Made by a program: the position numbers and the translations under genes
Origin: Lentisphaera profundi
Lineage (GTDB): Bacteria > Verrucomicrobiota > Lentisphaeria > Lentisphaerales > Lentisphaeraceae
Length of the DNA: 64,000 nucleotides
Assembly (NCBI RefSeq): GCF_028728065.1
Contig: NZ_CP117812.1
Location: 682,001 to 746,000, forward strand
Direction: 5' to 3'
Shown: piece after piece, positions 1 to 64,000 of the stretch
Position numbering within the stretch: position 1 is the first letter of the stretch
Layout of the letters: each line of letters opens with the position of its first letter
The notes under the pieces: model-generated
Told to the model about the DNA's origin: nothing
What the model saw: the letters and a program-made list of their open reading frames with translations, nothing else
The model's database searches: none

Positions 1-1025
1 CAGTGCTCACCTATATTCGCAATAGCTTTGGCAATAAAGCAGAAATGATCAGTGAGCAAGATGTAGCGCAAGTCCGCAAAGAAAGCAAGGGCGTGAAAGT
101 ACCCTTCACCGAGCAGACTTTAAAAGACTTATTACTTAATGCGGGTGGAGATATCAAACTCTGGAAATTGACTGCTAGTCATAAGCCTGAATTGCTGATA
201 AATATGCAGGATGGCGATGAAAAAACAACTTTTGCGACTAAAGCAGCAATGAAAAAAGGAATGTGGATCGAGGCTGAATTTCCGCATCAACGCAATATTT
301 TCAAAGTGAATTTAAAGGCTAAGGGTGGGGACTTTGCTAAATCGGTAAAAATTGAAGTTTCTAAAGATGGCAAAATCTGGAAGACGGTGATGGATCAAGT
401 CAAAGGCAAGACTTTCACGAGCGTTAGCTTCCCCATGGTCGTAGCGAAAAAAGTACGTATCACTTGCTTAGAAGATAAAGGGGCTTGGTGGCAACTTTAC
501 GACTTAGAAATTGTGGGGCCTGGTATGGGGGATATAGATCAGTACCCCAAAAATACACGTCATTACCTACTGTTCAAAGATGCGAAAAGCGCAAAGATTG
601 GCTGGGGAAATTTTAAGCAGGATAAAAATATCAGCATTGGCAAAGTCAAATATAAAAAAGGTATTTGGACCCATGCGCATAGCGAGATGGTTTTCGATCT
701 TGCAGGCAAGAACTACAAGCGTTTTTACAGTAAAGTAGGACACAGCGATAGTGGCCGTGATACCTTCCTGACTTTTGAAGTCTACCTCGATGGTGAACGC
801 GCCTTTGATAGTGGCGATATGTTTAAAGGTGAAGCTGCCAAGTTTGTGGATGTCGACTTGTCAGGAGTTAAGCAACTTAAGTTAGTTGTCACTCAAGGAA
901 AAGATGTTAAGCCCGATGGCGATCACGCTTGCTGGGCCGATGCTCTTTTTGTGAAAGAGGCTCCAAAGAAAGCAAAAAAGGCTCAGAAGAAAGCAAAAGA
1001 AGCCAGTACAACAATTAATATTTAG
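1..1025 (+). CDS. C-terminal part of a secreted protein with F5/8 type C and NPCBM domains (5' cut by window)
   Basis: The reading frame is already open at the window edge, so the GTG at position 3 is not a true start. The first residues (LTYIRNSFGN, then QDVAQVRKE) resemble the last helix of a c-type cytochrome domain, as found at this point in large PVC secreted proteins; this part is inference. Residues about 45-170 look like a discoidin/F5-8 type C carbohydrate-binding fold (WIEAEFP, VSKDGKIWKTV, VRITCLE, LYDLEIVG). Residues about 180-320 match an NPCBM/NEW2 domain (IGWGNF, KGIWTHAHSEMVFDL, SDSGRDTFLTFEVYLDG, ADALFV). The protein ends in a Lys/Ala-rich tail, as do two sulfatases in this window. 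A role in sugar binding outside the cytoplasm is likely; the enzymatic part, if any, lies upstream of the window. Confidence 0.75.
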   Translation, partial: VLTYIRNSFGNKAEMISEQDVAQVRKESKGVKVPFTEQTLKDLLLNAGGDIKLWKLTASHKPELLINMQDGDEKTTFATKAAMKKGMWIEAEFPHQRNIFKVNLKAKGGDFAKSVKIEVSKDGKIWKTVMDQVKGKTFTSVSFPMVVAKKVRITCLEDKGAWWQLYDLEIVGPGMGDIDQYPKNTRHYLLFKDAKSAKIGWGNFKQDKNISIGKVKYKKGIWTHAHSEMVFDLAGKNYKRFYSKVGHSDSGRDTFLTFEVYLDGERAFDSGDMFKGEAAKFVDVDLSGVKQLKLVVTQGKDVKPDGDHACWADALFVKEAPKKAKKAQKKAKEASTTINI

Positions 1026-1080
1026 GTTTCAGTTATACTCTGAAAAGAGCCATGAATAGCTTGGGTTTTTGAAGCCCTGG

Positions 1081-1299
1081 GTACGCCAAGCATTAGCTTG
1101 ATCCTTCCTCAAAGCCCAGTCCATTTATCTAGCCTGGGTACGCCAAGCACCAGCTTGGCCCTTCCTCAAAGCCCCGTCCATTTATCTACCCTGAGTACGC
1201 CAAGTACCAGCTTGGCCCTTCCTAAAGCCCAAGTCCGTTTATCTAGCCTAGGTACGCCAAGTACTAGCTTGGCCCTTCCTCAAAGCCAAGTCCTGCAAT
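1081..1299. repeat. 57-bp tandem repeat, four copies, each with a hairpin
   Basis: Copies start at 1081, 1138, 1195 and 1252; the last is truncated. Each begins GTACGCCAAG and contains the inverted pair GCCAAGC/GCTTGGC around ACCA or a variant, weaker in copy 1. The copies differ at a few positions only. Because 57 is a multiple of three, an apparent 70-codon reading frame runs through the array, but it is simply the translated repeat. The 405-bp gap between 1026 and 1430 holds this array and the terminator after it. Confidence 0.85.
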
Positions 1300-1371
1300 T
1301 TTCTTTTTGATATGGCTTAATGAATCAATGTTCGTCTCTTAGTTCCTGTGGCGTAGAATTTAGAATTGAAA

Positions 1372-1402
1372 AAAGCGCCGTAGTCAAAGACTACGGCGCT
1401 TT
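1372..1402. terminator. Strong bidirectional intrinsic terminator
   Basis: A perfect 14-bp stem, AAAGCGCCGTAGTC, pairs with its complement across an AAA loop. A-rich and T-rich edges fall on either side. It lies 28 bp beyond the stop of the leftward sulfatase gene, so it most likely ends that transcript and may also stop rightward transcription through the tandem repeat. Confidence 0.85.
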
Positions 1403-1430
1403 ATGTATAAGCTATTTAGAAAAGCTAGGC

Positions 1431-2915
1431 TTAACGAATGGACTCTTCGGGCAGCTCGGATTTGATGCCCATATCGAGGGGCATTTTATCTGGCTTGGCA
1501 CCGGTTGCTTTAAGTGTCTTTGCTAATTCCGCCACTAGTTTTTTCTTGATTGAAGCGTATTGCGGGTCTTTGGCTAAGTTGCGGCTCTCGGCGGGGTCAC
1601 GCTCCATATTATAGAGTTCTTCCATGTGACGGAGTTTGCCACCATCACCATGGGGATAAGCTACATATTTCCACTTGCCATGACGGATGCCGCGAACATT
1701 AGGGGTGTAGGGAAATTGAATTTCGTAGTTGTATTCATAGAGCCAGGTCTTGCGCCATTCAGTTTCTTTTGAATCATCTAGAAGTGGAGCCCAAGAAAGG
1801 CCTTGTGCAGAAGGCATTTTTTTGCCTAGGGTAAGTTCCATAATAGTGGGAGCGAGATCAATAGAGAGCACTTGTTCTTTGATGAGTGTGCCAGCTTTGA
1901 TCTTTTTCGGGAAGCGTACAGTCAAAGGAACGCTGATACTCGCTTCGTGCATGGTGCGTTTATCAATCATGCCATGCTCACCGAGTAAAAAACCGTTGTC
2001 GGAACTATAAATGAGGATGGTGTTATCGAGCACGCCTAATTTCTCGAGGTGATCATAGACGCGACCGACGCTATCATCCACGGAATTAACTGTGGCGGTA
2101 TAGCTACGAACAAATTTTTCGAAATCAACAATGGCAGAAGCTTTATCATCGGGGGAATCTTTACGGAAGCCATAGAGAGGACCATAGATACCATGCCAAG
2201 TTTGTAAACGATCAACAATCCATTTGGGTTTATCGCCTAAGTTCCAAGAACTATCCGGGTAGGGAACGGGAATATGATTGTAGATATTTTCATATTTGGG
2301 TTCAGGAATGAAAGGGCCATGAGGTGCTTTGTGACCGAGGATGAGTGCAAAAGGCTTGCTCTTGTCGACATCATCGAGAAAGTCGATGGCCATATCAGTA
2401 ACCTGATGCGCGTAGTAGCCCGCCATGGTCTTTCTTTCACCATTGACGTTAAAAGTTGTGTCCCAGTACTTTCCTTGTCCCTTGTGAGTCACCCAATAAT
2501 CAAAACCAGGGCGCTTGCTATCATCATTCTCACCCATGTGCCATTTACCTATGTAGCCAGTGGTATAGCCTTCGTTTTGAAGGAGTAGGGGGAAGCTTTT
2601 GAGGTCGTGGGGATAGTCGGTGAAGTTATCGTAAACTTTATGTGTATGGGTGTAAGTGCCCGAGAGGAAAGCGGCGCGACTCGGTGAACAAAGTGAGGTT
2701 GTGCAGTACATGTTTTCAAAACGAACTCCCTCGGCAGCAATTTTGTTAATGCTAGGAGTCTTGATTCCCAAGAGTGGATTTTTGTGGTAGCCAACCGCAT
2801 CACCGCGTTGGTCATCAGTTAAGATGAAGACCACGTTGGGGCGTTCAGCAGCTTTCGCAATGAGGCAAGTCATCATCAGCAAAGCTGAGCCGAGAATTTT
2901 TGGAGATAAGTTCAT
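1431..2915 (-). CDS. Secreted S1 family sulfatase (CSPSR)
   Basis: A 494-residue formylglycine sulfatase. A signal peptide covers residues 1-23 (hydrophobic core ALLMMTCLIAKA). The metal-binding N-terminal motif is FILTDDQRGD with the Asp pair near residues 34-35. The active-site motif is C76-S-P-S-R80, the canonical CxPSR, followed by AAFLSG. A second metal motif, YSSDNGFLLGEHG, is present, and IGKWHMG supplies the usual Lys/His. The family hydrolyses sulfate esters, and the Cys must be oxidised to formylglycine by a maturase, which is not encoded in this window. The choline-sulfatase/iduronate-type layout with a C-terminal ELYNMERDPAESRNLA block suggests a polysaccharide substrate, but the exact sugar cannot be read. 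It is the first of four leftward sulfatase genes with intergenic gaps, so each may have its own promoter. Confidence 0.93.
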   Translation of the reverse strand: MNLSPKILGSALLMMTCLIAKAAERPNVVFILTDDQRGDAVGYHKNPLLGIKTPSINKIAAEGVRFENMYCTTSLCSPSRAAFLSGTYTHTHKVYDNFTDYPHDLKSFPLLLQNEGYTTGYIGKWHMGENDDSKRPGFDYWVTHKGQGKYWDTTFNVNGERKTMAGYYAHQVTDMAIDFLDDVDKSKPFALILGHKAPHGPFIPEPKYENIYNHIPVPYPDSSWNLGDKPKWIVDRLQTWHGIYGPLYGFRKDSPDDKASAIVDFEKFVRSYTATVNSVDDSVGRVYDHLEKLGVLDNTILIYSSDNGFLLGEHGMIDKRTMHEASISVPLTVRFPKKIKAGTLIKEQVLSIDLAPTIMELTLGKKMPSAQGLSWAPLLDDSKETEWRKTWLYEYNYEIQFPYTPNVRGIRHGKWKYVAYPHGDGGKLRHMEELYNMERDPAESRNLAKDPQYASIKKKLVAELAKTLKATGAKPDKMPLDMGIKSELPEESIR

Positions 2916-2938
2916 GTATTTTCCCTAGGATAAGTAGT

Positions 2939-2955
2939 TATAGTTTAAAACTATA
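2939..2955. promoter_or_regulatory. 17-bp palindrome upstream of sulfatase gene
   Basis: TATAGTTT and AAACTATA form an 8+8 inverted repeat around one A, 24 bp upstream of the ATG at 2915. The position fits an operator or a promoter-leader hairpin for the leftward sulfatase. No matching regulator is identified. Confidence 0.3.
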
Positions 2956-3058
2956 GTGTGAATTAAAGGATAGAAAGCTGAGTATCAGTAGTGTGAGTAG
3001 ATAAGTCTTTTAAAATACAACTTATGCATGATTTCAGTCTTAGACTGAATGCTTTTTA

Positions 3059-4603
3059 TTAAAGTACTGACTTATAGTTTTCTAATTCGTGATCCTCAGT
3101 CTCTTTTAATAATTGAGTCATATTCTTACGAATCTTTTCGAGTACAGGACGGTATTCTGGATTCTTCGCCAAATTATTTCTGCAGCCAGGATCTTTGACG
3201 ATGTCATAGAGCTCTTCGGGAGCACGGAACTTCATGAACTTCGCACGCTTTTTGTAATCGGGATAATTTTTATCGAGTTGATTTTTTGAATGCTTATTTA
3301 AGAGGTGGCTAACAGCGCCTCCCATTTCCTTCGGTAGTTGAGCATCGCCATCTGCCCAACCATTCCAAACATAGGAAAAGCGCGTGTTATTCAAAGCTCT
3401 AGAAGGGCGATACTGCTCTGTTTTTTGATAGAGATCGGTGGAGTATTCCGGTGCCAGTTGATCTTGTGGTTTATTATTGTTCATATAATTAAAAGTACTG
3501 AAGGCAAAGTTACGATTCCACCGGGAGTTTTCAGTTTTTGCGAGTGTCGCAAAAGACTTGCCATCGACGCCTTGGATGGCATCAATTCCACAAATATCAG
3601 CTAGAGTAGGGGCGATATCCACCGCAGAGACAATAGCATTCTTTTCTCTTCTTCCAGGTTTGATTTGTGCCGGCCAACGCATGAGAAGTGGTGTGCGAGT
3701 CCCAGAAGGGTAAAGCGACCACTTACCCATTTGCCAAGGCATACCATGATCAGATAAAAAGATCACTAGGGTGTTGTCAGCCATACCGCTTTCGTCTAAC
3801 TCTTTGAGGATGCCACCAATAATCTGATCCATGCGGTTGACGCCATCAAAATAAAGAGTTGCCTCTTTTTTGAAGTTAATATCATCTGGGTATGATGCGG
3901 GGAGAACAATCTCTTCTGGCTTGTATTGAGTTAAAGGGTCAGGGTAAGGCTTGCCATTATCATAAGCCTTCCAATCCGTGGTGCGCATGCCCTGATCAAA
4001 CCAGCGTTTATTTTCTCCTTTACTGCGGGGCCAATAGTGATGAGGATCGTGGGTGTTGGCCGCTAGATAGAAAGGTTTATTTTCTTTTTTTGCTCGAGCC
4101 AAGAAATCCTTCACAAAAGAGGAATATTTATTGTGGTCGCGGCCAAATCCAGTTTGCTGATAGTCACAAAATTTCTCATCAAACTTACAAACCGAAGTGC
4201 CGTGTTTTCCCACTATCCCCGTCAAATAACCTGACTTATGCAGTTCTGAAGTGATGGATTTCTTGGGGAATTTTCCACCATTTTTTCTCCACCAAGTGGG
4301 AGGTTGTACTCCGTGGCCCATATAGCCGCTCGTATGTGGGTGACGTCCTGTATAAAGTGCTGTTCTTGAAGGTCCGCAAATGGGTGTAGAAATAAAGCAG
4401 TGTTCGATGATTAGACCATCTGCGGCCATTTTATCCAAGTTAGGCGTTAAACCTTCTATGGGATTACCCATACAACCTAGTGAGTCCCAGCTCAAATCGT
4501 CTGCGGTAATTAATAAAATATTGGGTCGTTGCTTTTCTTTAGCGAAACTGCTAAGAGTCAATAAACTGATGAGGCCGGCGAATAAGAGTCTTTTTAAGAG
4601 CAT
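3059..4603 (-). CDS. Secreted S1 family sulfatase (CGPSR), heparan N-sulfatase-like
   Basis: A 514-residue sulfatase with a signal peptide at residues 1-21 (LLFAGLISLLTLSSFA). The metal motif is LLITADDLSWDSLGCMGN. The active site is C76-G-P-S-R80 followed by TALYTGRHPHTSG. A second metal site, LSDHGMPWQMGKWSLY, and the TRTPLLMRWP motif are also present. This set resembles the sulfamidase/N-sulfoglucosamine sulfohydrolase-like branch of S1, but substrate assignment from motifs alone is weak. The C-terminus has the usual ELYDIVKDPGCRNNLA segment. The ATG at 4603 is followed directly by a good signal sequence. It is separated from the sulfatase on its 3' side by 143 bp. Confidence 0.92.
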   Translation of the reverse strand: MLLKRLLFAGLISLLTLSSFAKEKQRPNILLITADDLSWDSLGCMGNPIEGLTPNLDKMAADGLIIEHCFISTPICGPSRTALYTGRHPHTSGYMGHGVQPPTWWRKNGGKFPKKSITSELHKSGYLTGIVGKHGTSVCKFDEKFCDYQQTGFGRDHNKYSSFVKDFLARAKKENKPFYLAANTHDPHHYWPRSKGENKRWFDQGMRTTDWKAYDNGKPYPDPLTQYKPEEIVLPASYPDDINFKKEATLYFDGVNRMDQIIGGILKELDESGMADNTLVIFLSDHGMPWQMGKWSLYPSGTRTPLLMRWPAQIKPGRREKNAIVSAVDIAPTLADICGIDAIQGVDGKSFATLAKTENSRWNRNFAFSTFNYMNNNKPQDQLAPEYSTDLYQKTEQYRPSRALNNTRFSYVWNGWADGDAQLPKEMGGAVSHLLNKHSKNQLDKNYPDYKKRAKFMKFRAPEELYDIVKDPGCRNNLAKNPEYRPVLEKIRKNMTQLLKETEDHELENYKSVL

Positions 4604-4698
4604 AAGTTTCTTCCTAGTTAGGTAATGATATTAATATTTACCCAGTTGATTACCAAGAAATTCACCTTTCTTAACAGCATGTTCAAGAATTTAGTAAC

Positions 4699-4834
4699 TT
4701 AGACTCGGTCTAAGCCTCCCTTAAAGCCTGCAAATTCATTTGTATCGACACCGAGTCTCTGCAGGATGGTGACAAAGAGGTGGGCTAGATCCTCCTCTTC
4801 GACTCTTCCATCCGCGATCCGTAACTCGCTGTTA
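4699..4834 (-). pseudogene. C-terminal remnant of a secreted PVC protein, possibly DUF1552
   Basis: Read leftward, about 45 codons give an intact-looking C-terminus: PNSELRIADGRVEEEDLAHL then FVTILQRLGVDTNEFAG and a stop. The phrase LAHLFVTILQRLGVDTNEF resembles the end of DUF1552-type planctomycete proteins. Upstream of it the frame runs into repeat DNA with no homology, so the rest of the gene is missing. The family assignment is from memory of the motif and is uncertain. Confidence 0.45.
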
Positions 4835-4846
4835 GGCGTTTGCTTC

Positions 4847-5099
4847 GCCTCGCTCCGGCGGGGAGGTGTTGCCATACGGGCGGATGAAAAAAGGTTGGAT
4901 TCCTTAGTTTTTCACTGCCTCTCAAGGTGGGTACACCTTGCAGGGAAGGGGACGGAGTCCCGAGGCTGTTATAAATTAAAAAGGGATTATACCGCCTCAC
5001 TCCGGGGGGCATGATGCTTCGCACACGAGGGAGCTTCGCCCCTCGAGCACCCCGCAAGGACTTGCCAGCCCTAGACCCGGCGATCGGGGCAGAGCCCCG
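4847..5099. repeat. Dispersed hairpin repeat, related to 20375-20690
   Basis: The segment holds GCCTCGCTCCGGCGGGGAGG at 4847, a copy of GCAGGGAAGGGGACGGAGTC with the hairpin GGGAC-GGA-GTCCC near 4940-4962, a second GCCTCACTCCGG near 4995, and G+C-rich hairpins up to CGGGGC-AGA-GCCCCG at 5085-5099. The same blocks recur in the repeat region after 20354. Base composition is much richer in G+C than the flanking genes. With the remnant next to it, this fills the 559-bp gap between 4604 and 5162. A looser inverted repeat, CCCCTG/CAGGGG, lies at 5113-5146 just past the glycosidase stop. Confidence 0.6.
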
Positions 5100-5162
5100 C
5101 TTTATGGGTAATCCCCTGATTATTTATTAGAACAAAATACCAGGGGAGCTTTAGAATTTAGT

Positions 5163-6629
5163 TTACTTAAAGTTTAACTCGACACGATCGATGACGGGGT
5201 GGATGATTTCATTTTTGAGTTTGTTGTGAATTCCACTTGTGCGGAACTCAAATTGAAAAGACTGACTCGCCGCTAAGTCACTGCAATTTAGAGAAGCTAC
5301 TTCGACGTCGACAATGCGCGCAAAGCCGGGTTTTTGGCTATAGCTTTCTTTAATTTTTTGCCAGTCAGTCCATTGATCAATTTTACCATCGCCATTGCTA
5401 TCAGCTCCCGCTCTGGCTTCTACGCCATCAAGCCATGGACCTGAGCTCATGAAATCAGTTTCTTTTTGCATGACAGCGTAAAATTTTCCCTCGGCAAAGC
5501 CGACACTTGGGTCTGGATGAAAGCCGTCGCCCATTGAACCCGACCAGGTGAATTCTTTGTTCAAATCATTGCCAGTGAAGCGCCCCATGCGCATGTTCTG
5601 TGAATGATCGGCAGGATCATAATCACAGAAGATGTGGTAATCTTCACCAATTTTGATCACGCTATAGTCGCCATAAGCATTTTGTTTAGGCTCATGTATC
5701 TCATATTCTAGTATGCCGGTACCATTGACGGCTTTGGTGGCCCCGTGTTTGAAGGTTCCTTTTTTACCTGTTGGTGTCGTCCGGTGATCAATGATGTTGG
5801 GGTGTTGCCCAAAAGTAAAACCATTGATACCATCGGGGCTACTTACACGTCCGGCGAGAGGTGAATCCCAGGCGTTTTGCTGAGCATTAATGGGACTCCA
5901 ATCTTCATAAATAAGGTGAAAAGTGCCATCTTCATCGCGAAAAGCGGCAATATCAGAGCCATGACTTGGGTCATCAAAGACTTTACCCATTTCTTTGCCT
6001 ATTTTACCGTCCTTTAAATTCTCGTCGATAATGAGGTGTGGATCCTGGTCATTGGGCTCGTCGTAATAAATGTAAAATTTTCCATCAGCGTATTCAGCTG
6101 TCGTAACCCATTTACTTTTTGAAATGGGCCCACAATGTGTCCAACTTTTGAGATCTGTACTATGCCAAGCGTCATAGCCTCCGCTCGGTTTTTTGTCAGG
6201 GTTTTCTTTGTAATATTTATTTAAAAACTTCTTTTTCTCGGTCTTTGAGAGGCCTTTCGGGTATGTGACTTTTGGTCTAGGGGGCTGAGCTAGAATATAG
6301 TAATCCCCGGGAGCGACAGGAAGAAAGACATAGGCATTGCCTAAGCCTTTTGGGGTGATGTCATCAATTTGTTCCCAGTTATCCCATATAGGCGATTGCT
6401 TAAATTGAATCGTATCAAGTTTTTGTTTTTCGTCAAAGGTCTTAATGATACTAGAAAACTGTGCATTTTTAGCTTGTGGTTGAACTAAGCCCTGATCAAT
6501 TTTGAGTTCAGTAGCCTGAGAAGTGGCGGCTTTCCATTCGTCATTACTATCGATGCGCCAGTTATTTTTAGCCGATAAGGAAGTACTTAATAATGCCGCA
6601 AGGCAAAGAGAGCTTGAAAATTTATTCAT
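5163..6629 (-). CDS. Secreted five-bladed beta-propeller glycosidase (GH43-like)
   Basis: A 488-residue protein with a signal peptide at about residues 1-20. The body shows the repeating short beta-blade pattern of GH43/GH32-type propellers: SPIWDNWEQ, YVFLPVAPGDYYILA, WHSTDLKSWTHCGP, TTAEYADGKFYIYYD, DIAAFRDEDGTFHLIYEDW, SVIKIGEDYHIFCDYDP and HPDPSVGFAEGKFYAVMQ. A calcium-loop-like DSNGDGKIDQW lies near residue 410. Similar proteins are common beside sulfatases in marine PVC and Bacteroidetes genomes. The exact CAZy family and substrate cannot be decided here. The gene is flanked on both sides by sulfatases, so removal of exposed sugars after desulfation is a reasonable inference. Confidence 0.75.
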   Translation of the reverse strand: MNKFSSSLCLAALLSTSLSAKNNWRIDSNDEWKAATSQATELKIDQGLVQPQAKNAQFSSIIKTFDEKQKLDTIQFKQSPIWDNWEQIDDITPKGLGNAYVFLPVAPGDYYILAQPPRPKVTYPKGLSKTEKKKFLNKYYKENPDKKPSGGYDAWHSTDLKSWTHCGPISKSKWVTTAEYADGKFYIYYDEPNDQDPHLIIDENLKDGKIGKEMGKVFDDPSHGSDIAAFRDEDGTFHLIYEDWSPINAQQNAWDSPLAGRVSSPDGINGFTFGQHPNIIDHRTTPTGKKGTFKHGATKAVNGTGILEYEIHEPKQNAYGDYSVIKIGEDYHIFCDYDPADHSQNMRMGRFTGNDLNKEFTWSGSMGDGFHPDPSVGFAEGKFYAVMQKETDFMSSGPWLDGVEARAGADSNGDGKIDQWTDWQKIKESYSQKPGFARIVDVEVASLNCSDLAASQSFQFEFRTSGIHNKLKNEIIHPVIDRVELNFK

Positions 6630-6714
6630 TATAGAAGCCTAAAATTGATTATCAGATAATCTAGATACGTGAGCTAAGTGTCGCTTTGGATGCCTAATGA
6701 AAAAAATCTTTTAA

Positions 6715-6740
6715 ATAATCTCTCTAGCTAGAGAGATTAT
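6715..6740. promoter_or_regulatory. Perfect 26-bp palindrome
   Basis: The half-site ATAATCTCTCTAG is followed at once by its exact reverse complement, with no spacer. It lies 86 bp upstream of the glycosidase start and about 290 bp past the stop of the leftward sulfatase at 7031. It could be an operator for the glycosidase or part of a distal terminator; without a T-run the operator reading is slightly better. Confidence 0.45.
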
Positions 6741-6777
6741 CTATGCGCCGTTCCTTCAGAACGGGTTGGGGTGTAAA

Positions 6778-6842
6778 ATTACGATCCTATGGTTGAAAAC
6801 CATAGTCTGAGTTATTCGTCGTATCTTCGGCACGATCGTAAT
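6778..6842. repeat. REP-like nested inverted repeat
   Basis: An outer stem, ATTACGATC (6778-6786) with GATCGTAAT (6834-6842), encloses an inner hairpin CTATGGTT-GAA-AACCATAG. This design, with CCTATGGTTGAAAACCATAG inside, looks like the REP-type intergenic elements seen in many PVC genomes. No REP-associated transposase is in the window. The rest of the 6630-7030 gap has no gene or clear signal that I can see. Confidence 0.5.
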
Positions 6843-7030
6843 TGTCCCTTACAAAAAAGCTACATCGTTAAATTGGGTATTATATAAAAATATTCGCTTA
6901 GTAGAATAGAAGGCAAGATGCGATCCATAGGAAGGGACTCTATTTCCTCGAGCCTCCCTGCAAGGAAATGCCTTTTCTTGCACAGGTAAACATAGGTCTT
7001 TGTCCCGCTATCGAATTAATAGTTTTAGCC

Positions 7031-8554
7031 TTATTTCTTTTTAGCTTTTTTCGGCTGCTTTTTCTTTTTTTGTGGCTTATTGACTGAGGCGTGTCCTTTG
7101 TTTAACTCGAGGTCACGCTTTTGCCACTCAGTCAACATGAGCTGCATTTGTTCAGGACGACTTTTGCTGAGGTCATTACTTTCAATACGGTCAGTTTCGA
7201 GGTCATAGAGTTCTTTGGCATTGACCAACTTCCACTTGCCCATGACGAAGGCGGTTTTACTATTGGAGAAATTTTGGTAGATAAACTCGTGTTCGGGACG
7301 TGCTTTTCCCTGAAAACTTGGGACTAAGCTGATGCCGCGAACTTTTGCCGCCTTATTGCCTTTGTACTCGGAGGGGTAATCTACTTTTGCTAAGTCGCGA
7401 AAAGTCGCATGGAAGTCGATGAGGTGACCGCGCTGACGATTGAAGCTTCCAGGAACAGTGATGCCCGCAGGCCAGTGGGCAATCATACTGGTGGCAATGC
7501 CGCCTTCGTGTTGATTTTGCTTATACATACGGAAGGGGGTATTGCAGGCATTGGCCCAAGAAGCAGGGTAGCAGATATACGAAGCTGGATCCCATGGCAT
7601 GAGATTGTTTTCTTTAGTGGGCTTACGAGTACGATCAAAAGGGCAAGCGCCATTATCGCTGAGGAAAATAACGAGCGTGTTATCGAGGATTTTATCCGCT
7701 TTGAGTTTTTTGACTAGACGACCTACATTTTGGTCGACGATATCAATCATGGCGGCATAAGCGGCCATGCGCAAGTCCATATCATCTTTGACTTCCTGGG
7801 AGAGCTTATCCCAATCTTTGATATTGGACTCGGGCTTAGATAGCGACATATCTTGCGGAATGATCTCGAGTTCTTTCATGCGTTTAAAGCGCTTTTTACG
7901 CAGGGCTTGCCAACCATCCATGTACTTGCCACGGTATTTCATGACTTCTTCTTTGGGGGCTTGGAGTGGGTAGTGGGGTGCATTGTAGGCCATATACATA
8001 AAGAAAGGCTTTTCCTTTTTACGTTCATCTATGTACTTGATGGCGTAATCGGTGAAGGCATTGGTGCTGTAGAAGTCCTTTGGCATTTCGTATGGCGTTT
8101 CATCATCGAAGTAGGAGTAGCCACCGCCAGTGCCTTCACCATTGAAGAAGTTGGTAGCGCCTTCGTGAAAGCCGAAGTAACGCTCAAAGCCACGTTTCAT
8201 GGGTTTATCAAAAATATGCCATTTACCCACCATCCAATTTTGATAACCCGCTAGGCCGAGGTTTTCGGGGATAGTTACTGTGCTGTGGTTGTCTTTGTAT
8301 GTCTCGGTGTGATAGCGACCTGACATGAGACTAGTGCGAGTTGTTTCACATTTTGCATTGTTAGTGAAGTGAGTGAACTTGATGCCATCAGCAGCTAATT
8401 TATCTATATTAGGAGTATTGATTTCACTGCCAAAGCAGCCCAAGTCTGAGTAGCCCATGTCATCAACAAGGATCAGGATTATATTGGGTCTTTCATTAGC
8501 ATTGATAAAGAAAGGTAGGAGAGATAAAGCGAATATTTTTAAAAATTTGTGCAT
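7031..8554 (-). CDS. Secreted S1 arylsulfatase with atypical CETTR motif
   Basis: A 507-residue sulfatase with a signal peptide at residues 1-20. The metal motif LILVDDMGYSDLGCFGSE is canonical arylsulfatase A-type, and FLSDNGACPFD and TPFRMYKQNQHEGGIAT match that branch. The active-site motif is C69-E-T-T-R73 followed by TSLMSGR, where the usual Pro/Ala two residues after Cys is Thr. Formylglycine maturases usually recognise C/S-x-P/A-x-R, so this is unusual, although the Cys and Arg remain. The protein ends in a very Lys-rich tail (KKKKQPKKAKKK). It is 103 bp from the next sulfatase gene upstream, and the two could be co-transcribed. Confidence 0.9.
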   Translation of the reverse strand: MHKFLKIFALSLLPFFINANERPNIILILVDDMGYSDLGCFGSEINTPNIDKLAADGIKFTHFTNNAKCETTRTSLMSGRYHTETYKDNHSTVTIPENLGLAGYQNWMVGKWHIFDKPMKRGFERYFGFHEGATNFFNGEGTGGGYSYFDDETPYEMPKDFYSTNAFTDYAIKYIDERKKEKPFFMYMAYNAPHYPLQAPKEEVMKYRGKYMDGWQALRKKRFKRMKELEIIPQDMSLSKPESNIKDWDKLSQEVKDDMDLRMAAYAAMIDIVDQNVGRLVKKLKADKILDNTLVIFLSDNGACPFDRTRKPTKENNLMPWDPASYICYPASWANACNTPFRMYKQNQHEGGIATSMIAHWPAGITVPGSFNRQRGHLIDFHATFRDLAKVDYPSEYKGNKAAKVRGISLVPSFQGKARPEHEFIYQNFSNSKTAFVMGKWKLVNAKELYDLETDRIESNDLSKSRPEQMQLMLTEWQKRDLELNKGHASVNKPQKKKKQPKKAKKK

Positions 8555-8657
8555 GTCAGTTGCTCGTTTTGATTGTGTAATGATTCATAGACTTGATTAA
8601 CAGTGGGGCTTGTGTTCTAAACACTCAAGTGAAAATTCTTAATGAAGTCGTAGTTGT

Positions 8658-10124
8658 TTATTTTGTTACTTTCTTGTTCTTGCCTTTTTTAGCTTTGCTG
8701 GCATTAGCTACATAGCTTTTACTATAGACTTGTACTTGCTTGCTAAGTTGAGCAATGACTTGAGTGTACTCGGGATTCGAGGCGAGATTGGTGGCTTCCT
8801 CGGGATCGATTTCATGCTTGTAAAGCTCTTTGCCATCACGGCCTTCGTTCCATTCGGTATAGCGCCATTTTTTTGTGCGAATGGAGTAGCCTTGCTTATT
8901 GGAGGAATGATGGACTTGAGTGATGGCTGGCTTATCCCATTTGGCTTCTGAGTTGTTTAATAAGGGAGATAAGCTCAAGCCTTCGAGCTCGGAAGGGATT
9001 TTGAAGCCTGTTTGATCAACAAGTGTCGGATAAATATCCAGCATTTCTACGGGGCTTTTACAAATTTGACCCTTCTTCAAGCCCGGTGAAGCAATCATCA
9101 GGGGGGCCCGTGCAGAACGTTCAAAGGCTTTGCGCTTGAACCACAAGCCTTTTTCTCCGAGGAAGTAGCCGTGGTCTGACCAAAAGACGATAATAGTTTT
9201 ATCCGTTAAGTTGTTTTCTTCTAGTGAATCGAGGATGCGCCCAAGTTGCGCATCAATAAATGAGACGGTCGCGTAGTAGGCAAGCTTAGATTGCTTAGCT
9301 TCATCGCGTGTGAGTCCATTATAGTAATAGGGCCAGCGTTTTCCTGCATCGCGCTGAATTGCCATAGGAGGAACATCTTGTAGCTCCTTTTTAGCGTCAT
9401 CGATCTCTTGGAGCTCTATGTCCTTGATGTCATACAGGTCAAAATATTTTTTTGGAGCGACGTAGGGGCAGTGAGGGTTAAAAAAACCTGCGGCAATAAA
9501 GAAAGGTTTGTTCTTGTTAGCTTCAATCATTTTGATGGCGCGATCAGCAACTAAGCCATCGGTGTGTTCGCTATCTTTACTTTCTGGGGCCCACCAAGCC
9601 ATTGAAATACCGAGGCCACCTTTCTTGCCTGTCTTCCCTCCAGGATAACGGATGATATTCTCTTCTTGAGTTCGGTCTATACCTATAGGATTAAAGCGCT
9701 CAGTCCAGGTCTGTTCATCATCGTGACCATTAGTCCCAATATAGGTGGGGTTTCCGTAATGATAGATTTTACCTACACGACCTGAGTAATAGCCCTGTTG
9801 CTGAAAGAATTCACCCATGGTGACTAAATTTGGTTTTCTCCCACGCAATTCATCGTTGAGTGTGAAAACACCTAGGCTATTGGGGCGTAAGCCCGACATG
9901 ATGCTGGCACGACTTGGGCCACAAAGAGCTTGTTGACAATAGGCGCGATCAAAAACCGTGCCCATTTTAGCGAGGCGGTCGAGGTTTGGGGTCTTTACTT
10001 GTGTATTCCCATAAGGACCTATGTCACAGTTGAGGTCATCGGCAGAGATAAAGAGAACGTTCATTTTTTCTTTGGCGAAAGAAGTACTTGCAAAGAGCAA
10101 GCATAGGCAGAGTAGGAGCTTCAT
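8658..10124 (-). CDS. Secreted S1 sulfatase, iduronate-2-sulfatase-like (CGPSR)
   Basis: A 488-residue sulfatase with a signal peptide at residues 1-17. The motifs MNVLFISADDLNCDIGPYGN, TPNLDRLAKMGTVFDRAYCQ and C68-G-P-S-R72-ASIMSGLRPNS match the iduronate-2-sulfatase-like branch. FWSDHGYFLGEKGLWFKRKA and RAPLMIASPG provide the second metal-site and substrate-pocket blocks typical of this branch. The ELYKHEIDPEEATNLASNPE segment near the end is also typical. The C-terminus is Lys-rich (KAKKGKNKKVTK). Action on 2-O-sulfated uronic acids is suggested by the family but not proven. Confidence 0.92.
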   Translation of the reverse strand: MKLLLCLCLLFASTSFAKEKMNVLFISADDLNCDIGPYGNTQVKTPNLDRLAKMGTVFDRAYCQQALCGPSRASIMSGLRPNSLGVFTLNDELRGRKPNLVTMGEFFQQQGYYSGRVGKIYHYGNPTYIGTNGHDDEQTWTERFNPIGIDRTQEENIIRYPGGKTGKKGGLGISMAWWAPESKDSEHTDGLVADRAIKMIEANKNKPFFIAAGFFNPHCPYVAPKKYFDLYDIKDIELQEIDDAKKELQDVPPMAIQRDAGKRWPYYYNGLTRDEAKQSKLAYYATVSFIDAQLGRILDSLEENNLTDKTIIVFWSDHGYFLGEKGLWFKRKAFERSARAPLMIASPGLKKGQICKSPVEMLDIYPTLVDQTGFKIPSELEGLSLSPLLNNSEAKWDKPAITQVHHSSNKQGYSIRTKKWRYTEWNEGRDGKELYKHEIDPEEATNLASNPEYTQVIAQLSKQVQVYSKSYVANASKAKKGKNKKVTK

Positions 10125-10225
10125 AAAATTCCTTATAGATTGAGTAGTTTAGTGAACTACACCGTGGAATTAAAATAGTGTGTGATACTCAATAATTATT
10201 CTATTATATACTTAGGGCTTTAAAG

Positions 10226-10239
10226 ATATTACGTAATAT
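10226..10239. promoter_or_regulatory. Palindrome ATATTACGTAATAT, possible operator
   Basis: A 14-bp perfect palindrome with the core TTACGTAA. The same core occurs twice upstream of the mannoside operon (20739-20752 and 20876-20883). It lies between the divergent iduronate-sulfatase-like gene and the first pseudopilin, about 100 bp upstream of the sulfatase start. Confidence 0.45.
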
Positions 10240-10351
10240 ATATTCATAGTCTTTCTTTTTATGAGAGTGACCTCTTGTGTATAAGAGTTTTTTATTAAAA
10301 AATAGCTAAATAAATGATGGCTAAGCAGTAGATAATCCCTGATTAATATAT

Positions 10352-10396
10352 CGTAATATATTATTAAATATACGTAAAATAATAAATATTTCGTAA
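10352..10396. promoter_or_regulatory. Three CGTAA elements at about 20-bp spacing
   Basis: CGTAA occurs at 10352, 10373 and 10392, each in very AT-rich DNA and spaced 21 and 19 bp, close to two helical turns. The array is just upstream of the predicted pseudopilin promoter. The elements look like half-sites of the TTACGTAA palindrome at 10226. The rest of the 10125-10482 gap is AT-rich with no gene. Confidence 0.35.
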
Positions 10397-10413
10397 AAAA
10401 TAACAATAATGAC

Positions 10414-10442
10414 TTGCGTATTGATTAAATAGTCCTTATAAT
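10414..10442 (+). promoter_or_regulatory. Sigma-70-type promoter of pseudopilin gene
   Basis: TTGCGT at 10414-10419 and a consensus TATAAT at 10437-10442 are separated by 17 bp. The start codon follows at 10483, leaving a leader of about 35 bases with AAAGG before the ATG. Confidence 0.6.
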
Positions 10443-10482
10443 AAGCTTATAGAGAGGGTTACTTTAAGACAAAGGATTTTTC

Positions 10483-11139
10483 ATGAAAATAAGCCAGCGC
10501 AAATTTACTCTTATTGAGCTATTGCTTGTTATTGCCATTATCAGCATTTTGGCGAGCCTGCTCTTGCCCACTTTAAGTAAAGCCCGCGAACGAGGCAAAT
10601 CAGCAGTCTGCTTAGGTAACTTAAAGCAGGTGGGGGTCGCCACCTTCATGTATGTAATGGACAATGACACTTATTTTCATAAAGGGCACCATAAGGCGCC
10701 GCAGGCATACGAAGAATATCAGGGTATCTCAACGAAAATGTGGGAATGTCCCTCAGATAAAGGGAATTGGGCCAATGGTGGTGCAGTGGTGCCAGATGGT
10801 AGAACCACTTTTGAACGCAGGGGCAGTAGTTATCATTGGAATGAGAATGCCGTTTATGATAAAGACAAATCAATCAATAATGTAACAGTCCCTAAGGATT
10901 ATGTCTTAACAAGTAGTAGGTCCCTAATGGGCTCGTGGGGTACAGGAAGTAACCCAGCAAATGCTCCTAATAATTTCATGTGGCACTTTGAAAAGTCTTT
11001 AAAATTCCCCCTGCTCTTTGCCGATGGCCATGCGAGCTTCATTTATTACGGTCCAATTTTTGATACTATTCCAGCTTACTTTAAGTACCTTAACTATTCT
11101 AAAGGACAATATCCTTTTTATTGTAATGACTCCTTCTAA
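10483..11139 (+). CDS. Prepilin-like (type II pseudopilin) protein, copy 1
   Basis: 218 residues. The N-terminus [19 protein letters not shown] is the class III prepilin/pseudopilin signature: a hydrophobic helix with the conserved Glu at position 5 after the predicted cut. The residue before Phe is Lys, not the usual Gly. The globular part has [26 protein letters not shown] and [14 protein letters not shown], the F-A-D-G-H ending found in PVC/Lentisphaerae prepilin-like proteins. A secreted or cell-surface role is expected; the specific function is unknown. AAAGGATTTTTC precedes the ATG. A near-identical paralogue lies at 13099, and the insertion sequence between them is inserted 38 bp beyond this gene's stop. 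Confidence 0.85.
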
Positions 11140-11177
11140 ATTATATGGGTTGTAAGTCCTAGTAGCCTGTCTGGCAA

Positions 11178-12771
11178 GATGCACTCCGACATTCTATGCG
11201 GCGACCTCAACCTCTATTTGACATAATAACTGGCAGATCCTTTCCAAGTTGAATCCTATGGCGCTTATGAGAGTTTCTTGACGAACCCTCTTTAAGCCAC
11301 AAACGGTAAATCGCTCAAGGTTGTGATAGTTCTTCAGCTTTGAAATACCTGCTTCGGAAATTGATCGGATATTTCTCGCAAGTTGGTAGTTTTCACTCTC
11401 ATAAATATCTTCTCCTAAGAGCTTCTTTCCCTTTGAGCCACTAACACTGACTAATGTCGCCCCTTTTTCGATGGCATCATCTAAATTGGCGGCAGAGCTA
11501 TATCCGTCATCCACACTGATCATCATTGCGGTCTCGCCCGTCATCTTTTTATTTTCATCAAGGCAATTACTGAAGGCCTTGCTGTCACTAGTATTTCCAG
11601 ATTCTAGGGTGAATGATGTCAGAAAACCATTGGCACTAAAGGCGAAATTTGGTCGGTAGCCAAATACGGTTTCTCGACCACCCTTTTTAATAAATGCTGC
11701 ATCATTATCACTCATGCTGTAAATTTTCCGTGCCGTCTTCGTATCGTAGTCCTTAGGAGCCATGTTGAAGCGATGTTCAACCATCAAAACTTTATCTATG
11801 AAGCGAGATAGACATTCGTCAATCATCAGAACTTTGGCACTTTCACAGTGTTGTTTAATTTGAGGAAGAGTCTTCTCCAGGCGAATAATAAATTTTCGGC
11901 ACCTCGGTAAAAGTTCTTGCGTATAAAACTTTTGCCTCATTTTTCTTGCTCCTTTTTTTCCTTTAAGCATAGAGATCTCGAAATCCAGTTTACTCATATA
12001 ATCACAGTAATTTTGCAGGCGTTTGAGAGGGATCTTTCTGCGCTCAACACAGGGAAGCTGATCATGAACGTCACTGATATTTTTCATCATTTTACAACTA
12101 AGGTTCTTTAGTAATTGACTATCGACAGGCCACGCTGAATCGGCCTTAATGGCTGTAGAATCAATAATCACTGCTGAAAAATCATCCAGGCCACACTCCT
12201 TAACGCAGTTCAAAATAGCTTGATGAAAAAGATTAAGGGTCTTCTCAGAAAGAGCAGAGACTTGTTCATGAATCGTATTGCGTGAAGGGAAGCTTCCTAT
12301 GCCCAAGCGCCCAATAAACTGCTGCAAGGAACTATTCTCACATAGCATACTATAGCCTCGTTCACCGTAACAATTATCATAAAAGTGACGGGCTATGAAC
12401 AACGCCACCACCAATTCAGCTGGGGGGTGTTTTTGGGTAGAGCTGTTTTTAAACTCGCGGTTTCTAGTGGCGGCTCTATCTTTACTCAACTGAAGTTGAT
12501 CATCTTCAATTGCCTTTTTGATCTCTTGAAATTCAGGACGAAGTATGATTTGCCCCGCAATCTTCAATGGTCCGCATAAAATTCCTATAGTTTGCCGTAA
12601 TTCCTCGATGAAATATTCGGGAAAAAGAGTATCGTACATTGAAAGTCCCACTTGCTGTTATTGTCGGTGTAAGCTACTACAATATAGGCGATTAAGTGGG
12701 ATTTTTTATTGGAAATTATAACTTTAAGCTATTTTTTAATAGCACTTGAGAATGATCTGTCGGAGTGCATC
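11178..12771 (-). mobile_element. Complete insertion sequence, about 1.6 kb
   Basis: The ends are exact inverted repeats: GATGCACTCCGACA at 11178-11191 and TGTCGGAGTGCATC at 12758-12771. The flanks TGGCAA (11172-11177 and 12772-12777) form a 6-bp target duplication. If the terminal repeat is taken as 15 bp, the duplication is GGCA. One transposase gene fills the element. The exact ends and the lack of decay suggest recent insertion. Confidence 0.85.
11194..12651 (-). CDS. DDE transposase (IS5-superfamily/ISNCY-like)
   Basis: 485 residues and intact. Visible blocks are an N-terminal part with HPPAELVVALFIARHFYDN and PSRNTIHEQVSAL, then the first catalytic Asp in VIIDSTAIKADSAWPVDSQLL, the second in MISVDDGYSSAANL, and a Glu-containing C-terminal block SEAGISKLKNYHNLERFTV with QETLISAIGFNLERI. 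The DST-x-x-K-x-x-x-x-x-P-x-DS block resembles ISNCY-type transposases, but the family is not certain. The first in-frame start is GTG at 12651; an ATG four codons later (12639) is equally possible. It moves the element described at 11178-12771 and has no passenger gene. Confidence 0.85.
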   Translation of the reverse strand: MGLSMYDTLFPEYFIEELRQTIGILCGPLKIAGQIILRPEFQEIKKAIEDDQLQLSKDRAATRNREFKNSSTQKHPPAELVVALFIARHFYDNCYGERGYSMLCENSSLQQFIGRLGIGSFPSRNTIHEQVSALSEKTLNLFHQAILNCVKECGLDDFSAVIIDSTAIKADSAWPVDSQLLKNLSCKMMKNISDVHDQLPCVERRKIPLKRLQNYCDYMSKLDFEISMLKGKKGARKMRQKFYTQELLPRCRKFIIRLEKTLPQIKQHCESAKVLMIDECLSRFIDKVLMVEHRFNMAPKDYDTKTARKIYSMSDNDAAFIKKGGRETVFGYRPNFAFSANGFLTSFTLESGNTSDSKAFSNCLDENKKMTGETAMMISVDDGYSSAANLDDAIEKGATLVSVSGSKGKKLLGEDIYESENYQLARNIRSISEAGISKLKNYHNLERFTVCGLKRVRQETLISAIGFNLERICQLLCQIEVEVAA

Positions 12772-12777
12772 TGGCAA

Positions 12778-13098
12778 GATCTTTGGCTAGGCGACTAAGA
12801 AGCTTTGCCCCTAGTTTATGGGGATTCATTTTGATTTGTTCGCCTTCGTTGACTTACAGCTTTTTTTAAAAGATCTTCTGGTATTCATGTAGAAAGTTCT
12901 GAAAATAAAATCCCTAGGAGATTATTACAAAGCTAGCTCACGGATTTAGCTAGTATAAAGTCCTTGAGCTGATTAGCTATTTTTTTATATCCATGAGTGA
13001 TGAAAGTGCACAATGAAAATATTATTTTGATTTATTTTCAAGGGCTTGTTTAGAATGATGAAATCATTGTTAATAGACTCTTTAAAGGAAACTAAAAG
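12778..13098. other. Intergenic region upstream of second pseudopilin
   Basis: About 320 bp, AT-rich towards the gene, with no ORF or strong hairpin that I can support. It must contain the promoter of the second pseudopilin. It does not resemble the region upstream of copy 1, so the duplication seems to involve the coding part only. Confidence 0.5.
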
Positions 13099-13764
13099 TT
13101 GAGATCAAATATGAAAAATAAAAAATTCACTCTTATTGAGCTATTGGTTGTTATTGCCATTATCGGCATTTTGGCGAGCCTGCTCTTGCCCACTTTAAGT
13201 AAAGCCCGCGAACGGGGAAAATCAGCAGTCTGCTTAGGTAACTTAAAGCAGGTGGGGGTCGCCACCTTTATGTATGTAATGGACAATGACACTTATTTTC
13301 ATAAAGGGCACCATAAGGCGCCGCAGGCATACGAAGAATACCTTGGTATCTCAACGAAAATGTGGGAATGCCCCTCAGATAAAGGCAATTGGGATGACGG
13401 TGGTGGTGCAGTGGTGCCAGATGGTAGAACGACTTATGAAAGAAGAGGCAGTAGTTACCATTGGAATGAATATGCCGTTTATGATAAGAATAAATCAATC
13501 AATAATGTAACGGTTCCTAAGGATTATGTTTTAACAAGTAGTCGATCCCTGATGGGGTCGTGGGGTACAGGATCTAACCCAGCTAATGCACCAAATAATT
13601 TCATGTGGCACTTTGAAAAGTCTTTAAAATTCCCCATGCTCTTTGCCGATGGTCACGCGAATTTTATTTATTACGGTCCAGTTTTTGATACTATTCCAGC
13701 CTACTTTAAGTACAAGGATTATGCTAAAGGACAATTCCCTTTTTATTGCAATGATAATAGGTAA
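13099..13764 (+). CDS. Prepilin-like (type II pseudopilin) protein, copy 2
   Basis: 221 residues, nearly identical in DNA and protein to the pseudopilin at 10483. The N-terminus [19 protein letters not shown] is even closer to consensus. Differences cluster in the middle (an inserted Gly in WDDGGGAVV) and at the last 15 residues. TTG at 13099 has AAAGGAA 8 bases upstream; the ATG at 13111 gives a more usual prepilin leader ([10 protein letters not shown]) but a distant ribosome site. Either start leaves the prepilin peptidase site intact. The function is as for copy 1: probably a secreted or pilus-like surface component. Confidence 0.85.
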
Positions 13765-13793
13765 ATGAATATTGTGAGATTTAATATGTGATG

Positions 13794-13823
13794 AAGCAGC
13801 TGGTCGACTCAGTTGCTTTTTTT
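13794..13823 (+). terminator. Intrinsic terminator after second pseudopilin
   Basis: AAGCAGCTG and CAGTTGCTT pair with one G-U, followed by TTTTT. It lies 30 bp past the stop codon. Confidence 0.7.
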
Positions 13824-13978
13824 GTTGGTGAGCTTAATTATTGGCGTACAGTTGTGGGTACTTTACTTAGGGCTTAATAAAGAAGGTTTAGAAGAGTATC
13901 CACCCTTTAGGGCAACTAAAAAAGTCATGGTTTGAAGTTATATTTTTTGGATTATAAACAATAAACCTGGTGGGATAA

Positions 13979-14284
13979 ATGACTTTGAATGAATTGATTT
14001 TAGAAATTTGCCGCAATGCCGATTGGTATGCTGAAAAATTTCAGGTGAAAGTGGATAAAGAATTTGCGGCATTAAGTTTAGTAAAAGAAATCGGACAATT
14101 TGCTGAAGCACGCATGATTGAGCAGGGAATTGCAATAAAAAAGTTAAATGATGTAGAGTCAAAAGACCGTATGACGCAGGAGCTTGTCGATATCATTGCT
14201 TTAGCAATCATTAATGCAGATCTCCATAAGATCGATCTTGAAAAAGCCCTTAAGGATAAATGGATCAAAAAGACGGGAAGCTAA
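13979..14284 (+). CDS. MazG-like nucleotide pyrophosphohydrolase-fold protein
   Basis: 101 residues, all-helical. The blocks ALSLVKEIGQFAEA (residues 29-42) and TQELVDIIALAIINADLHKID (about 66-86) match the E-x-x-E/E-x-x-D metal-binding layout of all-alpha NTP pyrophosphatases, although the first block has Glu-Ile-Gly-Gln-Phe, so one acidic position is replaced by Gln. The family hydrolyses NTPs or dNTPs to the monophosphate, often for house-cleaning. The ATG has GGTGGGAT just upstream. No operon partner is visible: a terminator lies before it and a repeat after it. It could be a MazG-related regulatory protein if the Gln removes activity. Confidence 0.65.
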   Translation: MTLNELILEICRNADWYAEKFQVKVDKEFAALSLVKEIGQFAEARMIEQGIAIKKLNDVESKDRMTQELVDIIALAIINADLHKIDLEKALKDKWIKKTGS

Positions 14285-14300
14285 AATAATCCCTGTAAAG

Positions 14301-14391
14301 CAAGCCCGGGAGAGCAGGCGTCTCGCCAGCATAAATAAACCTCACTTTCTATAAACCCTGGGAGCACGGGCGTCTCGCCAGCATAAATAAA
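14301..14391. repeat. Two copies of a GGCG-TCT-CGCC hairpin repeat, period 52 bp
   Basis: Both copies have the core GCGTCTCGCCAGCATAAATA, preceded by a C/G-rich GGGAG block. GGCG-TCT-CGCC makes a short hairpin. The pair sits between the MazG-like gene and the sulfatase and is one of several REP-like families in this window. Confidence 0.7.
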
Positions 14392-14484
14392 TCTTATTTT
14401 GTAAAAAATATTTAAAACTGTTAAGTTTTTTGTTTGCGTGGTTAATTAAGTCATAAACAAGTTTAACTAAATTAGGGTTTATAT

Positions 14485-16575
14485 ATGATGAAAGGAATTT
14501 TTTGCAGTCTCTTAGTAGGTTTGACAGGGGTGATTAGTCAGCTCCAGGCCGCAGCAAGTGAAAAACCAAACATTGTTTGGATAGTAAGCGAAGATAATGG
14601 AGCTCGTTGGTTAGGCGCTTATGGAAATCCGGCAAAGCCGACGCCGACTCTAGATAAAATGGCCACGGAGGGTTTTTTATTTACCAATACCTATGCTTCG
14701 GTGCCCGTATGTGCGCCCCAGCGTTCGACTTGGATTACCGGCATCAATGCGATTTCCATGGGAACTCAGGGGATGCGAAGTGCTTTTGAGGTCCCTGGCC
14801 ACATTAAGTATTACCCAGAGATTTTCCAAGAGATCGGCTACTATACGAGCAAAGGTGATGATGCCAAGAGCGACTACAACTTACGTGGGCCACGTGGGCG
14901 CAATGCCAATGATACTTGGAATGATTCCAAGAAAATTGTTTGGGAAAACTTAAAGAAAAACCAACCCTTCATTCACGTATTTAATACACATGCCACGCAT
15001 GAATCACGTTCCTTCGGAGGTTTTAAGCCCGAGAAAGATAAAGTGGAAAAAGCGCAGGATTTAGCCTCTTATCACCCCGATCTTCCGGGAATGCACTTTG
15101 TGTACGATAAATACAATAAGTGCATGATGAAGCTCGATGGTGAAGTCGCGGGCTGGCTAAAGGATCTTGAAGATAATGGCCTCGCAGAAAATACGATTGT
15201 TATCTATTCGTCAGATCATGGTGGTGTATTGCCACGATCCAAGCGTTACCTTTATAATAGTGGGACCCATTGCCCCTTGATTGTGCGCATTCCGCAAAAA
15301 TTTAAGCATTTGTATCCTGCGTCAAAGCCGGGCATGAAAGTGGATGAATTGGTGAGCTTCACTGATTTTCCCAAGACTTGGTTGAGCCTGGGGGGAGCGA
15401 CTTCAGAACAAGTTAAGCAGATGCAGGGGCGAGTTTTTCTGGGTAAAAACAAAGAGGCTAAGCCCGAGTATGTTTTTTCCTTTAGGAATCGCATGGATGA
15501 TCGCATGGATATGGTGCGTTCGGTTCGTGATGACAAGTATTTATATATTCGTAATTACATGCCCTTTGTACCCAATGGCCAGTTCTTGCCTTATACTTAT
15601 AATATGGAGGCGACACGTGCCTGGAAGCAGTATTTCCTCGATGGCAAAACGAATGAAATTGAATCCCGCTTCTTTGGTGATCATCGTGAGAGTGATGAGT
15701 TCTACCTCTATAATGAAGATTATGATAACGTCAAGAATGTGGCCTTGGCACACAAGTCTGATATACAAAAAATGCGTCGTGCCTTACGCGAATGGCAGCT
15801 TAAAATTTTCGATAGTGGCTTCATATCTGAATATGATATGGTTAAGGAGCTTCGTAAGCATGAGCTCACAGCCTATGAATACGTACGCAAGCCCGAGCTC
15901 TACCCCTTGGCGGAATATATCGAGATGGCCGATAAGTCTTTAGAATATGATCCAGCTAATATTTCGCTCTTTGTCGACTCATTAGACGATAAATATATTG
16001 GTAAACGTCATTGGTCGGTATTGGGTCTTTTGAACTTGAGCTTCGCAGGTAAGTTAAAGGCGAACGCGAAAGTTCTAAGCGCACTCGAGTCCTTCATAAA
16101 TCGCAAAGATGAATCAACACTTCAGCAGGCCTATGCGAGCTGGATCTTGATTCGCGAGGGCAAACAATCGGCGGGACTCGCAAAAATTCGTGCCATAGCT
16201 AAGGATGGAAATCAGTCTAGGACGATGATCAATATGCTGGATTGGATTCAATTTAAATATGTAAAAAACGTAGCTATTGAGTATTTTGTTGACGGTGAGA
16301 TGGGGGGAGTTGACTCAGTGCGAGTCCTCGCAAGTGTCTTGATTGAGAATGGTTCGCCTGAGCTTGCCGACTTGACCGAGCAGTCCGAAAAACTGCGGCA
16401 TTTAATCAAAGCTAAAGAAGGGCGCATCAAAAAGCTTAAAGCGGGTAAAGAGAAAAAATACTCACCTGAGCGTGTGCAAACTGAGATCAAAAAAACTCAG
16501 GGGGAGCTAGATAAGTATGAAGTCGAACGAAAAGCCATTCTCGAAAAGATGAGAAGCTTTATTTCTCAGTTTTAA
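14485..16575 (+). CDS. Secreted S1 sulfatase with CAPQR motif and long C-terminal region
   Basis: 696 residues, about 200 longer than the other sulfatases here. A signal peptide covers residues 1-24. Metal-binding IVSEDNGARWLGAYGN is followed by C76-A-P-Q-R80-STWITG, in which Gln replaces the usual Ser. Asp/His in YSSDHGGVLPRSKRYLYNSG complete the site, and the fold continues to a DEFYLYNEDYDNVKNVA block. After about residue 440 comes a helical extension (HEAT-like in feel) ending in a coiled coil at about 640-690 rich in Lys/Glu. The extension is not a family I can name. The two genes downstream follow at 63 and 28 bp, so an operon with the esterase and PA14 protein is likely. Confidence 0.88.
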   Translation: MMKGIFCSLLVGLTGVISQLQAAASEKPNIVWIVSEDNGARWLGAYGNPAKPTPTLDKMATEGFLFTNTYASVPVCAPQRSTWITGINAISMGTQGMRSAFEVPGHIKYYPEIFQEIGYYTSKGDDAKSDYNLRGPRGRNANDTWNDSKKIVWENLKKNQPFIHVFNTHATHESRSFGGFKPEKDKVEKAQDLASYHPDLPGMHFVYDKYNKCMMKLDGEVAGWLKDLEDNGLAENTIVIYSSDHGGVLPRSKRYLYNSGTHCPLIVRIPQKFKHLYPASKPGMKVDELVSFTDFPKTWLSLGGATSEQVKQMQGRVFLGKNKEAKPEYVFSFRNRMDDRMDMVRSVRDDKYLYIRNYMPFVPNGQFLPYTYNMEATRAWKQYFLDGKTNEIESRFFGDHRESDEFYLYNEDYDNVKNVALAHKSDIQKMRRALREWQLKIFDSGFISEYDMVKELRKHELTAYEYVRKPELYPLAEYIEMADKSLEYDPANISLFVDSLDDKYIGKRHWSVLGLLNLSFAGKLKANAKVLSALESFINRKDESTLQQAYASWILIREGKQSAGLAKIRAIAKDGNQSRTMINMLDWIQFKYVKNVAIEYFVDGEMGGVDSVRVLASVLIENGSPELADLTEQSEKLRHLIKAKEGRIKKLKAGKEKKYSPERVQTEIKKTQGELDKYEVERKAILEKMRSFISQF

Positions 16576-16638
16576 ATTTACTGATGAGCATTGGTATTTA
16601 TGGAAGCTTTCGTTGTAGAATGAAAATGGGAGTTTGAC

Positions 16639-17526
16639 TTGAAGTATATTTTAAGCCTTCTCGTAGTAGTTTTTGCGACAAACGCAAAAGACTTGCGTAA
16701 TGATGATTATTTCATTGCTCAGACTTGGGCACAGGAAAGTGATTACCAACGAAAATACATTGTGCGAGTACCCGAAAAATCCGCTCAAAAGAAATGGCCT
16801 GTCTTTATTTTCTTGCATGGCAATGGAGGCAAGGCTGAGGCATCAATGAAAAAATTCATGAAGCAGGAGAAGCTGCTCAAGGATCATTTTATTATGGTTT
16901 TCCCTCAAGGCTATAAAGCGAGTTGGAACATCGTTTCGGAGCGAGCCAAGTCGAATGACCTTGCCTTTGTGGAATCGATCATTAAGGAATTACAGAAGTA
17001 CGATAATGTTGATGCGACTAAGTTCAGTATCATGGGGAATTCCAATGGAGCGGCCCTAGTTAATCAGATTGCCATAGAGACTCAGATGACTTGTATAAAA
17101 AATTACATTTCAGCTGTGAGCCCCCTCAATGGCTACCAATACGATGGTAAGAACTTTAAAAAATGCGGGCATAATAATAATTATATTGAGGTAGCCAATC
17201 CACTCAAAGGGATTCGCCTATTAAATATATCTGGAACTCAGGATGGCTTAGTTCCCTATGAAGGTGGCGACTCTAAACGAATCCCCGCTAAAGACGGAAA
17301 ACTTCCTTTTGTCGCAGCTGAGGAGTCAATTTTTATATGGGCCAAAGCGATGGGCTATACGGGAGATAAGTTAGAGAAGGGTGAACGATTAAACAAAAAA
17401 GTAGAAAAGTTTTCTTACCTAAATGGGGATCTAATTCATTATAAAGTTGATGGCGGTCACGGTGCAGGAGGTTCCATAGGAGATGCTTTATTACTGGAGT
17501 TTCTATTAGGTGAATCACTCAGATGA
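16639..17526 (+). CDS. Secreted PHB-depolymerase/LpqC-like alpha/beta-hydrolase
   Basis: 295 residues. The N-terminus is a signal peptide (YILSLLVVVFATNA). Alpha/beta-hydrolase signs are the oxyanion block FIFLHGNGG (residues 57-64), nucleophile S135 in GNSNGAA, acid D202 in SGTQDGLVPY, and H274 in GGHGAG. These match the esterase/polyhydroxybutyrate depolymerase-like (LpqC) family; feruloyl or acetyl esterase activity on plant or algal glycans is an alternative. The start is TTG at 16639 with GGGAG six bases before it, and no closer ATG keeps the signal peptide. It sits between a sulfatase and a sugar-binding-type protein, which suggests removal of ester groups from polysaccharide. Confidence 0.8.
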   Translation: MKYILSLLVVVFATNAKDLRNDDYFIAQTWAQESDYQRKYIVRVPEKSAQKKWPVFIFLHGNGGKAEASMKKFMKQEKLLKDHFIMVFPQGYKASWNIVSERAKSNDLAFVESIIKELQKYDNVDATKFSIMGNSNGAALVNQIAIETQMTCIKNYISAVSPLNGYQYDGKNFKKCGHNNNYIEVANPLKGIRLLNISGTQDGLVPYEGGDSKRIPAKDGKLPFVAAEESIFIWAKAMGYTGDKLEKGERLNKKVEKFSYLNGDLIHYKVDGGHGAGGSIGDALLLEFLLGESLR

Positions 17527-17554
17527 AAATCATAAAAATAATTAGAGTTGTGTA

Positions 17555-20353
17555 ATGGAAATAGATTTTAATTGTCATGGTTGTGGATTGCAGTTGGCTG
17601 CTCCAAGTGAGATGGCGGGCTTGCATGTGCGTTGTGATCACTGTGATATGAAGCAAGAAGTGCCTGCGAGTTCACAAGAAATTAGTTTTTCTTGCGGGGG
17701 TTGCGCAAGATCTTTGTCAGCTCCAATCAACTACGTAGGCGGCAAAGTTCGTTGCGATCATTGCGAAACAAAAATGCTTGTGCCAAAAGCGGGGGACGAA
17801 GCTCGAATCATAGAAGAGACAAAAGTTCATGTAGTCTCTCATCCCACACCTTTAGATCCAGTAGATGTACATAGTCCGGAAGCTGAAAATACGATAGATT
17901 TGGATAATCTTTTAGATCGTGATCACGATTTAGTAGCCAGTGTAGTTACTGAACAAGATTTTAAAGTCGAAGAGCCATGTCCAAAAGAATCGCTGAGTCA
18001 AAGAGCAAAAAACTCTCGAAAAAGACAAAAATCCTCCTCGGGCTTAAGTATCTTTGTCCTTAGTTTTCTGTTGGTATTTACTGTTATTATTTGTGTAATC
18101 TATCAGAAGAAGATAAAAATAAATGATGATTCATCAATGGCACAAAGTGCTGAGTCTTCAGCGGCTGAATACGAGCCCGTCTTTGGGGCAGCCTCGAGCC
18201 CTGGCGAGCTGAATCAAAATTTGGAGGTGTCGGAACCATTAAGCCAAAAGCATATAGAAATTGTGGAGCGTATGGTTCAGCTGCCCAAGCCATTGATAAT
18301 GCGTGATTGGTTAAAAGTATCCCAGAAATACTATCAATTCATAATGCGTCCAGGTTATGAACTTGATGGTCATTTATTGATGAAAGTGAGTCCTCGAGGC
18401 AAGGATGCGGGTCAGTATGCGATCAATGCTAATTACTTATCGAGTCAATCAGGGCAAGAGGCTTGGGATTGTGAGTTTTATGATAATATGAATTTCTCAG
18501 GTACAGCAATACTTAAACGGCTTGATAGAGATATTAACTTTAACTGGAAGCACGGCAAGCCACTAGAAGAAATTGCTCGCGATAAATTCTCTGTTAGATG
18601 GTCGACAAGTTTGACCGCGCCAGAGACGCGGACTTATAAATTCTTTCTGAAATCGGATGATAGCGCACGCCTGAGTATTGATGGCAAACAAGTGATGGGC
18701 AAACTTAATGGTCTCGTGAAAACCTCGGCTGAAATCAAACTGACTAAAGGACAAAAATATGAGCTAGTACTTGAGTTTAAGGAAGTAGGAGGCGAGGCCT
18801 ACGTTTACTTCAATTGGGATTATCAATCGCCTGCAGAACGTGAAGAAATGAAACGCAATACCACCTTTGATTTACGCATGCCCTCTTACCGTCATAGTAA
18901 GCCAGGGGGTGAAATATTCACCAATGTATCTGCAGTTGTGGGGGCCAAAATGGTGGGGATTGATCCGGTTAAATTAGTGGGTTTTGATATCTTGAAGTCT
19001 GTTAAGCTTTGGTATGATGAAAAGCATGGACTCTACCGTCATGGACCAGGTCAAAATAGTCCGGAGCTGCATTCGGGAATATATGGTTATTGGAGTTCAG
19101 TCTATGGAGTGATGTTAGCGGATCTCTTTCCTGAGGACCCTGATTTTCTCAATCAAGTTAAAGCGTCTACAGATGCTTTCTTAGCGATAGCTAAGGGTCT
19201 GGGTTGCCCAGATAAGCCTGATTTTGATACCTTGGGTTTTAACTTTGAAACAAATGCTCCGGGGGGACGAAATGAACCGATGAATCGCTACGGGAATTCT
19301 CCTATAGTGGCTTGGATGAACTTGTTGGGTTATCAGCTTCAGGGAAAGCAAGAGATGCTGGAATGTGCACGTTCAGCGATGCGCTATTATACAGAAAATC
19401 CTGGACGTTATGAATTGACTCATGTGATGGCTCCTTATGTGGCTTCAAAACTCAATGCTGAACATGGAGATCAATTTGATCTAGCCAAAATCTACGAGGT
19501 ATGGTTCGGTGGAGGCGGTGAAAAGAAAATTTGGCGAATTACTGCAGGAGAAGAATTTGATGGGGTGACAGTAGATGGTCTTGATGGCGCTGTTTGGAAA
19601 AGTGGAAATTTCCTTTGCTTCACCATGGGCTCACTCAATGGACCCGCCTGGTTATTGCCTGCTTTGCGTTATGATCAAACTTATGCACGAGCAATAGCTA
19701 AGTATTCGCTTAATATGGCGAACTCTATGCGTTTGATGCAGGGCTATAAGCAGGACTGGAATCGCCAGGATCACAAAGATTGGAAGGATAAATTTGACCC
19801 CGAATACCTTTTGTTCTACGAAGCCTTGGGGAGTGCGGAGTTTAGTGATAAAAGACTGTATAGTCCCTATGCGACAGGAGACCCGATTCGCTTGGGTTGG
19901 GGGACTCCTAAAGTGGAGCGCAAGGATTATTTAGCTCAGAAAAAAGAATGGTTCTCGAAAACATCTAATAATTTAGGTATGTATATGGGCAATCATGTGG
20001 GTCTGCTCGGGGCCATTTGTGAAAAAACAAATGTCGAAGGGATCTTGCGTTGGGATTGCCTGAAAACTGAGTGGCTACACGAAAAAGCTCATCCGACCTT
20101 TTTGTATTGGAATCCTCATAGCAGCGCAAAAAAAGTGAATATAGATATTGATGACAAAGTTAAAGGCTTAGTAGATGTCTACGATAGCGTCAGTCAAAAA
20201 TTCATTGCGACGGGGCTGAAATCAGGGCAAAAAATTCGAATGGAAGCAGATCAAAGTATGCTTTTAATTATGGTGCCTCATGGTGCTGAAATAAGTCGTG
20301 AAGCTTCACAACTGAAAGCCAATGGCATAGTTATTGATTATCAGCTTAAATAA
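17555..20353 (+). CDS. Membrane-anchored zinc-ribbon, PA14 and toroid-domain protein
   Basis: 932 residues. Two zinc-ribbon-like repeats occupy residues 1-78 (CHGCG...CDHC and CGGC...CDHC, four Cys each). A polar linker and one transmembrane helix (about 163-184) follow. A PA14 domain lies at about 305-430 (CEFYDNMNFSGTAILKR, RTYKFFLKSDDSARLSIDGK, AYVYFNWDY). The C-terminal half, about 450-930, looks like an alpha/alpha-toroid of the kind in glycan hydrolases and lyases (LWYDEKHGLYRHGPG, GIYGYWSSVYGVML, NRYGNSPIVAWMNLL), ending in a beta domain. The ribbon lies inside and the PA14/toroid outside the membrane. The likely role is carbohydrate binding or processing at the surface; the reaction is unknown. 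Confidence 0.75.
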   Translation: MEIDFNCHGCGLQLAAPSEMAGLHVRCDHCDMKQEVPASSQEISFSCGGCARSLSAPINYVGGKVRCDHCETKMLVPKAGDEARIIEETKVHVVSHPTPLDPVDVHSPEAENTIDLDNLLDRDHDLVASVVTEQDFKVEEPCPKESLSQRAKNSRKRQKSSSGLSIFVLSFLLVFTVIICVIYQKKIKINDDSSMAQSAESSAAEYEPVFGAASSPGELNQNLEVSEPLSQKHIEIVERMVQLPKPLIMRDWLKVSQKYYQFIMRPGYELDGHLLMKVSPRGKDAGQYAINANYLSSQSGQEAWDCEFYDNMNFSGTAILKRLDRDINFNWKHGKPLEEIARDKFSVRWSTSLTAPETRTYKFFLKSDDSARLSIDGKQVMGKLNGLVKTSAEIKLTKGQKYELVLEFKEVGGEAYVYFNWDYQSPAEREEMKRNTTFDLRMPSYRHSKPGGEIFTNVSAVVGAKMVGIDPVKLVGFDILKSVKLWYDEKHGLYRHGPGQNSPELHSGIYGYWSSVYGVMLADLFPEDPDFLNQVKASTDAFLAIAKGLGCPDKPDFDTLGFNFETNAPGGRNEPMNRYGNSPIVAWMNLLGYQLQGKQEMLECARSAMRYYTENPGRYELTHVMAPYVASKLNAEHGDQFDLAKIYEVWFGGGGEKKIWRITAGEEFDGVTVDGLDGAVWKSGNFLCFTMGSLNGPAWLLPALRYDQTYARAIAKYSLNMANSMRLMQGYKQDWNRQDHKDWKDKFDPEYLLFYEALGSAEFSDKRLYSPYATGDPIRLGWGTPKVERKDYLAQKKEWFSKTSNNLGMYMGNHVGLLGAICEKTNVEGILRWDCLKTEWLHEKAHPTFLYWNPHSSAKKVNIDIDDKVKGLVDVYDSVSQKFIATGLKSGQKIRMEADQSMLLIMVPHGAEISREASQLKANGIVIDYQLK

Positions 20354-20374
20354 TTTCCCTTAATTTTAAAGTCT

Positions 20375-20690
20375 GCCTCACTCCAGCGTGGACTGATTTT
20401 CACCCGAAGGGTCATTTATCCGCCCGTCGATGGGTGGCAAGCCTCGCAGGGAAGGGGACGGAGTCCCAGGGCTTTAAATAAAATAAAAAACATAAAGGGG
20501 AATTAATCGCCTCACTCTAGCGTAGGCTGGTTTTTACCCGTAGGGTCATTTATCCGCCCGTCGACGGGTGGCAAGCCTCGCAGGGAAGGGGACGGAGTCC
20601 CAAGGCTTTAAATAAAATAAAAAACATAAAGGGGAATTGATTCGCCTCACTCCGGCGGGGAGGTGCTGCCACACGGGCGGGTGAAAAAAG
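20375..20690. repeat. Tandem hairpin repeat, about 134-bp unit
   Basis: Units begin GCCTCACTC at 20375, 20509 and 20644. The first two are near-identical over 134 bp and contain CCCGTCGACGGG (perfect in copy 2) and GGGAC-GGA-GTCCC; the third is a shorter variant resembling the repeat at 4847. This occupies much of the 548-bp gap between 20354 and 20901; the rest holds a G-run near 20730 and the operators listed next. No gene is seen in it. Confidence 0.75.
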
Positions 20691-20738
20691 AGGAGGCGGA
20701 TAAAAAGGGAGTAGCTAAACAAAAAAAAGGGGGGGGTA

Positions 20739-20752
20739 TTATTACGTAATAA
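20739..20752. promoter_or_regulatory. Palindrome TTATTACGTAATAA, possible operator of mannoside operon
   Basis: A 14-bp perfect palindrome 149 bp upstream of the first operon gene. It shares the TTACGTAA core with 20876 and 10226. Confidence 0.5.
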
Positions 20753-20875
20753 AAATTATATTACTCAATTGTTTTCTTACTTAATGCCCTCTTATGGCTA
20801 GGATCAATAAAAAATAAACGACTATAGTTACTTGTAATAATGTCATTTCGTATTATTTATAAGTATTACGTAACA

Positions 20876-20883
20876 AAATAATT
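20876..20883. promoter_or_regulatory. TTACGTAA site next to mannoside operon start
   Basis: The core palindrome lies 18 bp before the ATG at 20902, a place where bound protein would block transcription or translation. A half-site (TTTCGTAT) lies near 20846. Confidence 0.45.
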
Positions 20884-20901
20884 ATTACATGGATTTAGAC
20901 T

Positions 20902-22395
20902 ATGCCAAAAATTTTATATATCGAAGAATTAATGGAAGTGAGTGGAGTTAAGTTTGGAACCTCTGGTGCCCGAGGCTTAGCCCTGGCAATGAGTGATGAA
21001 GTTTGCTATGCCTACACAAAAGCATTTTTGACACATCTCGAAACTAGCAAGGGTATTAAGGCGGGTGGTGAAGTGGCCATTGCCGGTGATCTGCGTCCCT
21101 CTTCACCTAGGATTTGTGCGGCAGTGGCAAAAGCCGCTGAAGATATGGGCTATAAGGCTCTGTACTGCGGCGAGATTCCATCACCTGCAGTGGCGTATTA
21201 TGGTTTTTGTAATGAGGTGCCTTCAGTGATGGTAACGGGAAGTCATATTCCGGATGATCGCAATGGTATAAAGTATAACACCGCGTTTGGCGAGATTCTT
21301 AAGCAGGATGAAGAAGGTATTCGCAGTCAGAAAGTTGAAATTCCAGAGGGTGTTTTTGATGAGCAGGGTTTTTTTGTGGAGCCCCATGAATTAGGCGCAG
21401 TCTATAAAGCGGCCGAGGATGAATACATTAAGCGTTATAGCGATTTTTTTAGTAGCGATACTTTAGCTGGTTTGAGGCTTGGTGTTTACGAGCACAGTTG
21501 CGTAGGCCGCGACACCATGAAAAATATTTATGAAAAATTGGGTGCCAAAGTTATAGGTCTGGGTCGCAGTGAAAAGTTTATCCCTGTGGATACTGAAGCG
21601 ATTCGTCCAGAAGATGTAAAATTGGCGTCGAACTGGGCCCGAGAGAGTGAATTTGATGCGCTCTTAAGTGCCGATGGCGATTGTGATCGTCCACTCATTG
21701 CCGATGAAAAAGGGCAGTGGTTACGAGGTGACGTGGCGGGTATTTTATGTGCGCGATTTCTGAAAGCGGATGCGGTAGCCACGCCAGTGAGTTGTAACTC
21801 AGCACTTGAACTCAGTGAAGAATTTAAAAGTGTAAAGCGAACTAGGATAGGCAGCCCCTATGTAATTGCCGCGATGAAAGAAGCCTCTGAATCGGGATCA
21901 AAAATGGTTGTTGCTTATGAAGCGAATGGTGGTTTTTTAACAAATTCAGATTTTGTACTTGGAGATAAGACTCTGAGTGCCTTGCCCACACGTGATGCGG
22001 TGATTTTGCATATTGCACTCTTAGTAGAGATGAAAAATCGTGGCTGTCGTTTAAGTGATTTACTGACGACACTACCTGAGCGTTATACTATTTCCGATCG
22101 CTTGAAAGAATTCCCGACTCAAATGTCGAATAAAAAGCTCAGTGAATTTAGCGCGCAAACTCCGGTGCAAAATAATCTCAATATCGAGCTCATTTTTGGT
22201 GAACTTTGTGGCCAGGTGAAGTCAGTGGATACAACTGATGGCGTCCGTGTAAATTTTGCAAATAAGGAAGTGATTCATTTGCGTCCTTCAGGTAATGCCC
22301 CCGAATTGCGTTGTTATAACGAAGCCGGTTCAGAAAAACGTGCCATAGAACTCAATCAAGCATGCATGGAAATAATGACTGCTTGGCAAGAGTAA
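20902..22395 (+). CDS. Phosphohexomutase, phosphomannomutase-like
   Basis: 497 residues with the four-domain alpha-D-phosphohexomutase plan. KFGTSGARG (17-25) binds phosphate; S114 in VTGSHIPDDRNGIK is the phosphorylated serine; SADGDCDRPLIAD is the metal loop; YEANGGFL is the sugar loop; and LRPSGNAPELRCY near the C-terminus binds phosphate. It would convert mannose-1-phosphate to mannose-6-phosphate (or the glucose equivalents). In this operon, GH130 phosphorolysis makes mannose-1-phosphate, so the mannose reaction fits best. The ATG at 20902 lacks a good ribosome site; an ATG at 20932 (MEVSGVKFGT) with GAAGAA nearby would also keep the whole fold. The next gene starts 13 bp downstream. Confidence 0.88.
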   Translation: MPKILYIEELMEVSGVKFGTSGARGLALAMSDEVCYAYTKAFLTHLETSKGIKAGGEVAIAGDLRPSSPRICAAVAKAAEDMGYKALYCGEIPSPAVAYYGFCNEVPSVMVTGSHIPDDRNGIKYNTAFGEILKQDEEGIRSQKVEIPEGVFDEQGFFVEPHELGAVYKAAEDEYIKRYSDFFSSDTLAGLRLGVYEHSCVGRDTMKNIYEKLGAKVIGLGRSEKFIPVDTEAIRPEDVKLASNWARESEFDALLSADGDCDRPLIADEKGQWLRGDVAGILCARFLKADAVATPVSCNSALELSEEFKSVKRTRIGSPYVIAAMKEASESGSKMVVAYEANGGFLTNSDFVLGDKTLSALPTRDAVILHIALLVEMKNRGCRLSDLLTTLPERYTISDRLKEFPTQMSNKKLSEFSAQTPVQNNLNIELIFGELCGQVKSVDTTDGVRVNFANKEVIHLRPSGNAPELRCYNEAGSEKRAIELNQACMEIMTAWQE

Positions 22396-22408
22396 GGGAG
22401 AATTAATT

Positions 22409-24361
22409 ATGATAGCAACAATAGATTTAGGTGGTACACAAACGAAGTATGGTTTGATTCACAATGGTGAAATTGTTTCAGCGGGTCAATGTGAAGCCAA
22501 GGCACAAGGTCCGATTCACGAGCATTTAAACGAAGTTAAAGTTTATTTGGAAGACATGTGTCAAAAGCAGGACTTAAAATTGAGTGATTGCCGCGGTTTG
22601 GGGATATTAAGCACTGGTTTGGTCAATAATCAGGAAATGCGTGTTTTGACCACAAATGGGAAATACGATGATTCCAAAGAGTTCGATTTTAAAACTTGGG
22701 CTCAGGATGAATTGAGTTTGGAAGTTCGCATCGAGAATGATGCTCGTGGTGCACTACTAGGTGAGTGGCATTTTGGGGCAGCTTATGATGTTGAAAACGC
22801 GATGATGATTACGCTGGGCACAGGGATCGGAACCGCAGTTATTTCTGAAGGACGATTGCTGAAGGGCTCGCGTTACTCCGGAGGCAATTTGGGTGGACAT
22901 ATTTTGGTTAATTCAGGTGGTAGAAAGTGTACTTGTGGTGCAGTGGGATGCTTAGAGGCCGAAGCCTCGGGTTGGGCGCTGCCGGAAATTGTTCGCGAGC
23001 ATGAGTTTTATCAAAAGAGTTCATTGCGCGATGAAGTAAAACTCGGTTTTAAAGAATTATTTCAGCATGCTGATCAGGGAGATGCCTGTGCCATTGCGGT
23101 GCGTGAGCACTGTTTGAAAATGTGGGGCGAAGCATTGGTTTCTTATATTCATTTATTTGATCCTGAAAAAATTGTCATCGGAGGTGGAGTGATGCATTCC
23201 GCGGCTATGATTTTAGCTAGCTTTGATAAAACAATTAAAGAAATGGAATGGCGTGGAGGTGAAAACGTAAAAGTAGTTCAAGCCAAGCATACAGATAATG
23301 CAGGTATCCTAGGAGCCGCAGCTTTGTTCCAGGAGCACAAGCAAGTTTATGCGCCACTCTTTTTTGAACCGGTGTATAAATCAGCAATTTGGGGTGGATC
23401 ACTCATTGAGAGCATAGGCAGGCAAGTTCCTGTAAGTGATGTGCCCACTGGTGAGAGTTGGGAAATTGTTGATCGATCCGATGAGCAGAGTTGTGTGAGT
23501 GAAGGTTTATATAAAGGCTCAACTTTACGTCAGTTGATAGAAAATGATCCTGAAGGTATTGTGGGCTTAGGCCATCAGAAAGAGGATGCCTTCCCTTTGC
23601 TTTTAAAGATTATTGATGCTGAGCAAGATTTATCTTTGCAGGTTCATCCTGATGAAGAATCCTGTAAACACCTCAGCGACTCAGAACCAAAAACAGAAAT
23701 GTGGTATGTACTCGATCATCAAGTGGATGCGCAGATTCTTGCAGGTATTAAAGATGATGTGAGTCAAGAGGAATTTCGAGCGAAAATTGAAGATCCGAGT
23801 GTGCGTGAATTGATGCATTCTTATACTTCGGAGAAAGGCAGTGCCTTTTTCATCAAGGCCACCACGATGCATGCCATCGGCGGGGGTAATTTGATTTATG
23901 AAATCCAGCAGAATAGTAATACGACTTATCGAGTAAGTGACTGGGGACGTTTAGATAAAGATGGTCAATCTAGAGAACTTCATGTTGAGCAGGCGATGAC
24001 TTGTCTGGAATACAAGAATCCGACTGATGCCATAGTCCCTTACGAATTAAGTGACTGTAGTTTTGAAGCACAAGAGAATGATGATTTTTTTCAAGTGCGT
24101 CAATTGACCACATGTCAATTTTTTCAGGTCGCAGAATTTAAACTTAAAGGCCTCCTCAATTTCAATACTGAAAACCGTTGTTTTCATACACTCTATGCGG
24201 TAGATAATGATTTGAAAATCATTCATTCAGGCTGTGATTTTATCTTGAATCGTGGTCAAAGCTGTTTGATCCCTGCAAGAGCAGGTGATTATCAGATTGA
24301 GAGTCGCGAGAATACGACTTTTATTCACAGTCGACTTAGCCCTCAGCAAGTGGAGAGTTAA
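22409..24361 (+). CDS. ROK sugar kinase fused to class I mannose-6-phosphate isomerase
   Basis: 650 residues in two parts. Residues 1-310 are a ROK kinase: DLGGTQTKYG phosphate loop, ENDARGALLGEW catalytic Asp, TLGTGIGTAVIS, the zinc motif CTCGAVGCLE, and IVIGGGVMHS. Residues 315-650 are a ManA-type isomerase: PVYKSAIWGG, GESWEIVD, SLQVHPDE and TEMWYVL with the metal-binding His/Glu, then TTMHAIGGGNLIYEIQQNSNTTYRVSDWGR. The kinase would phosphorylate mannose, and the isomerase would turn mannose-6-phosphate into fructose-6-phosphate. No internal stop or frameshift separates the parts. ROK kinases vary in sugar choice, so glucose or another hexose cannot be excluded. AGGGAGAA precedes the ATG. 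Confidence 0.88.
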   Translation: MIATIDLGGTQTKYGLIHNGEIVSAGQCEAKAQGPIHEHLNEVKVYLEDMCQKQDLKLSDCRGLGILSTGLVNNQEMRVLTTNGKYDDSKEFDFKTWAQDELSLEVRIENDARGALLGEWHFGAAYDVENAMMITLGTGIGTAVISEGRLLKGSRYSGGNLGGHILVNSGGRKCTCGAVGCLEAEASGWALPEIVREHEFYQKSSLRDEVKLGFKELFQHADQGDACAIAVREHCLKMWGEALVSYIHLFDPEKIVIGGGVMHSAAMILASFDKTIKEMEWRGGENVKVVQAKHTDNAGILGAAALFQEHKQVYAPLFFEPVYKSAIWGGSLIESIGRQVPVSDVPTGESWEIVDRSDEQSCVSEGLYKGSTLRQLIENDPEGIVGLGHQKEDAFPLLLKIIDAEQDLSLQVHPDEESCKHLSDSEPKTEMWYVLDHQVDAQILAGIKDDVSQEEFRAKIEDPSVRELMHSYTSEKGSAFFIKATTMHAIGGGNLIYEIQQNSNTTYRVSDWGRLDKDGQSRELHVEQAMTCLEYKNPTDAIVPYELSDCSFEAQENDDFFQVRQLTTCQFFQVAEFKLKGLLNFNTENRCFHTLYAVDNDLKIIHSGCDFILNRGQSCLIPARAGDYQIESRENTTFIHSRLSPQQVES

Positions 24362-24363
24362 GG

Positions 24364-25419
24364 ATGGATATAGCGAAACGATTTACACAAAATCCACTTA
24401 TCCAACCCGAGGATATCTTAGCGAGTGTACAAGGTGCTGAAGTTGAGTGTCTCTTAAATCCCGGGGTCTTTAAGTTTGAAGGGAAAACTTATCTTTTAAT
24501 GCGTGTCGCTGAGCGTATGAAGCAGCGAGAGGGCTATTTATCCACTTTAGTTGTCGATCCGACTAAAGAGGGTGGGGTAAGCATTGTTGAATTTGCTTTA
24601 GATGATCCGAAACTTTGCTATGATGATGCGCGAGTTTTTAGTTATGATGGCAAGACTTATCTCACAACGCTATCGCATTTGCGTTTAGCCGAGAGTGAAG
24701 ATTGTATTAACTTTAAAGTACAGCCAAAGCCTTTATTGCTCGGTTTAGGTGAATATGAAGATTTTGGTATGGAAGATTGCCGTGTGACACAGATGGGTGA
24801 ACTCTATATCTTGACTTATACAGCGGTATCTGAGTATGGCCCCGCAGTGGGAAAAATAACAACTCGGGATTGGAAGACTTTCACTCGCGATGGAATTATG
24901 CTAGCGCCCCCCAATAAAGATTGTGCCATTTTTGAAGAAATTATTGATGACAAATTCTGGTGTTTACATCGTCCAGTGGTGAAAGTCGATAGCTGGAGTG
25001 AGCTTAATATTTGGCTTGCAAGTTCTTCAGATATGGAGCACTGGGGCAACCATATTTGTTTAGCCAAGACGCGTCCAGGGATGTGGGATAGTCAACGCAT
25101 TGGCGCAGGAGCTGCGCCGATACGTACAGAGCAGGGTTGGTTGGAAATATATCACGGCTGTGACGAAACTTCGCGTTATTGTTTGGGTGCACTGTTATTG
25201 GATCTTTCAGATCCCCGTAAGGTGATTGCACGTTCCGAAGAGCCGATTATGGAGCCTTTGGAGAAGTATGAGCAGCAAGGATTTTTTGGTAATGTGGTAT
25301 TTACCAATGGTCACCTCGTTGATGGCGATTGCTTAACTTTGTATTACGGCGCATCAGATACAGTGATATGTGCTGCAGATTTGTCGATTAAGGAGATACT
25401 TCAGACGCTTTTGTCTTAA
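24364..25419 (+). CDS. GH130 beta-mannoside phosphorylase
   Basis: 351 residues with the five-bladed GH130 propeller. NPGVFKFEGKTYLLMRVAER, CYDDARVF, the family motif FGMEDCRVT (E137, D138), WDSQRIGAGAAPIRTEQGWL and IYHGCDE are all present. The family cuts beta-mannosides with phosphate to alpha-mannose-1-phosphate plus the rest of the chain. It lacks a signal peptide, so it works in the cytoplasm. The acceptor (glucose, mannose or GlcNAc) cannot be read. It starts two bases after the fused kinase-isomerase ends (TAAGGATG), so translational coupling is likely. With its neighbours it makes a complete route from mannoside to fructose-6-phosphate. Confidence 0.88.
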   Translation: MDIAKRFTQNPLIQPEDILASVQGAEVECLLNPGVFKFEGKTYLLMRVAERMKQREGYLSTLVVDPTKEGGVSIVEFALDDPKLCYDDARVFSYDGKTYLTTLSHLRLAESEDCINFKVQPKPLLLGLGEYEDFGMEDCRVTQMGELYILTYTAVSEYGPAVGKITTRDWKTFTRDGIMLAPPNKDCAIFEEIIDDKFWCLHRPVVKVDSWSELNIWLASSSDMEHWGNHICLAKTRPGMWDSQRIGAGAAPIRTEQGWLEIYHGCDETSRYCLGALLLDLSDPRKVIARSEEPIMEPLEKYEQQGFFGNVVFTNGHLVDGDCLTLYYGASDTVICAADLSIKEILQTLLS

Positions 25420-25494
25420 AACTCATCCAAGTTCTTTCGAAAAGGAAATGATTAGTTTATAATTTAAAGAATAGCTTTATTCAAGGAAAAGTTA

Positions 25495-26946
25495 ATGCAC
25501 GAAACTTTAACAATTGCAGAAAATGAACAAGTCCCGATCAAGCAAAAAATTGCTTATGGTCTAGGTGGGCTCAGTGATTTCTTTATTCAAACGATGATTG
25601 GTGCTTTAGCGATCCCGATTTTTGCCGAGGGAATGAAACTGGATTCTTATCACTTGGGTTTTATTCTTGCAGGGACTAAAGCGGTGAGTGCTTTGGCTGA
25701 TCCTTTTGTGGGCATTGTGTCGGATAAGACAAGGAGTAAGTGGGGTCGCCGAAAGCCCTTTATATTGCTTTTTGGAATACTTTCGGCGATACTGATGCCC
25801 TTTATTTGGTATGTGCCCGATGTGAGTGATAATATGAAGTTCCTCTATATCTTTGTGACACTTTCGACTTACTTCTTTTTTCATTCGATGTTTGCGGTTC
25901 CGTATAATGCCTTGGGTTATGAAATGACCTCGAATTATGATGAAAAGACCAAGATCTTTGCCTGGAAAAAATATATTGGAATCCTCGGTATCTTAGCGGC
26001 GGCATGGTTTTATCGCTTCACGCTTTGGGATATTTTCGAAGATGAGATGCAAGGCGCCATGGTTTTGGGTGTAGTACTTGGGATTCTCACCATGTTTTGT
26101 TCTTTGGCCGTAGTGAAAGGAACTAAAGAAATTCATAAAGAAGAGGCTGAATCAAAAGTCGAAACGCCTCGTATTCCCTTTGGTGAAATTTTAAAAACTA
26201 CTTTTCAAAATAAATCCTTTATGTTAGTTCAAGGTGCAATGTTAGCGATTGCTTTAGGTATGGGCGTGGATGCGATTATGGGAACCTACCTCCATATTCA
26301 TTACACCTGCGGAGGCGATAAAATTTTAGCATCTTCAGTAGGTGGGTGGGGCGGTACTATTGCGACGGTGCCAATTCTTATTTGTGTTCCCATGGTGATC
26401 TGGATATCTAGCCACTGGGGCAAACGCGCTGCGGCAATTTGTGGAAATTTAGTGCTATTAGTCGGTGTCTGTTCAATTCCTTGGATGATGAATCAAGCTT
26501 ACCCTTATTTAATAATTGGCGTCTGGATTCTTTCGCAATTCGGAACTCAATCTTCTGGTGTGATGTATGAATCAATGATCTCGGATGTATGTGATGAAGA
26601 TGAGTTTCATACCGGTGAACGCCGCGAAGGAAGTTATGCTGCAGCGGGAAGCGTACTTAATAAAGGCGTGCAAATTGTGATTTTTTTGATCAGTGGTTAT
26701 ATGCCGAAATTGGCGGGTTATGTGGATCAATCCGTACCGCCTAATATGGAGCAGTTATTGAACATGAAGAAGCTCTTGGTGGCCACTGATATTGCTGGAG
26801 TTGCGATCGCACTATGCTGTATTTTCTTTTACCCCTTAACGCGTGATCGTTGTGCCTCAATCAAAAAGCAATTACAGGATCGTTCCGCTCAAAAAGAAGC
26901 CGCCTTGGTATCTATGCAAGAGCCAGAATCTAAAGAGTCTATTTAA
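25495..26946 (+). CDS. GPH-family (MelB-like) sugar:cation symporter
   Basis: 483 residues, about 12 transmembrane helices. IAYGLGGLSDFFIQTMIG and the loop SDKTRSKWGRRKPFIL are the glycoside-pentoside-hexuronide symporter signature, and the central loop (about 210-235) is followed by the second six-helix half. EDEFHTGERREGSYAAAGS matches the conserved block between helices 10 and 11. It would import the beta-mannoside cut by the GH130 enzyme, probably with Na+ or H+. AAGGAAAA precedes the ATG. It is separated from the GH130 gene by 75 bp and overlaps the next gene by one base. Confidence 0.9.
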   Translation: MHETLTIAENEQVPIKQKIAYGLGGLSDFFIQTMIGALAIPIFAEGMKLDSYHLGFILAGTKAVSALADPFVGIVSDKTRSKWGRRKPFILLFGILSAILMPFIWYVPDVSDNMKFLYIFVTLSTYFFFHSMFAVPYNALGYEMTSNYDEKTKIFAWKKYIGILGILAAAWFYRFTLWDIFEDEMQGAMVLGVVLGILTMFCSLAVVKGTKEIHKEEAESKVETPRIPFGEILKTTFQNKSFMLVQGAMLAIALGMGVDAIMGTYLHIHYTCGGDKILASSVGGWGGTIATVPILICVPMVIWISSHWGKRAAAICGNLVLLVGVCSIPWMMNQAYPYLIIGVWILSQFGTQSSGVMYESMISDVCDEDEFHTGERREGSYAAAGSVLNKGVQIVIFLISGYMPKLAGYVDQSVPPNMEQLLNMKKLLVATDIAGVAIALCCIFFYPLTRDRCASIKKQLQDRSAQKEAALVSMQEPESKESI

Positions 26947-27779
26947 TGTCTCTCAAAGCGATTAACTTAAAGTATGAACTTGAGTATGGCCAAAATAGAA
27001 TTGAAGTAGATAGCTATGGTGCAAAAGTGCTCGGGCTCTATTTAGGTGGAGATCATAATATCCTATTTTATGATGAAAATGATATATCTCATAGTGGGAT
27101 CCCCCTCTGCTTTCCTGGCTTTGGGCCTTTGAAAGAGGGCAAGTTTCAAAATGCGGGTAAAGATTATGAAATGAATCAGCATGGCTTTGTGAGAAATAGT
27201 GTGTTTGATTTGATTGCTCGTGGAGATAATTTTTTGAATTTCCAGCTGGAGTCAAACTTCTATACCAAGGAAAAATTTCCTTTCAATTTTCTTTTTCAAG
27301 TGAGCTATACGCTGAGTGAGAAAGAACTTATCATTGATTTATGGATTAAAAATCAGTCGCGACAAGTGATGCCACTAGCGCCGGGAATTCATCCTTATTT
27401 TGCGGTTAAAGAACCCAATGGACTTAGCTTCACGAGCCTTGCGAAAAACGCAAATAATAATTTACTCAATTATGAAGTGGTGGAGGCGTCGACAGTCTTG
27501 ACGCCATCAGAGCAAAGCTACCACATTAAAGGGGCGCCAGACCTGCACCTCATAGATCATACTTTGCAGGAGACGATGATATATCGAAAGGGCGAGTCGA
27601 ATTTGAAGATGACTGCGGATCCAAATATATTTAATCGCATGGTGATTTGGCGTAAAAGTGAAGATTCGAAGTATGTCTGTATTGAGCCCGCTTATGAACA
27701 GAATGGGCTCAATGAAAATCCGATAGCGATTTTGCCGGGAAAAGCATTCGAGACACGTGTGGTAATAGCTTTAGCCTGA
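26946..27779 (+). CDS. Aldose-1-epimerase/hexose-6-phosphate mutarotase-like protein
   Basis: 277 residues, galactose-mutarotase fold. GIPLCFPGFGPL, QHGFVRNSVFDL (His/Arg of the active site), APGIHPYFAV (second His) and ICIEPAYEQNGL-like VCIEPAYEQNGLNENPIAIL (the Glu block) are visible. It interconverts alpha and beta anomers of a hexose or hexose phosphate, which would help when GH130 and the kinase need different anomers. The ATG overlaps the stop of the symporter gene (TAATG), so the two are coupled. It is the last gene of the operon. Confidence 0.85.
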   Translation: MSLKAINLKYELEYGQNRIEVDSYGAKVLGLYLGGDHNILFYDENDISHSGIPLCFPGFGPLKEGKFQNAGKDYEMNQHGFVRNSVFDLIARGDNFLNFQLESNFYTKEKFPFNFLFQVSYTLSEKELIIDLWIKNQSRQVMPLAPGIHPYFAVKEPNGLSFTSLAKNANNNLLNYEVVEASTVLTPSEQSYHIKGAPDLHLIDHTLQETMIYRKGESNLKMTADPNIFNRMVIWRKSEDSKYVCIEPAYEQNGLNENPIAILPGKAFETRVVIALA

Positions 27780-27783
27780 ATTC

Positions 27784-27802
27784 ACTGATTTATTTAATCA
27801 GT
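27784..27802. terminator. Hairpin between convergent genes
   Basis: ACTGATT-TATTT-AATCAGT overlaps the stop codon of the leftward kinase gene and lies just past the mutarotase stop. There is no T-run, so it is only a weak candidate. Confidence 0.3.
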
Positions 27803-29850
27803 AAGTGAATATTGCTTCTCAGTGATTTAATCTGATGAGGTAAGAATTGTTTTTTAGCAATAATAACAAATTTTAAGGAGGCTAAGTTGTTGAGGGGGCT
27901 GAGGTCACTTACGAGTGTCTCCCGTAAATCAATTTCTTCGAGTAGATCTAAGCCTCTGAGTTCTTTCAAGTCGTGGATTTGAGTGCCTCGAATATCGAGT
28001 GTTTTTATTGCGAGGGGAGCGAGTAAAGACTTGCGGTGGTCAGTCATTCCACGCGTGCCAAGTATTTTAAAGTCTAGGCCTTTTAATTGTAGTTTTTTAG
28101 TCTCAGGATCGTAGCTAAATTGACTATTTTTTAAGCCACCATTGCGGGTGGCCAGCATGTGTTGAACTATTTGTTCGTAGGAAGTTTTATCTAACCTTAA
28201 TTCTGAGTCGTAGGCCATGACTTTTTCCATGAAGATCTCATTGCGATCATTGAAGGAAGTGAATAGTTTAATGAATTGACTTATGGGAATTAAGCCTTGA
28301 GGATTTTTGGGAGTTTTTAAATATTTTTTGGCTGATTTGAAGAGAGCATGGCGCGGGTTTTTATCTTTATGAAGATCGTATACAGCCTGGAAATCTTGAG
28401 CGATAAAATGATACTCAGATAAAATATTATTCCTCGCGGGGTCAGGTTTATTTGCGGTGAAATTTATTATTTTTTCTTGTACGCTTTTAACGGGGTTACG
28501 GTAATCAATTCGTTGAAAATTCGAGGGCTTCACAAGGCTTTTTTGAGCGTTTAAGGCGGCGACTCGCTTTTGTTCATTTTGATAAATAAGAATGAGTCGT
28601 TCGGCTTCAAGATGAGCATCGGTGGCTTTCTTTTCAGCAGACTCAGCGAGGGTCTTTGCAAGTAGTGCTTCTTTTTGAGAGGCAATGGCTTGCTCGGTTT
28701 TTGTATTGAGGTTAAAAATGAACTGCAGGGTCAGAGTGATAAGGACCAGGATAAATAAGACGGATAAATGGACGAGAGCACGATTGCGTTGGTAGAGAAG
28801 TTTGATGCCTTTTAGTATAGAGGCATTTTCTGCATCGGTTGCAAAGCCCGCGAGGTAGTTATAGACTTCGTCGCGCAGTTTGGTGACGCTTTGGTAGCGA
28901 TCTTCTTGTTTGAGTGAAACGGCTTTCATAACAACCGCATTCAGACTTTCGGGGGTCTTAAGGTGAGGGAACCTCACTTGTGGAGAGAGTATTAAACCTT
29001 TTGACGTTTTTTGAAGGACTTCTTGGGTGTCGCCTTCAAGAGGGTAACAGTTTGTGAGAATACTGTAAAGTAGGCAGCCGAGAGCGTAGATATCGGTAGT
29101 GGTATTTTTTTCGAGTTCTTTATTAATTTGCTCTGGAGCCATGTAGCCGGGAGTGCCTTTGACCTGGCCTGTTAGGGTCATGTTATTGAGCCAATCTGAG
29201 TTAAAGAGTTCTGCGTCACAAGAATGCTCTTTCGATCCTATGATTTTGGCTAAGCCCCAGTCGCACACCAAAACTTCCCCAAAGTCGCCAACCTGAATAT
29301 TGGCAGGTTTAATATCTAGATGAATGACGCCTTTTGAGTGTGAAAAGGCAATGGCATCACAGATTTTAATAAATATCTCGAGTAGTTTATTGAGGGGGTA
29401 GGAATCTATGTATTCTGCTTTGTTAGTATTTTTGGAGCGTAATATCTTTTCTAGATTATCGCCTTCTTTGAGTTCCATGGTGAAAAAAGGACTATGGTCT
29501 TCGTCGACGCCGAGGTCATGGACGGTCATGATATTGGGGTGTTCCAAAAGTCCTGTTATACGAGCTTCGCAAATGAAGGGGTCGTAAAACTCTTTTCCTG
29601 CTTCGCTATGGAGTTTAGCCATGGCGATATAGCGGCCGGCGACAGAGTCGAACACCCGGTAGATTTTTTTCATGCCACCTTGATTGATTGCTTCGGGATC
29701 TAGGTAGCGTTTTTTAATAATTTCAAGGCTCTCAAATAGAGGGCTACTTTGCGTGGAATCGTCATTTGAACTATCCAAGGCCGTATCAAATAAGGATAAG
29801 AGATTATCCATTTTTGTATGTTGAGGTTCTTCTTTGCTCGAGGGAGTCAT
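27790..29850 (-). CDS. Membrane Ser/Thr protein kinase with leucine-rich C-terminus
   Basis: 686 residues. The kinase domain (about 50-340) has INQGGMKKIYRVFD, K79 in IAMAKLH, HLDIKPANI (D179), D197 in VCDWGLAK (DWG in place of DFG) and GTPGYMAPEQ. One transmembrane helix lies at about 355-378, then a coiled coil, then a region ending in LRR-like repeats (LDIRGTQIHDLKELRGLDLL, IDLRETLVSDLSPL). The kinase domain faces the cytoplasm. Planctomycete-type kinases of this plan often partner ECF-like sigma factors; here the sigma gene lies six bases upstream on the same strand. Substrates are unknown. Confidence 0.85.
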   Translation of the reverse strand: MTPSSKEEPQHTKMDNLLSLFDTALDSSNDDSTQSSPLFESLEIIKKRYLDPEAINQGGMKKIYRVFDSVAGRYIAMAKLHSEAGKEFYDPFICEARITGLLEHPNIMTVHDLGVDEDHSPFFTMELKEGDNLEKILRSKNTNKAEYIDSYPLNKLLEIFIKICDAIAFSHSKGVIHLDIKPANIQVGDFGEVLVCDWGLAKIIGSKEHSCDAELFNSDWLNNMTLTGQVKGTPGYMAPEQINKELEKNTTTDIYALGCLLYSILTNCYPLEGDTQEVLQKTSKGLILSPQVRFPHLKTPESLNAVVMKAVSLKQEDRYQSVTKLRDEVYNYLAGFATDAENASILKGIKLLYQRNRALVHLSVLFILVLITLTLQFIFNLNTKTEQAIASQKEALLAKTLAESAEKKATDAHLEAERLILIYQNEQKRVAALNAQKSLVKPSNFQRIDYRNPVKSVQEKIINFTANKPDPARNNILSEYHFIAQDFQAVYDLHKDKNPRHALFKSAKKYLKTPKNPQGLIPISQFIKLFTSFNDRNEIFMEKVMAYDSELRLDKTSYEQIVQHMLATRNGGLKNSQFSYDPETKKLQLKGLDFKILGTRGMTDHRKSLLAPLAIKTLDIRGTQIHDLKELRGLDLLEEIDLRETLVSDLSPLNNLASLKFVIIAKKQFLPHQIKSLRSNIHLLIK

Positions 29851-29856
29851 GTATAA

Positions 29857-30444
29857 TCAATATTCCAATTGGCTAACGAGGGCTCGGACTTCTTCCATGA
29901 ATTTCTTTTTAACACGGTTTTTAAGTACGTAAACGGAATCTTTTTTGAGATTGAGTTGTTCGGCAATGGCATCGGTTGTCATGCCTTTCATCGAGAGCTC
30001 AAAGACTTCGATGGCATTTCCTGAAAATAGTGATTCCATTTTTTTGAATGCGAGCTCACAAATATAGGATTTCCATTCTTTTTCAATCATTAGGTCGAGC
30101 TCGGATTGAGGGGTCGAGTCGAGGTAGCTATTCATTTCGCTGGCATCGCGCTTGGCTTGGTTAGCTTGCTTGCGATAGTAATTCATGGTTGTATTGCGAA
30201 TTACGGCACCCATCCAGTTTCGAAACGAGGCTTTTTCTTTATCGTATTTCTCTAAATCTTTCCATAGGCTAAGTAAAATCATTTGAGTTAAATCATCGGT
30301 ATCCGCCCCAGAGAAACGAAGCTTATAGATGAGGACCTGAATAAATTGTTTGTAGTAGGAGACGAATTCTTCCCAGGCCTGATAATCATCTGGATTTTTG
30401 GCGCGCTGAAGGAGAGTCTGGCGGGTAGCCCATTCATTACTCAT
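29857..30444 (-). CDS. ECF-like RNA polymerase sigma factor
   Basis: 195 residues. Region 2 is DTDDLTQMILLSLWKDLEKYDKEKASFRNWMGAVIRN (about 46-84), with the RNA-polymerase and -10 contacts. Region 4 is MTTDAIAEQLNLKKDSVYVLKNRVKKKF near the C-terminus, a helix-turn-helix for the -35 box. It belongs to the PVC sigma factors found beside Ser/Thr kinases. The kinase follows six bases on, so the two are almost certainly co-transcribed; phosphorylation or membrane sequestration of the sigma factor is a natural hypothesis but is not shown by the sequence. Confidence 0.85.
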   Translation of the reverse strand: MSNEWATRQTLLQRAKNPDDYQAWEEFVSYYKQFIQVLIYKLRFSGADTDDLTQMILLSLWKDLEKYDKEKASFRNWMGAVIRNTTMNYYRKQANQAKRDASEMNSYLDSTPQSELDLMIEKEWKSYICELAFKKMESLFSGNAIEVFELSMKGMTTDAIAEQLNLKKDSVYVLKNRVKKKFMEEVRALVSQLEY

Positions 30445-30547
30445 AAATTTTACCCTTGATTAAATTAGCTTCATTATTTTGGATCAAGTTAAATCAAATT
30501 CCCTAGTCCTACAAACTTTTAGGTGAATAAGGAAGTGATATAAAGCA

Positions 30548-30662
30548 ACACGATTAAGCAGCTGACGCGGTAAAGTGAGTGCGAAGCACTAATAAAATAC
30601 CAAGCTGCGTGATCTAATTAATCGTGTAAAGCTAAGTGACTTCCCGATAGATAGAAAGTCAC
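30548..30662. other. Nested inverted repeats, candidate structured RNA
   Basis: ACACGATTAA (30548) pairs with TTAATCGTGT (30618-30627), GCAGC (30558) with GCTGC (30604), and AGTGC-GAA-GCACT (30578-30590) forms the tip. A separate stem, GTGACTT/AAGTCAC, follows at 30636-30662. It lies between the sigma and ABM genes, which share the leftward strand. It could be a terminator-attenuator system for the ABM gene or a small RNA. Confidence 0.4.
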
Positions 30663-30684
30663 AAGCTCACAGATTTGGATTTTA

Positions 30685-31047
30685 TTATTTTCTAAAGCCG
30701 TATTCGAGTTCAAAGTATTTGATATCTAAATCTTTAAGTGGCTCTTTGAGTTGAGCGAGCTCTTGTGCAGGGCCATGGATTTCAAATTGAACGAGTTCTG
30801 AGATCTCCAAAGCTTTACCAATCAGATCACCAACGTTTTCGATGTGTGCAAGTACTCCTTTGGCGTTAGTGTAGCCTTCGCGGCAATGAACGATGCCTTG
30901 GTTCATTGCAAAGCCGTAGTAAAGGCATGCTTCTTCGCTTGAAGTGCGGGCAACAAATTCTTCACAAAGTGCTTTGAACTCTTCGCATTTACCTTCGTTT
31001 ACTTTGAAGTAGGGGACAATTGAACAGCATGTATCATTCGTGGACAT
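30685..31047 (-). CDS. ABM-domain (antibiotic biosynthesis monooxygenase-like) protein
   Basis: 120 residues with a dimeric alpha/beta ferredoxin-like fold. IVPYFKVNEGKCEEFKALCEEFVART, EEACLYYGFAMNQGIVHCREGYTNAKGVLAHIENV and FEIHGPAQELAQLKEPL are typical of the ABM/YgiN-like quinol monooxygenase superfamily. Members act on quinones or small aromatics, or are binding proteins; no catalytic residue can be fixed. It is unusual for three Cys near residues 7-8 and 27. It stands between the sigma factor and tRNA-Ala with its own gap on each side. Confidence 0.65.
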   Translation of the reverse strand: MSTNDTCCSIVPYFKVNEGKCEEFKALCEEFVARTSSEEACLYYGFAMNQGIVHCREGYTNAKGVLAHIENVGDLIGKALEISELVQFEIHGPAQELAQLKEPLKDLDIKYFELEYGFRK

Positions 31048-31293
31048 GGGAACTCCGTATTTGTGGTTATGTAAGAAATGATAGATAATGTATTCAGTAT
31101 GACTTTGTTTTCAATAGTAAAATATGGAGAGAACGATTATTGAGAGGGATGTGTGGTGAATAAGAGGCTCAAAGACTTAATGTCATCACTGGAAGTGATG
31201 CATAAGTATGAAATACTGTAGTTCCAGTCAAAAGTGGCAATGGCTTTTTGGATCTGGAGATGTATGTGATTTATCATTGATAAGCAGTATGAA

Positions 31294-31324
31294 TAAAAAA
31301 AGCCACTTCCGAAGAAGTGACTTT
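31294..31324 (-). terminator. Intrinsic terminator after tRNA-Ala
   Basis: Read leftward, AAAGTCACTTC-TTCG-GAAGTGGCTTTTTTT forms a stem with one mismatch and a clear T-run. It starts five bases past the 3' end of the tRNA. Confidence 0.8.
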
Positions 31325-31328
31325 CAAG

Positions 31329-31402
31329 TGGAGCATAAGGGACTCGAACCCTTGACCTCATCACTGCCAGCGACGCGCTCTAGCCAACTGAGCTAATGCC
31401 CC
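31329..31402 (-). tRNA. tRNA-Ala (anticodon GGC)
   Basis: 74 bases. The acceptor stem GGGGCAT pairs with ATGCTCC, and A is the discriminator. The D-arm is GCTC...GAGC, the anticodon stem CGTCG/TGATG with loop CTGGCAG (anticodon GGC), and the T-arm AAGGG-TTCGAGT-CCCTT. The 3' CCA is not encoded. Confidence 0.92.
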
Positions 31403-31474
31403 TTTTTGAATGAAGTCACTTTAGAGAGATAAAGCACTTTTACAAGAGAGAATTAAAGTGAAAATTGAAAAAAA

Positions 31475-31496
31475 TTGTGAGTAGAGCTTCGCTCTA
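31475..31496 (-). terminator. Intrinsic terminator of dnaA
   Basis: Read leftward, TAGAGC-GAA-GCTCTA is followed by CTCACAATTTTTTT. It begins 27 bp beyond the dnaA stop. Confidence 0.65.
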
Positions 31497-31522
31497 GCTG
31501 ATTTGCGAGGGAAAAATAGTTT

Positions 31523-32941
31523 TTAGAGGTTTTCTAAACGTTTTTTGAGGTAAAAAACTTTATCTTTAAAGCTCGGATCAAGTTCCATTTGTTCATTTAT
31601 CGCATTGCATGAATGAAGCACTGTCGCGTGTGTGCGTCGGAATTGTTCAGCAATGGCAGGGAATGATTCTTCGGTCAAGTTGCGGCTCAAGTACATGGCG
31701 ACTTGGCGAGGTGTGACGATCGATTGAGTTCGTCTCTTACCGAGGATATCTTTAACGCCGACATCGAAATATTCAGCGACTTGGCGAAGTATGGCAGTGA
31801 TATCGAGATTGCGATCGGAAGTATTCTCTAGTTGACCACCTAAAACTTCACGAGCAAGGGAAGCATTAACTTCGTAGCCCATAGTGGAAGCATAAGTAAC
31901 TAAGCGAACGAGTGCACCTTCTAGCTTTCTAACGTGAGACTTGATATTAGAAGCAATGAAATCTAAAACATCATTGGGGATATGAACATTCATTGAATTG
32001 CGCTTTTGTCTTAAAATGGCGACTCGTGTCTCGAACTCAGGTTTAAGAACATCGACAATTTGTCCATGTTCAAAACGGGAAACTAAACGTTTTTCTAGGC
32101 CATCCAATTCGTGGGGTTGGCAATCGGAAGTTAAAACGATTTGTTTGTTGAGTGAGTAGAGGGCATTGAAAGTGTGGAAAAATTCTTCTTGAGTTTTTGT
32201 TTTGTTCTTGAGGAACTGAACATCATCGAGAAGTAAAATGTCGACATTGCGAAATCTTTTTCTGAAATTGCGTTGATCATTATGTTGAATTGAGTCAATG
32301 AAGATATTGGAAAATTCTTCAGCACTTAAGTATTCAATTCTGTGGTAAGGATTGTGAGACATGGTCTCTTGAGCAATGGCATGAAGGAGGTGACTCTTGC
32401 CTAGGCCCGAGCTACCATAGATAAAAAGTGGGTTGTAGCTAAAACCGGGGGATTCGGAAACTGCTTTAGAGGTCGCAAAAGCGAGGCGGTTGGAATCGCC
32501 GACAATAAAGTTTTGAAATGAATAACGGTCTGAGCTAGGGAAATTATTTTTTGATTTAGCGTCGTTAGCTTTAGGAGCTTCAACGGCTCTGCGACGAGTT
32601 TTATCAATAATTGGTTTGAGAGAGATTTTATCTTCTTTTTGAGTCTCGGCAGTAAAGAGAGCTTCACCTTTACCGAGGGCATCAATTGAGATTCCCTTAA
32701 TTGAGCTAGGTAAGTCTTGTTGGCACTCTTTTAGACTTTCAGATAGCAAGCTTAAGTAGTTTTCGCGGATGTGATCGATGAAAACATTGTAGCCTTTGTT
32801 GAGGCTAATTTTGAAAGTCCCTGATTCATCGATAGATGCAAAAGATTCTTGGAAGAATTTATTGAAGCCAGGGCTGCTGATGCGGGCGCTTATAACGGGG
32901 TACAAAACATCCCAAACTGCTTGACAATCAATGGTTTCCAT
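31523..32941 (-). CDS. dnaA: Chromosomal replication initiator DnaA
   Basis: 472 residues. Domain I is about 1-80, and a short linker (about 100-140) follows. Domain III starts at YSFQNFIVGDSNRLAFA, with Walker A GSSGLGKS (176-183), Walker B ILLLDDVQFL and the sensor blocks VLTSDCQPHEL and RLVSRFEHG. Domain IV carries the DNA-binding motifs GKRRTQSIVTPRQVAMYLSRNLTEESFPAIAEQFRR and THATVLHSCNAI. It binds DnaA boxes and loads the replicative helicase. The ATG at 32941 lacks a clear Shine-Dalgarno. The gene is not next to dnaN or gyrB here, as is usual in many PVC genomes. Confidence 0.97.
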   Translation of the reverse strand: METIDCQAVWDVLYPVISARISSPGFNKFFQESFASIDESGTFKISLNKGYNVFIDHIRENYLSLLSESLKECQQDLPSSIKGISIDALGKGEALFTAETQKEDKISLKPIIDKTRRRAVEAPKANDAKSKNNFPSSDRYSFQNFIVGDSNRLAFATSKAVSESPGFSYNPLFIYGSSGLGKSHLLHAIAQETMSHNPYHRIEYLSAEEFSNIFIDSIQHNDQRNFRKRFRNVDILLLDDVQFLKNKTKTQEEFFHTFNALYSLNKQIVLTSDCQPHELDGLEKRLVSRFEHGQIVDVLKPEFETRVAILRQKRNSMNVHIPNDVLDFIASNIKSHVRKLEGALVRLVTYASTMGYEVNASLAREVLGGQLENTSDRNLDITAILRQVAEYFDVGVKDILGKRRTQSIVTPRQVAMYLSRNLTEESFPAIAEQFRRTHATVLHSCNAINEQMELDPSFKDKVFYLKKRLENL

Positions 32942-33246
32942 AAATAATATCTATTCTTCTATCCGTTTTGTTAGTTCAACTTGCCTGATTGGCGAGGTGC
33001 TTACATTAGGTTCGACAAAAGCGCTCTACAAGTGATAAAAAAGAGAAAAATCCAAGTTAATTTCACACCTTTTTTTTTATTCAGAACTTGACACGCAGTA
33101 GCTTTCCGAAAATGTAATTTTCAAATAGGTGTTTGATTTTTATTCTCAATCTTTTTAAGAGATATTATTCTCATTTTCTGAAAGCGAGCCATGAAAAAAA
33201 GCGAGCCATGGATTAAGTTGAGAGATAGTGAAAAAATTGAGAGACA
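32942..33246. other. Divergent promoter region of dnaA and nagA-like operon
   Basis: 305 bp, AT-rich. No clear TTATCCACA boxes are present, so it does not look like an origin. A short direct repeat, AAAGCGAGCCATG, occurs twice at about 33180-33210. It must contain divergent promoters, but none has a clear consensus that I can defend. Confidence 0.4.
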
Positions 33247-34452
33247 ATGATGATAAAGACAGACAATTTATTGATCAATGTGGATTATGGCCTGACAAAT
33301 GGGCGTGTGATTCACAACTGTTCTATTTTATGTAGAGATAAGAGTATATATGCAATTGGTGGAGCCTCATCATTTAAAGAAGCCGTCTATACACATTGCC
33401 TAGATTTGAAAGACTGTTATGCGGTTCCTGGATTTGTCGATGGACATATCTATGGCTTTGGGAAAATATCGCTATTAGATAGTATGGATGTAAATGCCTT
33501 GAGTGTAATGGCAAGAGAACTTCCTGCACATGGAGTAACGAGTTTTTTGGCCACTCTACAATCAACGAATCGCCCTAAGTTGATAGAAGCCTTGAAACGT
33601 ACGAGTGATAATATCCTCAATCAGGAAGATGGTGCGGAAGCTTTAGGGATTCACTTGATTGGTCCTTTCATTAACCCTGAATTAAATGGTCTGGTGAGAG
33701 ATGAAGGAGTTCGCAAGTACAGCAGAGATGAATTAGAAGAGATTATTGAAGCGGCACAAGGAACCTTGAAGGTTATGACCCTGGCTCCAGAAGTTGAAGG
33801 AGCACAAGAAATAATCGAAATTCTTACTAAAAATGGAATCCAAGCTTCGATGGGGCATAGCAGTGCCAATGAACATCAAGTTCATGCATCGATGAAGGCA
33901 GGAGCACGCAATGTAACTCACCTCTATAATTGTATGAAGCCTCTACATCAAAGAGAAATGGGGCTTTCGTCTACGGCGCTCGTTGATGAGAGTTTAACTT
34001 GCGAACTTATTTTTGATGGTTTTCATATTCATCCACAGATGCTGGATTTAGCCTGTCGTGCTAAGGGTGGGGACAAAATTTCGGCAGTATCATCTGCGAA
34101 TCAAGGAACGGGTTTACCTGATGGACGTTATAAATTTGATGAGAATGAATATATTATTGAGGATCAACATTTATTATTGCCTGATGGAACAATCGCAGGA
34201 TCGATGTTGACCCTTGAGCAAGCTTGGCAAAATGTGATTAATTTCACCCATATGAATACAAAAGAAGCAATAGCTTGTTTTACCTCTACACCAAGTACAT
34301 CTTTAGGCTTAAGTGACCGCGGACATTTGTCTCCGGGCTTAAAAGCGGATATTGCAATTTTTAATAAAGATCACGAGTTACAAGCAACTTTAATCAATGG
34401 CAATATTGCCTACATCAAAAATGAAGAAAATTTGAGGCAGATAAATGACTAA
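33247..34452 (+). CDS. NagA-like amidohydrolase with lost active-site residues
   Basis: 401 residues with the N-acetylglucosamine-6-phosphate deacetylase fold (VPGFVDGHIYGFG, HGVTSFLATL, MGHSSA, THLYNCMKPLHQREMGL, DGFHIHPQML, GSMLTLEQAW, LSPGLKADIAIFN). Three usual active-site features differ. The metal-ligand Glu of LEGP is Ile (HLIGPFINP), the catalytic Asp of VTDA is Ser (AVSSANQGTG), and the H-x-H start is H-I-Y. The His ligands in MGHS and THLYN remain. So it is unlikely to be a normal deacetylase; it may bind ligand, use a different chemistry, or be degenerate. It overlaps aroG by 8 bp and starts an operon of three. Confidence 0.75.
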   Translation: MMIKTDNLLINVDYGLTNGRVIHNCSILCRDKSIYAIGGASSFKEAVYTHCLDLKDCYAVPGFVDGHIYGFGKISLLDSMDVNALSVMARELPAHGVTSFLATLQSTNRPKLIEALKRTSDNILNQEDGAEALGIHLIGPFINPELNGLVRDEGVRKYSRDELEEIIEAAQGTLKVMTLAPEVEGAQEIIEILTKNGIQASMGHSSANEHQVHASMKAGARNVTHLYNCMKPLHQREMGLSSTALVDESLTCELIFDGFHIHPQMLDLACRAKGGDKISAVSSANQGTGLPDGRYKFDENEYIIEDQHLLLPDGTIAGSMLTLEQAWQNVINFTHMNTKEAIACFTSTPSTSLGLSDRGHLSPGLKADIAIFNKDHELQATLINGNIAYIKNEENLRQIND

Positions 34453-35782
34453 TTGGACTCCCGATTCCTGGAAAACGAAAGAGATTTTTCAACAGCCAAA
34501 ATGGCCACAAGATAAGTTAGAAGAAACTTGTGCGAAATTAGCCAAGTTGCCTCCTTTGGTTTTTGCGGGCGAAATTGAATCTTTGAAAACCCAATTAGCG
34601 GCGGCTTCTCGCGGCGAAGCTTTTTTACTTCAAGGGGGAGATTGCGCAGAAGATTTTAGTTCGTGCAATGCACCTTATATAAGAGAGACGATGAAAGTAC
34701 TGCTGCAGATGGCAGTCGTTTTAACTTTTGGTGGCAATAAAAATGTAGTGAAAGTGGGTCGTATTGCAGGTCAGTATGCAAAACCACGCTCGTCCGATAC
34801 TGAAATGGTTAATGGCATAGAAATACCTTCTTATAGAGGTGACTGTGTCAATAGCCCCGAAGCGAATTTAGCAGCTAGGACTCCAGATCCGGATCGTTTG
34901 TTGCAAGCGTATTTCCATTCTACGGCGACTTTAAATTTATTGCGTGCCTATGTTCAGGGTGGTTACGCGGATTTACACAAAGTTCATGTGTGGAATAAAG
35001 AGTTTGTGGCAAATTCCTCCGCAGGTAAGCGTTATGAGTCGATTGCGGCTAAAATTGATTCGGCGATTTCTTTTATGGAAGCCTGTGGGGTGAACTCTAC
35101 ACAAGTTCCGCAGTTACAGAGAACCAATATTTACACTTCACACGAAGCTTTGATTTTACCTTTTGAGCAAGCGATGACACGTCAGGATAGCCTATCTGGA
35201 CGTTGGTATGACTGTTCGGCACACATGGTGTGGATTGGTGATAGAACTCGACAAATTGATGCAGCTCACATGGAGTTCTTTCGTGGTATTAATAATCCTG
35301 TTGGCATGAAAGTGGGGCCCAGTATGGATGCCGATGAATTGATTAAAATTTTGGATGTCTTAAATCCTAATAATGAAGAAGGGCGCATTAATCTGATTAG
35401 TCGCTTTGGCCATGGTAAAGTTGCATCGATGTTGCCGCCACTCGTTAAACGCGTGCGTGACGAAGGTCGCAATGTACTTTGGAGTTGTGATCCGATGCAC
35501 GGCAATACTTTCACAGCTGCCTCAGGCTTTAAGACTCGTGATGTTCAATTTATCACAGATGAGATAAAAGCATTCTTTGATACACATGGGGAAGCTGGAA
35601 CGGTGCCTGGTGGTCTTCATTTTGAACTTACTGGTGCCAATGTAACGGAGATTTGTGGTGGAGCGCAGAAAATTTCTGATCTTGATTTAGCAAAGAATTA
35701 CCAGACAAATTGTGATCCACGATTGAATTGTCAGCAAAGTCTTGAATTGGCTTATGATATTGCGGAAATGTTGCAAAAATGA
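34445..35782 (+). CDS. Class II 3-deoxy-7-phosphoheptulonate synthase
   Basis: 445 residues. LLQGGDCAEDF, KVGRIAGQYAKPRS, YRGDCVNSPEANLAARTPDP, WIGDRTRQIDAAHMEFFRGINNP, KVGPSMDADEL, RFGHGKV, WSCDPMHGNT and PGGLHFELTGANVTEICGGA are the classical class II (plant-type) DAHP synthase motifs. It condenses erythrose-4-phosphate with phosphoenolpyruvate at the first step of the shikimate pathway. No feedback-control domain beyond the usual N-terminus is visible. Its reading frame overlaps both neighbours (8 and 4 bp), so the three genes are one transcript. Confidence 0.95.
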   Translation: MTNWTPDSWKTKEIFQQPKWPQDKLEETCAKLAKLPPLVFAGEIESLKTQLAAASRGEAFLLQGGDCAEDFSSCNAPYIRETMKVLLQMAVVLTFGGNKNVVKVGRIAGQYAKPRSSDTEMVNGIEIPSYRGDCVNSPEANLAARTPDPDRLLQAYFHSTATLNLLRAYVQGGYADLHKVHVWNKEFVANSSAGKRYESIAAKIDSAISFMEACGVNSTQVPQLQRTNIYTSHEALILPFEQAMTRQDSLSGRWYDCSAHMVWIGDRTRQIDAAHMEFFRGINNPVGMKVGPSMDADELIKILDVLNPNNEEGRINLISRFGHGKVASMLPPLVKRVRDEGRNVLWSCDPMHGNTFTAASGFKTRDVQFITDEIKAFFDTHGEAGTVPGGLHFELTGANVTEICGGAQKISDLDLAKNYQTNCDPRLNCQQSLELAYDIAEMLQK

Positions 35783-37230
35783 TTTTATCGGAGCTCTCTA
35801 CTTATGAAAGTTTGAGTGAGCGTGAACTTGCTCAGTCAATCAAAGCTATTGAGCTCCAGTTAAGTTATCTGCAAAGACAAATAGCAGATAATGATATTCC
35901 CGTTTTCATTCTTATTGATGGTTTATCTACCGCAGGCAAGAGTGCTTGTATAGGTCATTTAGTACAGGCTTTTGACCCACGTTTCTATCGTGTGGCTTCG
36001 GGTTTAAAAAAGAAAGATCAGATTTCATGGCTCCAGCCTTTTTGGGATGCGAACCCCGCAAAAGGGACGATTAGTTTTTTTGATCGTTCATGGTACCGCA
36101 TGGCTTTTCGCAAAGAACTTGCAGCAGAAGGCTCGGGATGTAATTATTTTGATGAAGCAGTGGAGTTTGAGAAAAAGCATTTGCTGAATGGTGCACTTGT
36201 GATAAAGATTTTTTTACATATTTCCAAGGATACTCAAGCTGAGCGCCTGCAAATTTTGAAAGCAGATAAAAAGCTTGCTTGGCGAGTCGATAAGCATGAC
36301 TTCGAGCAAAATAAAAACTTTGACAAGTACCAGCATGCCGCAAATGAAATGATTGAGAGATCAGATTTTTCACAATCATCGTGGAATATTATTCCTGCGG
36401 ATAATCCCTCTTACGCCTTTTTGAAAGCCTCTGAATGCCTGGTTAAGGCAATGACTGACTTTATGAGTGAGCGTAAGCAAGATCTAGCTATCTCTAGTTC
36501 TTTAAGTGATTGTGCGATTCCGAAGCGTCCCGCTTTACAGAGTTCGGATATTAGCAAGAAAGATTATGAAAAGCAATTGCCTAAGCTTCAGCAGCGTCTT
36601 CAGGAGCTTTCTTATAAGCTCTATAAGAAAAAGCGTTCTGCCATTATTATGTTTGAAGGCTGGGATGCAGCGGGCAAAGGCGGTGCGATTAAAAGGCTTT
36701 TACGTTTTGTCGACCCACGAAATTATCGAGTATGCCCGATAGCGGCGCCGAGTTCACTTGATAAGCGTCATCATTATCTCTGGCGTTTTTGGACTCAATT
36801 TCCCGACTTGGGAAATTTATTGATTTTTGATCGTTCATGGTATGGCCGCGTTTTAGTTGAGCGAGTAGAAGGCTTTTGCTCAGAAGATGAATGGCAACGT
36901 GCCTATGATGAAATTGCTTTAACGGAAAAACATCTTGTCAAGGAAGGTGTGATTGTGATTAAATTTTGGCTTGATATCGATAAAGAAATCCAAAAAGAAC
37001 GCTTTGATTTACGTTTGAAAACATCTCACAAGAGTTGGAAGATTACCGACGAAGACTGGCGTAATCGTGAGAAGTGGGATGAGTATGATGATGCTATCAA
37101 CGAAATGATCTTTCGAACTTCACGCAAAGGCGCGAAGTGGAATGTGATTGAAGGTAATAATAAAAAGTATGCGCGTATTCAAGTCTTGCAGCAAACTATC
37201 AAGGCCTTTGAAAAGGCCTTGGATAGTTAG
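35779..37230 (+). CDS. pap: Polyphosphate:AMP phosphotransferase (tandem PPK2)
   Basis: 483 residues with two PPK2 domains. Domain 1 (about 40-240) has FILIDGLSTAGKSACIGHL and FFDRSWYRMAF. Domain 2 (about 260-480) has IMFEGWDAAGKGGAIKRLL, DPRNYRVCPIAAPSSLDKRHHYLWRFW-type lid residues and IFDRSWYGRVLVERVEGF. Class II PPK2 enzymes of this kind use polyphosphate to phosphorylate AMP to ADP. Domain 1 has weaker lid motifs and may be structural, as in known two-domain PAPs. The ATG overlaps the DAHP synthase stop by four bases. Confidence 0.9.
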   Translation: MILSELSTYESLSERELAQSIKAIELQLSYLQRQIADNDIPVFILIDGLSTAGKSACIGHLVQAFDPRFYRVASGLKKKDQISWLQPFWDANPAKGTISFFDRSWYRMAFRKELAAEGSGCNYFDEAVEFEKKHLLNGALVIKIFLHISKDTQAERLQILKADKKLAWRVDKHDFEQNKNFDKYQHAANEMIERSDFSQSSWNIIPADNPSYAFLKASECLVKAMTDFMSERKQDLAISSSLSDCAIPKRPALQSSDISKKDYEKQLPKLQQRLQELSYKLYKKKRSAIIMFEGWDAAGKGGAIKRLLRFVDPRNYRVCPIAAPSSLDKRHHYLWRFWTQFPDLGNLLIFDRSWYGRVLVERVEGFCSEDEWQRAYDEIALTEKHLVKEGVIVIKFWLDIDKEIQKERFDLRLKTSHKSWKITDEDWRNREKWDEYDDAINEMIFRTSRKGAKWNVIEGNNKKYARIQVLQQTIKAFEKALDS

Positions 37231-37233
37231 AGC

Positions 37234-40200
37234 TTACTGAGTCAATAAGAACTTGATGGCGTCAATGATACTGGCCGCCACTCTTTGAGGCGAGCTTTGG
37301 TAGATTAATTCCCAGGCCTGAGCTTTGCGCTCTTGGTAATGCTGAGCTTGAGCAGGGTATTTGTGGAGCCAATTGAGTCTGACAGCATGGCCAATGATCA
37401 CATCAAGCACGATATAATCATCGAATTTAAGGCTAGGATTGGCAATGGAGAAAGCGCCAATGGCACTTAATGATTCGATACACAAATGGCGGTAATCTGC
37501 AGCGGGGATATCGTTGAGAAGGTTATCTGCAAGAAAAGCAAAAGCAGGTTCGCCAGTAGTCATAGAACTCAAAACTAAAGATGAATCGATACAGTTTGAG
37601 CTATTAAACTTATTCCCCAGAATAATGCCCTTACAATTCTCTAGGATTTTGCGAAGTTTAGGATAAAAGCTTTTAGGGAGTTTTGAAATAGCGCCATTTT
37701 GCAAGCGCCATGTAGCCCAGTTTGCGACGCGAGTTTGGAACTCTTCATCAATGCTGCCCTTATTGAAATCAGTTTCTTGAGTTTCACAAGTATAGTTAAT
37801 AAACTCAAGGCTCTGCATATTATTTTGCATTTCTTTGTATGCGGCTAAAACTGTTTTTAGACGAGTTTGAATTGCTTGTGGAGGCATAGCGACCAAGAGA
37901 TCGAAGGCCTGGCCTTGTGATATTTTTAATTCTGATGCAATTTGAGCCACGATTAAGTGAATGAATTCACTCGTGCGAATAGAGATCATATTATTGAAGA
38001 GTGTGGGGTCTTGTTTTACGACGTAGCTCAAGAATATGAGTAACTCTTGGTGAATGAGTTCTTCGCGGCTATCGTGGCCACAACTCTTTTTGATTTTTTG
38101 AATGATATCATCATTATTCATGGATTGGTTGATAATGCCGTCTTTATTGTAAGATCGCCCAACAATGACAATTTTTTGTCTAACCAGTAATTCTGTGACC
38201 GCATCATCTAAACCAAAATGAGATTTGTTTAGTAGTCCAGCAATACTACGAACAATTGCCCAGATTCGTTGTTCGCACGCGTGTTGATAAACTTCTTCCA
38301 ATAAGATATGTAATGATACGTCTTCTTGTTTGTTTTGGATGAAACAAGAGAAAGCTAATGAGTGCTTCTTAGCTAGGTAGACTAAGGTTTTTGCCTGGCG
38401 ATAAAGATTTTTTGTGGTATTGAGCTCCTCAATCAGCTCATCTTCGCTAGGTTCTTGAGCTAAACGTTCCATTGTTGTGGGAGAGAGTTCAATTGTCTCG
38501 CTAGGGCAACAATCTAAATAATACGTAGGTTTCACATTGGAGTTGAGAGTTGGACAGTATGAAGGAAGGTCAGGAACATTCACAATAGATTTTATAGGCG
38601 TGTTTTTTACGGCCGTATTAAAGTCTACGATATTTGCATGTGGAACCTGATCAGACTGCATGTCTTGTAAAAACTGATACAAATCAGGAGCATCTTCACC
38701 TTCGAGCATATCAGCTTTGATAAAGAGTGCTTGGATTGCCTGGCCATCACTCGTCCAATGACGACTTATGTAAGAAAATTCAGATTTAGCTTCTTCAATA
38801 AGTATACGGTTATCTAATTCTAAGTAAAAGTCTTGGTGATTTTGGTACTGTGGTAAAAATAATGCAGGTTTACCATTGATGTGGTAGAGGCGTGAAGTTG
38901 CCATGGCGCGTAAGCGGCGTTTTGGTCGTCCGCTGAGTTCGAGCTTCGTATTAGCACCCATTTCAAAAAGGATTTCAGCCAGTTCATTTGGGTACATTAT
39001 TTTTGTGGGTTCAATTTCATCTAAAGTTTGACTTGGGATCCCTTTCGAAGCCAAAGTTTCTTGTACAGAAGGCGACATGGAAATGATGCAGACTTGGACA
39101 TTTTTAGGCTTTTCTTCCAGATTTTGTGAATGCCTATTGAGAGGATCTAAATCACTGAGTGCTAAAACTTTTTCTTCAATCATTCTACCGAGTAAGAATA
39201 GACTTTGAGCCCAGATAAGAGGAAGATTATTATTGGGGACTCGGTCTTGGCTATGGGGAGTTTCTTTTTCGGCATCAACGGCATCGTTGGGGACAAAGTA
39301 GAGTTCTGGTAAAAGTTTCAAACCATCTTTTTCGACTAAGAGTGAGTCGAGTTTTTCTTTGTATTCACGGGCTTCGTTTTTATCATCGCGAAACAGAGCA
39401 TCAAGCATTAAATAGGTAAAAAAGAGCGGCCACTCAGATTCGATATCTTTAAAATTCTTGAGTTCACTTGTTTCGTAATGAAGTCTGTGCTCGTCTTCCA
39501 TGACTGTTTGGTGACCATCGAGTAAAAACCTTTTACAGCCGTAGCGACCGCCAAGTTTTTGTACAATTTCTTTGCGAGTACGTTCTCGAAGTTCAGGGTC
39601 TTCAATAGCAAAAGCGGGATAGCCAACAATACTGAGTACAGCTGCATCGACTTCTTTGGAATAAGATTCACGGGGCAATAAGGCTTGTAGAGTGCTGCGT
39701 GAGCGAGCGATTTCGTCGCCCATTACATGAATCAAAGAGGATTGATCGCCATCGTCGCCAAAGAGATTCATTTCGTCCATGGCTTCTAAAGCAGCTTTTG
39801 CCATGCCGACAGAGCTGGCATTAACTTCTGCCATGCCATTATTGATTTTGTGTCCACGTTCCCAAATGCCGAAATCGGGAGTTCTGTAGGCGCGACCAAT
39901 ATAATGAACGAGGTTTTGGACAAAATCGACTTCGTCATGACTATAAATAATACGCAAGCCAGATTTTGTCATTTGAGCAATCATTAAGAGGAAGATGGAA
40001 GTCGCATCTAATTGTAAGTGACCCCATTGATCATCACCGACAACAGTCTGTCCTGATTGGGTATCATATTTTGCGTGAAGCGCATCGAGAGGATCTTGGC
40101 TATATTTAAATTTTTCGACTTTGTGAGATTGACGAATCATAGCTTGTAGCAAGCCGCGCATGAGTTTGACAACGGATTGTTCCAAAGAATAGGCCCGCGC

Positions 40201-40419
40201 ATTATTGACGGATGATTTGCGGTAGGCCATGGCGAGTCCCCAAACGGCCTGGATGGTGTAGACGTTATCTCTTACCCAAGCATCGGTGTAGTCGCCGTGT
40301 TCATTAATATCTGTACTGGCGGGGAAGAGTCCAGTTAAAGGATCTTGACGAATTAGAATGGTTTGATTCACTTCTTGGTAAAATTGCTCGAGAATAGATT
40401 CAGTCTTTTGTGTACTCAT
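37234..40419 (-). CDS. Phosphorylase kinase alpha/beta subunit homologue (GH15-like)
   Basis: 1061 residues. The N-terminal (alpha/alpha)6 domain (about 1-430) carries the eukaryotic phosphorylase kinase alpha/beta wording: DAWVRDNVYTIQAVWGLAMA, LEQSVVKLMRGLLQAMIRQ, VVGDDQWGHLQLDATS, FGIWERGHKIN, EVNASSVGMAKAALEAMDEM, SKEVDAAVLSIVGYPAFA, and RYGCKRFLLDG. The next part (about 435-620) has VQVCIISMS, IEPTKIMYP, KLELSGRPKRRLRAMATSRL and SRHWTSDGQAIQALF, again as in that subunit. The C-terminal helical part is less conserved and ends FLLTQ with no lipidation box. In eukaryotes these subunits regulate glycogen phosphorylase kinase; a role in glycogen or starch control is inferred. No phosphorylase or calmodulin-like gene is next to it. 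Confidence 0.85.
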   Translation of the reverse strand: MSTQKTESILEQFYQEVNQTILIRQDPLTGLFPASTDINEHGDYTDAWVRDNVYTIQAVWGLAMAYRKSSVNNARAYSLEQSVVKLMRGLLQAMIRQSHKVEKFKYSQDPLDALHAKYDTQSGQTVVGDDQWGHLQLDATSIFLLMIAQMTKSGLRIIYSHDEVDFVQNLVHYIGRAYRTPDFGIWERGHKINNGMAEVNASSVGMAKAALEAMDEMNLFGDDGDQSSLIHVMGDEIARSRSTLQALLPRESYSKEVDAAVLSIVGYPAFAIEDPELRERTRKEIVQKLGGRYGCKRFLLDGHQTVMEDEHRLHYETSELKNFKDIESEWPLFFTYLMLDALFRDDKNEAREYKEKLDSLLVEKDGLKLLPELYFVPNDAVDAEKETPHSQDRVPNNNLPLIWAQSLFLLGRMIEEKVLALSDLDPLNRHSQNLEEKPKNVQVCIISMSPSVQETLASKGIPSQTLDEIEPTKIMYPNELAEILFEMGANTKLELSGRPKRRLRAMATSRLYHINGKPALFLPQYQNHQDFYLELDNRILIEEAKSEFSYISRHWTSDGQAIQALFIKADMLEGEDAPDLYQFLQDMQSDQVPHANIVDFNTAVKNTPIKSIVNVPDLPSYCPTLNSNVKPTYYLDCCPSETIELSPTTMERLAQEPSEDELIEELNTTKNLYRQAKTLVYLAKKHSLAFSCFIQNKQEDVSLHILLEEVYQHACEQRIWAIVRSIAGLLNKSHFGLDDAVTELLVRQKIVIVGRSYNKDGIINQSMNNDDIIQKIKKSCGHDSREELIHQELLIFLSYVVKQDPTLFNNMISIRTSEFIHLIVAQIASELKISQGQAFDLLVAMPPQAIQTRLKTVLAAYKEMQNNMQSLEFINYTCETQETDFNKGSIDEEFQTRVANWATWRLQNGAISKLPKSFYPKLRKILENCKGIILGNKFNSSNCIDSSLVLSSMTTGEPAFAFLADNLLNDIPAADYRHLCIESLSAIGAFSIANPSLKFDDYIVLDVIIGHAVRLNWLHKYPAQAQHYQERKAQAWELIYQSSPQRVAASIIDAIKFLLTQ

Positions 40420-40547
40420 GATTGATGGGTAGCTTATTTTTAAATTATAATTTATAAAATGATAGTTGAGCTTTGCCTTTTGGGTATGAAGATTTTATAA
40501 AAATAAAAGACTTTTTTTAAACTTGTGTTCAAGAAGAGCTTAATCAC

Positions 40548-40582
40548 AAAAAAAAATGACGAACTTCTGTAAAGAGTTCGCC
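40548..40582 (-). terminator. Intrinsic terminator after kinase gene
   Basis: Read leftward, CGAACT-CTTTACAGA-AGTTCG is followed by TCATTTTTTTTT. It lies between the kinase at 40611 and the phosphorylase-kinase-like gene, so these two are probably not a simple operon. Confidence 0.7.
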
Positions 40583-40610
40583 ATGATAAAAGTGATGGTA
40601 CGGGTATTAA

Positions 40611-41555
40611 TTAATCATATAGATCAGGGAAAAATTTCTTCATGAAATTTTCCATAGATACAATTGTGGGGCCATAACCATCTTTATAAATAAAATATTC
40701 CAGAGCCGTACACATTTCGTCTGCAGTTTGGAAACGGTCGCAAGGTTCAACTTGAATGGCGCGAAATAAAATATTTTCTAATTCAGTAGGGAGGTCATCC
40801 GGTAAAGCATCCATGTTGACCGCTCCGGCGCAAGCGAGTTCAAAGAGTTCGGATTCATTCTCAGCATCTCGGCTAAAGTTACCCGATAGTAATTCGAAGA
40901 GTACCATGCCTAAAGCATAGATATCGACTCTCTTGTCAACTTTTTCTTTTCGTGCCTGTTCAGGTGCCATGTAAACGAGTTTTCCCATGAGGCATTGATC
41001 GTTACTGGTGATAGAATTTGAGAGTGCTTTGGCAATACCAAAATCAGTGAGTTTGGGCAAGCCTTCTTTGGTGACTAAAATATTATTGGGGCAAATGTCT
41101 CTGTGGACAATGCCTAAGTTACTTTTATTGATGTCGCAACGATTGTGTGCATAGGCTAAGCCTCGAGCGATCCGACTGGCGATAAATACGGCTAAAGGAT
41201 ATGGCAGGGCGAGGTTGTCTTCGCGAAGGCGATCAATCATATCGTGGAGGCCAATGCCTTCTACGAGCTCCATAACAATGAAGTGACCAAAGGGTGCGCG
41301 TTCGAGTTGGTAAATTTGAACTATATTTTCATGGACTAAATTCGAGACAAGTTTGGCTTCAGAGATGAACATGTCTATAAAGCGTTGGTCCTCGTCCATG
41401 TCGGCTAAAAGTGTTTTGATGGCTACTTTTTTGGTGAAGCCCTCAGCACCAAGTATTTCTGCTTCGTAGACTTCCCCCATTCCGCCAGCTGCAATGAGGT
41501 TTAAAATCTTGTAATTGGTACTCGATTTTAAAACCTTTGGCATTTTTTTATTCAT
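40611..41555 (-). CDS. Soluble Ser/Thr protein kinase
   Basis: 314 residues, essentially a bare kinase domain: LIAAGGMGEVYEAE, VAIKTL (K47), GIVHRDICPNNIL (D153 in HRD), LTDFGIAK (D171 in DFG) and MAPEQARKEKVDKRVDIYALGMVLFELLSG. No transmembrane segment is visible. It uses classical HRD and DFG motifs, unlike the two membrane kinases in this window. It is divergent from the DNA ligase gene and precedes the phosphorylase-kinase-like gene on the same strand. A regulatory link to that protein is possible but only inferred. Confidence 0.9.
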   Translation of the reverse strand: MNKKMPKVLKSSTNYKILNLIAAGGMGEVYEAEILGAEGFTKKVAIKTLLADMDEDQRFIDMFISEAKLVSNLVHENIVQIYQLERAPFGHFIVMELVEGIGLHDMIDRLREDNLALPYPLAVFIASRIARGLAYAHNRCDINKSNLGIVHRDICPNNILVTKEGLPKLTDFGIAKALSNSITSNDQCLMGKLVYMAPEQARKEKVDKRVDIYALGMVLFELLSGNFSRDAENESELFELACAGAVNMDALPDDLPTELENILFRAIQVEPCDRFQTADEMCTALEYFIYKDGYGPTIVSMENFMKKFFPDLYD

Positions 41556-41768
41556 ATAGATATCTCCCTTAATAATCCTTCTGTCTTCAAAGGAGTATAA
41601 CTAAAAGTAAAACGTGGCGTAAGTATATAAGGATAATTAAAAGTGAAATACTCAAAGTTTTCACAAACTTTTAATGAATATTCTTAGTTTTTTAGTAATC
41701 AGCAACATTTTCATAAGAATTAGCTAGGTGTACTATGTTCAAAAGTAAATTAAGGACTTTCATATAAT

Positions 41769-43709
41769 ATGGATATCGATGCGCTCAAAGAAAAGTTAGA
41801 TCAAGCTAATCAATTATATAGAACTGGAGGGGAGAGTCCCTTAAGTGATGCGGAGTACGATTTTTTACTCGAGCAGGTCAATGAGCAAAAATTTCGCGAT
41901 AAAGTGGGTTATGAAATAGAGAAGAATAAAGTCGAACTTGCCGTACCCATGGGTAGTCTCAATAAAATTAAAACTCAAGCAGAAGTTTTTGATTGGAGTA
42001 AATCGAAAAGCATTGCTCTAGATACCGAAATTTGTATTACACCAAAGTATGATGGTTTATCGCTCTTAGTCTATTTTGTCGAGGGAAAGTATACAGGAGC
42101 CTATACTCGTGGTGATGGCCTCTCTGGCCAAGATGTAAGTGAACATTTTTCAGTTAATCCCCTATGTGATTTGCGACTTCCGCAAGATTTTACGGGTTAT
42201 TTAATTGGCGAGTGTATTATGGATGAAGCCAAATTTAAAGCTAAGTATAGTGAGAAATTTAAAAATCCGCGCAATATGGTGGCGGGCCTTTTGAGCCGCA
42301 AAACCTTAAGTCGAGAATTGGCTGATGTTTGTTACGTCGCCTATGGTGTGCGAAGCTCGCAAATGAAACATAAACTTGATCAAGTTGAGTTTTGTAATCA
42401 GTATATTAATGCTCAATGGAAGTATAAAGTTTTATGTCCCCTCTATAAACTGGAGGATTTAAAAGATAGTGAACTTCAGCAAGTCTATGACTCCGAGATT
42501 CGCTTTCAATGTGATGGTCTCGTTTTAGAGATTAATGATAGTGACTTATTCCATGAAATAGGGAAAGAAACAAATTCATTAAATCCTGGTGGTGCTCGTG
42601 CGTGGAAGCCCGAAAGTGTGGACTCTTTACCCTCTATAGTGAAGGAAGTTGTGTGGCAGATTTCAAAAAATGGTGCAGCTAAACCAGTGATCAAAATTGA
42701 GCCCATTGACTTAGCAGGAGTTACAATTTCAAATGTGACGGGTATAAATGCGCGCTTTATTGAAGATAGTGGTATTGCTGCAGGAGCAACGGTTACTGTG
42801 ATTCGCTCAGGTGATGTAATCCCCAAAATCATTGCGGTGCCCAACCCTGTTGAAGGAGCGAATTTACCTCAATTTTGCCCGAACTGTGAATCAGAACTCG
42901 TATGGAATGAAAATCGGGTTGATATTGTTTGCAGTAATAAGACTTGTCCAGCGATGAAAAAAGCAGCTCTTATCGATTTTTTTGCTACGCTCAAAGCGGA
43001 TGAAGTGGGTGAGGGAATTATAACGTCACTTTGGGATGCGGGTTACCAGAGCGTCAAAGCCTTGCTTGAATTGAAGATGGAAGATTTACTTAAGCTAGAT
43101 GGTTTTAAGCAGCGCAAAGCTAAAAAAGTACTCGATTCAATGAAAGTATCTATCGTTGATGTTCCTCTACCACGTCTACAGCATGCGAGTAACCTCTTTC
43201 GTGGTCTTGGCGAAAAAAAGCTTGAGCTCTTACAGAAATATGACAAGCCAGGTTTAAAGCCTAGTTTGGAAGAACTATTGGAAGTTGATGGTTATTCAGA
43301 AATCAGTTCTAAATCCTACTTAGGATCTATTGATGATTACTGGCTATTTGCCGCAGAATTACCTGGCTTGACTTATAAAAAAGTATTAGTTAATACTAGT
43401 GGGATTTTCACTGGGAAAACTTTAGTTTTTACTGGCTTCCGTTCCCCGGAACTCGAAGAACAAGTGAAAGCTGAAGGAGGCAAGATTGGAAGTTCTGTGA
43501 GTAAAAAAACGTTTGCTTTAGTGGTGAAAGCCACTGGCTCGGGTTCTTCAAAAGAGAAAAAAGCTTTAGATCTAGGAGTGGAAGTCTGGAGTAAAGATCA
43601 ATTGGAAGAAAAGTTTGCTGAAGTGACCGTAGAGGTAGAGAATGAGCCGAAAAATGCCCCACTCGAAAGTGAGGGAAAAGCTGAAATGGTTCAGCCGGAC
43701 CTTTTTTAA
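41769..43709 (+). CDS. Divergent NAD-dependent DNA ligase with BRCT domain
   Basis: 646 residues. The N-terminal NAD-binding part is short (YRTGGESPLSDAEYDFLLEQ). The adenylated lysine is K93 in TPKYDGLSLL, and VPMGSLNKIKT and YTRGDGLSGQDVSEH are also family blocks. NPRNMVAGLLSRK and FQCDGLVLEIND follow, then GGARAWKPES of the OB-fold region, a four-Cys zinc finger (CPNC...CSNKTCP, about 381-404), a helix-hairpin-helix part, and a C-terminal BRCT (FTGKTLVFTGFRSPELEEQV). The overall plan is LigA, but many blocks differ from the usual cellular enzyme, so it may be an extra ligase. The helicase gene follows at 30 bp and may act with it. Confidence 0.85.
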   Translation: MDIDALKEKLDQANQLYRTGGESPLSDAEYDFLLEQVNEQKFRDKVGYEIEKNKVELAVPMGSLNKIKTQAEVFDWSKSKSIALDTEICITPKYDGLSLLVYFVEGKYTGAYTRGDGLSGQDVSEHFSVNPLCDLRLPQDFTGYLIGECIMDEAKFKAKYSEKFKNPRNMVAGLLSRKTLSRELADVCYVAYGVRSSQMKHKLDQVEFCNQYINAQWKYKVLCPLYKLEDLKDSELQQVYDSEIRFQCDGLVLEINDSDLFHEIGKETNSLNPGGARAWKPESVDSLPSIVKEVVWQISKNGAAKPVIKIEPIDLAGVTISNVTGINARFIEDSGIAAGATVTVIRSGDVIPKIIAVPNPVEGANLPQFCPNCESELVWNENRVDIVCSNKTCPAMKKAALIDFFATLKADEVGEGIITSLWDAGYQSVKALLELKMEDLLKLDGFKQRKAKKVLDSMKVSIVDVPLPRLQHASNLFRGLGEKKLELLQKYDKPGLKPSLEELLEVDGYSEISSKSYLGSIDDYWLFAAELPGLTYKKVLVNTSGIFTGKTLVFTGFRSPELEEQVKAEGGKIGSSVSKKTFALVVKATGSGSSKEKKALDLGVEVWSKDQLEEKFAEVTVEVENEPKNAPLESEGKAEMVQPDLF

Positions 43710-43739
43710 GGAACAAGAGTATAGAGGGAGAAGAGGAAG

Positions 43740-46382
43740 ATGCAGGATTTTCCTAATTTAGAATTTCGTTTTACTTGGCGCCCTTATCAAGAGCGGGTGC
43801 TTGCTGCATTGGAAGAACATTTAGGGGACAAAAAGTTACATATAGTAGCAGCCCCTGGCGCGGGTAAAACAACTTTGGGGATTGAAGTTTTTCGGAAATT
43901 GGGGAAAAGAGCTTTGATCCTTTCTCCTACGCGCATTATTCGCGATCAGTGGATTGATCGCTTGGGTGATTTTTGTAATAGCTCAGAGGATTTAACTTGG
44001 ACGAGTCGCTCACTGAATGAACTAGCGGTATTTAATTCGGTGACATATCAAGCTCTTTATAGCCTATTGAAAGCAGGCGTAGATAGAGAAGATAGTTCAA
44101 AGATTCAATTGAATGAAAAGGCATTAAAAGATGTAGTTGATTTATTAAATGAACATAAGATTCAGACTCTTATTTTAGATGAAGCGCATCATTTAAGATC
44201 TGAATGGTGGAGGATTCTTAATGAGATCCTTCAAGTTAAAGACGATATGACTTTAGTTTCTTTAACAGGAACACCCCCTTACGATTCAAAAGGTAGTGAA
44301 TGGCTCAAGTATGAATCATTATGCGGTCCGATCGATGAAGAGATTTCTATTCCTGAGTTAGTTAAAGCAGGAACCCTGTGTCCTCATCAAGATTTTGTTT
44401 GGGCTTGTGATGCTACAGAAAGTGAGGGCGAAAAAGTCCAATCATACGATCGATGTGTTGAGGATCTTTGTCAAAAATTGTATAAAGATAATCAATTCGA
44501 TGAATTACTGAAAAGTCATAAGGTGTTTGATGGGGAATATGATTGGGATGAACTTTATCGTGTGCCGGAAGAATTAATTGCAATTCTAGTTTTATTGAAA
44601 AGTAAAGACCGAGATTTGGACCCTAGGATATTGTCGGCTTTAGATTTGAAGAAAATTTTAGTCCCTCAATTAGGAAGGAAATGGTGGCAGATTCTGATTC
44701 AAACGGTACTTTTTTCAAAATATCTGACGCCTAGTGCAAGCTTAGATAATTACCGAAAGGAACTTAAGAAGTTACTGCGTTCACTGAAGCTCTTACATAG
44801 GAATACTTTATCCATTGAGTCCTCGCGAGAAGTAAAGCGTTCGCTGTCCTTAAGCTCAGCCAAAATTGAAGGGATATGTCAGATTCATGAGTGTGAGTTT
44901 GATAAAAGAGGGCAGAGTTTAAGGCAGGTTATCCTCACGGATTTCATCCGAGATGAGCAAGTATCGAATACTGAGAAGATAGGCGAATATAGTTTAGGGG
45001 CCTTGCCAGTATTTAAAACATTGAAGATGACGAGTTCCATTCCTGATGATTTAGCTCTAGTGTGTGGGCGTTTTAATCTCGTTCATGTCACTAAAGTAGA
45101 TTTTATAAATACTAACTTTGCGCTTTCGGCTGATGACTATAAAAAAAGCAGTGTCGATCCCCATTATTTAGAGCTGAGAATCCCAGTCCAAAAAGCGACG
45201 CAAGTTTACACAAAGCTATTAATGTTGGGGCAGATTAAAGTTTTGATTGGAACGCGATCTTTACTTGGAGAGGGCTGGGATGCGCCTGTGATAAACTCAC
45301 TTATTTTAGCGAGTTCAGTGGGATCCTTTATGCAGACGAATCAAATGCGAGGTCGAGCCATAAGGCGAGATCCACATGATCCGGATAAAATCAGTTCTAT
45401 TTGGCATTTAGTGGCAATCAATCCCAAGTCTTATTCAGGTTGGTTGGATTACTTTGATTTACAGGGGCGTTTTAAAACATTTCCTGGCTTACATACAAAG
45501 GACTTAAGGATAGAGACTGGTTTTGAACGATTAGGGACCTTTACACTTAATCATGCGACGGGTTTAAAAGAAAGCTGGAATTTGAAACTTAATAATCGTA
45601 AAATGCGTCAAGGTATAGAAACTATTGAAGAGCAAGGAGAGCGTTGGCATCAAGCTTTGGATAGCAAAGAATCCATAAGAATAGTGCCATCTCTTCGAGT
45701 ATTTAAACAGCCAAACGTTAGACAATATCATTTGCGCTATAGTCTGACTTATTTATTATCTCAATTAACAGGGGCATTTTGGGCTTTATATGAAAGTCGA
45801 TTTCTTGTGGAACGAGGCGTGGGTTTTCGAGGATTCCTAGTTCTTGTGGTGATCGGAACTTTATTATGGAAATTACCACAGAGTTTGAAGTTACTCAAAA
45901 TCCTCTTTTCTCATCTTCCCGTAGATGGATCCTTGAAATCTATCGGTAAAGCTTTGTCAGAATCCCTAAGTAAGGAGGGCTTTATAAAAACGCCTCTTCT
46001 GGAGCAGGAAATCAGCATAAATAGCAGAGTTGATGGAAGTTTTACCATGGCTTTAAAGGGCTGTAGCTTTTATGAGTCTTCCTTATTTGCGGATGCTTTG
46101 GCAGAAGTTTTTTCTTGTGTAGAAAATCCTAGATATCTCATTTCTCGAAAAGCTAAATTTTTGAGTTTTAATCGAGTGGATTATCATGTGGTGCCTTTGA
46201 AATTAGCCAGCCAGAAAAAACTTGCGATGAGCTTTTTGGCTAGTTGGGAAAAGTATCTCGGCCCCAGCGAATTGATATACACACGTAGTTCAGAAGGTAA
46301 AGAAAAGTTGATTAAAGCAAAAACAAAGGCCTTCTCCTCTAACTTTCGTAAAGAGGTAGAACGCCAAGATTTGTGGCAGTAA
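43740..46382 (+). CDS. Superfamily 2 DEAD/DEAH helicase with hydrophobic C-terminal segment
   Basis: 880 residues. RecA-like domain 1: AAPGAGKTTLG (38-48), ILSPTRIIRDQWIDRL, LILDEAHHLRSEW (DEAH) and VSLTGTPP. A helical insertion (about 230-400) separates it from RecA-like domain 2 with GTRSLLGEGWDAP and TNQMRGRAIRRD (about 504-545). Then an unusual C-terminal region with hydrophobic stretches at about 668-683 and 697-711 (GFLVLVVIGTLLW), possibly membrane-associated, and a basic end. It is expected to move on DNA or RNA using ATP. The preceding ligase suggests a DNA repair or defence role. GAAGAGGAAG precedes the ATG. Confidence 0.8.
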   Translation: MQDFPNLEFRFTWRPYQERVLAALEEHLGDKKLHIVAAPGAGKTTLGIEVFRKLGKRALILSPTRIIRDQWIDRLGDFCNSSEDLTWTSRSLNELAVFNSVTYQALYSLLKAGVDREDSSKIQLNEKALKDVVDLLNEHKIQTLILDEAHHLRSEWWRILNEILQVKDDMTLVSLTGTPPYDSKGSEWLKYESLCGPIDEEISIPELVKAGTLCPHQDFVWACDATESEGEKVQSYDRCVEDLCQKLYKDNQFDELLKSHKVFDGEYDWDELYRVPEELIAILVLLKSKDRDLDPRILSALDLKKILVPQLGRKWWQILIQTVLFSKYLTPSASLDNYRKELKKLLRSLKLLHRNTLSIESSREVKRSLSLSSAKIEGICQIHECEFDKRGQSLRQVILTDFIRDEQVSNTEKIGEYSLGALPVFKTLKMTSSIPDDLALVCGRFNLVHVTKVDFINTNFALSADDYKKSSVDPHYLELRIPVQKATQVYTKLLMLGQIKVLIGTRSLLGEGWDAPVINSLILASSVGSFMQTNQMRGRAIRRDPHDPDKISSIWHLVAINPKSYSGWLDYFDLQGRFKTFPGLHTKDLRIETGFERLGTFTLNHATGLKESWNLKLNNRKMRQGIETIEEQGERWHQALDSKESIRIVPSLRVFKQPNVRQYHLRYSLTYLLSQLTGAFWALYESRFLVERGVGFRGFLVLVVIGTLLWKLPQSLKLLKILFSHLPVDGSLKSIGKALSESLSKEGFIKTPLLEQEISINSRVDGSFTMALKGCSFYESSLFADALAEVFSCVENPRYLISRKAKFLSFNRVDYHVVPLKLASQKKLAMSFLASWEKYLGPSELIYTRSSEGKEKLIKAKTKAFSSNFRKEVERQDLWQ

Positions 46383-46391
46383 GTCTAGTAT

Positions 46392-46420
46392 AAAAAAAGC
46401 CTCACGTATAAGTGAGGCTT
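46392..46420 (-). terminator. Intrinsic terminator between convergent genes
   Basis: Read leftward, AAGCCTCAC-TTATAC-GTGAGGC is followed by TTTTTTT. It terminates the NHL operon; weaker T content on the other side may help stop the helicase transcript. Confidence 0.8.
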
Positions 46421-46445
46421 CTAAGAAATTTATTGAACTTAAATA

Positions 46446-47486
46446 CTATTTCTGTAAGCTAAGCTTTCTTAAACGGCCTTTGAAGTTCCAGTCTTGGACA
46501 TAGAGATTCAAGTCTTTGTCAAAAGAACAACCATGTGGAGCCGTGAAAATGGCAGGCTTCCAGTCCTTGGGATCTACCTTGTAGCTGTGATGCTCTTTCT
46601 TATTTGGATTATCACCTAAGATAGAGACGATTTTGAAATCTTTGTCAAGGATGACACAGCGACCAGATAATTCGGCAACCGCAATATTGTCACCCATGAT
46701 AGAGATTGCACAAGGGCGACGTAGGTCCTTGATGGGAGTATCGACGTACTTGCCATCCAAAGTCAATCTCTGTAGGGCGCGATTTTCACGGTCTGAAACA
46801 ATGATGTAGGGCTGATCGCCACGAGTATCAATAGTGAGGCCATGACTAGTGCTGAATGTGCCTTCGCCTTTCCCTCTACCACCGAAAGTCGTCAAGTATT
46901 TTTGGTCAGCTGAATAGACGTGAATTAAACTGGTTGCGTAACCATCTGAAACATAGATTCTGCCGTCGGGAGCAACATCAACAGCAGTTGGTGCGTAGCG
47001 AGGTTTTGCTTTTTTATAGGCAGGGTGATCAGGGAAGCCGTTGATAGTCCAAATAATCTTGCCATCCAAATCCATTTTACAGACTTTCTTTTGGCTATTG
47101 AAAGCGGCATAAATGTATTCTTTGCCATTTTCTTCTTTGAGTTCAAGGCTATGACTAGAATGAGTCTCGGGCCCAAAACCTTTGATGAAATGGCCATCAC
47201 CACAGAGTTTTACAATGCCGTCTTTTTCATTGGTACTGACGTAAACATTGCCGGCTTTATCCACGGCGACGCCACCATGAGTTGCCCCTAAGTTAGCTTT
47301 GCCCGTGGGAGTTTCTCCCCAAGCTAAATCAACTTTATATTTAAAGTTATTTTGGCCAGTGACAAAATCTGCGTCCGTAAAGGGTGCTTGGCTCAATGCG
47401 ACGGGATTGATTTTGTGACTATGATCATCGTGAGCATAAGTACTTGCGCAAAGTGCAAAGAGTGTGAGTAAAGCAGTTTTTTTCAT
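46446..47486 (-). CDS. Secreted NHL-repeat beta-propeller protein
   Basis: 346 residues. The signal peptide ends near HDDHSHK, leaving a His-rich mature N-terminus. NHL-type blades are seen at GATHGGVAVDKAGNVYVSTNE, PTAVDVAPDGRIYVSDGYA, TSHGLTIDTRGDQPYIIVSDRENRALQRL and APHGCSFDKDLNLYVQDW; the His in THGG, SHGL and PHGC recur at like positions, as in metal-bearing propellers. The likely fold is a six-bladed propeller; the reaction or ligand is not known. It is the last gene of the PSD1 - DUF1501 - cytochrome/LRR - NHL run and has a paralogue at 55769. Confidence 0.82.
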   Translation of the reverse strand: MKKTALLTLFALCASTYAHDDHSHKINPVALSQAPFTDADFVTGQNNFKYKVDLAWGETPTGKANLGATHGGVAVDKAGNVYVSTNEKDGIVKLCGDGHFIKGFGPETHSSHSLELKEENGKEYIYAAFNSQKKVCKMDLDGKIIWTINGFPDHPAYKKAKPRYAPTAVDVAPDGRIYVSDGYATSLIHVYSADQKYLTTFGGRGKGEGTFSTSHGLTIDTRGDQPYIIVSDRENRALQRLTLDGKYVDTPIKDLRRPCAISIMGDNIAVAELSGRCVILDKDFKIVSILGDNPNKKEHHSYKVDPKDWKPAIFTAPHGCSFDKDLNLYVQDWNFKGRLRKLSLQK

Positions 47487-47560
47487 CTTGTTTCCTATTG
47501 TTGATGTCGAGTTAAAAGTTGAATTATAGAGTATTACTTTTGTTCACTCAAGACTTGAGC

Positions 47561-48964
47561 TTAGTTTTTGGACTGATAAAGCTCTGAATACGATAAGACA
47601 GAGTTAGCGCCGCTATTCTTTTTAAGCTCAAGTTTGATCTGATTGTTTTTGATGTACTGAGCTTTGATATAAAGTTCTTTAATTAATATTTGATTCTTGG
47701 GGAGATCTAAATTTTGTTCTAAAGTGAAACCATTGATCAAGATATTGATGTTTCGCGGGGAGCCAGGTGAAAGTAAATGGAGTTTTAGTCTATGGTCTTT
47801 TTTTGAATCAAGTTTATCATAGACAATGGTCAAAGCCTGAGGATCAAAGGCCATGAGAAGATCTTCTGCTTTAATCTTAGGATCCTTAACAAGATGTTTA
47901 GGGCAAGTATAATTCTTAAAGCTACTCTTGATGAGTGCGTTCGCTGCTGTAGATCCAAAATTGTCTTTCCTGATTATCGACCACTCGGCCTGAATGACTT
48001 TGTTTTCAATAGGCTTATCGGCTTTTTTGAGTGCAGGACTTGCTTTAGCTTTGATAGGCTCAAGACGAGGGAGCGTCATGTAATTAATATTTAACTTAGG
48101 CTTGTTTGCCTTTAATACTTTTACTTGATCCGGACTAATTTTTGTATTGGAGATATTGATTGTTTTTAAAGCAGCTAGATCCGCAATATATTTTGTGTCA
48201 TCAATTTTAGTATTGTATAGATTGATTTTCTCCAAGTTAGGCAAATGACTAATGGACTGAATAGCCTCATTTGAAATATTAGATGAAGATAAGTTAAGCT
48301 CAGTAAGGTTTTTGGCGTCATTTAAGAAATCTAAGTTTTTGATTTCTTCAGTGATATGGCTTAAGTCAAGATCCGAAATGTAGGGTGCAAGCTCTGCTAA
48401 AAGTAAGCTTAACTTTACATCGATGTTTCTCTTTCTTAAATTCACTCGCAGTAAAGGACCTTGATTACTAACGCGGGTAATAATAGCTCCTTGTGAATTT
48501 AATTCTTGAAGTAAAGCCTCCGGTGCAGGCTTTGCTTTATCAATGAGCATGGCATAACGTGACTGCTCTTTGGGAACGTAAACAAAGTCTGCGAAGTCCG
48601 CACCTTGTGCAATCCATTTGTAGATTAATTGAGCTTCAGAAGTACTTAGATGGCGCCCTTTAGGAGGCATTATTTCGTCTTCATCATCAGTGACAGTGAG
48701 CGTGTAGAGTAAGCTATCTTTTGGTTTGCCGGCTTCAATAACTTCTTTGATTGAGGCAATTTTGGTGAGGTTGAGATCACCCTTTGTCATGATCCGTCCC
48801 TTGCGTCTTAAATCAGGGCCTCCATGACATTTGATACAATTTTGCTCAAATAGAGGGATGAGGTCGTCACCATAAGTAAGTTTTTTCTTTGAGTGTTCAC
48901 TACTTGCATAGGCAGGAAGTATTAAGCCGACAAAAACTGAAGTAAGTATAATTAATTTTTTCAT
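47561..48964 (-). CDS. Secreted c-type cytochrome with leucine-rich repeats
   Basis: 467 residues with a signal peptide at 1-20. A single heme motif, C43-I-K-C46-H47, lies in LFEQNCIKCHGGPDLRRKG, and DEIMPPKGRHLSTSEAQLIYKWI is the PSCyt1 (planctomycete cytochrome c) continuation with the Met ligand. The middle (about 180-290) has five or so LRRs (LDLSHITEEIKNLDFLNDA, LTELNLSSSNISNEAIQSI, INLYNTKIDD). The C-terminal beta domain is unknown. It follows the DUF1501 gene by one base and precedes the NHL gene by 74 bp. Confidence 0.82.
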   Translation of the reverse strand: MKKLIILTSVFVGLILPAYASSEHSKKKLTYGDDLIPLFEQNCIKCHGGPDLRRKGRIMTKGDLNLTKIASIKEVIEAGKPKDSLLYTLTVTDDEDEIMPPKGRHLSTSEAQLIYKWIAQGADFADFVYVPKEQSRYAMLIDKAKPAPEALLQELNSQGAIITRVSNQGPLLRVNLRKRNIDVKLSLLLAELAPYISDLDLSHITEEIKNLDFLNDAKNLTELNLSSSNISNEAIQSISHLPNLEKINLYNTKIDDTKYIADLAALKTINISNTKISPDQVKVLKANKPKLNINYMTLPRLEPIKAKASPALKKADKPIENKVIQAEWSIIRKDNFGSTAANALIKSSFKNYTCPKHLVKDPKIKAEDLLMAFDPQALTIVYDKLDSKKDHRLKLHLLSPGSPRNINILINGFTLEQNLDLPKNQILIKELYIKAQYIKNNQIKLELKKNSGANSVLSYSELYQSKN

Positions 48965-48965
48965 C

Positions 48966-50402
48966 TTATGCTAAAACCTTGTGAAGAACGCGTCCAAAAA
49001 CATCGGTAAGCCTAAAGTCTCGACCTTGAAATGGGTAGGTGAGACGTTCATGATCAAAGCCCATGAGGTGGAGGATGGTGGCTTGCAGGTCATGAACTTC
49101 GACCGGATCAATGGCGGCATTATAACCAGTGTCATCACTTTCTCCATAATTGAAGCCTTTTTTGACGCCTGCACCAGCCATCCACATAGTGAAAGCATTA
49201 GGACTATGGTCACGGCCGACATATTTTCCATATTTCCCACCGCGGTTTTCACGGAAAGGAGTGCGACCAAATTCACCACCCCAAACCACGAGGGTGTCCT
49301 CTAAGAGGCCGCGGGCTTTAAGGTCATTGAGTAAGGCATAAACGGGACGATCAATGTCGCGGCATTTATCAGCAAAGCCTTGGTGCAGGTCAGTTGATGG
49401 AGCCGTCCCGTGCGAGTCCCAGCCCCAATCATAGAGTTGAACAAAGCGCACATCATTCTCAATCATTCTCCGTGCGAGCAAGCAGTTGTTGGCAAAGGAG
49501 GCTTGGCCAGGCACCGCGCCATAGAGATCTCGAATATATTGAGGCTCTAGGTTTAGATTCATGACGTGAGGTGCTTCAGTTTGCATGCGATTGGCCATTT
49601 TGTACTGGGCAATACGCGTGAGAGTTTCGGGATCGTGATGTTTATTGTATTGGATTTTATTAAGTCGATTAATGGAGCCAATAGTTTTCTGGCGGAGTTG
49701 GGCATCAATCATTTTTGGATTCTTTGAAAAGAGTACGGGCTCACCTGTACTGCGGCATTGAACCCCTTGATAAATACTGGGTAGAAAACCACTGCCCCAA
49801 ACACTTTTCCCTGCCGATGGGTTCTTGCCACCAGAGTTAAGGACGACAAAGCCGGGCATATTATTGTTTTCGGAGCCTAGGCCATAGCTCAACCATGAAC
49901 CTAGGCTTGGACGCCCTAGGAGTTGGTAGCCGGTGTGCATAAGGATTTGAGCTGGGGCATGATTGAACTGGCTTGTGGTCATTGATTTTATCATAGTGAC
50001 TTCATCAACAATTTTGGAGAAATGGGGGAGACGTTCAGAAACCCAAGTACCGTCTTGGCCATATTGTTTGAAATCTGCTTGAGGGCCCAACATGGTGGGA
50101 ACACCTTTAGAGAACGCCAATTTTTTTCCTTCAAGTAATTCTTGTGGGCAAGCTTTGCCATCGAATTTCTTTAGTACGGGTTTGTAGTCAAACATTTCTA
50201 AATGAGAGGGCCCACCCGCCATGTGTAAGAAAATGACGCGTTTGGCTTTAGGTTGGAAATGCGGAGCTTGAGTCCCGCCAGGGTTATTTACATTGCGACT
50301 TCCCTCACTTAATGATGAAGCGAGTAATGACTGAGACGCTAAAAGGCCTGAGGCACCAGACTTAAGGAAACTACGACGGTTGAATGTGTTGTTTGTATTC
50401 AT
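48966..50402 (-). CDS. DUF1501 secreted protein (Tat-type leader), block 1
   Basis: About 478 residues from the ATG at 50402. MNTNNTFNRRSFLKSGASGL carries a twin-arginine-like RRSFLKSG leader. Family blocks are [64 protein letters not shown] and [23 protein letters not shown]1501 is alkaline-phosphatase/sulfatase-fold-like and in PVC bacteria is paired with PSD1 proteins; its function is unknown. Starting at 50402 rather than further upstream gives AAGGAA at 8 bases and leaves a 10-bp gap from the preceding gene. Confidence 0.88.
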   Translation of the reverse strand: MNTNNTFNRRSFLKSGASGLLASQSLLASSLSEGSRNVNNPGGTQAPHFQPKAKRVIFLHMAGGPSHLEMFDYKPVLKKFDGKACPQELLEGKKLAFSKGVPTMLGPQADFKQYGQDGTWVSERLPHFSKIVDEVTMIKSMTTSQFNHAPAQILMHTGYQLLGRPSLGSWLSYGLGSENNNMPGFVVLNSGGKNPSAGKSVWGSGFLPSIYQGVQCRSTGEPVLFSKNPKMIDAQLRQKTIGSINRLNKIQYNKHHDPETLTRIAQYKMANRMQTEAPHVMNLNLEPQYIRDLYGAVPGQASFANNCLLARRMIENDVRFVQLYDWGWDSHGTAPSTDLHQGFADKCRDIDRPVYALLNDLKARGLLEDTLVVWGGEFGRTPFRENRGGKYGKYVGRDHSPNAFTMWMAGAGVKKGFNYGESDDTGYNAAIDPVEVHDLQATILHLMGFDHERLTYPFQGRDFRLTDVFGRVLHKVLA

Positions 50403-50412
50403 TTTCATTTCC

Positions 50413-52749
50413 TTAAATTTTATTGATGGTTTCATCGAGGTTTAGCATGATGTTGGCGATAACTGTCCACGATTCAAGAGCTTGTTTTTTGTTTTTGACG
50501 GTATCGTCATAAATTTCTTTGAGAATGATAATTTCATCATTGCTGGCTTTGCGCGCTAATAAAAGTGCAAAGCCATGATTGATTTTTGCGGAGAAATCAC
50601 CTTCTTGCTTGTTCATTCTTTCGCCTAATTTTCCGGCAATCTCCAAGAATGCAGGATCATTTAGAGTGACGAGCGCTTGCAAGGGAGTGTTGGTACGAAT
50701 CCGTCTGGTTGTACAATTTTCTCTACTAGTCATATCAAAAGTTTCCATGGCGGGATAGGGGCTCGTTCTTTTCCAGTAAGTATAAAGAGCTCGTCGATAC
50801 TGGTCACCATTTTTACTTTCGATCCATTTGCCACCATTGTAAACACTTTGCCATACTCCATCGGGTTGATAGGGCATGACTGAGGGGCCGAGCATTTTTT
50901 CATTGAGTAGGCCAGAAGCTTGTAAAGCTTGATCTCGTATTTGTTCTGGGGTGAGTCTGACACGGGGGAAACGGGCGAGGTATTGGTTGCGAGGGTCGCG
51001 TTCAACTAAGTCTAAACTAGCTTCAGAACTTCTGCGGTAGGCATCACTTAAAAGAATTTCACGAATGAGTGATTTCATTGACCACTTGTGCGTGTGCATG
51101 AATTTATAAGCGAGGTAATCCAAAAGCTCAGGATGACTTGGCTTTTTCCCTTGGGAGCCAAAATCTTCTAGTGTTTCAACTAAACCATAGCCAAAGATTT
51201 GTTCCCAAAAACGATTGACCGCCACGCGACTAACTAAGGTATTATCGGGAGAAGTTAACCATTGACTTAAACCTAAACGATTTTTTGGTGCGTCTTTTGG
51301 GAAGGGATTCATGATTTTGGGGACTGCGGGAGAAACTTTTTCACCGAGGTCTTCCCAGCTACCTCTAATAAAAACGTGGCTTTCACGAGGCTTCTCAAGC
51401 TCTTTCATAATGGGGATTTTTAGGCGAGAGAAGTGTTTGATTCTTCCTTGAGAAGTTTTGATTTTTTTATTGACTTCGGTGAGTTTTTCTTCTGTTAATT
51501 GAAGCTCGCTTTTTTGCTCTGGGGCTGATTTTTTTTCTTTCGGTTTTGTGAGCGCGTGGGTAGGCTTAGCTTTATTTATATCTTTTTCTTTCTTGAGCTC
51601 TTTAAGCTTGCTACTTAATTGATTTTTTTCTTTGTTAAGTTGATTGAGTATAGCTTGCTCTTTTTTAGTTTTTTCTTTTTCTTGGATAGACTGAATGAGC
51701 AGAGTCGGGAATTCGTTTTGTTTATCACTATCGGCAGAATTATTAAAGAAACTCATGAATTGATAGTATTCTTTATGGTCGATGGGGTCATAGGGGTGAC
51801 TATGGCATTGGACACAGCCAAATGAGGTGCCCATCAAGGCTTCCCAAGTGGTGACAGTACGATCTAATACAGCGGCAACGCGAAATTCTTCGTCGTCAGT
51901 ACCACCCTCAGTATTGGTTTGAGTATTGCGATGAAAAGCAGTGGCAATGACTTGATCTTGAGTCGGCTTAGGCAGCATATCACCGGCTATTTGTTCAGTA
52001 ATGAACTGATCATAAGGCATGTTTTTGTTAAAGGCTTTGATTAACCAGGAGCGATAGGGATATATTGAACGGTGAGGGTCTTTTTCATAGCCCATGGTAT
52101 CTGCATAGCGAGCGAGATCGAGCCACATGGAGGTCCATTTTTCACCAAATTTTGGGTTTTCTAACAAGTAATCGAGCATTTCTTCGTAAGAAGCTTGCTG
52201 AAAGCGCAAAAATTCTTCCTGGCTTGGTGGCATGCCAATGAGATCCAAGAAAGCGCGTCGAATTAGCGTGTTTTTATTGGCTTCACTAGTGGGGCTTATT
52301 TTCTGCTTAGAGAGTTCCCTATTAATGAATTTATCAATGGCGGTCTTTGCGGGATTCGCAGGAGGCACCGCATTTTTTATGGGCATATAGGCCCAGTGCT
52401 CATCCCATTGAGCTCCATCTTCAATCCAGGTTTTAATGATTTGGATTTCATCTTTAGTAAGTGGAGTTTTTTCAAAGGGCATACGCTTAGAGGGATCATC
52501 ATGAGTGATGAGTTTGTAGAGCATACTCTCTTGAGGTTTACCTGGGACAATACCAATACCATTTTTTGTTTTTCCAAAGGCTTCTTCTTTTGTGATGAGG
52601 CTGAGCCCACCAGCTTTTTTTACACCACCATGGCATCCAGTGCAGGAGCGATTGAAAATGGGGCGTATATCGCGGTTAAAGTCGATGTCGGCAATAGCAC
52701 TTAGGCTAATGCTTAAAGAGACTAAGGTATATTTGAGAAGTCGATTCAT
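50413..52749 (-). CDS. PSD1/DUF1549-DUF1553 cytochrome protein, block 1
   Basis: 778 residues with a signal peptide at 1-20. PSCyt1 heme motif C36-T-G-C39-H40, then DUF1549 (FINRELSKQKISPTSEANKNTL, FGEKWTSMWLDLARYADTMG, MPYDQFITEQIAGD) with a second C-x-x-C-H (FGCVQCHSHPYDP). A Lys/Glu-rich coiled segment (about 345-430) and DUF1553 ([40 protein letters not shown]) follow. The typical PVC role is unknown, possibly electron transfer tied to polysaccharide processing. It heads a leftward four-gene run, and an operator-like palindrome lies about 100 bp before its start. Confidence 0.88.
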   Translation of the reverse strand: MNRLLKYTLVSLSISLSAIADIDFNRDIRPIFNRSCTGCHGGVKKAGGLSLITKEEAFGKTKNGIGIVPGKPQESMLYKLITHDDPSKRMPFEKTPLTKDEIQIIKTWIEDGAQWDEHWAYMPIKNAVPPANPAKTAIDKFINRELSKQKISPTSEANKNTLIRRAFLDLIGMPPSQEEFLRFQQASYEEMLDYLLENPKFGEKWTSMWLDLARYADTMGYEKDPHRSIYPYRSWLIKAFNKNMPYDQFITEQIAGDMLPKPTQDQVIATAFHRNTQTNTEGGTDDEEFRVAAVLDRTVTTWEALMGTSFGCVQCHSHPYDPIDHKEYYQFMSFFNNSADSDKQNEFPTLLIQSIQEKEKTKKEQAILNQLNKEKNQLSSKLKELKKEKDINKAKPTHALTKPKEKKSAPEQKSELQLTEEKLTEVNKKIKTSQGRIKHFSRLKIPIMKELEKPRESHVFIRGSWEDLGEKVSPAVPKIMNPFPKDAPKNRLGLSQWLTSPDNTLVSRVAVNRFWEQIFGYGLVETLEDFGSQGKKPSHPELLDYLAYKFMHTHKWSMKSLIREILLSDAYRRSSEASLDLVERDPRNQYLARFPRVRLTPEQIRDQALQASGLLNEKMLGPSVMPYQPDGVWQSVYNGGKWIESKNGDQYRRALYTYWKRTSPYPAMETFDMTSRENCTTRRIRTNTPLQALVTLNDPAFLEIAGKLGERMNKQEGDFSAKINHGFALLLARKASNDEIIILKEIYDDTVKNKKQALESWTVIANIMLNLDETINKI

Positions 52750-52850
52750 AAATTGTGGCCGTATATTTTGTGGTTTGGTTTTATTCTGTTACATACTTTC
52801 TAAATATAAATTTTAATACTAAACAAGGTATTCGTAAAAATGAGACAGAT

Positions 52851-52867
52851 ATTTCAATGATTGAAAT
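52851..52867. promoter_or_regulatory. Palindrome ATTTCAATGATTGAAAT, predicted ROK-regulator site
   Basis: A perfect 8+8 palindrome around G, about 100 bp upstream of the PSD1 gene ending at 50413 and just beyond the sigma-factor stop. It is the best match to the motif shared with 56832 and, as near-palindromes, 61749 and 61832. Confidence 0.6.
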
Positions 52868-52916
52868 TATTTACTTAAGTTTTTATATTAATTCCAAATT
52901 AACTGCCTTAAGTATG

Positions 52917-53498
52917 TTAATTCCAGGAGTTGTTTAAACGTCTGACTTCAGCGATCATGTGATCGCGGACTCGTTTTGAATAAACATAAACTGAACTTTC
53001 TGAGAGCTTTAATTTGTTTGCAATTTCCGCAACAGGGGATCCATCGTTGATCATTTCGAAACAATTCATTGCTTCGCTGTTAAAATCTTTTTGAATATTC
53101 TCCCAAGCGGCAGTGCTCACGTGAACTTTCCATTCTTCCTCCGCAAGAGCTTCTACTTGAGGAAGAGTAATATCTTCAATATCGCTATAATTTTTTTCTC
53201 GTTTGATTTTTTCTGTCTTTTGTTTTCTAATGAAGTCAATGACTTGGTTGCGACAAATTTTTGAAAGCCAGGTTCGAAAGCGCGCATGGTCTGGTCTGTA
53301 GTCATAGTTGGCAATGTTTTTCCATACCTTTAATAGTACGTCTTGACTGAGGTCTTCGGCATCATGATGGTTCATTTTCATAGCACGCATTATTAAATAA
53401 ATATAACGTTCATACACCTGAGTGAACTCATCCCATGAGTCCATGTTTTGTTGCAAGCGCATCAAGAGCGTTTCATGAGTATTTAAGGATTTATTCAT
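52917..53498 (-). CDS. ECF-like RNA polymerase sigma factor
   Basis: 193 residues. Region 2 is HHDAEDLSQDVLLKVWKNIANYD with FRTWLSKICRNQVIDFIRKQK; region 4 is GSPVAEIANKLKLSESSVYVYSKRVRDHM. The overall plan matches the sigma factor at 29857. Here the kinase lies upstream on the same strand (146-bp gap), the reverse order of the other pair. The likely role is transcription control linked to the frameshifted kinase; target promoters are not known. Confidence 0.85.
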   Translation of the reverse strand: MNKSLNTHETLLMRLQQNMDSWDEFTQVYERYIYLIMRAMKMNHHDAEDLSQDVLLKVWKNIANYDYRPDHARFRTWLSKICRNQVIDFIRKQKTEKIKREKNYSDIEDITLPQVEALAEEEWKVHVSTAAWENIQKDFNSEAMNCFEMINDGSPVAEIANKLKLSESSVYVYSKRVRDHMIAEVRRLNNSWN

Positions 53499-53643
53499 GC
53501 TAATAAGTCTCTAAGAAAATAAATTAAAAGATATTGAATTGACCTATTAGCATATTTACTTAATAGATCTCTTCACCTATACCAACGGGGCTAGCAGTGC
53601 GGTCTTACACTAATTTGTAAAAAAGAATAAAAATAATATTTCT

Positions 53644-55583
53644 TTAGTAAAAAATAATTTTAAATGATTTTGGTAAATTTTTCAGTAAACTTTTGTTGGT
53701 CGTTTTCTCGGGGAGAAAAACTTGCTCAAGTGTTTTACAGGTTTTGAGGTATGGTACCTGACTATTGGGATTCTTTTCCGGTAAAGTGATTTTTGTTAAG
53801 GGTAAGCCGCGGATAGCGACAATATTTCTCCGTAAGTTAGCATGACGCAGGTCGAGTTCTTTGATATTAGTTCTGTAGAGTCCATTGATATCGCTTAATT
53901 CACGCGAATCCATTTTTATAAAATCTCCCTCAAAATAAAGTTCTTGCAATGGAGGGTTTTGAAGTTGAAGAACCTCAAGGGCGTACTGACGTCTTTGTTT
54001 TAAGTTTAAAAAATGAAGTTTGGGGCTGAAGGTAAACTCGTTTATCATGTTGTAGAGATTGTGAGATGCGTAGGTTCTTACAATCCAAATAATTTCGTCG
54101 AAAGATAAATCTTTGCGTCCCTTAAACTTTTCAAAGCATGCTTTACTAGCGATGATATGCTTATTTTTACTTCCAATACCTCCTTGAAGATAGGATTGAA
54201 TAGAGGCTTCAAATTCAAAAAGACTAGCCTGTAAATAAGCTAAGTTTACATGGGCGGATTTAAGGTTTTGATCAATTTCGATAGCTACTTTTGCTAAGTC
54301 AATACCTTTCAACACTTCGTAATCATTGACCAGTGTGTGGGTTAAACTAAGTACTTGAGGTAATGATTCACTAGCAATGAGTTTTTTTAGCTCATTTGTC
54401 CTTTGCCATTTTAATAAATTATCTTTGGCTTCTTGCTCGGCCTCTCGTGCCTGTTGAGTCGCAATTTTAGCTTCGAATTCACTCTTTTTTATGGAAATTA
54501 GAAAAATACTAGTCGCAGAAATAAGTATGATTGAACTCATTATCATAACGAATGAAACCATCTTATTTCTTTTGACTAAGAGCTTGACTTGAATAAAAAA
54601 GCTGGCCCTCTCTACGCTGGTGACAAAACCCCGTAGATAAGAAACTAGATCAGTTCTGAGTTGAGCCACCTGCTGATAGCGTTCATTTGGGTTGAGCTCC
54701 ATAGCCTTGCAACAAATAGCTTCAAGAGCTACAGGAATATCCCTTTTTGGGCAGAGCTGAGAAGGATTTAAAAAGTCACCTTTAATTGTTTGTTCTAGGA
54801 CTTCTTTAACCGAGCCTTTGCCTGGTCTTTTTAACGTTAGTATCGTGTAGAGTATGGCACCTAGAGAATATATATCGGATTGAAAACTACTTTCAGAAAT
54901 AGCTCCTCGCGCTTGTTCAGGGGCATATAGCCTGGGGTTCCGCGAATCAAGCCATCTTGAGTGACAAAGCTTTCGCTAACAATGAGCTCCTCGGTATAAT
55001 TCTCTTTTTGACTGAGGTCTCTTGCCAAGCCCCAGTCACAAACCATGACTTCACCGAAGTGACTAATCTGAATATTTTCGGGTTTGAGATCCAAATGAAT
55101 GATTTGTTGTGAGTGAGCATAAGAAACCGCATCGCAAATTTTCACGAAAATATCCAGTAGTTCGCTTAAACTTACGTCAGATTTATTTGCCTCGATTTCT
55201 TCAATGAGTTCCTGAAAACTGATGCCTTCAACAAGTTTCATAGTAAAATACACATCTCCAGCTTCGTCTAGCCCTAGGTCGTGTAAAGGAACAATATTGG
55301 GATGTTCTAATCGGGCACAAATTCGCGCTTCGCGCAAAAAACGTTCACTCGTCTCACGTCTTGTATCATCTTTTAAAGTGGCTTTCGCAACGGCTCGTCC
55401 AGTGAGAGTGTCTTTGACTAAAGACACAGTTTTCATGCCACCTTGGCCGAGTTCAGTTTGATGGGTATAGCGTTCAGTAGAATTTTTTAGCTGTTGATAT
55501 AGTTTTCCAGAATTTTGCTCATCACAGACGGCATCATCAAAAACTTTTTTCAAATTGCGTTTCACCTGAAACTTTTCAGACAT
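53644..55583 (-). pseudogene. Membrane Ser/Thr kinase, broken by one-base frameshift
   Basis: Two fragments form one kinase. The first begins at the ATG at 55583 (AGGA eight bases before) and has LGQGGMKTVSLVKD, RAVAKATL, HLDLKPENI and VCDWGLARD. After GTPGYM the frame leaves the expected APEQ and stops at 54861. One base added near 54923 restores GTPGYMAPEQARGAISESS and SDIYSLGAILYTIL, which joins the second fragment. That fragment has a transmembrane helix (FVMIMSSIILISATSIFLIS), a coiled segment and an LRR-like end (LDLRHANLRRNIVAIRGLPL). Total length would be near 650 residues, close to the kinase at 27790. Either a real mutation or a sequencing error is possible. Confidence 0.82.
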
Positions 55584-55717
55584 AAGAGGATATCCTAATT
55601 CTTTCATTATATGCGCTAGTCTCGCTGGAGCTCATTATAATAGCTTATTTGATGACGACCAAGTATGGGCGCGATAATATCGCTGAACTTAGGGTAGTGA
55701 GCTATAGTTTCACACAC

Positions 55718-55748
55718 AAAAAAGCCCTGGGAAACCCAAGGCTTTTTT
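55718..55748. terminator. Bidirectional intrinsic terminator
   Basis: AAAAAAGCC-C-TGGG-AAA-CCCA-A-GGCTTTTTT. It lies 20 bp past the NHL stop and just upstream of the kinase gene, so it insulates the two. Confidence 0.8.
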
Positions 55749-55768
55749 ATGAAGGATTTAGCGTATGA

Positions 55769-56812
55769 TTATTTCTGAAGAACGAATTTTCTTAAGCGGC
55801 CAGTAGAATTCCAATCTTGAACGTAGAGGTTGTGGTCTTTATCAAAAGCACAGCCATGTGGAGCAGTGAAAATACTTGGTTTCCAGTCTTTAGCTTTGAC
55901 ACCATAATTGTGATGCTGTTTAGGATCAGGATTATCTCCTAAAATAGAAATGACTTTGAAATCTTTGTCGAGAATAACGCAGCGACCCGATAGTTCGGCT
56001 ACAGCAGTGTATTCACCCATAATTGAAACGGCACAGGGGCGACGGAGATCAGTGGTAGGGGTATCTACGTACTCACCATCAAGTGTCAAACGTTGAAGTT
56101 TGCGATTTTCGCGATCAACGACAATGATGAGAGGTTTTTCACCACGAGTATCAATGGTAAGACCATGATTTGTGACAAATTTACCGCCTTCTTTTCTGCC
56201 TACGCCTCCAAAGCTTCTAATGTATTTGCGATCGGGAGAATAAACGTTGATAAGGTTAGTTGCATAACCATCAGCGACGTAAATTCTACCATCTGGAGCT
56301 ACATCTACCGCGGTCGGCTTATAACGAACTTTCTCTCCTTGATAGGCTTTGTGAGCTGGAGGTCCCTGAATAGTCCAGATTATATTTCCATCTAGGTCAA
56401 TTTTACATACTTTTTGATGATTGTTGAAAGCCGCATAGATAAACTCTTTACCATTTTCTTCTTTTAAGGCAAGGTTGTGACTCATCATAGTTGGCTTACC
56501 AAAAGTTTTAATGACGTGGCCATCACCACAAAACTTTATGATACCATCACCCGTTTGAGTACTTACATAGACATTGCCAACTTTATCAATGGCAACGCCA
56601 CCATGAGTGGCTCCAAGAGCGGGTTTGCCATTTGGAGTTTCTCCCCAAGCAAGGTCAACTTTATAAGTGAATTTCCCTTGGCCAGTTACATAGTCGGCAT
56701 CGACGAAAGGTGCTTTTTGTAAAGCTTCGGGATTGATTTTATGGCTATGTCCTTCATGAGCCATAGAGGAGAATGAGGCAGCGAGTAAGCCAAGTGTGAG
56801 TAGGTGTTTCAT
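55769..56812 (-). CDS. Secreted NHL-repeat beta-propeller protein, paralogue
   Basis: About 347 residues from the ATG at 56812 (AAGG six bases upstream). The signal peptide (HLLTLGLLAASFSSMA) leaves a His-rich mature N-terminus HEGHSHKINP. Blade motifs GATHGGVAIDKVGNVYVSTQ, PTAVDVAPDGRIYVADGYA, TNHGLTIDTRGEKPLIIVVD and APHGCAFDKDHNLYVQDW match the protein at 46446 nearly throughout. The function is unknown; a metal-dependent propeller enzyme or binder is plausible from the repeated His. A predicted operator (56832-56844) sits about 20 bp before the start, so this gene may also have its own promoter. Confidence 0.82.
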   Translation of the reverse strand: MKHLLTLGLLAASFSSMAHEGHSHKINPEALQKAPFVDADYVTGQGKFTYKVDLAWGETPNGKPALGATHGGVAIDKVGNVYVSTQTGDGIIKFCGDGHVIKTFGKPTMMSHNLALKEENGKEFIYAAFNNHQKVCKIDLDGNIIWTIQGPPAHKAYQGEKVRYKPTAVDVAPDGRIYVADGYATNLINVYSPDRKYIRSFGGVGRKEGGKFVTNHGLTIDTRGEKPLIIVVDRENRKLQRLTLDGEYVDTPTTDLRRPCAVSIMGEYTAVAELSGRCVILDKDFKVISILGDNPDPKQHHNYGVKAKDWKPSIFTAPHGCAFDKDHNLYVQDWNSTGRLRKFVLQK

Positions 56813-56831
56813 AATAAGCCTTTTTAGTTTA

Positions 56832-56844
56832 TTCAATGATTGAA
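56832..56844. promoter_or_regulatory. Palindrome TTCAATGATTGAA before NHL gene
   Basis: 6+6 perfect palindrome around G, identical to the core of 52851-52867. It lies within the short gap between the DUF1501 and NHL genes. Confidence 0.6.
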
Positions 56845-56887
56845 ATTATATAGCCAGAATTCTATTTGTGAAACTGGAATTCATTTT

Positions 56888-58348
56888 TTAGATTAAAATA
56901 TCTTTAACAATATTAGCGCCTTCAACGCCAGTGAGTTTAAAATCTAGTCCTTGGAATTTGTACGTGAGACGATTGTGGTCAATGCCCAGTTGATTAAGGA
57001 TCGTGGCATTTAAATCGTTGATATGGATGCCATCTTTAACAACGTTATAGCCAAATTCATCAGTTTCACCATGAACGATACCTGGCTTGACGCCGCCACC
57101 AGCCATCCACATAGTGAAGGCCCTTGGGTGGTGATCGCGACCGTAATTTTCACGAGTGAGTTTACCTTGGCAGTAATTAGTGCGACCAAATTCACCACCC
57201 CAAACTACGAGGGTATCTTCGAGTAAGCCATTTTGCTTGAGATCTTGAATGAGTCCGTAGCAAGCTTGGTCAATATCTTTACACTGATTAGGTAAATCGC
57301 CGGCAATATTATGATGTTGGTCCCAGCCACGATGAAATATTTGAACCATGCGAACATCGCGTTCAACCATACGGCGCGCAAGTAGGCATGAAGCGGCAAA
57401 CGTTCCTTTTTTATGGACATCGGGACCATACATTTCAAGAGTACTTTTCTTTTCTTTGCTGGTATCAGTGAGTTCAGGAACAGAAGTTTGCATACGGAAA
57501 GCCATCTCATACTGGGAGATACGCGTATTGATTTCTGGATCATTGACATCTTTGAAATGCTTGCGATTCATGGCTGCCAGGCTATCGAGCATATTGCGAC
57601 GCGTCGATGAATTAACTCCTTTGGGATCGGAGAGATAAAGTACGGGGTCGCCCTGTGAACGGAAGCCGATACCCTGATGTTCCGAGGGTAAAAAGCCCGA
57701 TCCCCAGAGACGTTGATAAAGCGCCTGGGCATCTTTACGGCCAGTCCATGAAGGGGTCATGGCGACATAGGTAGGAAGGTTTTTATTCATGCTACCCAGG
57801 CCATAGGAAAGCCAGGATCCCATGCAAGGACGACCAGGGATTTGATTGCCGGTTTGGAGGTAGGTTATCGCGGGGTCGTGGTTAATTTGCTCGGTATGCA
57901 TGCCCTGCATGATGCAGAGATCATCGACCATTTTAGCAGTGTGTGGCATGAGTTCACTTACCCAAGCGCCAGATTGGCCGTGTTGCTTGAATTTGAATTT
58001 CGAAGGAGCCAAAGGGAAGCGAGATTGGTTAGCCGTCATGCCTGTGAGACGTTGACCATTACGAATCGATTCCGGAAGGTCCTTATCAAACATTTTTTCG
58101 AGTGTCGGTTTATAGTCAAACATGTCGAGTTGTGAGGGAGCACCTGCCATACAGAGCCAAATTACGCGCTTGGCTTTGGGTGCAAAATGTGGTAAGTCAG
58201 GAAGTCCGATATCATCACTCGTTTTGACAGTCGTTTCTGAGGCATCAGTATTGAGTCCCATGAGGCTGAGAGCGCCTAGACCGAGTGTTGAGTTAGAAAG
58301 GAATTGGCGTCTATTTTGAAGATTATTAAATTGATTAGCTAAATTCAT
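56888..58348 (-). CDS. DUF1501 secreted protein (Tat-type leader), block 2
   Basis: 486 residues with leader [20 protein letters not shown] near residues 12-31 (twin-arginine-like). Family blocks [64 protein letters not shown] and [20 protein letters not shown] match DUF1501. It is clearly paralogous to the gene at 48966 but well diverged. It starts three bases after the PSD1/LamG stop, so coupling is near certain. The function is unknown. Confidence 0.88.
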
Positions 58349-58351
58349 AAT

Positions 58352-61300
58352 TTATTCCTTTGTTATAACTTCATCGAGGTTGAGTAACTGACTACTTAGC
58401 ATCGTCCATGCAGCTAGTTGAACGGGATCGAGTGTTGAGTCGTATTTGCGTTCGCCATGACTTAGTAAGTCCTTAGCGGCATCCTTGTTTTGAGTATAGA
58501 ATTGCTGATGTTGATTTAAAATGTCTTGCATGAGTAAGATCTCATCGGCTTCGGCATTTCTGGAGCTCAGTTTTCTGAAAATCAAATTTAAGCGTTTATC
58601 GTTTTCCTTAGATGATTTGAGAGTGTTTTCTGCTAGCATGCGAGCGGCTTCTAGGTACTGAGTATCATTCATTAATTGTAAAGCTTGGAGAGGTGTATTG
58701 GTACGTTCACGACTCACTGAGCATGTCTCTCGATTGGGTGCGTCAAAATTGCTCATCATTGGTGCGGGGGCTGTACGCTTCATAAAAGTGTAGAGGCTCC
58801 GTCGATAAAGCCCGTCGCCTTTGTCCGCTTTGAAGTGGCGTGTATCTGATTTAGAGTAGGCGACCGCATTCCAAATTCCAGCTGGTTGGTAGGGTTTGAC
58901 TGATGGACCACCGACTTTCTCTACGAGTAGACCTGAACTAGCAAGAGCATTGTCTCTAATCATTTCAGAGTCGAGTCGAAAACGTGGTCCACGTGAAATT
59001 AAACGATTGTAAGGATCTATTTCTAATTTCTCATCATCTATGTAACTGTTTTGGCGATAACTAGCTGACATAAGCATGTATTTCATGAGAGCTTTTATAT
59101 CCCAGTCACTGTGAATGAATTTGTATGAGAGGTGATCAAGTAGCTTGGGGTGCGAAGGGAATTCACTCTGTGAGCCAAAGTCACCTGCAGTTTTAGATAA
59201 ACCGGTGCCAAAAAGTTGCTGCCAAAAACGGTTGACAGTGACGCGTGAAGTGAGTGGGTGATCTGGTAAGAAGAGCCATTTTGCAAAAGTGAGACGATTT
59301 CCTGGTCCTTCGGGTAAGTCAGGTAAGAAAGCAGGGACGCCGGGTTCAACTTTCTCTTTACGTAGATCATATTGACCACGATCTAGAATATAGGCACCAC
59401 GAGGAGTGGCACGTTCTTGCATGATCATCGTTGTTGGTACAGATTTGAGAAAGTTAGTTCTTTGGTTATTGGCGGCGTTTAATTTTTTATCGGCCTTTAG
59501 AGCGGCGGGATCTACGTGTTGACGGTAGTAAGTATACAATTCCTTAATGCGCTTATTTTCTTGGGCTTGGTCCTTTTTAGGAGCGAGAAGATGTTTAATG
59601 GGGTACTCACCATACACACTAGTAACTTGCACTGGATTCAGTTCTTTGTTAAAAAAACGTAAGTCACTAATTTTACCTTTAAAACCAGGCTGTGTTTCAC
59701 GTCCGCCAATAAATAAAGATTTTTCATTTTTGATGGTTTTACTTAGGTTGTTATTACTAGGACGGCCCATTGTTTGAGAGCGACCATTGAGGTAAATTTT
59801 TATTCCATTAGCTTTTCCACTTCCATTAGATGTAACAAAAATATGATTCCATCGCTTAGCTTTTAAATTATTTTTTTTCGTCCCAACTTTTAAGGCATTT
59901 CCGGGCCATTCATTAATGACGTGGATGGTGATGTTGCCACCTGCTAGCCAGAGATCCCAACCGCGAAGATATTGAGCATTATCCATTGTCGAGATAAGAG
60001 CTCCCGTGAACTCGGTTCCGTAAACCCAAAGGCCAAAAGAAAAGGGTTTATTAAACTCAAATCCAGGATTTACTAAGCTTTCATAAACAGATTTTTTATC
60101 AAGTATAAGCGATTTTTTATCATCCTCGATAGCAAAAATAGGCGATTTTTTTGGTTTAAATTTCTCCTTTGTGAACTCAAGGCTATTATCAGCAATGGGA
60201 GCCGGAGCAGGCTTGAGCGCCTTTGCATTTTTCGACCATTCCAAAAACTGAGGGTCTTTATTATTATTAGGAGCTACTTTTCTTAATTTGGTGATTTTAG
60301 CTAATAAATCTTGATCCTTTTTCTTTTGCGCATCATTCATCACGTGAATGATCGGTGGAGTATCTTTACGATTTCCATCCATGGCATTTTCGGTGATGTT
60401 GTTGAAAAAGGCGGTCATTTGATAGAATTCTTTTTGAGAGACGGGATCAAACTTATGGTCGTGGCATGCAGCGCAGCCCGTTGTGAGGCCTAGCCAAACA
60501 GCAGAAGTAGTTGATGTTCTATCTACGGCATATCTCACGTAATATTCTTCGGCAATTGAGCCGCCTTCACTAGTAGTGACATTGCAGCGATTGAAGCCTG
60601 AAGCAATTTTTTGATTTAAGCTTGGAGTGGGCAATAAGTCACCAGCTAATTGTTCAATAGAGAATTGATCGAAAGGCATGTTTTGATTGAAGGCATTGAT
60701 AACCCAATCACGGTAGGGCCACATTTCACGATAGTTATCTAGGTGAAGGCCATGAGTATCCCCATAGCGGGCTGCATCGAGCCAGAAGCGACCCATGTGT
60801 TCGCCATAAGCTTTTTTGGTTAAAAATTTATCGATCTGTTTTTCGTAGGCGTCTTCGGAATCGTTTTTTAAGAAAGCATCTAATTCTTCAATGCTTGGCG
60901 GCAGTCCTGTAGTATCGAAGCTTAACCTACGTAGAAGTTTTTCTTTGGGGGCTTGTGTATTGGGCTCAAGCTTTTTTTCTTGTAGTTTGTTGAGAACGAA
61001 ATTATCGATGGCGTTAATGGGCCAATTTTGATCAGTAACTTTTGGAGTTTTCGGATTTTTGATGGGAGTAAAAGCCCAGTGTTCTTCGTATTCAGCACCT
61101 TGTTCAATCCATTTATTGAGAAGATCTTTTTCATACGGGCTTAAAGTTTTATGTGATTCGGGTGGGGGCATGATCTCATCTTCATCTCGTGCATGAATGC
61201 GTTCAATGAGAGAGGATTGCTCAGGATGGCCAGGGACGATGGCGTATTTTTCACGACGTTTACTAAGGTTTTTTGTCGCCCCAGCAAAACTGTTTAGAAA

Positions 61301-61489
61301 GAGCCCCGCTTCCACGGTGTCTTTGTCATTGCCGTGGCAATGAAAGCATTTATCGGATAAAATAGGTCGAATATGAGCATTAAATTCTACAGTTTCAGGG
61401 AGAGGATTTTTGTCTTCTGACTGAAAGAGCGCACAGCCACTGCCAATAATTGTAGCTGTAAGTAGAGCTGTGTAATAAATGTTCTTCAT
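58352..61489 (-). CDS. PSD1/DUF1549-DUF1553 cytochrome protein with LamG insertion, block 2
   Basis: About 1045 residues from ATG 61489 (AAGG nine bases upstream; the TTG at 61510 is less likely). The leader ends IIGSGC, a possible lipoprotein site at C19. Heme motif C48-F-H-C51-H52, then DUF1549 ([34 protein letters not shown]) with second C-x-x-C-H ([12 protein letters not shown]). Residues about 440-610 hold a LamG-like fold ([49 protein letters not shown]). DUF1553 follows ([36 protein letters not shown]). Compared with the block 1 PSD1, the LamG insertion is the main difference and suggests glycan binding. Confidence 0.88.
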
Positions 61490-61748
61490 AATTATTATCC
61501 TTGAATTCAACTAAAATTTTAATGGTACTAAACTATCGTTTCTAAAACTGTAGATCTGCCTAACTTTTCGTAAACAAGTACATTTTTTTAATCCTGTGTA
61601 GTTCTCTGTGGCTAGGTGATTATTGTATTAAAACATCCTATATATCTTATTTTATATTTAAAAAATTGTATTTTTTAAATTTTAATCAATGAAATAATCT
61701 TATATAAAACCATAAATTTTAAATTTGTCCACTTAGACTCTCTATAAA

Positions 61749-61761
61749 TTCATTGATTGAA
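61749..61761. promoter_or_regulatory. TTCATTGATTGAA site, upstream of ROK regulator
   Basis: One mismatch from the perfect palindrome of 52851 and 56832. A poorer related copy on the other strand is at 61681-61693. The site lies in the 380-bp AT-rich region between the divergent PSD1 and regulator genes. Confidence 0.5.
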
Positions 61762-61831
61762 TGATTTTACGGGTTTTATGGTACTAATTCTTCAAATTGT
61801 ATAATTTTAGTAAATATATACCTTTAATTTA

Positions 61832-61844
61832 TTCATTGATTGAA
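61832..61844. promoter_or_regulatory. TTCATTGATTGAA site near ROK regulator start
   Basis: An exact second copy of the 61749 sequence, about 70 bp before the likely ATG. Two identical sites 83 bp apart could allow looping or autoregulation. Confidence 0.5.
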
Positions 61845-61890
61845 CTTTAGTATAGTATTGAAGTCAATCAGTGAGTATTGAAAAAATAAG

Positions 61891-63027
61891 GTGGGGGATT
61901 ACTATCCAGTTATGAATGATTTACAGAAAAGTATGAACCAGCAAAGTGCAGCTCAATATAACCGCCAGCAGGTCTTGAGACTCTTGAGAGTCAATAGGGG
62001 ACTAAGTCGTGTTCAGTTGTCTGAGCGTACTCAATTACAGAATTCAACCATGTCATATATTATCCGAGATTTTATTAATCGTGGAGTCGTGGTAGAAGGT
62101 GAAAAACTCGAGGGCGGGGCTGGCTATAAGAAGCAGACATCGCTTGTAGTTAATCCTGGATTGGGTTGGGTTATTGGCATAGTTGTGCAAAATGTTTATG
62201 CTGAGTTAGTTAAAGTAGATTATGCAGGTGAGATTATTGACTCATGTAATTTTGAGGTAGATCCAGATATTACGACTTTACCTGCGTATCTTAAAAATCG
62301 TTTAGAAAATTGGTTTAAAGAACGAGGCTGTCCACCTGGACCTCTCAAAGGAATATGTTTGGGCTTGCCTGCAATTGTGGATCATAGTTCAGGAAGTATA
62401 AAAAGCTCCTCGTTTTTTAATGTTCAGAATTATCCTATTGCGGCTGAGATGAAAAGTCTTTTTCCAGGTGCTGAAATCATGATTGATAATGATGCGAGGC
62501 AGGCAGCTATGGCCGAATTAGTGCACAAAGATACCGATTCGGGTAATTTTTTATTTTATTATATGAACTATCAAAAAGTAAGTAAGGGAGTTAAGCCTTG
62601 TAGCTTTAGTTCCGTGATGTTTGTGAATGGCCAAATGCTCAATGGAGCCAATTCGTCGGCAGGTGAACTGTCTGGAGTCTTGAAACCGCATGATCCACCT
62701 TTCCTTTCTTTAGAGGAATGGGACTTGCTGCAAGACCCTGATGGTGAATTGAGTCCAAGTTTAATGAGTTTAGGTTTATGGGTGTTGCCTTGGTTAGAAG
62801 CCTTGAGTTGTTATTCTGATCCAGAAAGTGTGGTTATGGGTGGTGCTTTGAATTGGCAAAATAAGAAACTCTTTAAGATGATTAATGAGTATTTAGCGAA
62901 TCGCCTGCAGACACTAGGTAAGAACCCAATAGAAGTGCGTCGAGCCAACTCTCCTGTGCAGAGTGTTGCTTATGGTGCAGCGAGTTCTCTCTTAGATCAC
63001 TTATCAAAAGAACTTATACAAGCTTAA
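61891..63027 (+). CDS. ROK-family transcriptional regulator
   Basis: 378 residues with GTG at 61891, or 371 with ATG at 61912 (MNDLQKSM). A winged helix-turn-helix lies near 20-80 (VLRLLRVNRGLSRVQLSERT, TMSYIIRDFINRGVVVEGEK). The ROK fold follows (LGWVIGIVVQNVYAELVKVDY, IMIDNDARQAAMAEL, SSAGELSG, ESVVMGGALNW), with no CxCGxxGC zinc motif. NagC/XylR/Mlc-type repressors bind palindromes and sense sugars or their phosphates. It is divergent from the PSD1/LamG operon, and palindromes of one type occur here and at both PSD1 blocks, so it is the best candidate for their regulator. Confidence 0.85.
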   Translation: MGDYYPVMNDLQKSMNQQSAAQYNRQQVLRLLRVNRGLSRVQLSERTQLQNSTMSYIIRDFINRGVVVEGEKLEGGAGYKKQTSLVVNPGLGWVIGIVVQNVYAELVKVDYAGEIIDSCNFEVDPDITTLPAYLKNRLENWFKERGCPPGPLKGICLGLPAIVDHSSGSIKSSSFFNVQNYPIAAEMKSLFPGAEIMIDNDARQAAMAELVHKDTDSGNFLFYYMNYQKVSKGVKPCSFSSVMFVNGQMLNGANSSAGELSGVLKPHDPPFLSLEEWDLLQDPDGELSPSLMSLGLWVLPWLEALSCYSDPESVVMGGALNWQNKKLFKMINEYLANRLQTLGKNPIEVRRANSPVQSVAYGAASSLLDHLSKELIQA

Positions 63028-63180
63028 GAACTAAGCGTTGAAGTTTGTGGTACTCAGTTGCAATAGCGCTGTGATTCATTTTACTATTTATAATAGAACT
63101 ACTCATACTTGATTGAGGCAGTGATGTAATAATTCTTGCTCTGAACTCATACTTCATAAATCTTATCTCTTTAGGCATAA

Positions 63181-63207
63181 AAAAAGACCGCAAGAAGCGG
63201 CCTTTTT
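63181..63207. terminator. Bidirectional intrinsic terminator
   Basis: AAAAAG-A-CCGC-AAGAA-GCGG-C-CTTTTT, between the convergent ROK regulator and small gene. T-runs are present on both sides. Confidence 0.75.
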
Positions 63208-63229
63208 AAAATTCATAAGTTAGATCAAC

Positions 63230-63523
63230 TTAGAATTGTGCAATCACGTTGTTGATTTGACCAACGAGTTTGTCAGAAGCTTTCTGTTCGAGAAGGTTTG
63301 CTTCTTCGCAACGGATGTTCTTTTTGAAAACTGTAGTGATTTGATCGCCATCAAAGTTTTGGACAAATAATCTCCAAAGCTTTCTGCTTTCTGTTTCGCC
63401 ATTGTTACGAAGGCTTTTTTTAGCGCGGCGGCTTACATAGTTGAGCGTAATAGAAAGTCTGCCAGCGGCAAATTTTTCTTGTATCTCGGCCCAAGTTAGT
63501 CCTGAGGGAAGTTGTTCCATCAT
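63230..63523 (-). CDS. Small protein of unknown function
   Basis: About 97 residues. ATG at 63523, or 63520, is preceded by GGAGAGA; the TTG at 63532 is less likely. The protein is charged and soluble-looking, with SGLTWAEIQEKFAAGRLSIT, VSRRAKKSLRNNGETESRKL and NFDGDQITTVFKKNIRCEEANL. I do not recognise the family. It has a strong ribosome site and a terminator just beyond its stop, so it appears to be a real single gene. Confidence 0.7.
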   Translation of the reverse strand: MMEQLPSGLTWAEIQEKFAAGRLSITLNYVSRRAKKSLRNNGETESRKLWRLFVQNFDGDQITTVFKKNIRCEEANLLEQKASDKLVGQINNVIAQF

Positions 63524-63593
63524 TCTCTCCAACTTTGTTAGTTAATAATATTTCGGAATCGTCAGTATAAATAGCTTTTGCTTATAAACAAGC

Positions 63594-64000
63594 TTAGTTG
63601 AGTTCTTTTTTTATGCTAGTGAGTAATTTATGCATATTGTAAGCATTAGAAAAGTTCGGTTCTAGGGTGTTGTCATTTTTGCGTATGGCATTGATGAAGC
63701 TACGCCAGATATTAGGGCCTTGCGGGCAATCGACTTCAGACCAGAGGCCGTTCTGACGATCGGGGCCAGTACAGATCCTAAGGCTTGGTTCGCCATCCTT
63801 GATTTTGAGTGAGAGTCCACCTTTGTCACCATAGACGCGTAGTCTTAGTGAGTTGACTTCTCCAGTTGCCCAGCGACTTAAGTGAAATGAGCCAAGTGCG
63901 CCCCCTTTCATTTCGGCCATGATAACGGCAGAATCACTGGCGTCTAATTGAGTGTCGCCCAGGCGGTTTCCGGGAACATCTTTACGAAAAGATCTTTTAC
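63594..64000 (-). CDS. Gfo/Idh/MocA-family oxidoreductase, C-terminal part (5' cut by window)
   Basis: The frame stays open to the window edge, so at least 135 codons are present. RKDVPGNRLGDTQLDASDSA, VIMAEMKGGALGSFHLSRWA, LRLRVYGDKGGLSLKI and NIWRSFINAIRKND resemble the C-terminal sheet domain of Gfo/Idh/MocA NAD(P)-dependent sugar oxidoreductases. The Rossmann domain lies outside the window. The substrate is unknown; these enzymes oxidise or reduce sugars or inositols. It reads away from the small gene with a 70-bp gap. Confidence 0.75.
   Translation of the reverse strand, partial: KRSFRKDVPGNRLGDTQLDASDSAVIMAEMKGGALGSFHLSRWATGEVNSLRLRVYGDKGGLSLKIKDGEPSLRICTGPDRQNGLWSEVDCPQGPNIWRSFINAIRKNDNTLEPNFSNAYNMHKLLTSIKKELN

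Follow-up and report, generated by a model that had tools for sequence, protein, structure and literature searches.

The analysed stretch, referred to below as the window in its full length, comprises 64,000 nt of Lentisphaera profundi NZ_CP117812.1 (682,001-746,000, forward strand). It contains five plus-strand ORFs exactly where a first-pass annotation had placed five genes. The protein families claimed for them were all confirmed in a Pfam scan, with every domain above its cut-off:

20902-22395, plus strand: phosphohexomutase of the PGM/PMM superfamily (Pfam PGM_PMM I-IV above cut-off)
22409-24361, plus strand: ROK sugar kinase fused to a class I mannose-6-phosphate isomerase, ManA (Pfam, NCBIfam)
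24364-25419, plus strand: GH130 phosphorylase, predicted beta-1,2-mannobiose type (Pfam, solved relatives, tree, diagnostic residues)
25495-26946, plus strand: GPH/MFS_2 sugar symporter (Pfam MFS_2)
26946-27779, plus strand: aldose 1-epimerase-like gene, mutarotase (Pfam Aldose_epim above cut-off)

The ORFs are spaced by 13, 2, 75 and -1 bp, in this order. With no plus-strand terminator-like site found in the 75-bp gap between the GH130 and GPH genes, and promoter-like sites at chance level in a consensus promoter scan that was uninformative at the operon, a single transcript of all five genes seems plausible. The operon is far beyond a chance arrangement, as two congeneric genomes encode its GH130 at 84% and 75% identity.

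The GH130 protein (PF04041, 168 bits versus a cut-off of 26) has Uhgb_MS as its closest solved relative (E 1e-133; 58.6% identity across 345 aligned residues), one structure entry of which is a complex with 1,2-beta-mannobiose, followed by Lin0857 (E 6e-89). The beta-1,4 enzymes TM1225 (1.4e-40) and UHGB_MP (1.4e-27) match more weakly. A phylogeny had been proposed as a check in the first-pass annotation: in a tree of 28 rows, with TM1225 as the sole beta-1,4 reference and L002 left out (score 26.6), the protein falls with the beta-1,2 enzymes, grouping with Uhgb_MS in a clade of 6 rows (support 90/93) and with Lin0857 in one of 13 rows (99/97). Glu137 and Lys185 align with all four beta-1,2 references, where TM1225 has NRN and YD instead. 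A diagnostic role has been described for the Glu preceding the catalytic Asp (PMC4264767, in the part available), as has a role in beta-1,2 enzymes for a Lys contacting O2 of the +1 mannose (PMC4599007); we infer that Lys185 is the counterpart of BT3780 Lys199. Phosphorylases differ from GH130 hydrolases in carrying basic residues that bind phosphate; candidates for these are the Arg of RVAER and the HRP motif, which are conserved between the protein and the phosphorylases in the alignment. Tree placement and diagnostic residues thus put the enzyme into the beta-1,2 group, which points to mannose or a shorter beta-1,2-oligomannoside as the most likely acceptor. The acceptor had earlier been left open among mannosyl-glucose, mannobiose of unstated linkage and mannosyl-GlcNAc: mannobiose is retained, now as the beta-1,2 type, whereas by tree and residues the enzyme is unlikely to use beta-1,4-mannan or N-glycan fragments. 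The protein is not filed under the NCBIfam equivalog for beta-1,2-mannobiose phosphorylase, NF050092, because it scores 398.8 versus 550 bits, below the cut-off; a second NCBIfam beta-1,2-mannobiose model is also matched below its cut-off (217.8 versus 450 bits). Since Uhgb_MS is listed as a mixed-linkage synthase (PMC8950772, in the part available), the specificity may exceed beta-1,2-Man2. The best reading of the predicted reaction is beta-1,2-mannobiose + Pi to Man-1-P + mannose, with both products passed on to Fru-6-P.

The remaining operon proteins were assigned with differing precision. The mutase is one of five PGM_PMM_I matches in the genome, which rules out that it is the only GlmM/PMM of the cell; its top NCBIfam matches are of the GlmM type and lie far below cut-off. 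From the gene context we infer Man-1-P to Man-6-P conversion, and orthologues are present in the loci of G002 and L. marina. The fusion protein (650 aa) carries ROK, PMI_typeI_cat and MPI_cupin domains in a single chain. Its ManA half exceeds the cut-off of TIGR00218 manA (129.5 versus 116.2), and no single kinase equivalog of NCBIfam is reached above cut-off by its ROK half. Catalytic-looking motifs are seen in the ROK half, the ManA half and the mutase, with roles that we presume. The full-length fusion was found in 3 of the 387 genomes of the phylum sample and in G005, and is a lineage-specific marker for the predicted pathway. The symporter stays below the cut-off of TIGR00792 gph (177.8 versus 231.35); its gene is kept in all four Lentisphaera-family loci, G002 among them. 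The mutarotase had been counted as part of the operon: gene and domain are present, but no homologue was found in the related loci searched, and it is therefore placed outside the conserved gene set.

Further genes and sites surround the operon:

1431-2915, minus strand: sulfatase S1, membership uncertain (related loci without clear orthologue)
3059-4603, minus strand: sulfatase S2 (94% in G002, 82% in G001)
5163-6629, minus strand: protein with a weak GH43 match (89% identical in G002)
7031-8554, minus strand: sulfatase S3 (orthologues in G002, 90%, and G005, 68%)
8658-10124, minus strand: sulfatase S4, the gene next to the operator at 10226 on its left side (orthologues in G002, 84%, and G005, 76%)
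10226-10239, strand not applicable: predicted operator ATATTACGTAATAT, between sulfatase gene 8658-10124 and a pseudopilin gene
14485-16575, plus strand: locus-conserved sulfatase, 52-84% identity (nearest solved relatives are S1_8 sulfatases)
16639-17526, plus strand: secreted-looking esterase-like protein (86% in G002)
17555-20353, plus strand: 932-aa paralogue in an unnamed family, with inserted PA14 domain (Pfam, locus comparison)
20739-20752, strand not applicable: predicted LacI operator TTATTACGTAATAA, ~150 bp 5′ of the mutase gene
20863-20876, strand not applicable: second predicted operator GTATTACGTAACAA, 25 bp 5′ of the mutase gene
G000:C2:674028-675035, 28 kb upstream of the operon: LacI regulator gene (PF00356 and PF13377 above cut-off)
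G000:C2:677012-677944, left of the window, ~27 kb from GH130: DUF1861/GT108-type gene (PF08950, 397 bits)

A near-perfect palindrome precedes the operon, a sulfatase gene (10226) and the DUF1861/GT108-type gene. The genome has two exact copies of the palindrome, both in this locus, and nine of ATTACGTAAT, of which three are in the locus (P 2e-5, for a locus span chosen after the sites had been seen). The corresponding numbers for locus and genome are 3/6 in G002, 1/2 in G005 and 0/2 in L. marina, whose locus has neither these sites nor a LacI gene; operator sites and LacI gene are thus both present in three genomes and both absent in the fourth. The arrangement between sulfatase and pseudopilin genes is repeated in G002 (L107, 12217 and 12235). 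In this genome, no operator was found before the LacI gene or before the sulfatase/esterase/932-aa gene group. The operon appears to form part of a wider co-regulated set together with sulfatases and the unnamed family. It had been described as complete, yet the regulator, the operators, the DUF1861/GT108-type gene, the candidate depolymerases (the two paralogous unnamed proteins) and the sulfatases lie outside it and are co-conserved.

The DUF1861 protein matches the structures of MPT-1, MPT-2, MPT-4 and 2b4w with E values of 1e-49 to 1e-43, and 6q4x with E 1.1e-49 over 288 residues. On this homology to characterised GT108 proteins, the gene is labelled GT108-type (PMC8950772, in the part available). 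DUF1861 adjoins GH130 in all three annotated plasmid-collection records examined; among these records, Metabacillus has separate adjacent ROK and manA genes and Listeria a phospho-sugar mutase. Three further genomes in the phylum encode DUF1861 proteins (35-37% identical) with no GH130 gene beside them.

The unnamed family is represented by a 598-aa lipoprotein and the PA14-bearing paralogue. No Pfam or NCBIfam family was matched by the 598-aa protein at E ≤ 1e-3, and eight relatives gave only stray matches at E ≤ 1 (E ≥ 0.06). The model of the 598-aa protein (pLDDT 85, pTM 0.88) displays an (alpha/alpha)6-type fold. Among the GH families named in VIA or Foldseek rows, which the fold comparison covers, VIA gave GH76 with Z 18.8 to 16.3 over ~290-340 residues and Foldseek ranked GH146/GH127 first with low TM. 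The predicted fold is shared with GH76 endo-alpha-1,6-mannanases; in contrast to these, the family is only 8-14% identical, has no Pfam match, adds a C-terminal beta-sandwich and carries the PA14 insertion in one paralogue. GH76 enzymes have a catalytic Asp-Asp pair; the acids conserved in A4 of the unnamed family are E285, E424 and D441. The members of this family are secreted and probable sugar-cutting enzymes.

DUF1861, the unnamed family, GPH, GH130 and sulfatase occur together in four of four Lentisphaera-family genomes, which, being related, amount to hardly more than a single event. Outside this family, the unnamed-family loci L065 and L067 contain a clear GH130, and L064 and L068 a GH130-like protein just under the Pfam cut-off. 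GH130 was not found in loci L066, L069, L104 and L105, nor in L102 (G003, same family as the genome of the window); two further loci, L070 and L071, consist of short contigs, and this tally excludes L103.

We consider it likely that the operon forms the cytoplasmic part of a LacI-controlled beta-1,2-mannoside utilisation regulon in this marine Lentisphaera-type bacterium, with activities, substrate and regulation all predicted from sequence. The GPH symporter would bring in beta-1,2-mannobiose or short beta-1,2-oligomannosides, and GH130 would cleave their terminal beta-1,2 bond with phosphate, releasing alpha-mannose-1-phosphate and mannose. The phosphohexomutase would convert Man-1-P to Man-6-P, while the ROK half would phosphorylate mannose and the ManA half yield Fru-6-P; this phosphorolytic route would spare one ATP per bond. 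The cytoplasmic beta-mannoside phosphorolysis with both products entering glycolysis, as originally proposed, fits all gene assignments through this predicted Fru-6-P route. The LacI protein would control the operon, the DUF1861/GT108-type gene and the sulfatase group via TTATTACGTAATAA-like sites, and trimming of the sugar outside the cytoplasm is probably the task of the unnamed GH76-like lipoproteins and the secreted sulfatases. A more far-reaching proposal, which we put forward only tentatively, is that the unnamed family may be a new GH76-like-fold glycoside hydrolase family depolymerising a sulfated beta-1,2-mannose marine glycan, joined by the LacI regulon to a cytoplasmic two-phosphorylase (GT108-type and GH130) route, in what would be the first locus for utilising a glycan of this kind.

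It is rather unlikely that the substrate is a mixed glycan, with mannose beta-1,2-linked to another sugar (or, as for Uhgb_MS, with alpha-1,2-mannosides as acceptors) and that sugar phosphorylated by the ROK half instead of mannose. Uhgb_MS, the nearest relative, accepts alpha-1,2-mannobiose besides mannose, the sulfatases and the GH43-like gene hint at a heteroglycan, and the ROK half lacks an equivalog assignment; however, the fusion ties kinase and isomerase to one route, the simplest such route leading from mannose via Man-6-P to Fru-6-P. Phosphorolysis of beta-1,4-mannan, mannosyl-glucose or N-glycan (Man-GlcNAc) is improbable. PF04041 is named for beta-1,4-mannooligosaccharide phosphorylase and TM1225 and UHGB_MP do match, but the ranking of solved relatives, the tree and both diagnostic residues point to beta-1,2, and tree and residues rule out beta-1,4/N-glycan as the main reading. 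A nagA-like gene located 5.5 kb downstream of the operon would suit N-glycan use, but a tRNA and a convergent pair of kinase and sigma-factor genes lie in between; a GlcNAc acceptor is not supported, nagA being in a different gene group. An internal cycle, in which the GT108-type protein and GH130 build and recycle an intracellular mannogen-like beta-1,2-mannan reserve, exchanging Man-1-P via the mutase without outside scavenging, is very improbable: Leishmania DUF1861 relatives act on a mannogen reserve (PMC8950772, in the part available) and both reactions are reversible, but the conserved set also includes genes for a GPH importer, lipoproteins and secreted sulfatases, a LacI-type regulator is present and Firmicute counterparts have ABC importers.

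The preferred beta-1,2-mannoside reading can be compared with known systems. Lin0857 has been characterised as a beta-1,2-mannobiose phosphorylase (PMC8950772, in the part available), and the Listeria DUF1861-GH130 locus has a LacI gene, an importer, DUF1861 (51% identical), GH130 (43% identical) and a phospho-sugar mutase in common with ours. In contrast to the operon here, its importer is of the ABC type and it includes an alpha-amylase-family gene; the 17 features shown contain no sulfatase, unnamed-family or ROK-ManA fusion gene, and its DUF1861 gene is adjacent to GH130 instead of ~27 kb away. The cytoplasmic core resembles the Listeria locus; what is new is the unnamed family, along with the sulfatases and the GPH/fused ROK-ManA variant. 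Teth514_1788/1789 of Thermoanaerobacter are beta-1,2-specific GH130 phosphorylases used after uptake, and their split by chain length is a model for the GT108-type and GH130 pair; however, both are GH130 and their proposed route feeds GDP-mannose, whereas the route here would lead to Fru-6-P (PMC4264767, in the part available). Uhgb_MS, from a gut bacterium, belongs to a neighbouring tree group and is itself described as a mixed-linkage mannoside synthase (PMC8950772, in the part available). The Leishmania GT108 mannosyltransferase/phosphorylases are homologous to the DUF1861 protein, but the latter is bacterial and encoded within a predicted sugar-uptake gene set.

In place of plant beta-1,4-mannan or N-glycan, the usual prediction, the substrates would be beta-1,2-mannosides, which have been described chiefly in yeasts, trypanosomatids and some O-antigens (PMC4264767, in the part available). 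If true, marine Lentisphaera would consume a sulfated beta-1,2-mannose glycan, and both a secreted nameless GH76-like family and a bacterial GT108 relative would gain a testable functional context. A GT108 role in beta-1,2-mannan is described for the Leishmania MPT relatives (PMC8950772, in the part available), and in the literature searched DUF1861 was met in connection with Leishmania.

The five open reading frames reported in the first-pass annotation were found exactly at their claimed positions:

20902–22395, plus strand, PGM/PMM-type phosphohexomutase
22409–24361, plus strand, ROK kinase fused to class I phosphomannose isomerase (ROK-ManA)
24364–25419, plus strand, GH130 protein
25495–26946, plus strand, MFS_2/GPH carrier
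26946–27779, plus strand, aldose-epimerase-like protein (mutarotase)

Pfam bore out all of these identities, and the isomerase half of the fusion scores above the NCBIfam manA cut-off. The genes are spaced by 13, 2, 75 and −1 bp, and the operon ends about 10 bp short of a convergent kinase gene. The set makes a well-supported, otherwise ordinary operon of familiar type in a new setting: it appears to be part of something larger in this genome (two contigs, 5.46 Mb), of which the window is C2:682001–746000.

In the proposed pathway a beta-mannoside would be taken up by the GPH carrier and phosphorolysed by GH130 to alpha-Man-1-P and mannose. The mutase would convert Man-1-P to Man-6-P, the ROK half would phosphorylate mannose to Man-6-P and the ManA half would yield Fru-6-P. 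If mannose is the acceptor, it is reasonable for ROK and ManA to share one polypeptide. The full-length fusion occurs in 3 of 387 sampled genomes of the phylum, all three in this genus, and also in G005, a related genome outside that sample; a 673-aa ORF in genome G088 matches the ManA half only. The mutarotase gene, for which no counterpart was found in the related loci compared, is probably accessory.

The top solved relative of the GH130 protein is Uhgb_MS (E 1e-133; one entry is complexed with 1,2-beta-mannobiose), followed by Lin0857 (6e-89) and Teth514_1788 and 1789 (5e-51 and 2e-45). The beta-1,4 enzymes rank lower: TM1225 (1e-40), UHGB_MP (1e-27) and Man-Glc phosphorylase (1e-18 and below). 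The phylogeny against known subfamilies, proposed earlier as a check, came out on the beta-1,2 side: in a 28-row tree the protein and Uhgb_MS belong to a six-row group (support 90/93) nested in a 13-row group that includes Lin0857 (99/97), and TM1225 falls in the opposite half. In the alignment its identity is 58.6% with Uhgb_MS and 43.4% with Lin0857, and it carries the same NKD and ED motifs as all four beta-1,2 references, TM1225 having NRN and YD at these positions. A lysine common to beta-1,2 enzymes is credited with beta-1,2 specificity by Cuskin et al. (PMC4599007), and we infer that the NKD lysine is this residue. Its scores against the NCBIfam beta-1,2 models do not reach the curated cut-offs, so on sequence grounds we assign the protein to the beta-1,2 group and not to those equivalogs. 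Two 83-aa ORFs in Lentisphaera marina (G001:C1:2342311–2342448 and 2348160–2348303) match only residues 30–78 of GH130 at 56–59% identity; we propose that they are stand-alone fragments or remnants.

A DUF1861 gene lies to the left of the window (C2:677012–677944). Its product matches structures of Leishmania MPT, GT108 enzymes that act on mannogen, a beta-1,2-mannan reserve (PMC8950772; the term mannogen is defined in PMC3290622). DUF1861 adjoins GH130 in all three annotated plasmid-collection records examined (Metabacillus, Sphingomonas and Listeria) out of five hits, the other two being an unannotated Niallia record and a second Listeria record; three more distant DUF1861 genes in the phylum have no GH130 neighbour. 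By analogy with Teth514_1788/1789 (PMC4264767), our guess is that the DUF1861 protein would take chains of DP at least 3 and GH130 the disaccharide.

The gene set is present in four genomes of the family: L. profundi, L. marina, G002 and G005. It includes a family without a name, represented here by a 598-aa predicted lipoprotein that adjoins DUF1861 and a 932-aa paralogue containing PA14 (17555–20353, plus strand; 26% identity). In G005, ROK-ManA, LacI, the PA14 paralogue, GH130, sulfatase, GPH, lipoprotein and DUF1861 lie within about 20 kb. In the L. marina locus, mutase, DUF1861, lipoprotein, GPH, GH130, kinase, PA14 paralogue and sulfatase are clustered, and ROK-ManA is close by. In G002 the majority of the set is on one contig, and LacI and ROK-ManA are on others. 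No GH130 match was found in G003 and G004, of the same family.

The operon is preceded by two copies of a palindrome. One, TTATTACGTAATAA, is at 20739; the other, GTATTACGTAACAA, is at 20863 and lies 25 bp ahead of the first start codon. In the whole genome the exact 14-mer is present at two places only, upstream of the operon and at C2:678009, 64 bp before the DUF1861 gene. A third copy of the palindrome is found at 10226, roughly 100 bp upstream of a sulfatase gene (8658–10124, minus strand). ATTACGTAAT occurs in nine places in the genome, three of them in the operon region (binomial P 2e-5, for a region chosen after the fact); genome-wide counts in G002, G005 and L. marina are 6, 2 and 2, of which 3, 1 and 0 fall within the locus. 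A gene of the LacI family is located at C2:674028–675035. When a site model built from nine sites of L. profundi, G002 and G005 was applied, it picked out further sites, outside the training set, in G002 (two before DUF1861, two before sulfatase) and G005 (two before DUF1861). The L. marina loci scanned had no palindromic site above 10.5 bits, and no LacI orthologue was found in that genome at E ≤ 1e-20. In all four genomes, then, regulator and sites are either both present or both absent; this is good evidence for the predicted regulation, though from a small set. Counting against LacI regulation, the model found no site in L. profundi before the LacI gene or the 14485–20353 group (sulfatase, esterase-like and 932-aa genes). 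Between the 932-aa gene and the predicted operators lie two 133-bp copies (20375–20641, 93% identical) of a dispersed repeat, for which the genome gives 53 matches, mostly partial and in local clusters.

The cytoplasmic core resembles that of a Listeria locus, whose GH130 and DUF1861 are 43% and 51% identical. A Metabacillus plasmid carries ROK and manA as two separate, neighbouring genes, some 5 kb downstream from its adjoining DUF1861–GH130 pair. New here are the combination of a GPH importer with fused ROK-ManA and the operon's placement in a predicted LacI regulon alongside sulfatases and the unnamed family. No description of such a locus was found in the literature searched, with most subscription journals outside its reach. 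This new setting of a familiar operon deserves a test.

The unnamed family is a candidate glycoside hydrolase family. Three orthologues of the 598-aa protein carry a lipobox-like signal (by eye). Neither it nor eight relatives had a credible Pfam family, and NCBIfam returned nothing for it; the 932-aa protein is matched in Pfam only via its inserted PA14 domain and in NCBIfam only over that region (E 2e-8). A scan of genome contigs placed the family in ten loci from Lentisphaerales, Planctomycetota, Bacteroidota and an unassigned bacterium, and six of the 387 sampled genomes match it beyond PA14. LamG, PKD and Por secretion domains are present in three versions and hint at a role in handling carbohydrates outside the cell. 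The predicted structure of the G005 orthologue (pLDDT 85, pTM 0.88) combines a helical barrel and a beta-sandwich at the C-terminus; VIA ranked GH76 mannanases top (Z 18.8, rmsd 3.5, 317 aligned), and Foldseek GH146/GH127, with low TM scores. Among the loci of other lineages GH130 is clear in L065 and L067 and GH130-like in L064 and L068; no GH130 neighbour was found in L066, L069, L104 and L105. A substrate named by association with the locus would be a guess.

Several neighbouring genes were also recorded. A long plus-strand gene (locus L057, 17156–20000, continuing to window position 1025) ends in NPCBM and F5/8 type C domains. Similar long genes (by eye) adjoin DUF1861 in L. marina (L063, 4981–8880) and G002 (L106, 3186–6989), so this one too may be a member of the locus. 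A 487-aa protein in the sulfatase group (5163–6629) matches only GH43, below threshold, and a search for solved relatives found none; it is possibly a divergent beta-propeller glycosidase. A DDE transposase gene (11194–12651) lies between two pseudopilin-like genes (10483–11139 and 13099–13764) that share 91% identity across 632 bp. Pseudopilin-like genes also adjoin two predicted operators and, in L064 and L065, directly precede the unnamed family; pseudopilins may be connected with the use of glycans in these phyla. The Ser/Thr kinase and sigma-factor-like genes convergent with the operon (27790–30444) are also found next to the locus in L. marina (L063, 14221–16811) and G002 (L106, 7110–9765) and may be functionally linked to it. 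Further downstream (33247–37230), nagA, a class II DAHP synthase gene and a PPK2-type polyphosphate:AMP phosphotransferase gene follow closely upon one another, an unusual trio.

Follow-up and report, generated by a model that had tools for sequence, protein, structure and literature searches.

Gene and domain architecture

The window, a stretch of 64,000 nucleotides from Lentisphaera profundi, contains at 37234–40419 a coding sequence for a protein of 1061 residues that resembles the α and β subunits of phosphorylase kinase (PhK). This gene and all other features described here lie on the minus strand. The reading frame is open from 40419 to 37234, and the plus frame is rich in stops; the original prediction for this locus had left the strand unstated. 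Pfam assigns residues 12–816 to the GH15 family (PF00723, 1e-86) and residues 830–1060 to KPBB_C (PF19292, 5.3e-78; 37240–37932). Structure matches delimit a GH15 (α/α)6-type domain (D1, residues ~3–430, 39130–40413). It is followed by a D2-like region (residues ~435–620, 38560–39117), the boundaries of which were inferred from the alignment with human PhK α. In PhK, D2 is glucanotransferase-like (PMC10978961). No signal peptide was seen in the 1061-residue protein.

The upstream neighbor (40611–41555) codes for a PknB-type Ser/Thr kinase of 314 residues, which we judge to stand outside the system. An intrinsic terminator (40548–40584) between the two genes is conserved in three Lentisphaera genomes; the hairpins have energies of −12.4 to −13.1 kcal/mol, with z scores of −3.6 to −5.5, and lead into a T run. 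Upstream of the PhK-like gene, a conserved intergenic block also contains a promoter-like TTTAAA-N18-TAAAAT (40492–40521), a weak candidate since such sites occur at near chance number.

The gene content of the L. profundi genome was assessed by family searches, family after family. The PhK-like protein is the sole GH15 match, and KPBB_C also gives one match, so that neither search provides a second paralogue for an α–β heteromer. A homo-oligomer is possible.

Similarity to human PhK α and β

The original prediction described the gene product as a full-length PhK α/β homologue with a GH15-like and a regulatory domain, and Pfam, PDB, family-profile and structure matches agree with this description. 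A PDB search returned human PhK α (9e-216) and β (3e-162), and identity to α is 53% across ~566 residues (D1–D2). The predicted model overlays α with Z 49 (773 residues, 3.4 Å, 42% identity) and β with Z 40.8 (812 residues, 2.8 Å). The GH15-like domain is followed by D2–D4 and KPBB_C, collinear with both human subunits. The motifs quoted in the prediction (DAWVRDNVY, VVGDDQWGHLQLDATS, SKEVDAA and LELSGRP) all occur in the translation. Residues 435–620, where an ordinary glucoamylase would give no match, are covered as well: phmmer alignments run through query residues 10–578 with α and 10–851 with β, and the family profile covers positions 6–635 against α. The earlier reading, including its caution that the role of such proteins without a canonical PhK complex is unsettled, thus stands in each part that could be tested.

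Human PhK α (PHKA1; 8jfk, 8z5m) shares the five-domain fold and the GH15 Glu pair with the Lentisphaera protein, but the two differ in several respects. The spacing between the D2 and D3 matches is 82 residues in the Lentisphaera protein versus 187 in α, and a linker near the C-terminal third measures 34 versus 83 residues. Human α carries a CaaX farnesylation box. The Lentisphaera protein ends in ...FLLTQ without CaaX, and the same absence in all 96 bacterial homologues bears out the predicted lack of a C-terminal lipidation box. Human β (PHKB) shares the fold and four ligands of the ADP diphosphate, but differs by an N-terminal extension of ~40 residues and by its CaaX box.

Catalytic and ADP-site residues

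Conservation was counted across 96 bacterial homologues. Glu187 (39859–39861) corresponds to human α Glu185, the GH15 catalytic glutamate (PMC10978961), and is Glu in 96/96 bacterial sequences and in both human subunits. Glu372 (39304–39306) corresponds to α Glu371, the second catalytic glutamate; it is again Glu in all 96 homologues and in α, but Lys in β. The pocket-region residues W48, R50, D51, D129, W132 and D138 are invariant in the bacterial set, whereas β has lost D46, W48, R50, D129, W132 and D138. The D1 model matches the GH15 glycosidase 5z3e with Z 25.7 (residues 3–419), the bacterial glucoamylase 1lf6 with Z 24.2 and Aspergillus glucoamylases with about Z 21. These structural neighbors are active GH15 enzymes. 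Members of this group (glycosidase 5z3x, 1lf6, Aspergillus 1gai) share the (α/α)6 fold and the catalytic Glu pair (Z 21–26), but they are merely ~13–18% identical and have no counterpart of D3–D5/KPBB_C. The active-site stretches 187–192 and 298–326 are of low confidence in the predicted model.

A second set of residues relates the protein to the β subunit. In human β, Arg211, Tyr213, Arg214 and Arg274 hold the diphosphate of ADP (PMC10978961). By alignment, the first three correspond to Arg176, Tyr178 and Arg179 (39883–39894), which are conserved in 96/96, 95/96 and 90/96 bacterial sequences; the six that lack R179 are gammaproteobacterial. The fourth is Arg239 (39703–39705; 95/96). Human α has Ala, Tyr, Lys and His at these positions and has therefore lost three residues that the Lentisphaera protein keeps. 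Among 225 bacterial-conserved columns, 16 are kept in β and lost in α, including these three ligands. Since β equals the bacterial-conserved residue at 161 of 615 aligned positions, retention of 4/4 ligands has a chance of about 0.005. Of the ADP contacts, this comparison covers only the four diphosphate ligands named in PMC10978961.

Distribution and gene neighborhoods

The original prediction was unaware of the breadth of the family, which comprises more than 500 loci in the genome collection; the best 80 are nearly all cyanobacterial. It is widespread in cyanobacteria, scattered in gammaproteobacteria, and also occurs in Lentisphaera. A KPBB_C match was obtained for the cyanobacterial laboratory strain Synechococcus elongatus PCC 7942, which has a single homologue. 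The cyanobacterial and gammaproteobacterial PF00723 + PF19292 proteins are full-length, 38–49% identical to the Lentisphaera protein, equal in length, and carry both residue sets. Their neighborhoods differ. Of 15 gammaproteobacterial loci, 8 have glucokinase as the immediate neighbor (chance below 1e-16 by a simple binomial that ignores shared ancestry). At least three different arrangements occur, and two glucokinase subtypes are involved. The genes overlap start to stop in L108 and L115, and in L113 the homologue overlaps a glucokinase frame truncated by the contig end. In Reinekea (L078), a 4-α-glucanotransferase-like frame lies next to the gene and is followed by an ABC ATPase. No constant functional neighbor was found in cyanobacteria, and 8-kb flanks contained no glucokinase in cyanobacteria or Lentisphaera.

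In the L. profundi genome itself, glycogen phosphorylase and branching enzyme are present. A search for glucokinase of the PF02685 family found none. GH77 MalQ gave no match either, which may leave the handling of short maltodextrins to a different enzyme.

In the tree, the sequences from Lentisphaerota group together as a single clade that sits next to Reinekea, among gammaproteobacteria. Human α and β fall outside, on long branches whose placement is uncertain. Based on this tree position and on synteny kept in two congeners, we rejected both contamination and a recent acquisition of the gene from a eukaryote. The search for plasmid carriage gave a single weak match with 18% coverage. A full-text literature search, conducted outside subscription journals, turned up no paper on the bacterial proteins, and the accessible part of a 2024 review on prokaryotic α-glucan enzymes does not contain the term phosphorylase kinase (PMC11046441).

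Proposed function

We propose that the L. profundi protein is a stand-alone, soluble GH15 α-glucan or maltodextrin hydrolase of the PhK α/β type, possibly regulated by ADP; we assign this reading a probability of roughly 0.45. D1 would bind the non-reducing end of maltodextrins derived from glycogen or imported, and would hydrolyze the glucan by an inverting mechanism with two glutamates (E187/E372). The glucose set free would then be phosphorylated by a glucokinase. The cluster of R176, Y178, R179 and R239, located at the D1/D2/D4 junction, may bind ADP or a related nucleotide. Binding could shift D2–D5 against D1, so that glucan breakdown would track the energy state. That the protein acts on or binds α-glucans is quite probable. 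We lean slightly toward a catalytically active hydrolase and, to the same degree, toward a nucleotide or phosphate ligand at the predicted ADP site.

Intact glutamates prove no activity, because human α also has the Glu pair, and yet the human αγδ complex and the holoenzyme showed no activity on maltose, isomaltose and glycogen in vitro (PMC10978961). This precedent would suit a noncatalytic sensor of glucan and nucleotide, in which the GH15 pocket only binds glucan, as it seems to do in human α. Such a protein would act through contact as a regulator of another enzyme, for example glucokinase, glycogen phosphorylase or an enzyme of glycogen synthesis. The ~640 residues of D2–D5 kept across phyla outside the GH15 domain also fit such a sensor, as does the fact that the operon partner in most gammaproteobacterial loci is glucokinase and not a transporter. 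However, a mere binder would be expected to survive loss of the second glutamate, as β did, whereas none of the 96 homologues departs from the catalytic pair or from the pocket residues, not even sequences only ~38–45% identical to the Lentisphaera protein. We consider a pure sensor rather unlikely.

It is improbable that the enzyme hydrolyzes or transglycosylates another α-linked sugar (trehalose, isomaltose or a dextran-type substrate) as a GH15 side branch similar to trehalase or dextran dextrinase. GH15 and the structural neighbors do span trehalases, glucodextranase and dextran dextrinase, and the predicted model does not define the pocket with certainty. However, the NCBIfam trehalase profile TreH1 matches far under its cutoff (27 vs 820 bits). 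The glucokinase link suits any glucose-releasing activity and does not discriminate this possibility from an α-glucan hydrolase.

Relation to phosphorylase kinase

The least probable reading makes the adjacent Ser/Thr kinase (40611–41555) the catalytic partner of the PhK-like protein, the pair phosphorylating glycogen phosphorylase or other glycogen enzymes. In favor of this reading, the kinase gene lies immediately upstream in the same orientation, three Lentisphaera species retain it there, and a single classical glycogen phosphorylase (GlgP) is encoded in the genome. Against this stand 105 kinase matches in the genome, which put a chance neighbor at ~5% on either side and 1% upstream on the same strand, and the conserved terminator that parts the two genes. 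The kinase adjoins the PhK-like gene in Lentisphaera only. Among the flanks examined, no close relative of it lies beside the homologue in a Lentisphaerales MAG or in cyanobacteria; more distant kinase-like matches occur once each, near L016 and L108. In the PDB it is most similar to bacterial kinases of the PknB/StkP type, and the chain stops soon after the kinase fold, leaving no space for a γ-type autoinhibitory domain. The γ-docking residues Lys588 and Tyr593 of human α are not Lys/Tyr in the aligned bacterial positions, and the CaaX box is also missing. GlgP aligns from human residue 26 on, with ~10 residues ahead, so that the region of the phosphorylatable N-terminal Ser of the animal enzyme is absent. 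Across 20 genomes that bear a homologue, the phosphorylase family gave weak matches alone in five and none in one. We therefore rejected the upstream kinase as a bacterial PhK γ subunit, and the Lentisphaera protein is probably not a PhK-type kinase subunit.

Implications for the origin of PhK

Phosphorylase kinase is among the earliest regulated kinases to be studied. What its glucoamylase-like domains do is, according to PMC10978961, an open question. One bacterial chain would combine the GH15 active site that α kept and β let decay with a predicted ADP switch that β kept and α let decay. We tentatively suggest an ADP-gated hydrolase from which animal PhK arose by duplication and division of both functions, with kinase and calmodulin added later. 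The Lentisphaera protein could thus resemble the ADP-controlled glucan enzyme ancestral to the animal kinase subunits. A kinase-free bacterial chain with the α catalytic pair and the β ADP cluster makes the question about the glucoamylase domains testable. If our reading is correct, it would assign a function to a bacterial family of more than 500 loci and would account for a possible coupling between energy state and the use of glycogen or maltodextrin in cyanobacteria and marine bacteria.

Domain Structure and Homology

The reading frame predicted at 37234–40419 is real: on the minus strand (40419→37234) it encodes 1061 amino acids without interruption (P0001), and the translation contains all four motifs quoted in the original prediction. 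The plus strand across 37234–40419 contains many stops. Pfam assigns residues 12–816 to Glyco_hydro_15 (1e-86) and residues 830–1060 to KPBB_C (5e-78), both far over the cut-off. The only strong relatives in the PDB are human phosphorylase kinase (PhK) α (9e-216) and β (3e-162), with which P0001 shares 53% identity (α, 566 aligned residues) and 38% identity (β). A structure predicted from a 37-sequence alignment (mean pLDDT 80.6, pTM 0.78) matches PhK α over 773 residues (Z 49.0, 3.4 Å) and PhK β over 812 residues (Z 40.8, 2.8 Å). The next-best matches, GH15 glycosidases and glucoamylases, cover residues 1–434 only (Z 20–26); Foldseek agrees. The best structural alignments end near residue 865, and the PF19292 part, mostly beyond this point, is supported by sequence profiles. 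The Pfam domains, the matches to both human chains and the model overlay confirm the prediction of a full-length PhK α/β homologue, including residues 435–620. Since the model has low confidence at residues 187–192 and 298–326, near the active site, arguments based on the pocket are barred.

Catalytic and ADP-Site Residues

Cryo-EM of human PhK identified two catalytic glutamates in α (185 and 371), the loss of some catalytic residues in β, and four β residues (Arg211, Tyr213, Arg214 and Arg274) that surround the ADP diphosphate at the D1/D2/D4 domain junction (PMC10978961). Among 96 bacterial homologues, the catalytic equivalents E187 and E372 are Glu in every sequence, and the ADP-site equivalents R176, Y178, R179 and R239 are kept in 96, 95, 90 and 95, respectively. 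Human α resembles the bacterial proteins at the catalytic positions (E, E) and has A, Y, K, H in the ADP cluster, whereas β resembles them at the ADP positions (R, Y, R, R) and carries E, K at the catalytic ones. There are 225 bacterial-conserved columns for which both human chains have a residue; α and β both retain the bacterial residue in 143 of them, only α in 52, only β in 16 and neither chain in 14. The 16 include three of the four ADP ligands and their neighbours P181, R241, T243 and E251. Four random β residues would all fall on bacterial-conserved residues with a chance of about 0.005 (0.012 if drawn from Arg and Tyr alone). At the level of sequence, this comparison shows an ADP cluster common to β and bacteria, and we infer that the bacterial proteins bind ADP there. 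The pattern fits a putative ancestor with both sites, later split between two eukaryotic paralogues.

P0001 is most likely a soluble GH15-type enzyme whose substrates are maltodextrins or the outer chains of glycogen, and its D1/D2/D4 junction may respond to ADP. The main rival is a non-catalytic sensor, because human PhK is inactive on maltose, isomaltose and glycogen despite an intact α glutamate pair (PMC10978961); this is the strongest evidence against a hydrolase. However, both glutamates are invariant in every bacterial sequence and one is lost in β, which favours catalysis.

Gene Content and Neighbourhoods

The Lentisphaera profundi genome has an unusual glycogen gene set, with glycogen phosphorylase and branching enzyme, only weak and partial GT5 (glycogen-synthase) matches, and no match to GH77 (MalQ) or PF02685 glucokinase. 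The absence of GH77 makes it plausible that a GH15 enzyme handles short maltodextrins.

Glucokinase is the immediate neighbour of the homologue in 8 of 15 gammaproteobacterial loci (L078, L108, L113, L114, L115, L117, L118 and L120). Six of these loci have it downstream in the same orientation, two have it upstream, and two glucokinase subtypes are represented. Start and stop codons overlap in L108 and L115, and the glucokinase frame of L113, cut by the contig end, overlaps the end of the homologue gene. A simple binomial puts the chance of this adjacency below 1e-16, a figure to be read with the kinship of the loci, which lowers their effective number: L113, L115, L117 and L118 form one clade, leaving at least three arrangements. 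In Reinekea blandensis (L078), the homologue has glucokinase on one side and a 4-alpha-glucanotransferase-like gene on the other, beyond which lies an ABC transporter ATPase (named by sequence reading). A neighbouring glucokinase is the expected pattern if the GH15-type protein yields free glucose. The flanks compared show no such link in cyanobacteria, where neighbours vary and none is constant, or in Lentisphaera.

In all three Lentisphaera genomes, a PPK2-like ORF (35779–37230, plus; two-domain, polyphosphate:AMP phosphotransferase-type) stands tail to tail with the studied gene and ends 3 bases from that gene's stop codon. It closes a co-directional run with overlapping ends (33247–37230, plus) of N-acetylglucosamine-6-phosphate deacetylase-like, class II DAHP synthase-like and PPK2-like ORFs, all named by sequence reading and kept in the three species.

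All three Lentisphaera genomes keep a PknB-type Ser/Thr kinase (314 residues) as the same-strand gene immediately upstream, and considered by itself the pair resembles a bacterial phosphorylase kinase. Four tests count against this reading. This genome holds 105 kinase-domain matches, so that an adjacent kinase is a roughly 5% event (gene number assumed). Just past the stop codon of the kinase, each of the three species has an intrinsic terminator (40584–40548, minus; hairpins about −12.5 kcal/mol, z −3.6 to −5.5), so kinase and studied gene are probably separate transcription units. No close relative of the kinase lies in the compared flanks from the Lentisphaerales MAG, cyanobacteria or gammaproteobacteria; the exceptions are two kinase-like domains, a distant one in L108 and one lying 13.8 kb into L016. 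The genome's single classical glycogen phosphorylase aligns from human residue 26 onward only and therefore lacks the N-terminal stretch, the part phosphorylated in animals. In 20 homologue-bearing genomes, matches to this phosphorylase family are weak and partial in five and absent from one, whose assembly may be incomplete. PhK-specific features are also absent from the bacterial protein: the alignment shows no conservation of equivalents of α Lys588 and Tyr593, which dock the γ subunit in human PhK (PMC10978961), none of the 96 homologues has a CaaX box, and Pfam family matches reveal no α/β pair in this genome.

The exception in L108, a gammaproteobacterial locus, is a divergently oriented 1099-residue neighbour (12514–15813, plus) whose diverged N-terminal kinase-like domain has HGN in place of HRD. 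Many of the kinase-domain matches in the 5.46-Mb Lentisphaera genome lie in ORFs of about 640–730 residues, and one kinase ORF (27790–29850, minus) is directly downstream of an ECF-sigma-like ORF (29857–30444, minus), which suggests that sigma/kinase pairs expanded repeatedly.

Distribution and Phylogeny

The L. marina homologue is 82% identical to P0001. KPBB_C occurs in 3 of 388 genomes of the phylum group, all Lentisphaera, and in 3 of 5 genomes of the order containing the Lentisphaerales MAG. A genome-collection scan returned more than 500 relatives; the best 80 are cyanobacterial nearly throughout, apart from the Lentisphaerales MAG (62%), a Chromatiaceae MAG and Reinekea blandensis. Homologues occur in 14 of 369 sampled genomes of Reinekea's class, and these, as those from the scan, are all full length. 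In a maximum-likelihood tree, Lentisphaerota form one clade beside Reinekea (support 98) among gammaproteobacteria (SH-aLRT 98–100), and the cyanobacterial homologues form a separate group. The simplest reading of this topology would be exchange between marine gammaproteobacteria and Lentisphaerota. Human α and β fall outside the bacterial groups on long, unresolved branches, and the tree gives no hint of a eukaryotic source.

Because Pfam already contains bacterial PhK α/β-type members, the family counts as known. The literature searched yielded no publication on it, and the accessible portion of a 2024 review of prokaryotic alpha-glucan enzymes (PMC11046441) does not mention phosphorylase kinase. 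What is new for this family is the double conservation of the catalytic glutamate pair and the ADP cluster, together with the linkage to glucokinase.
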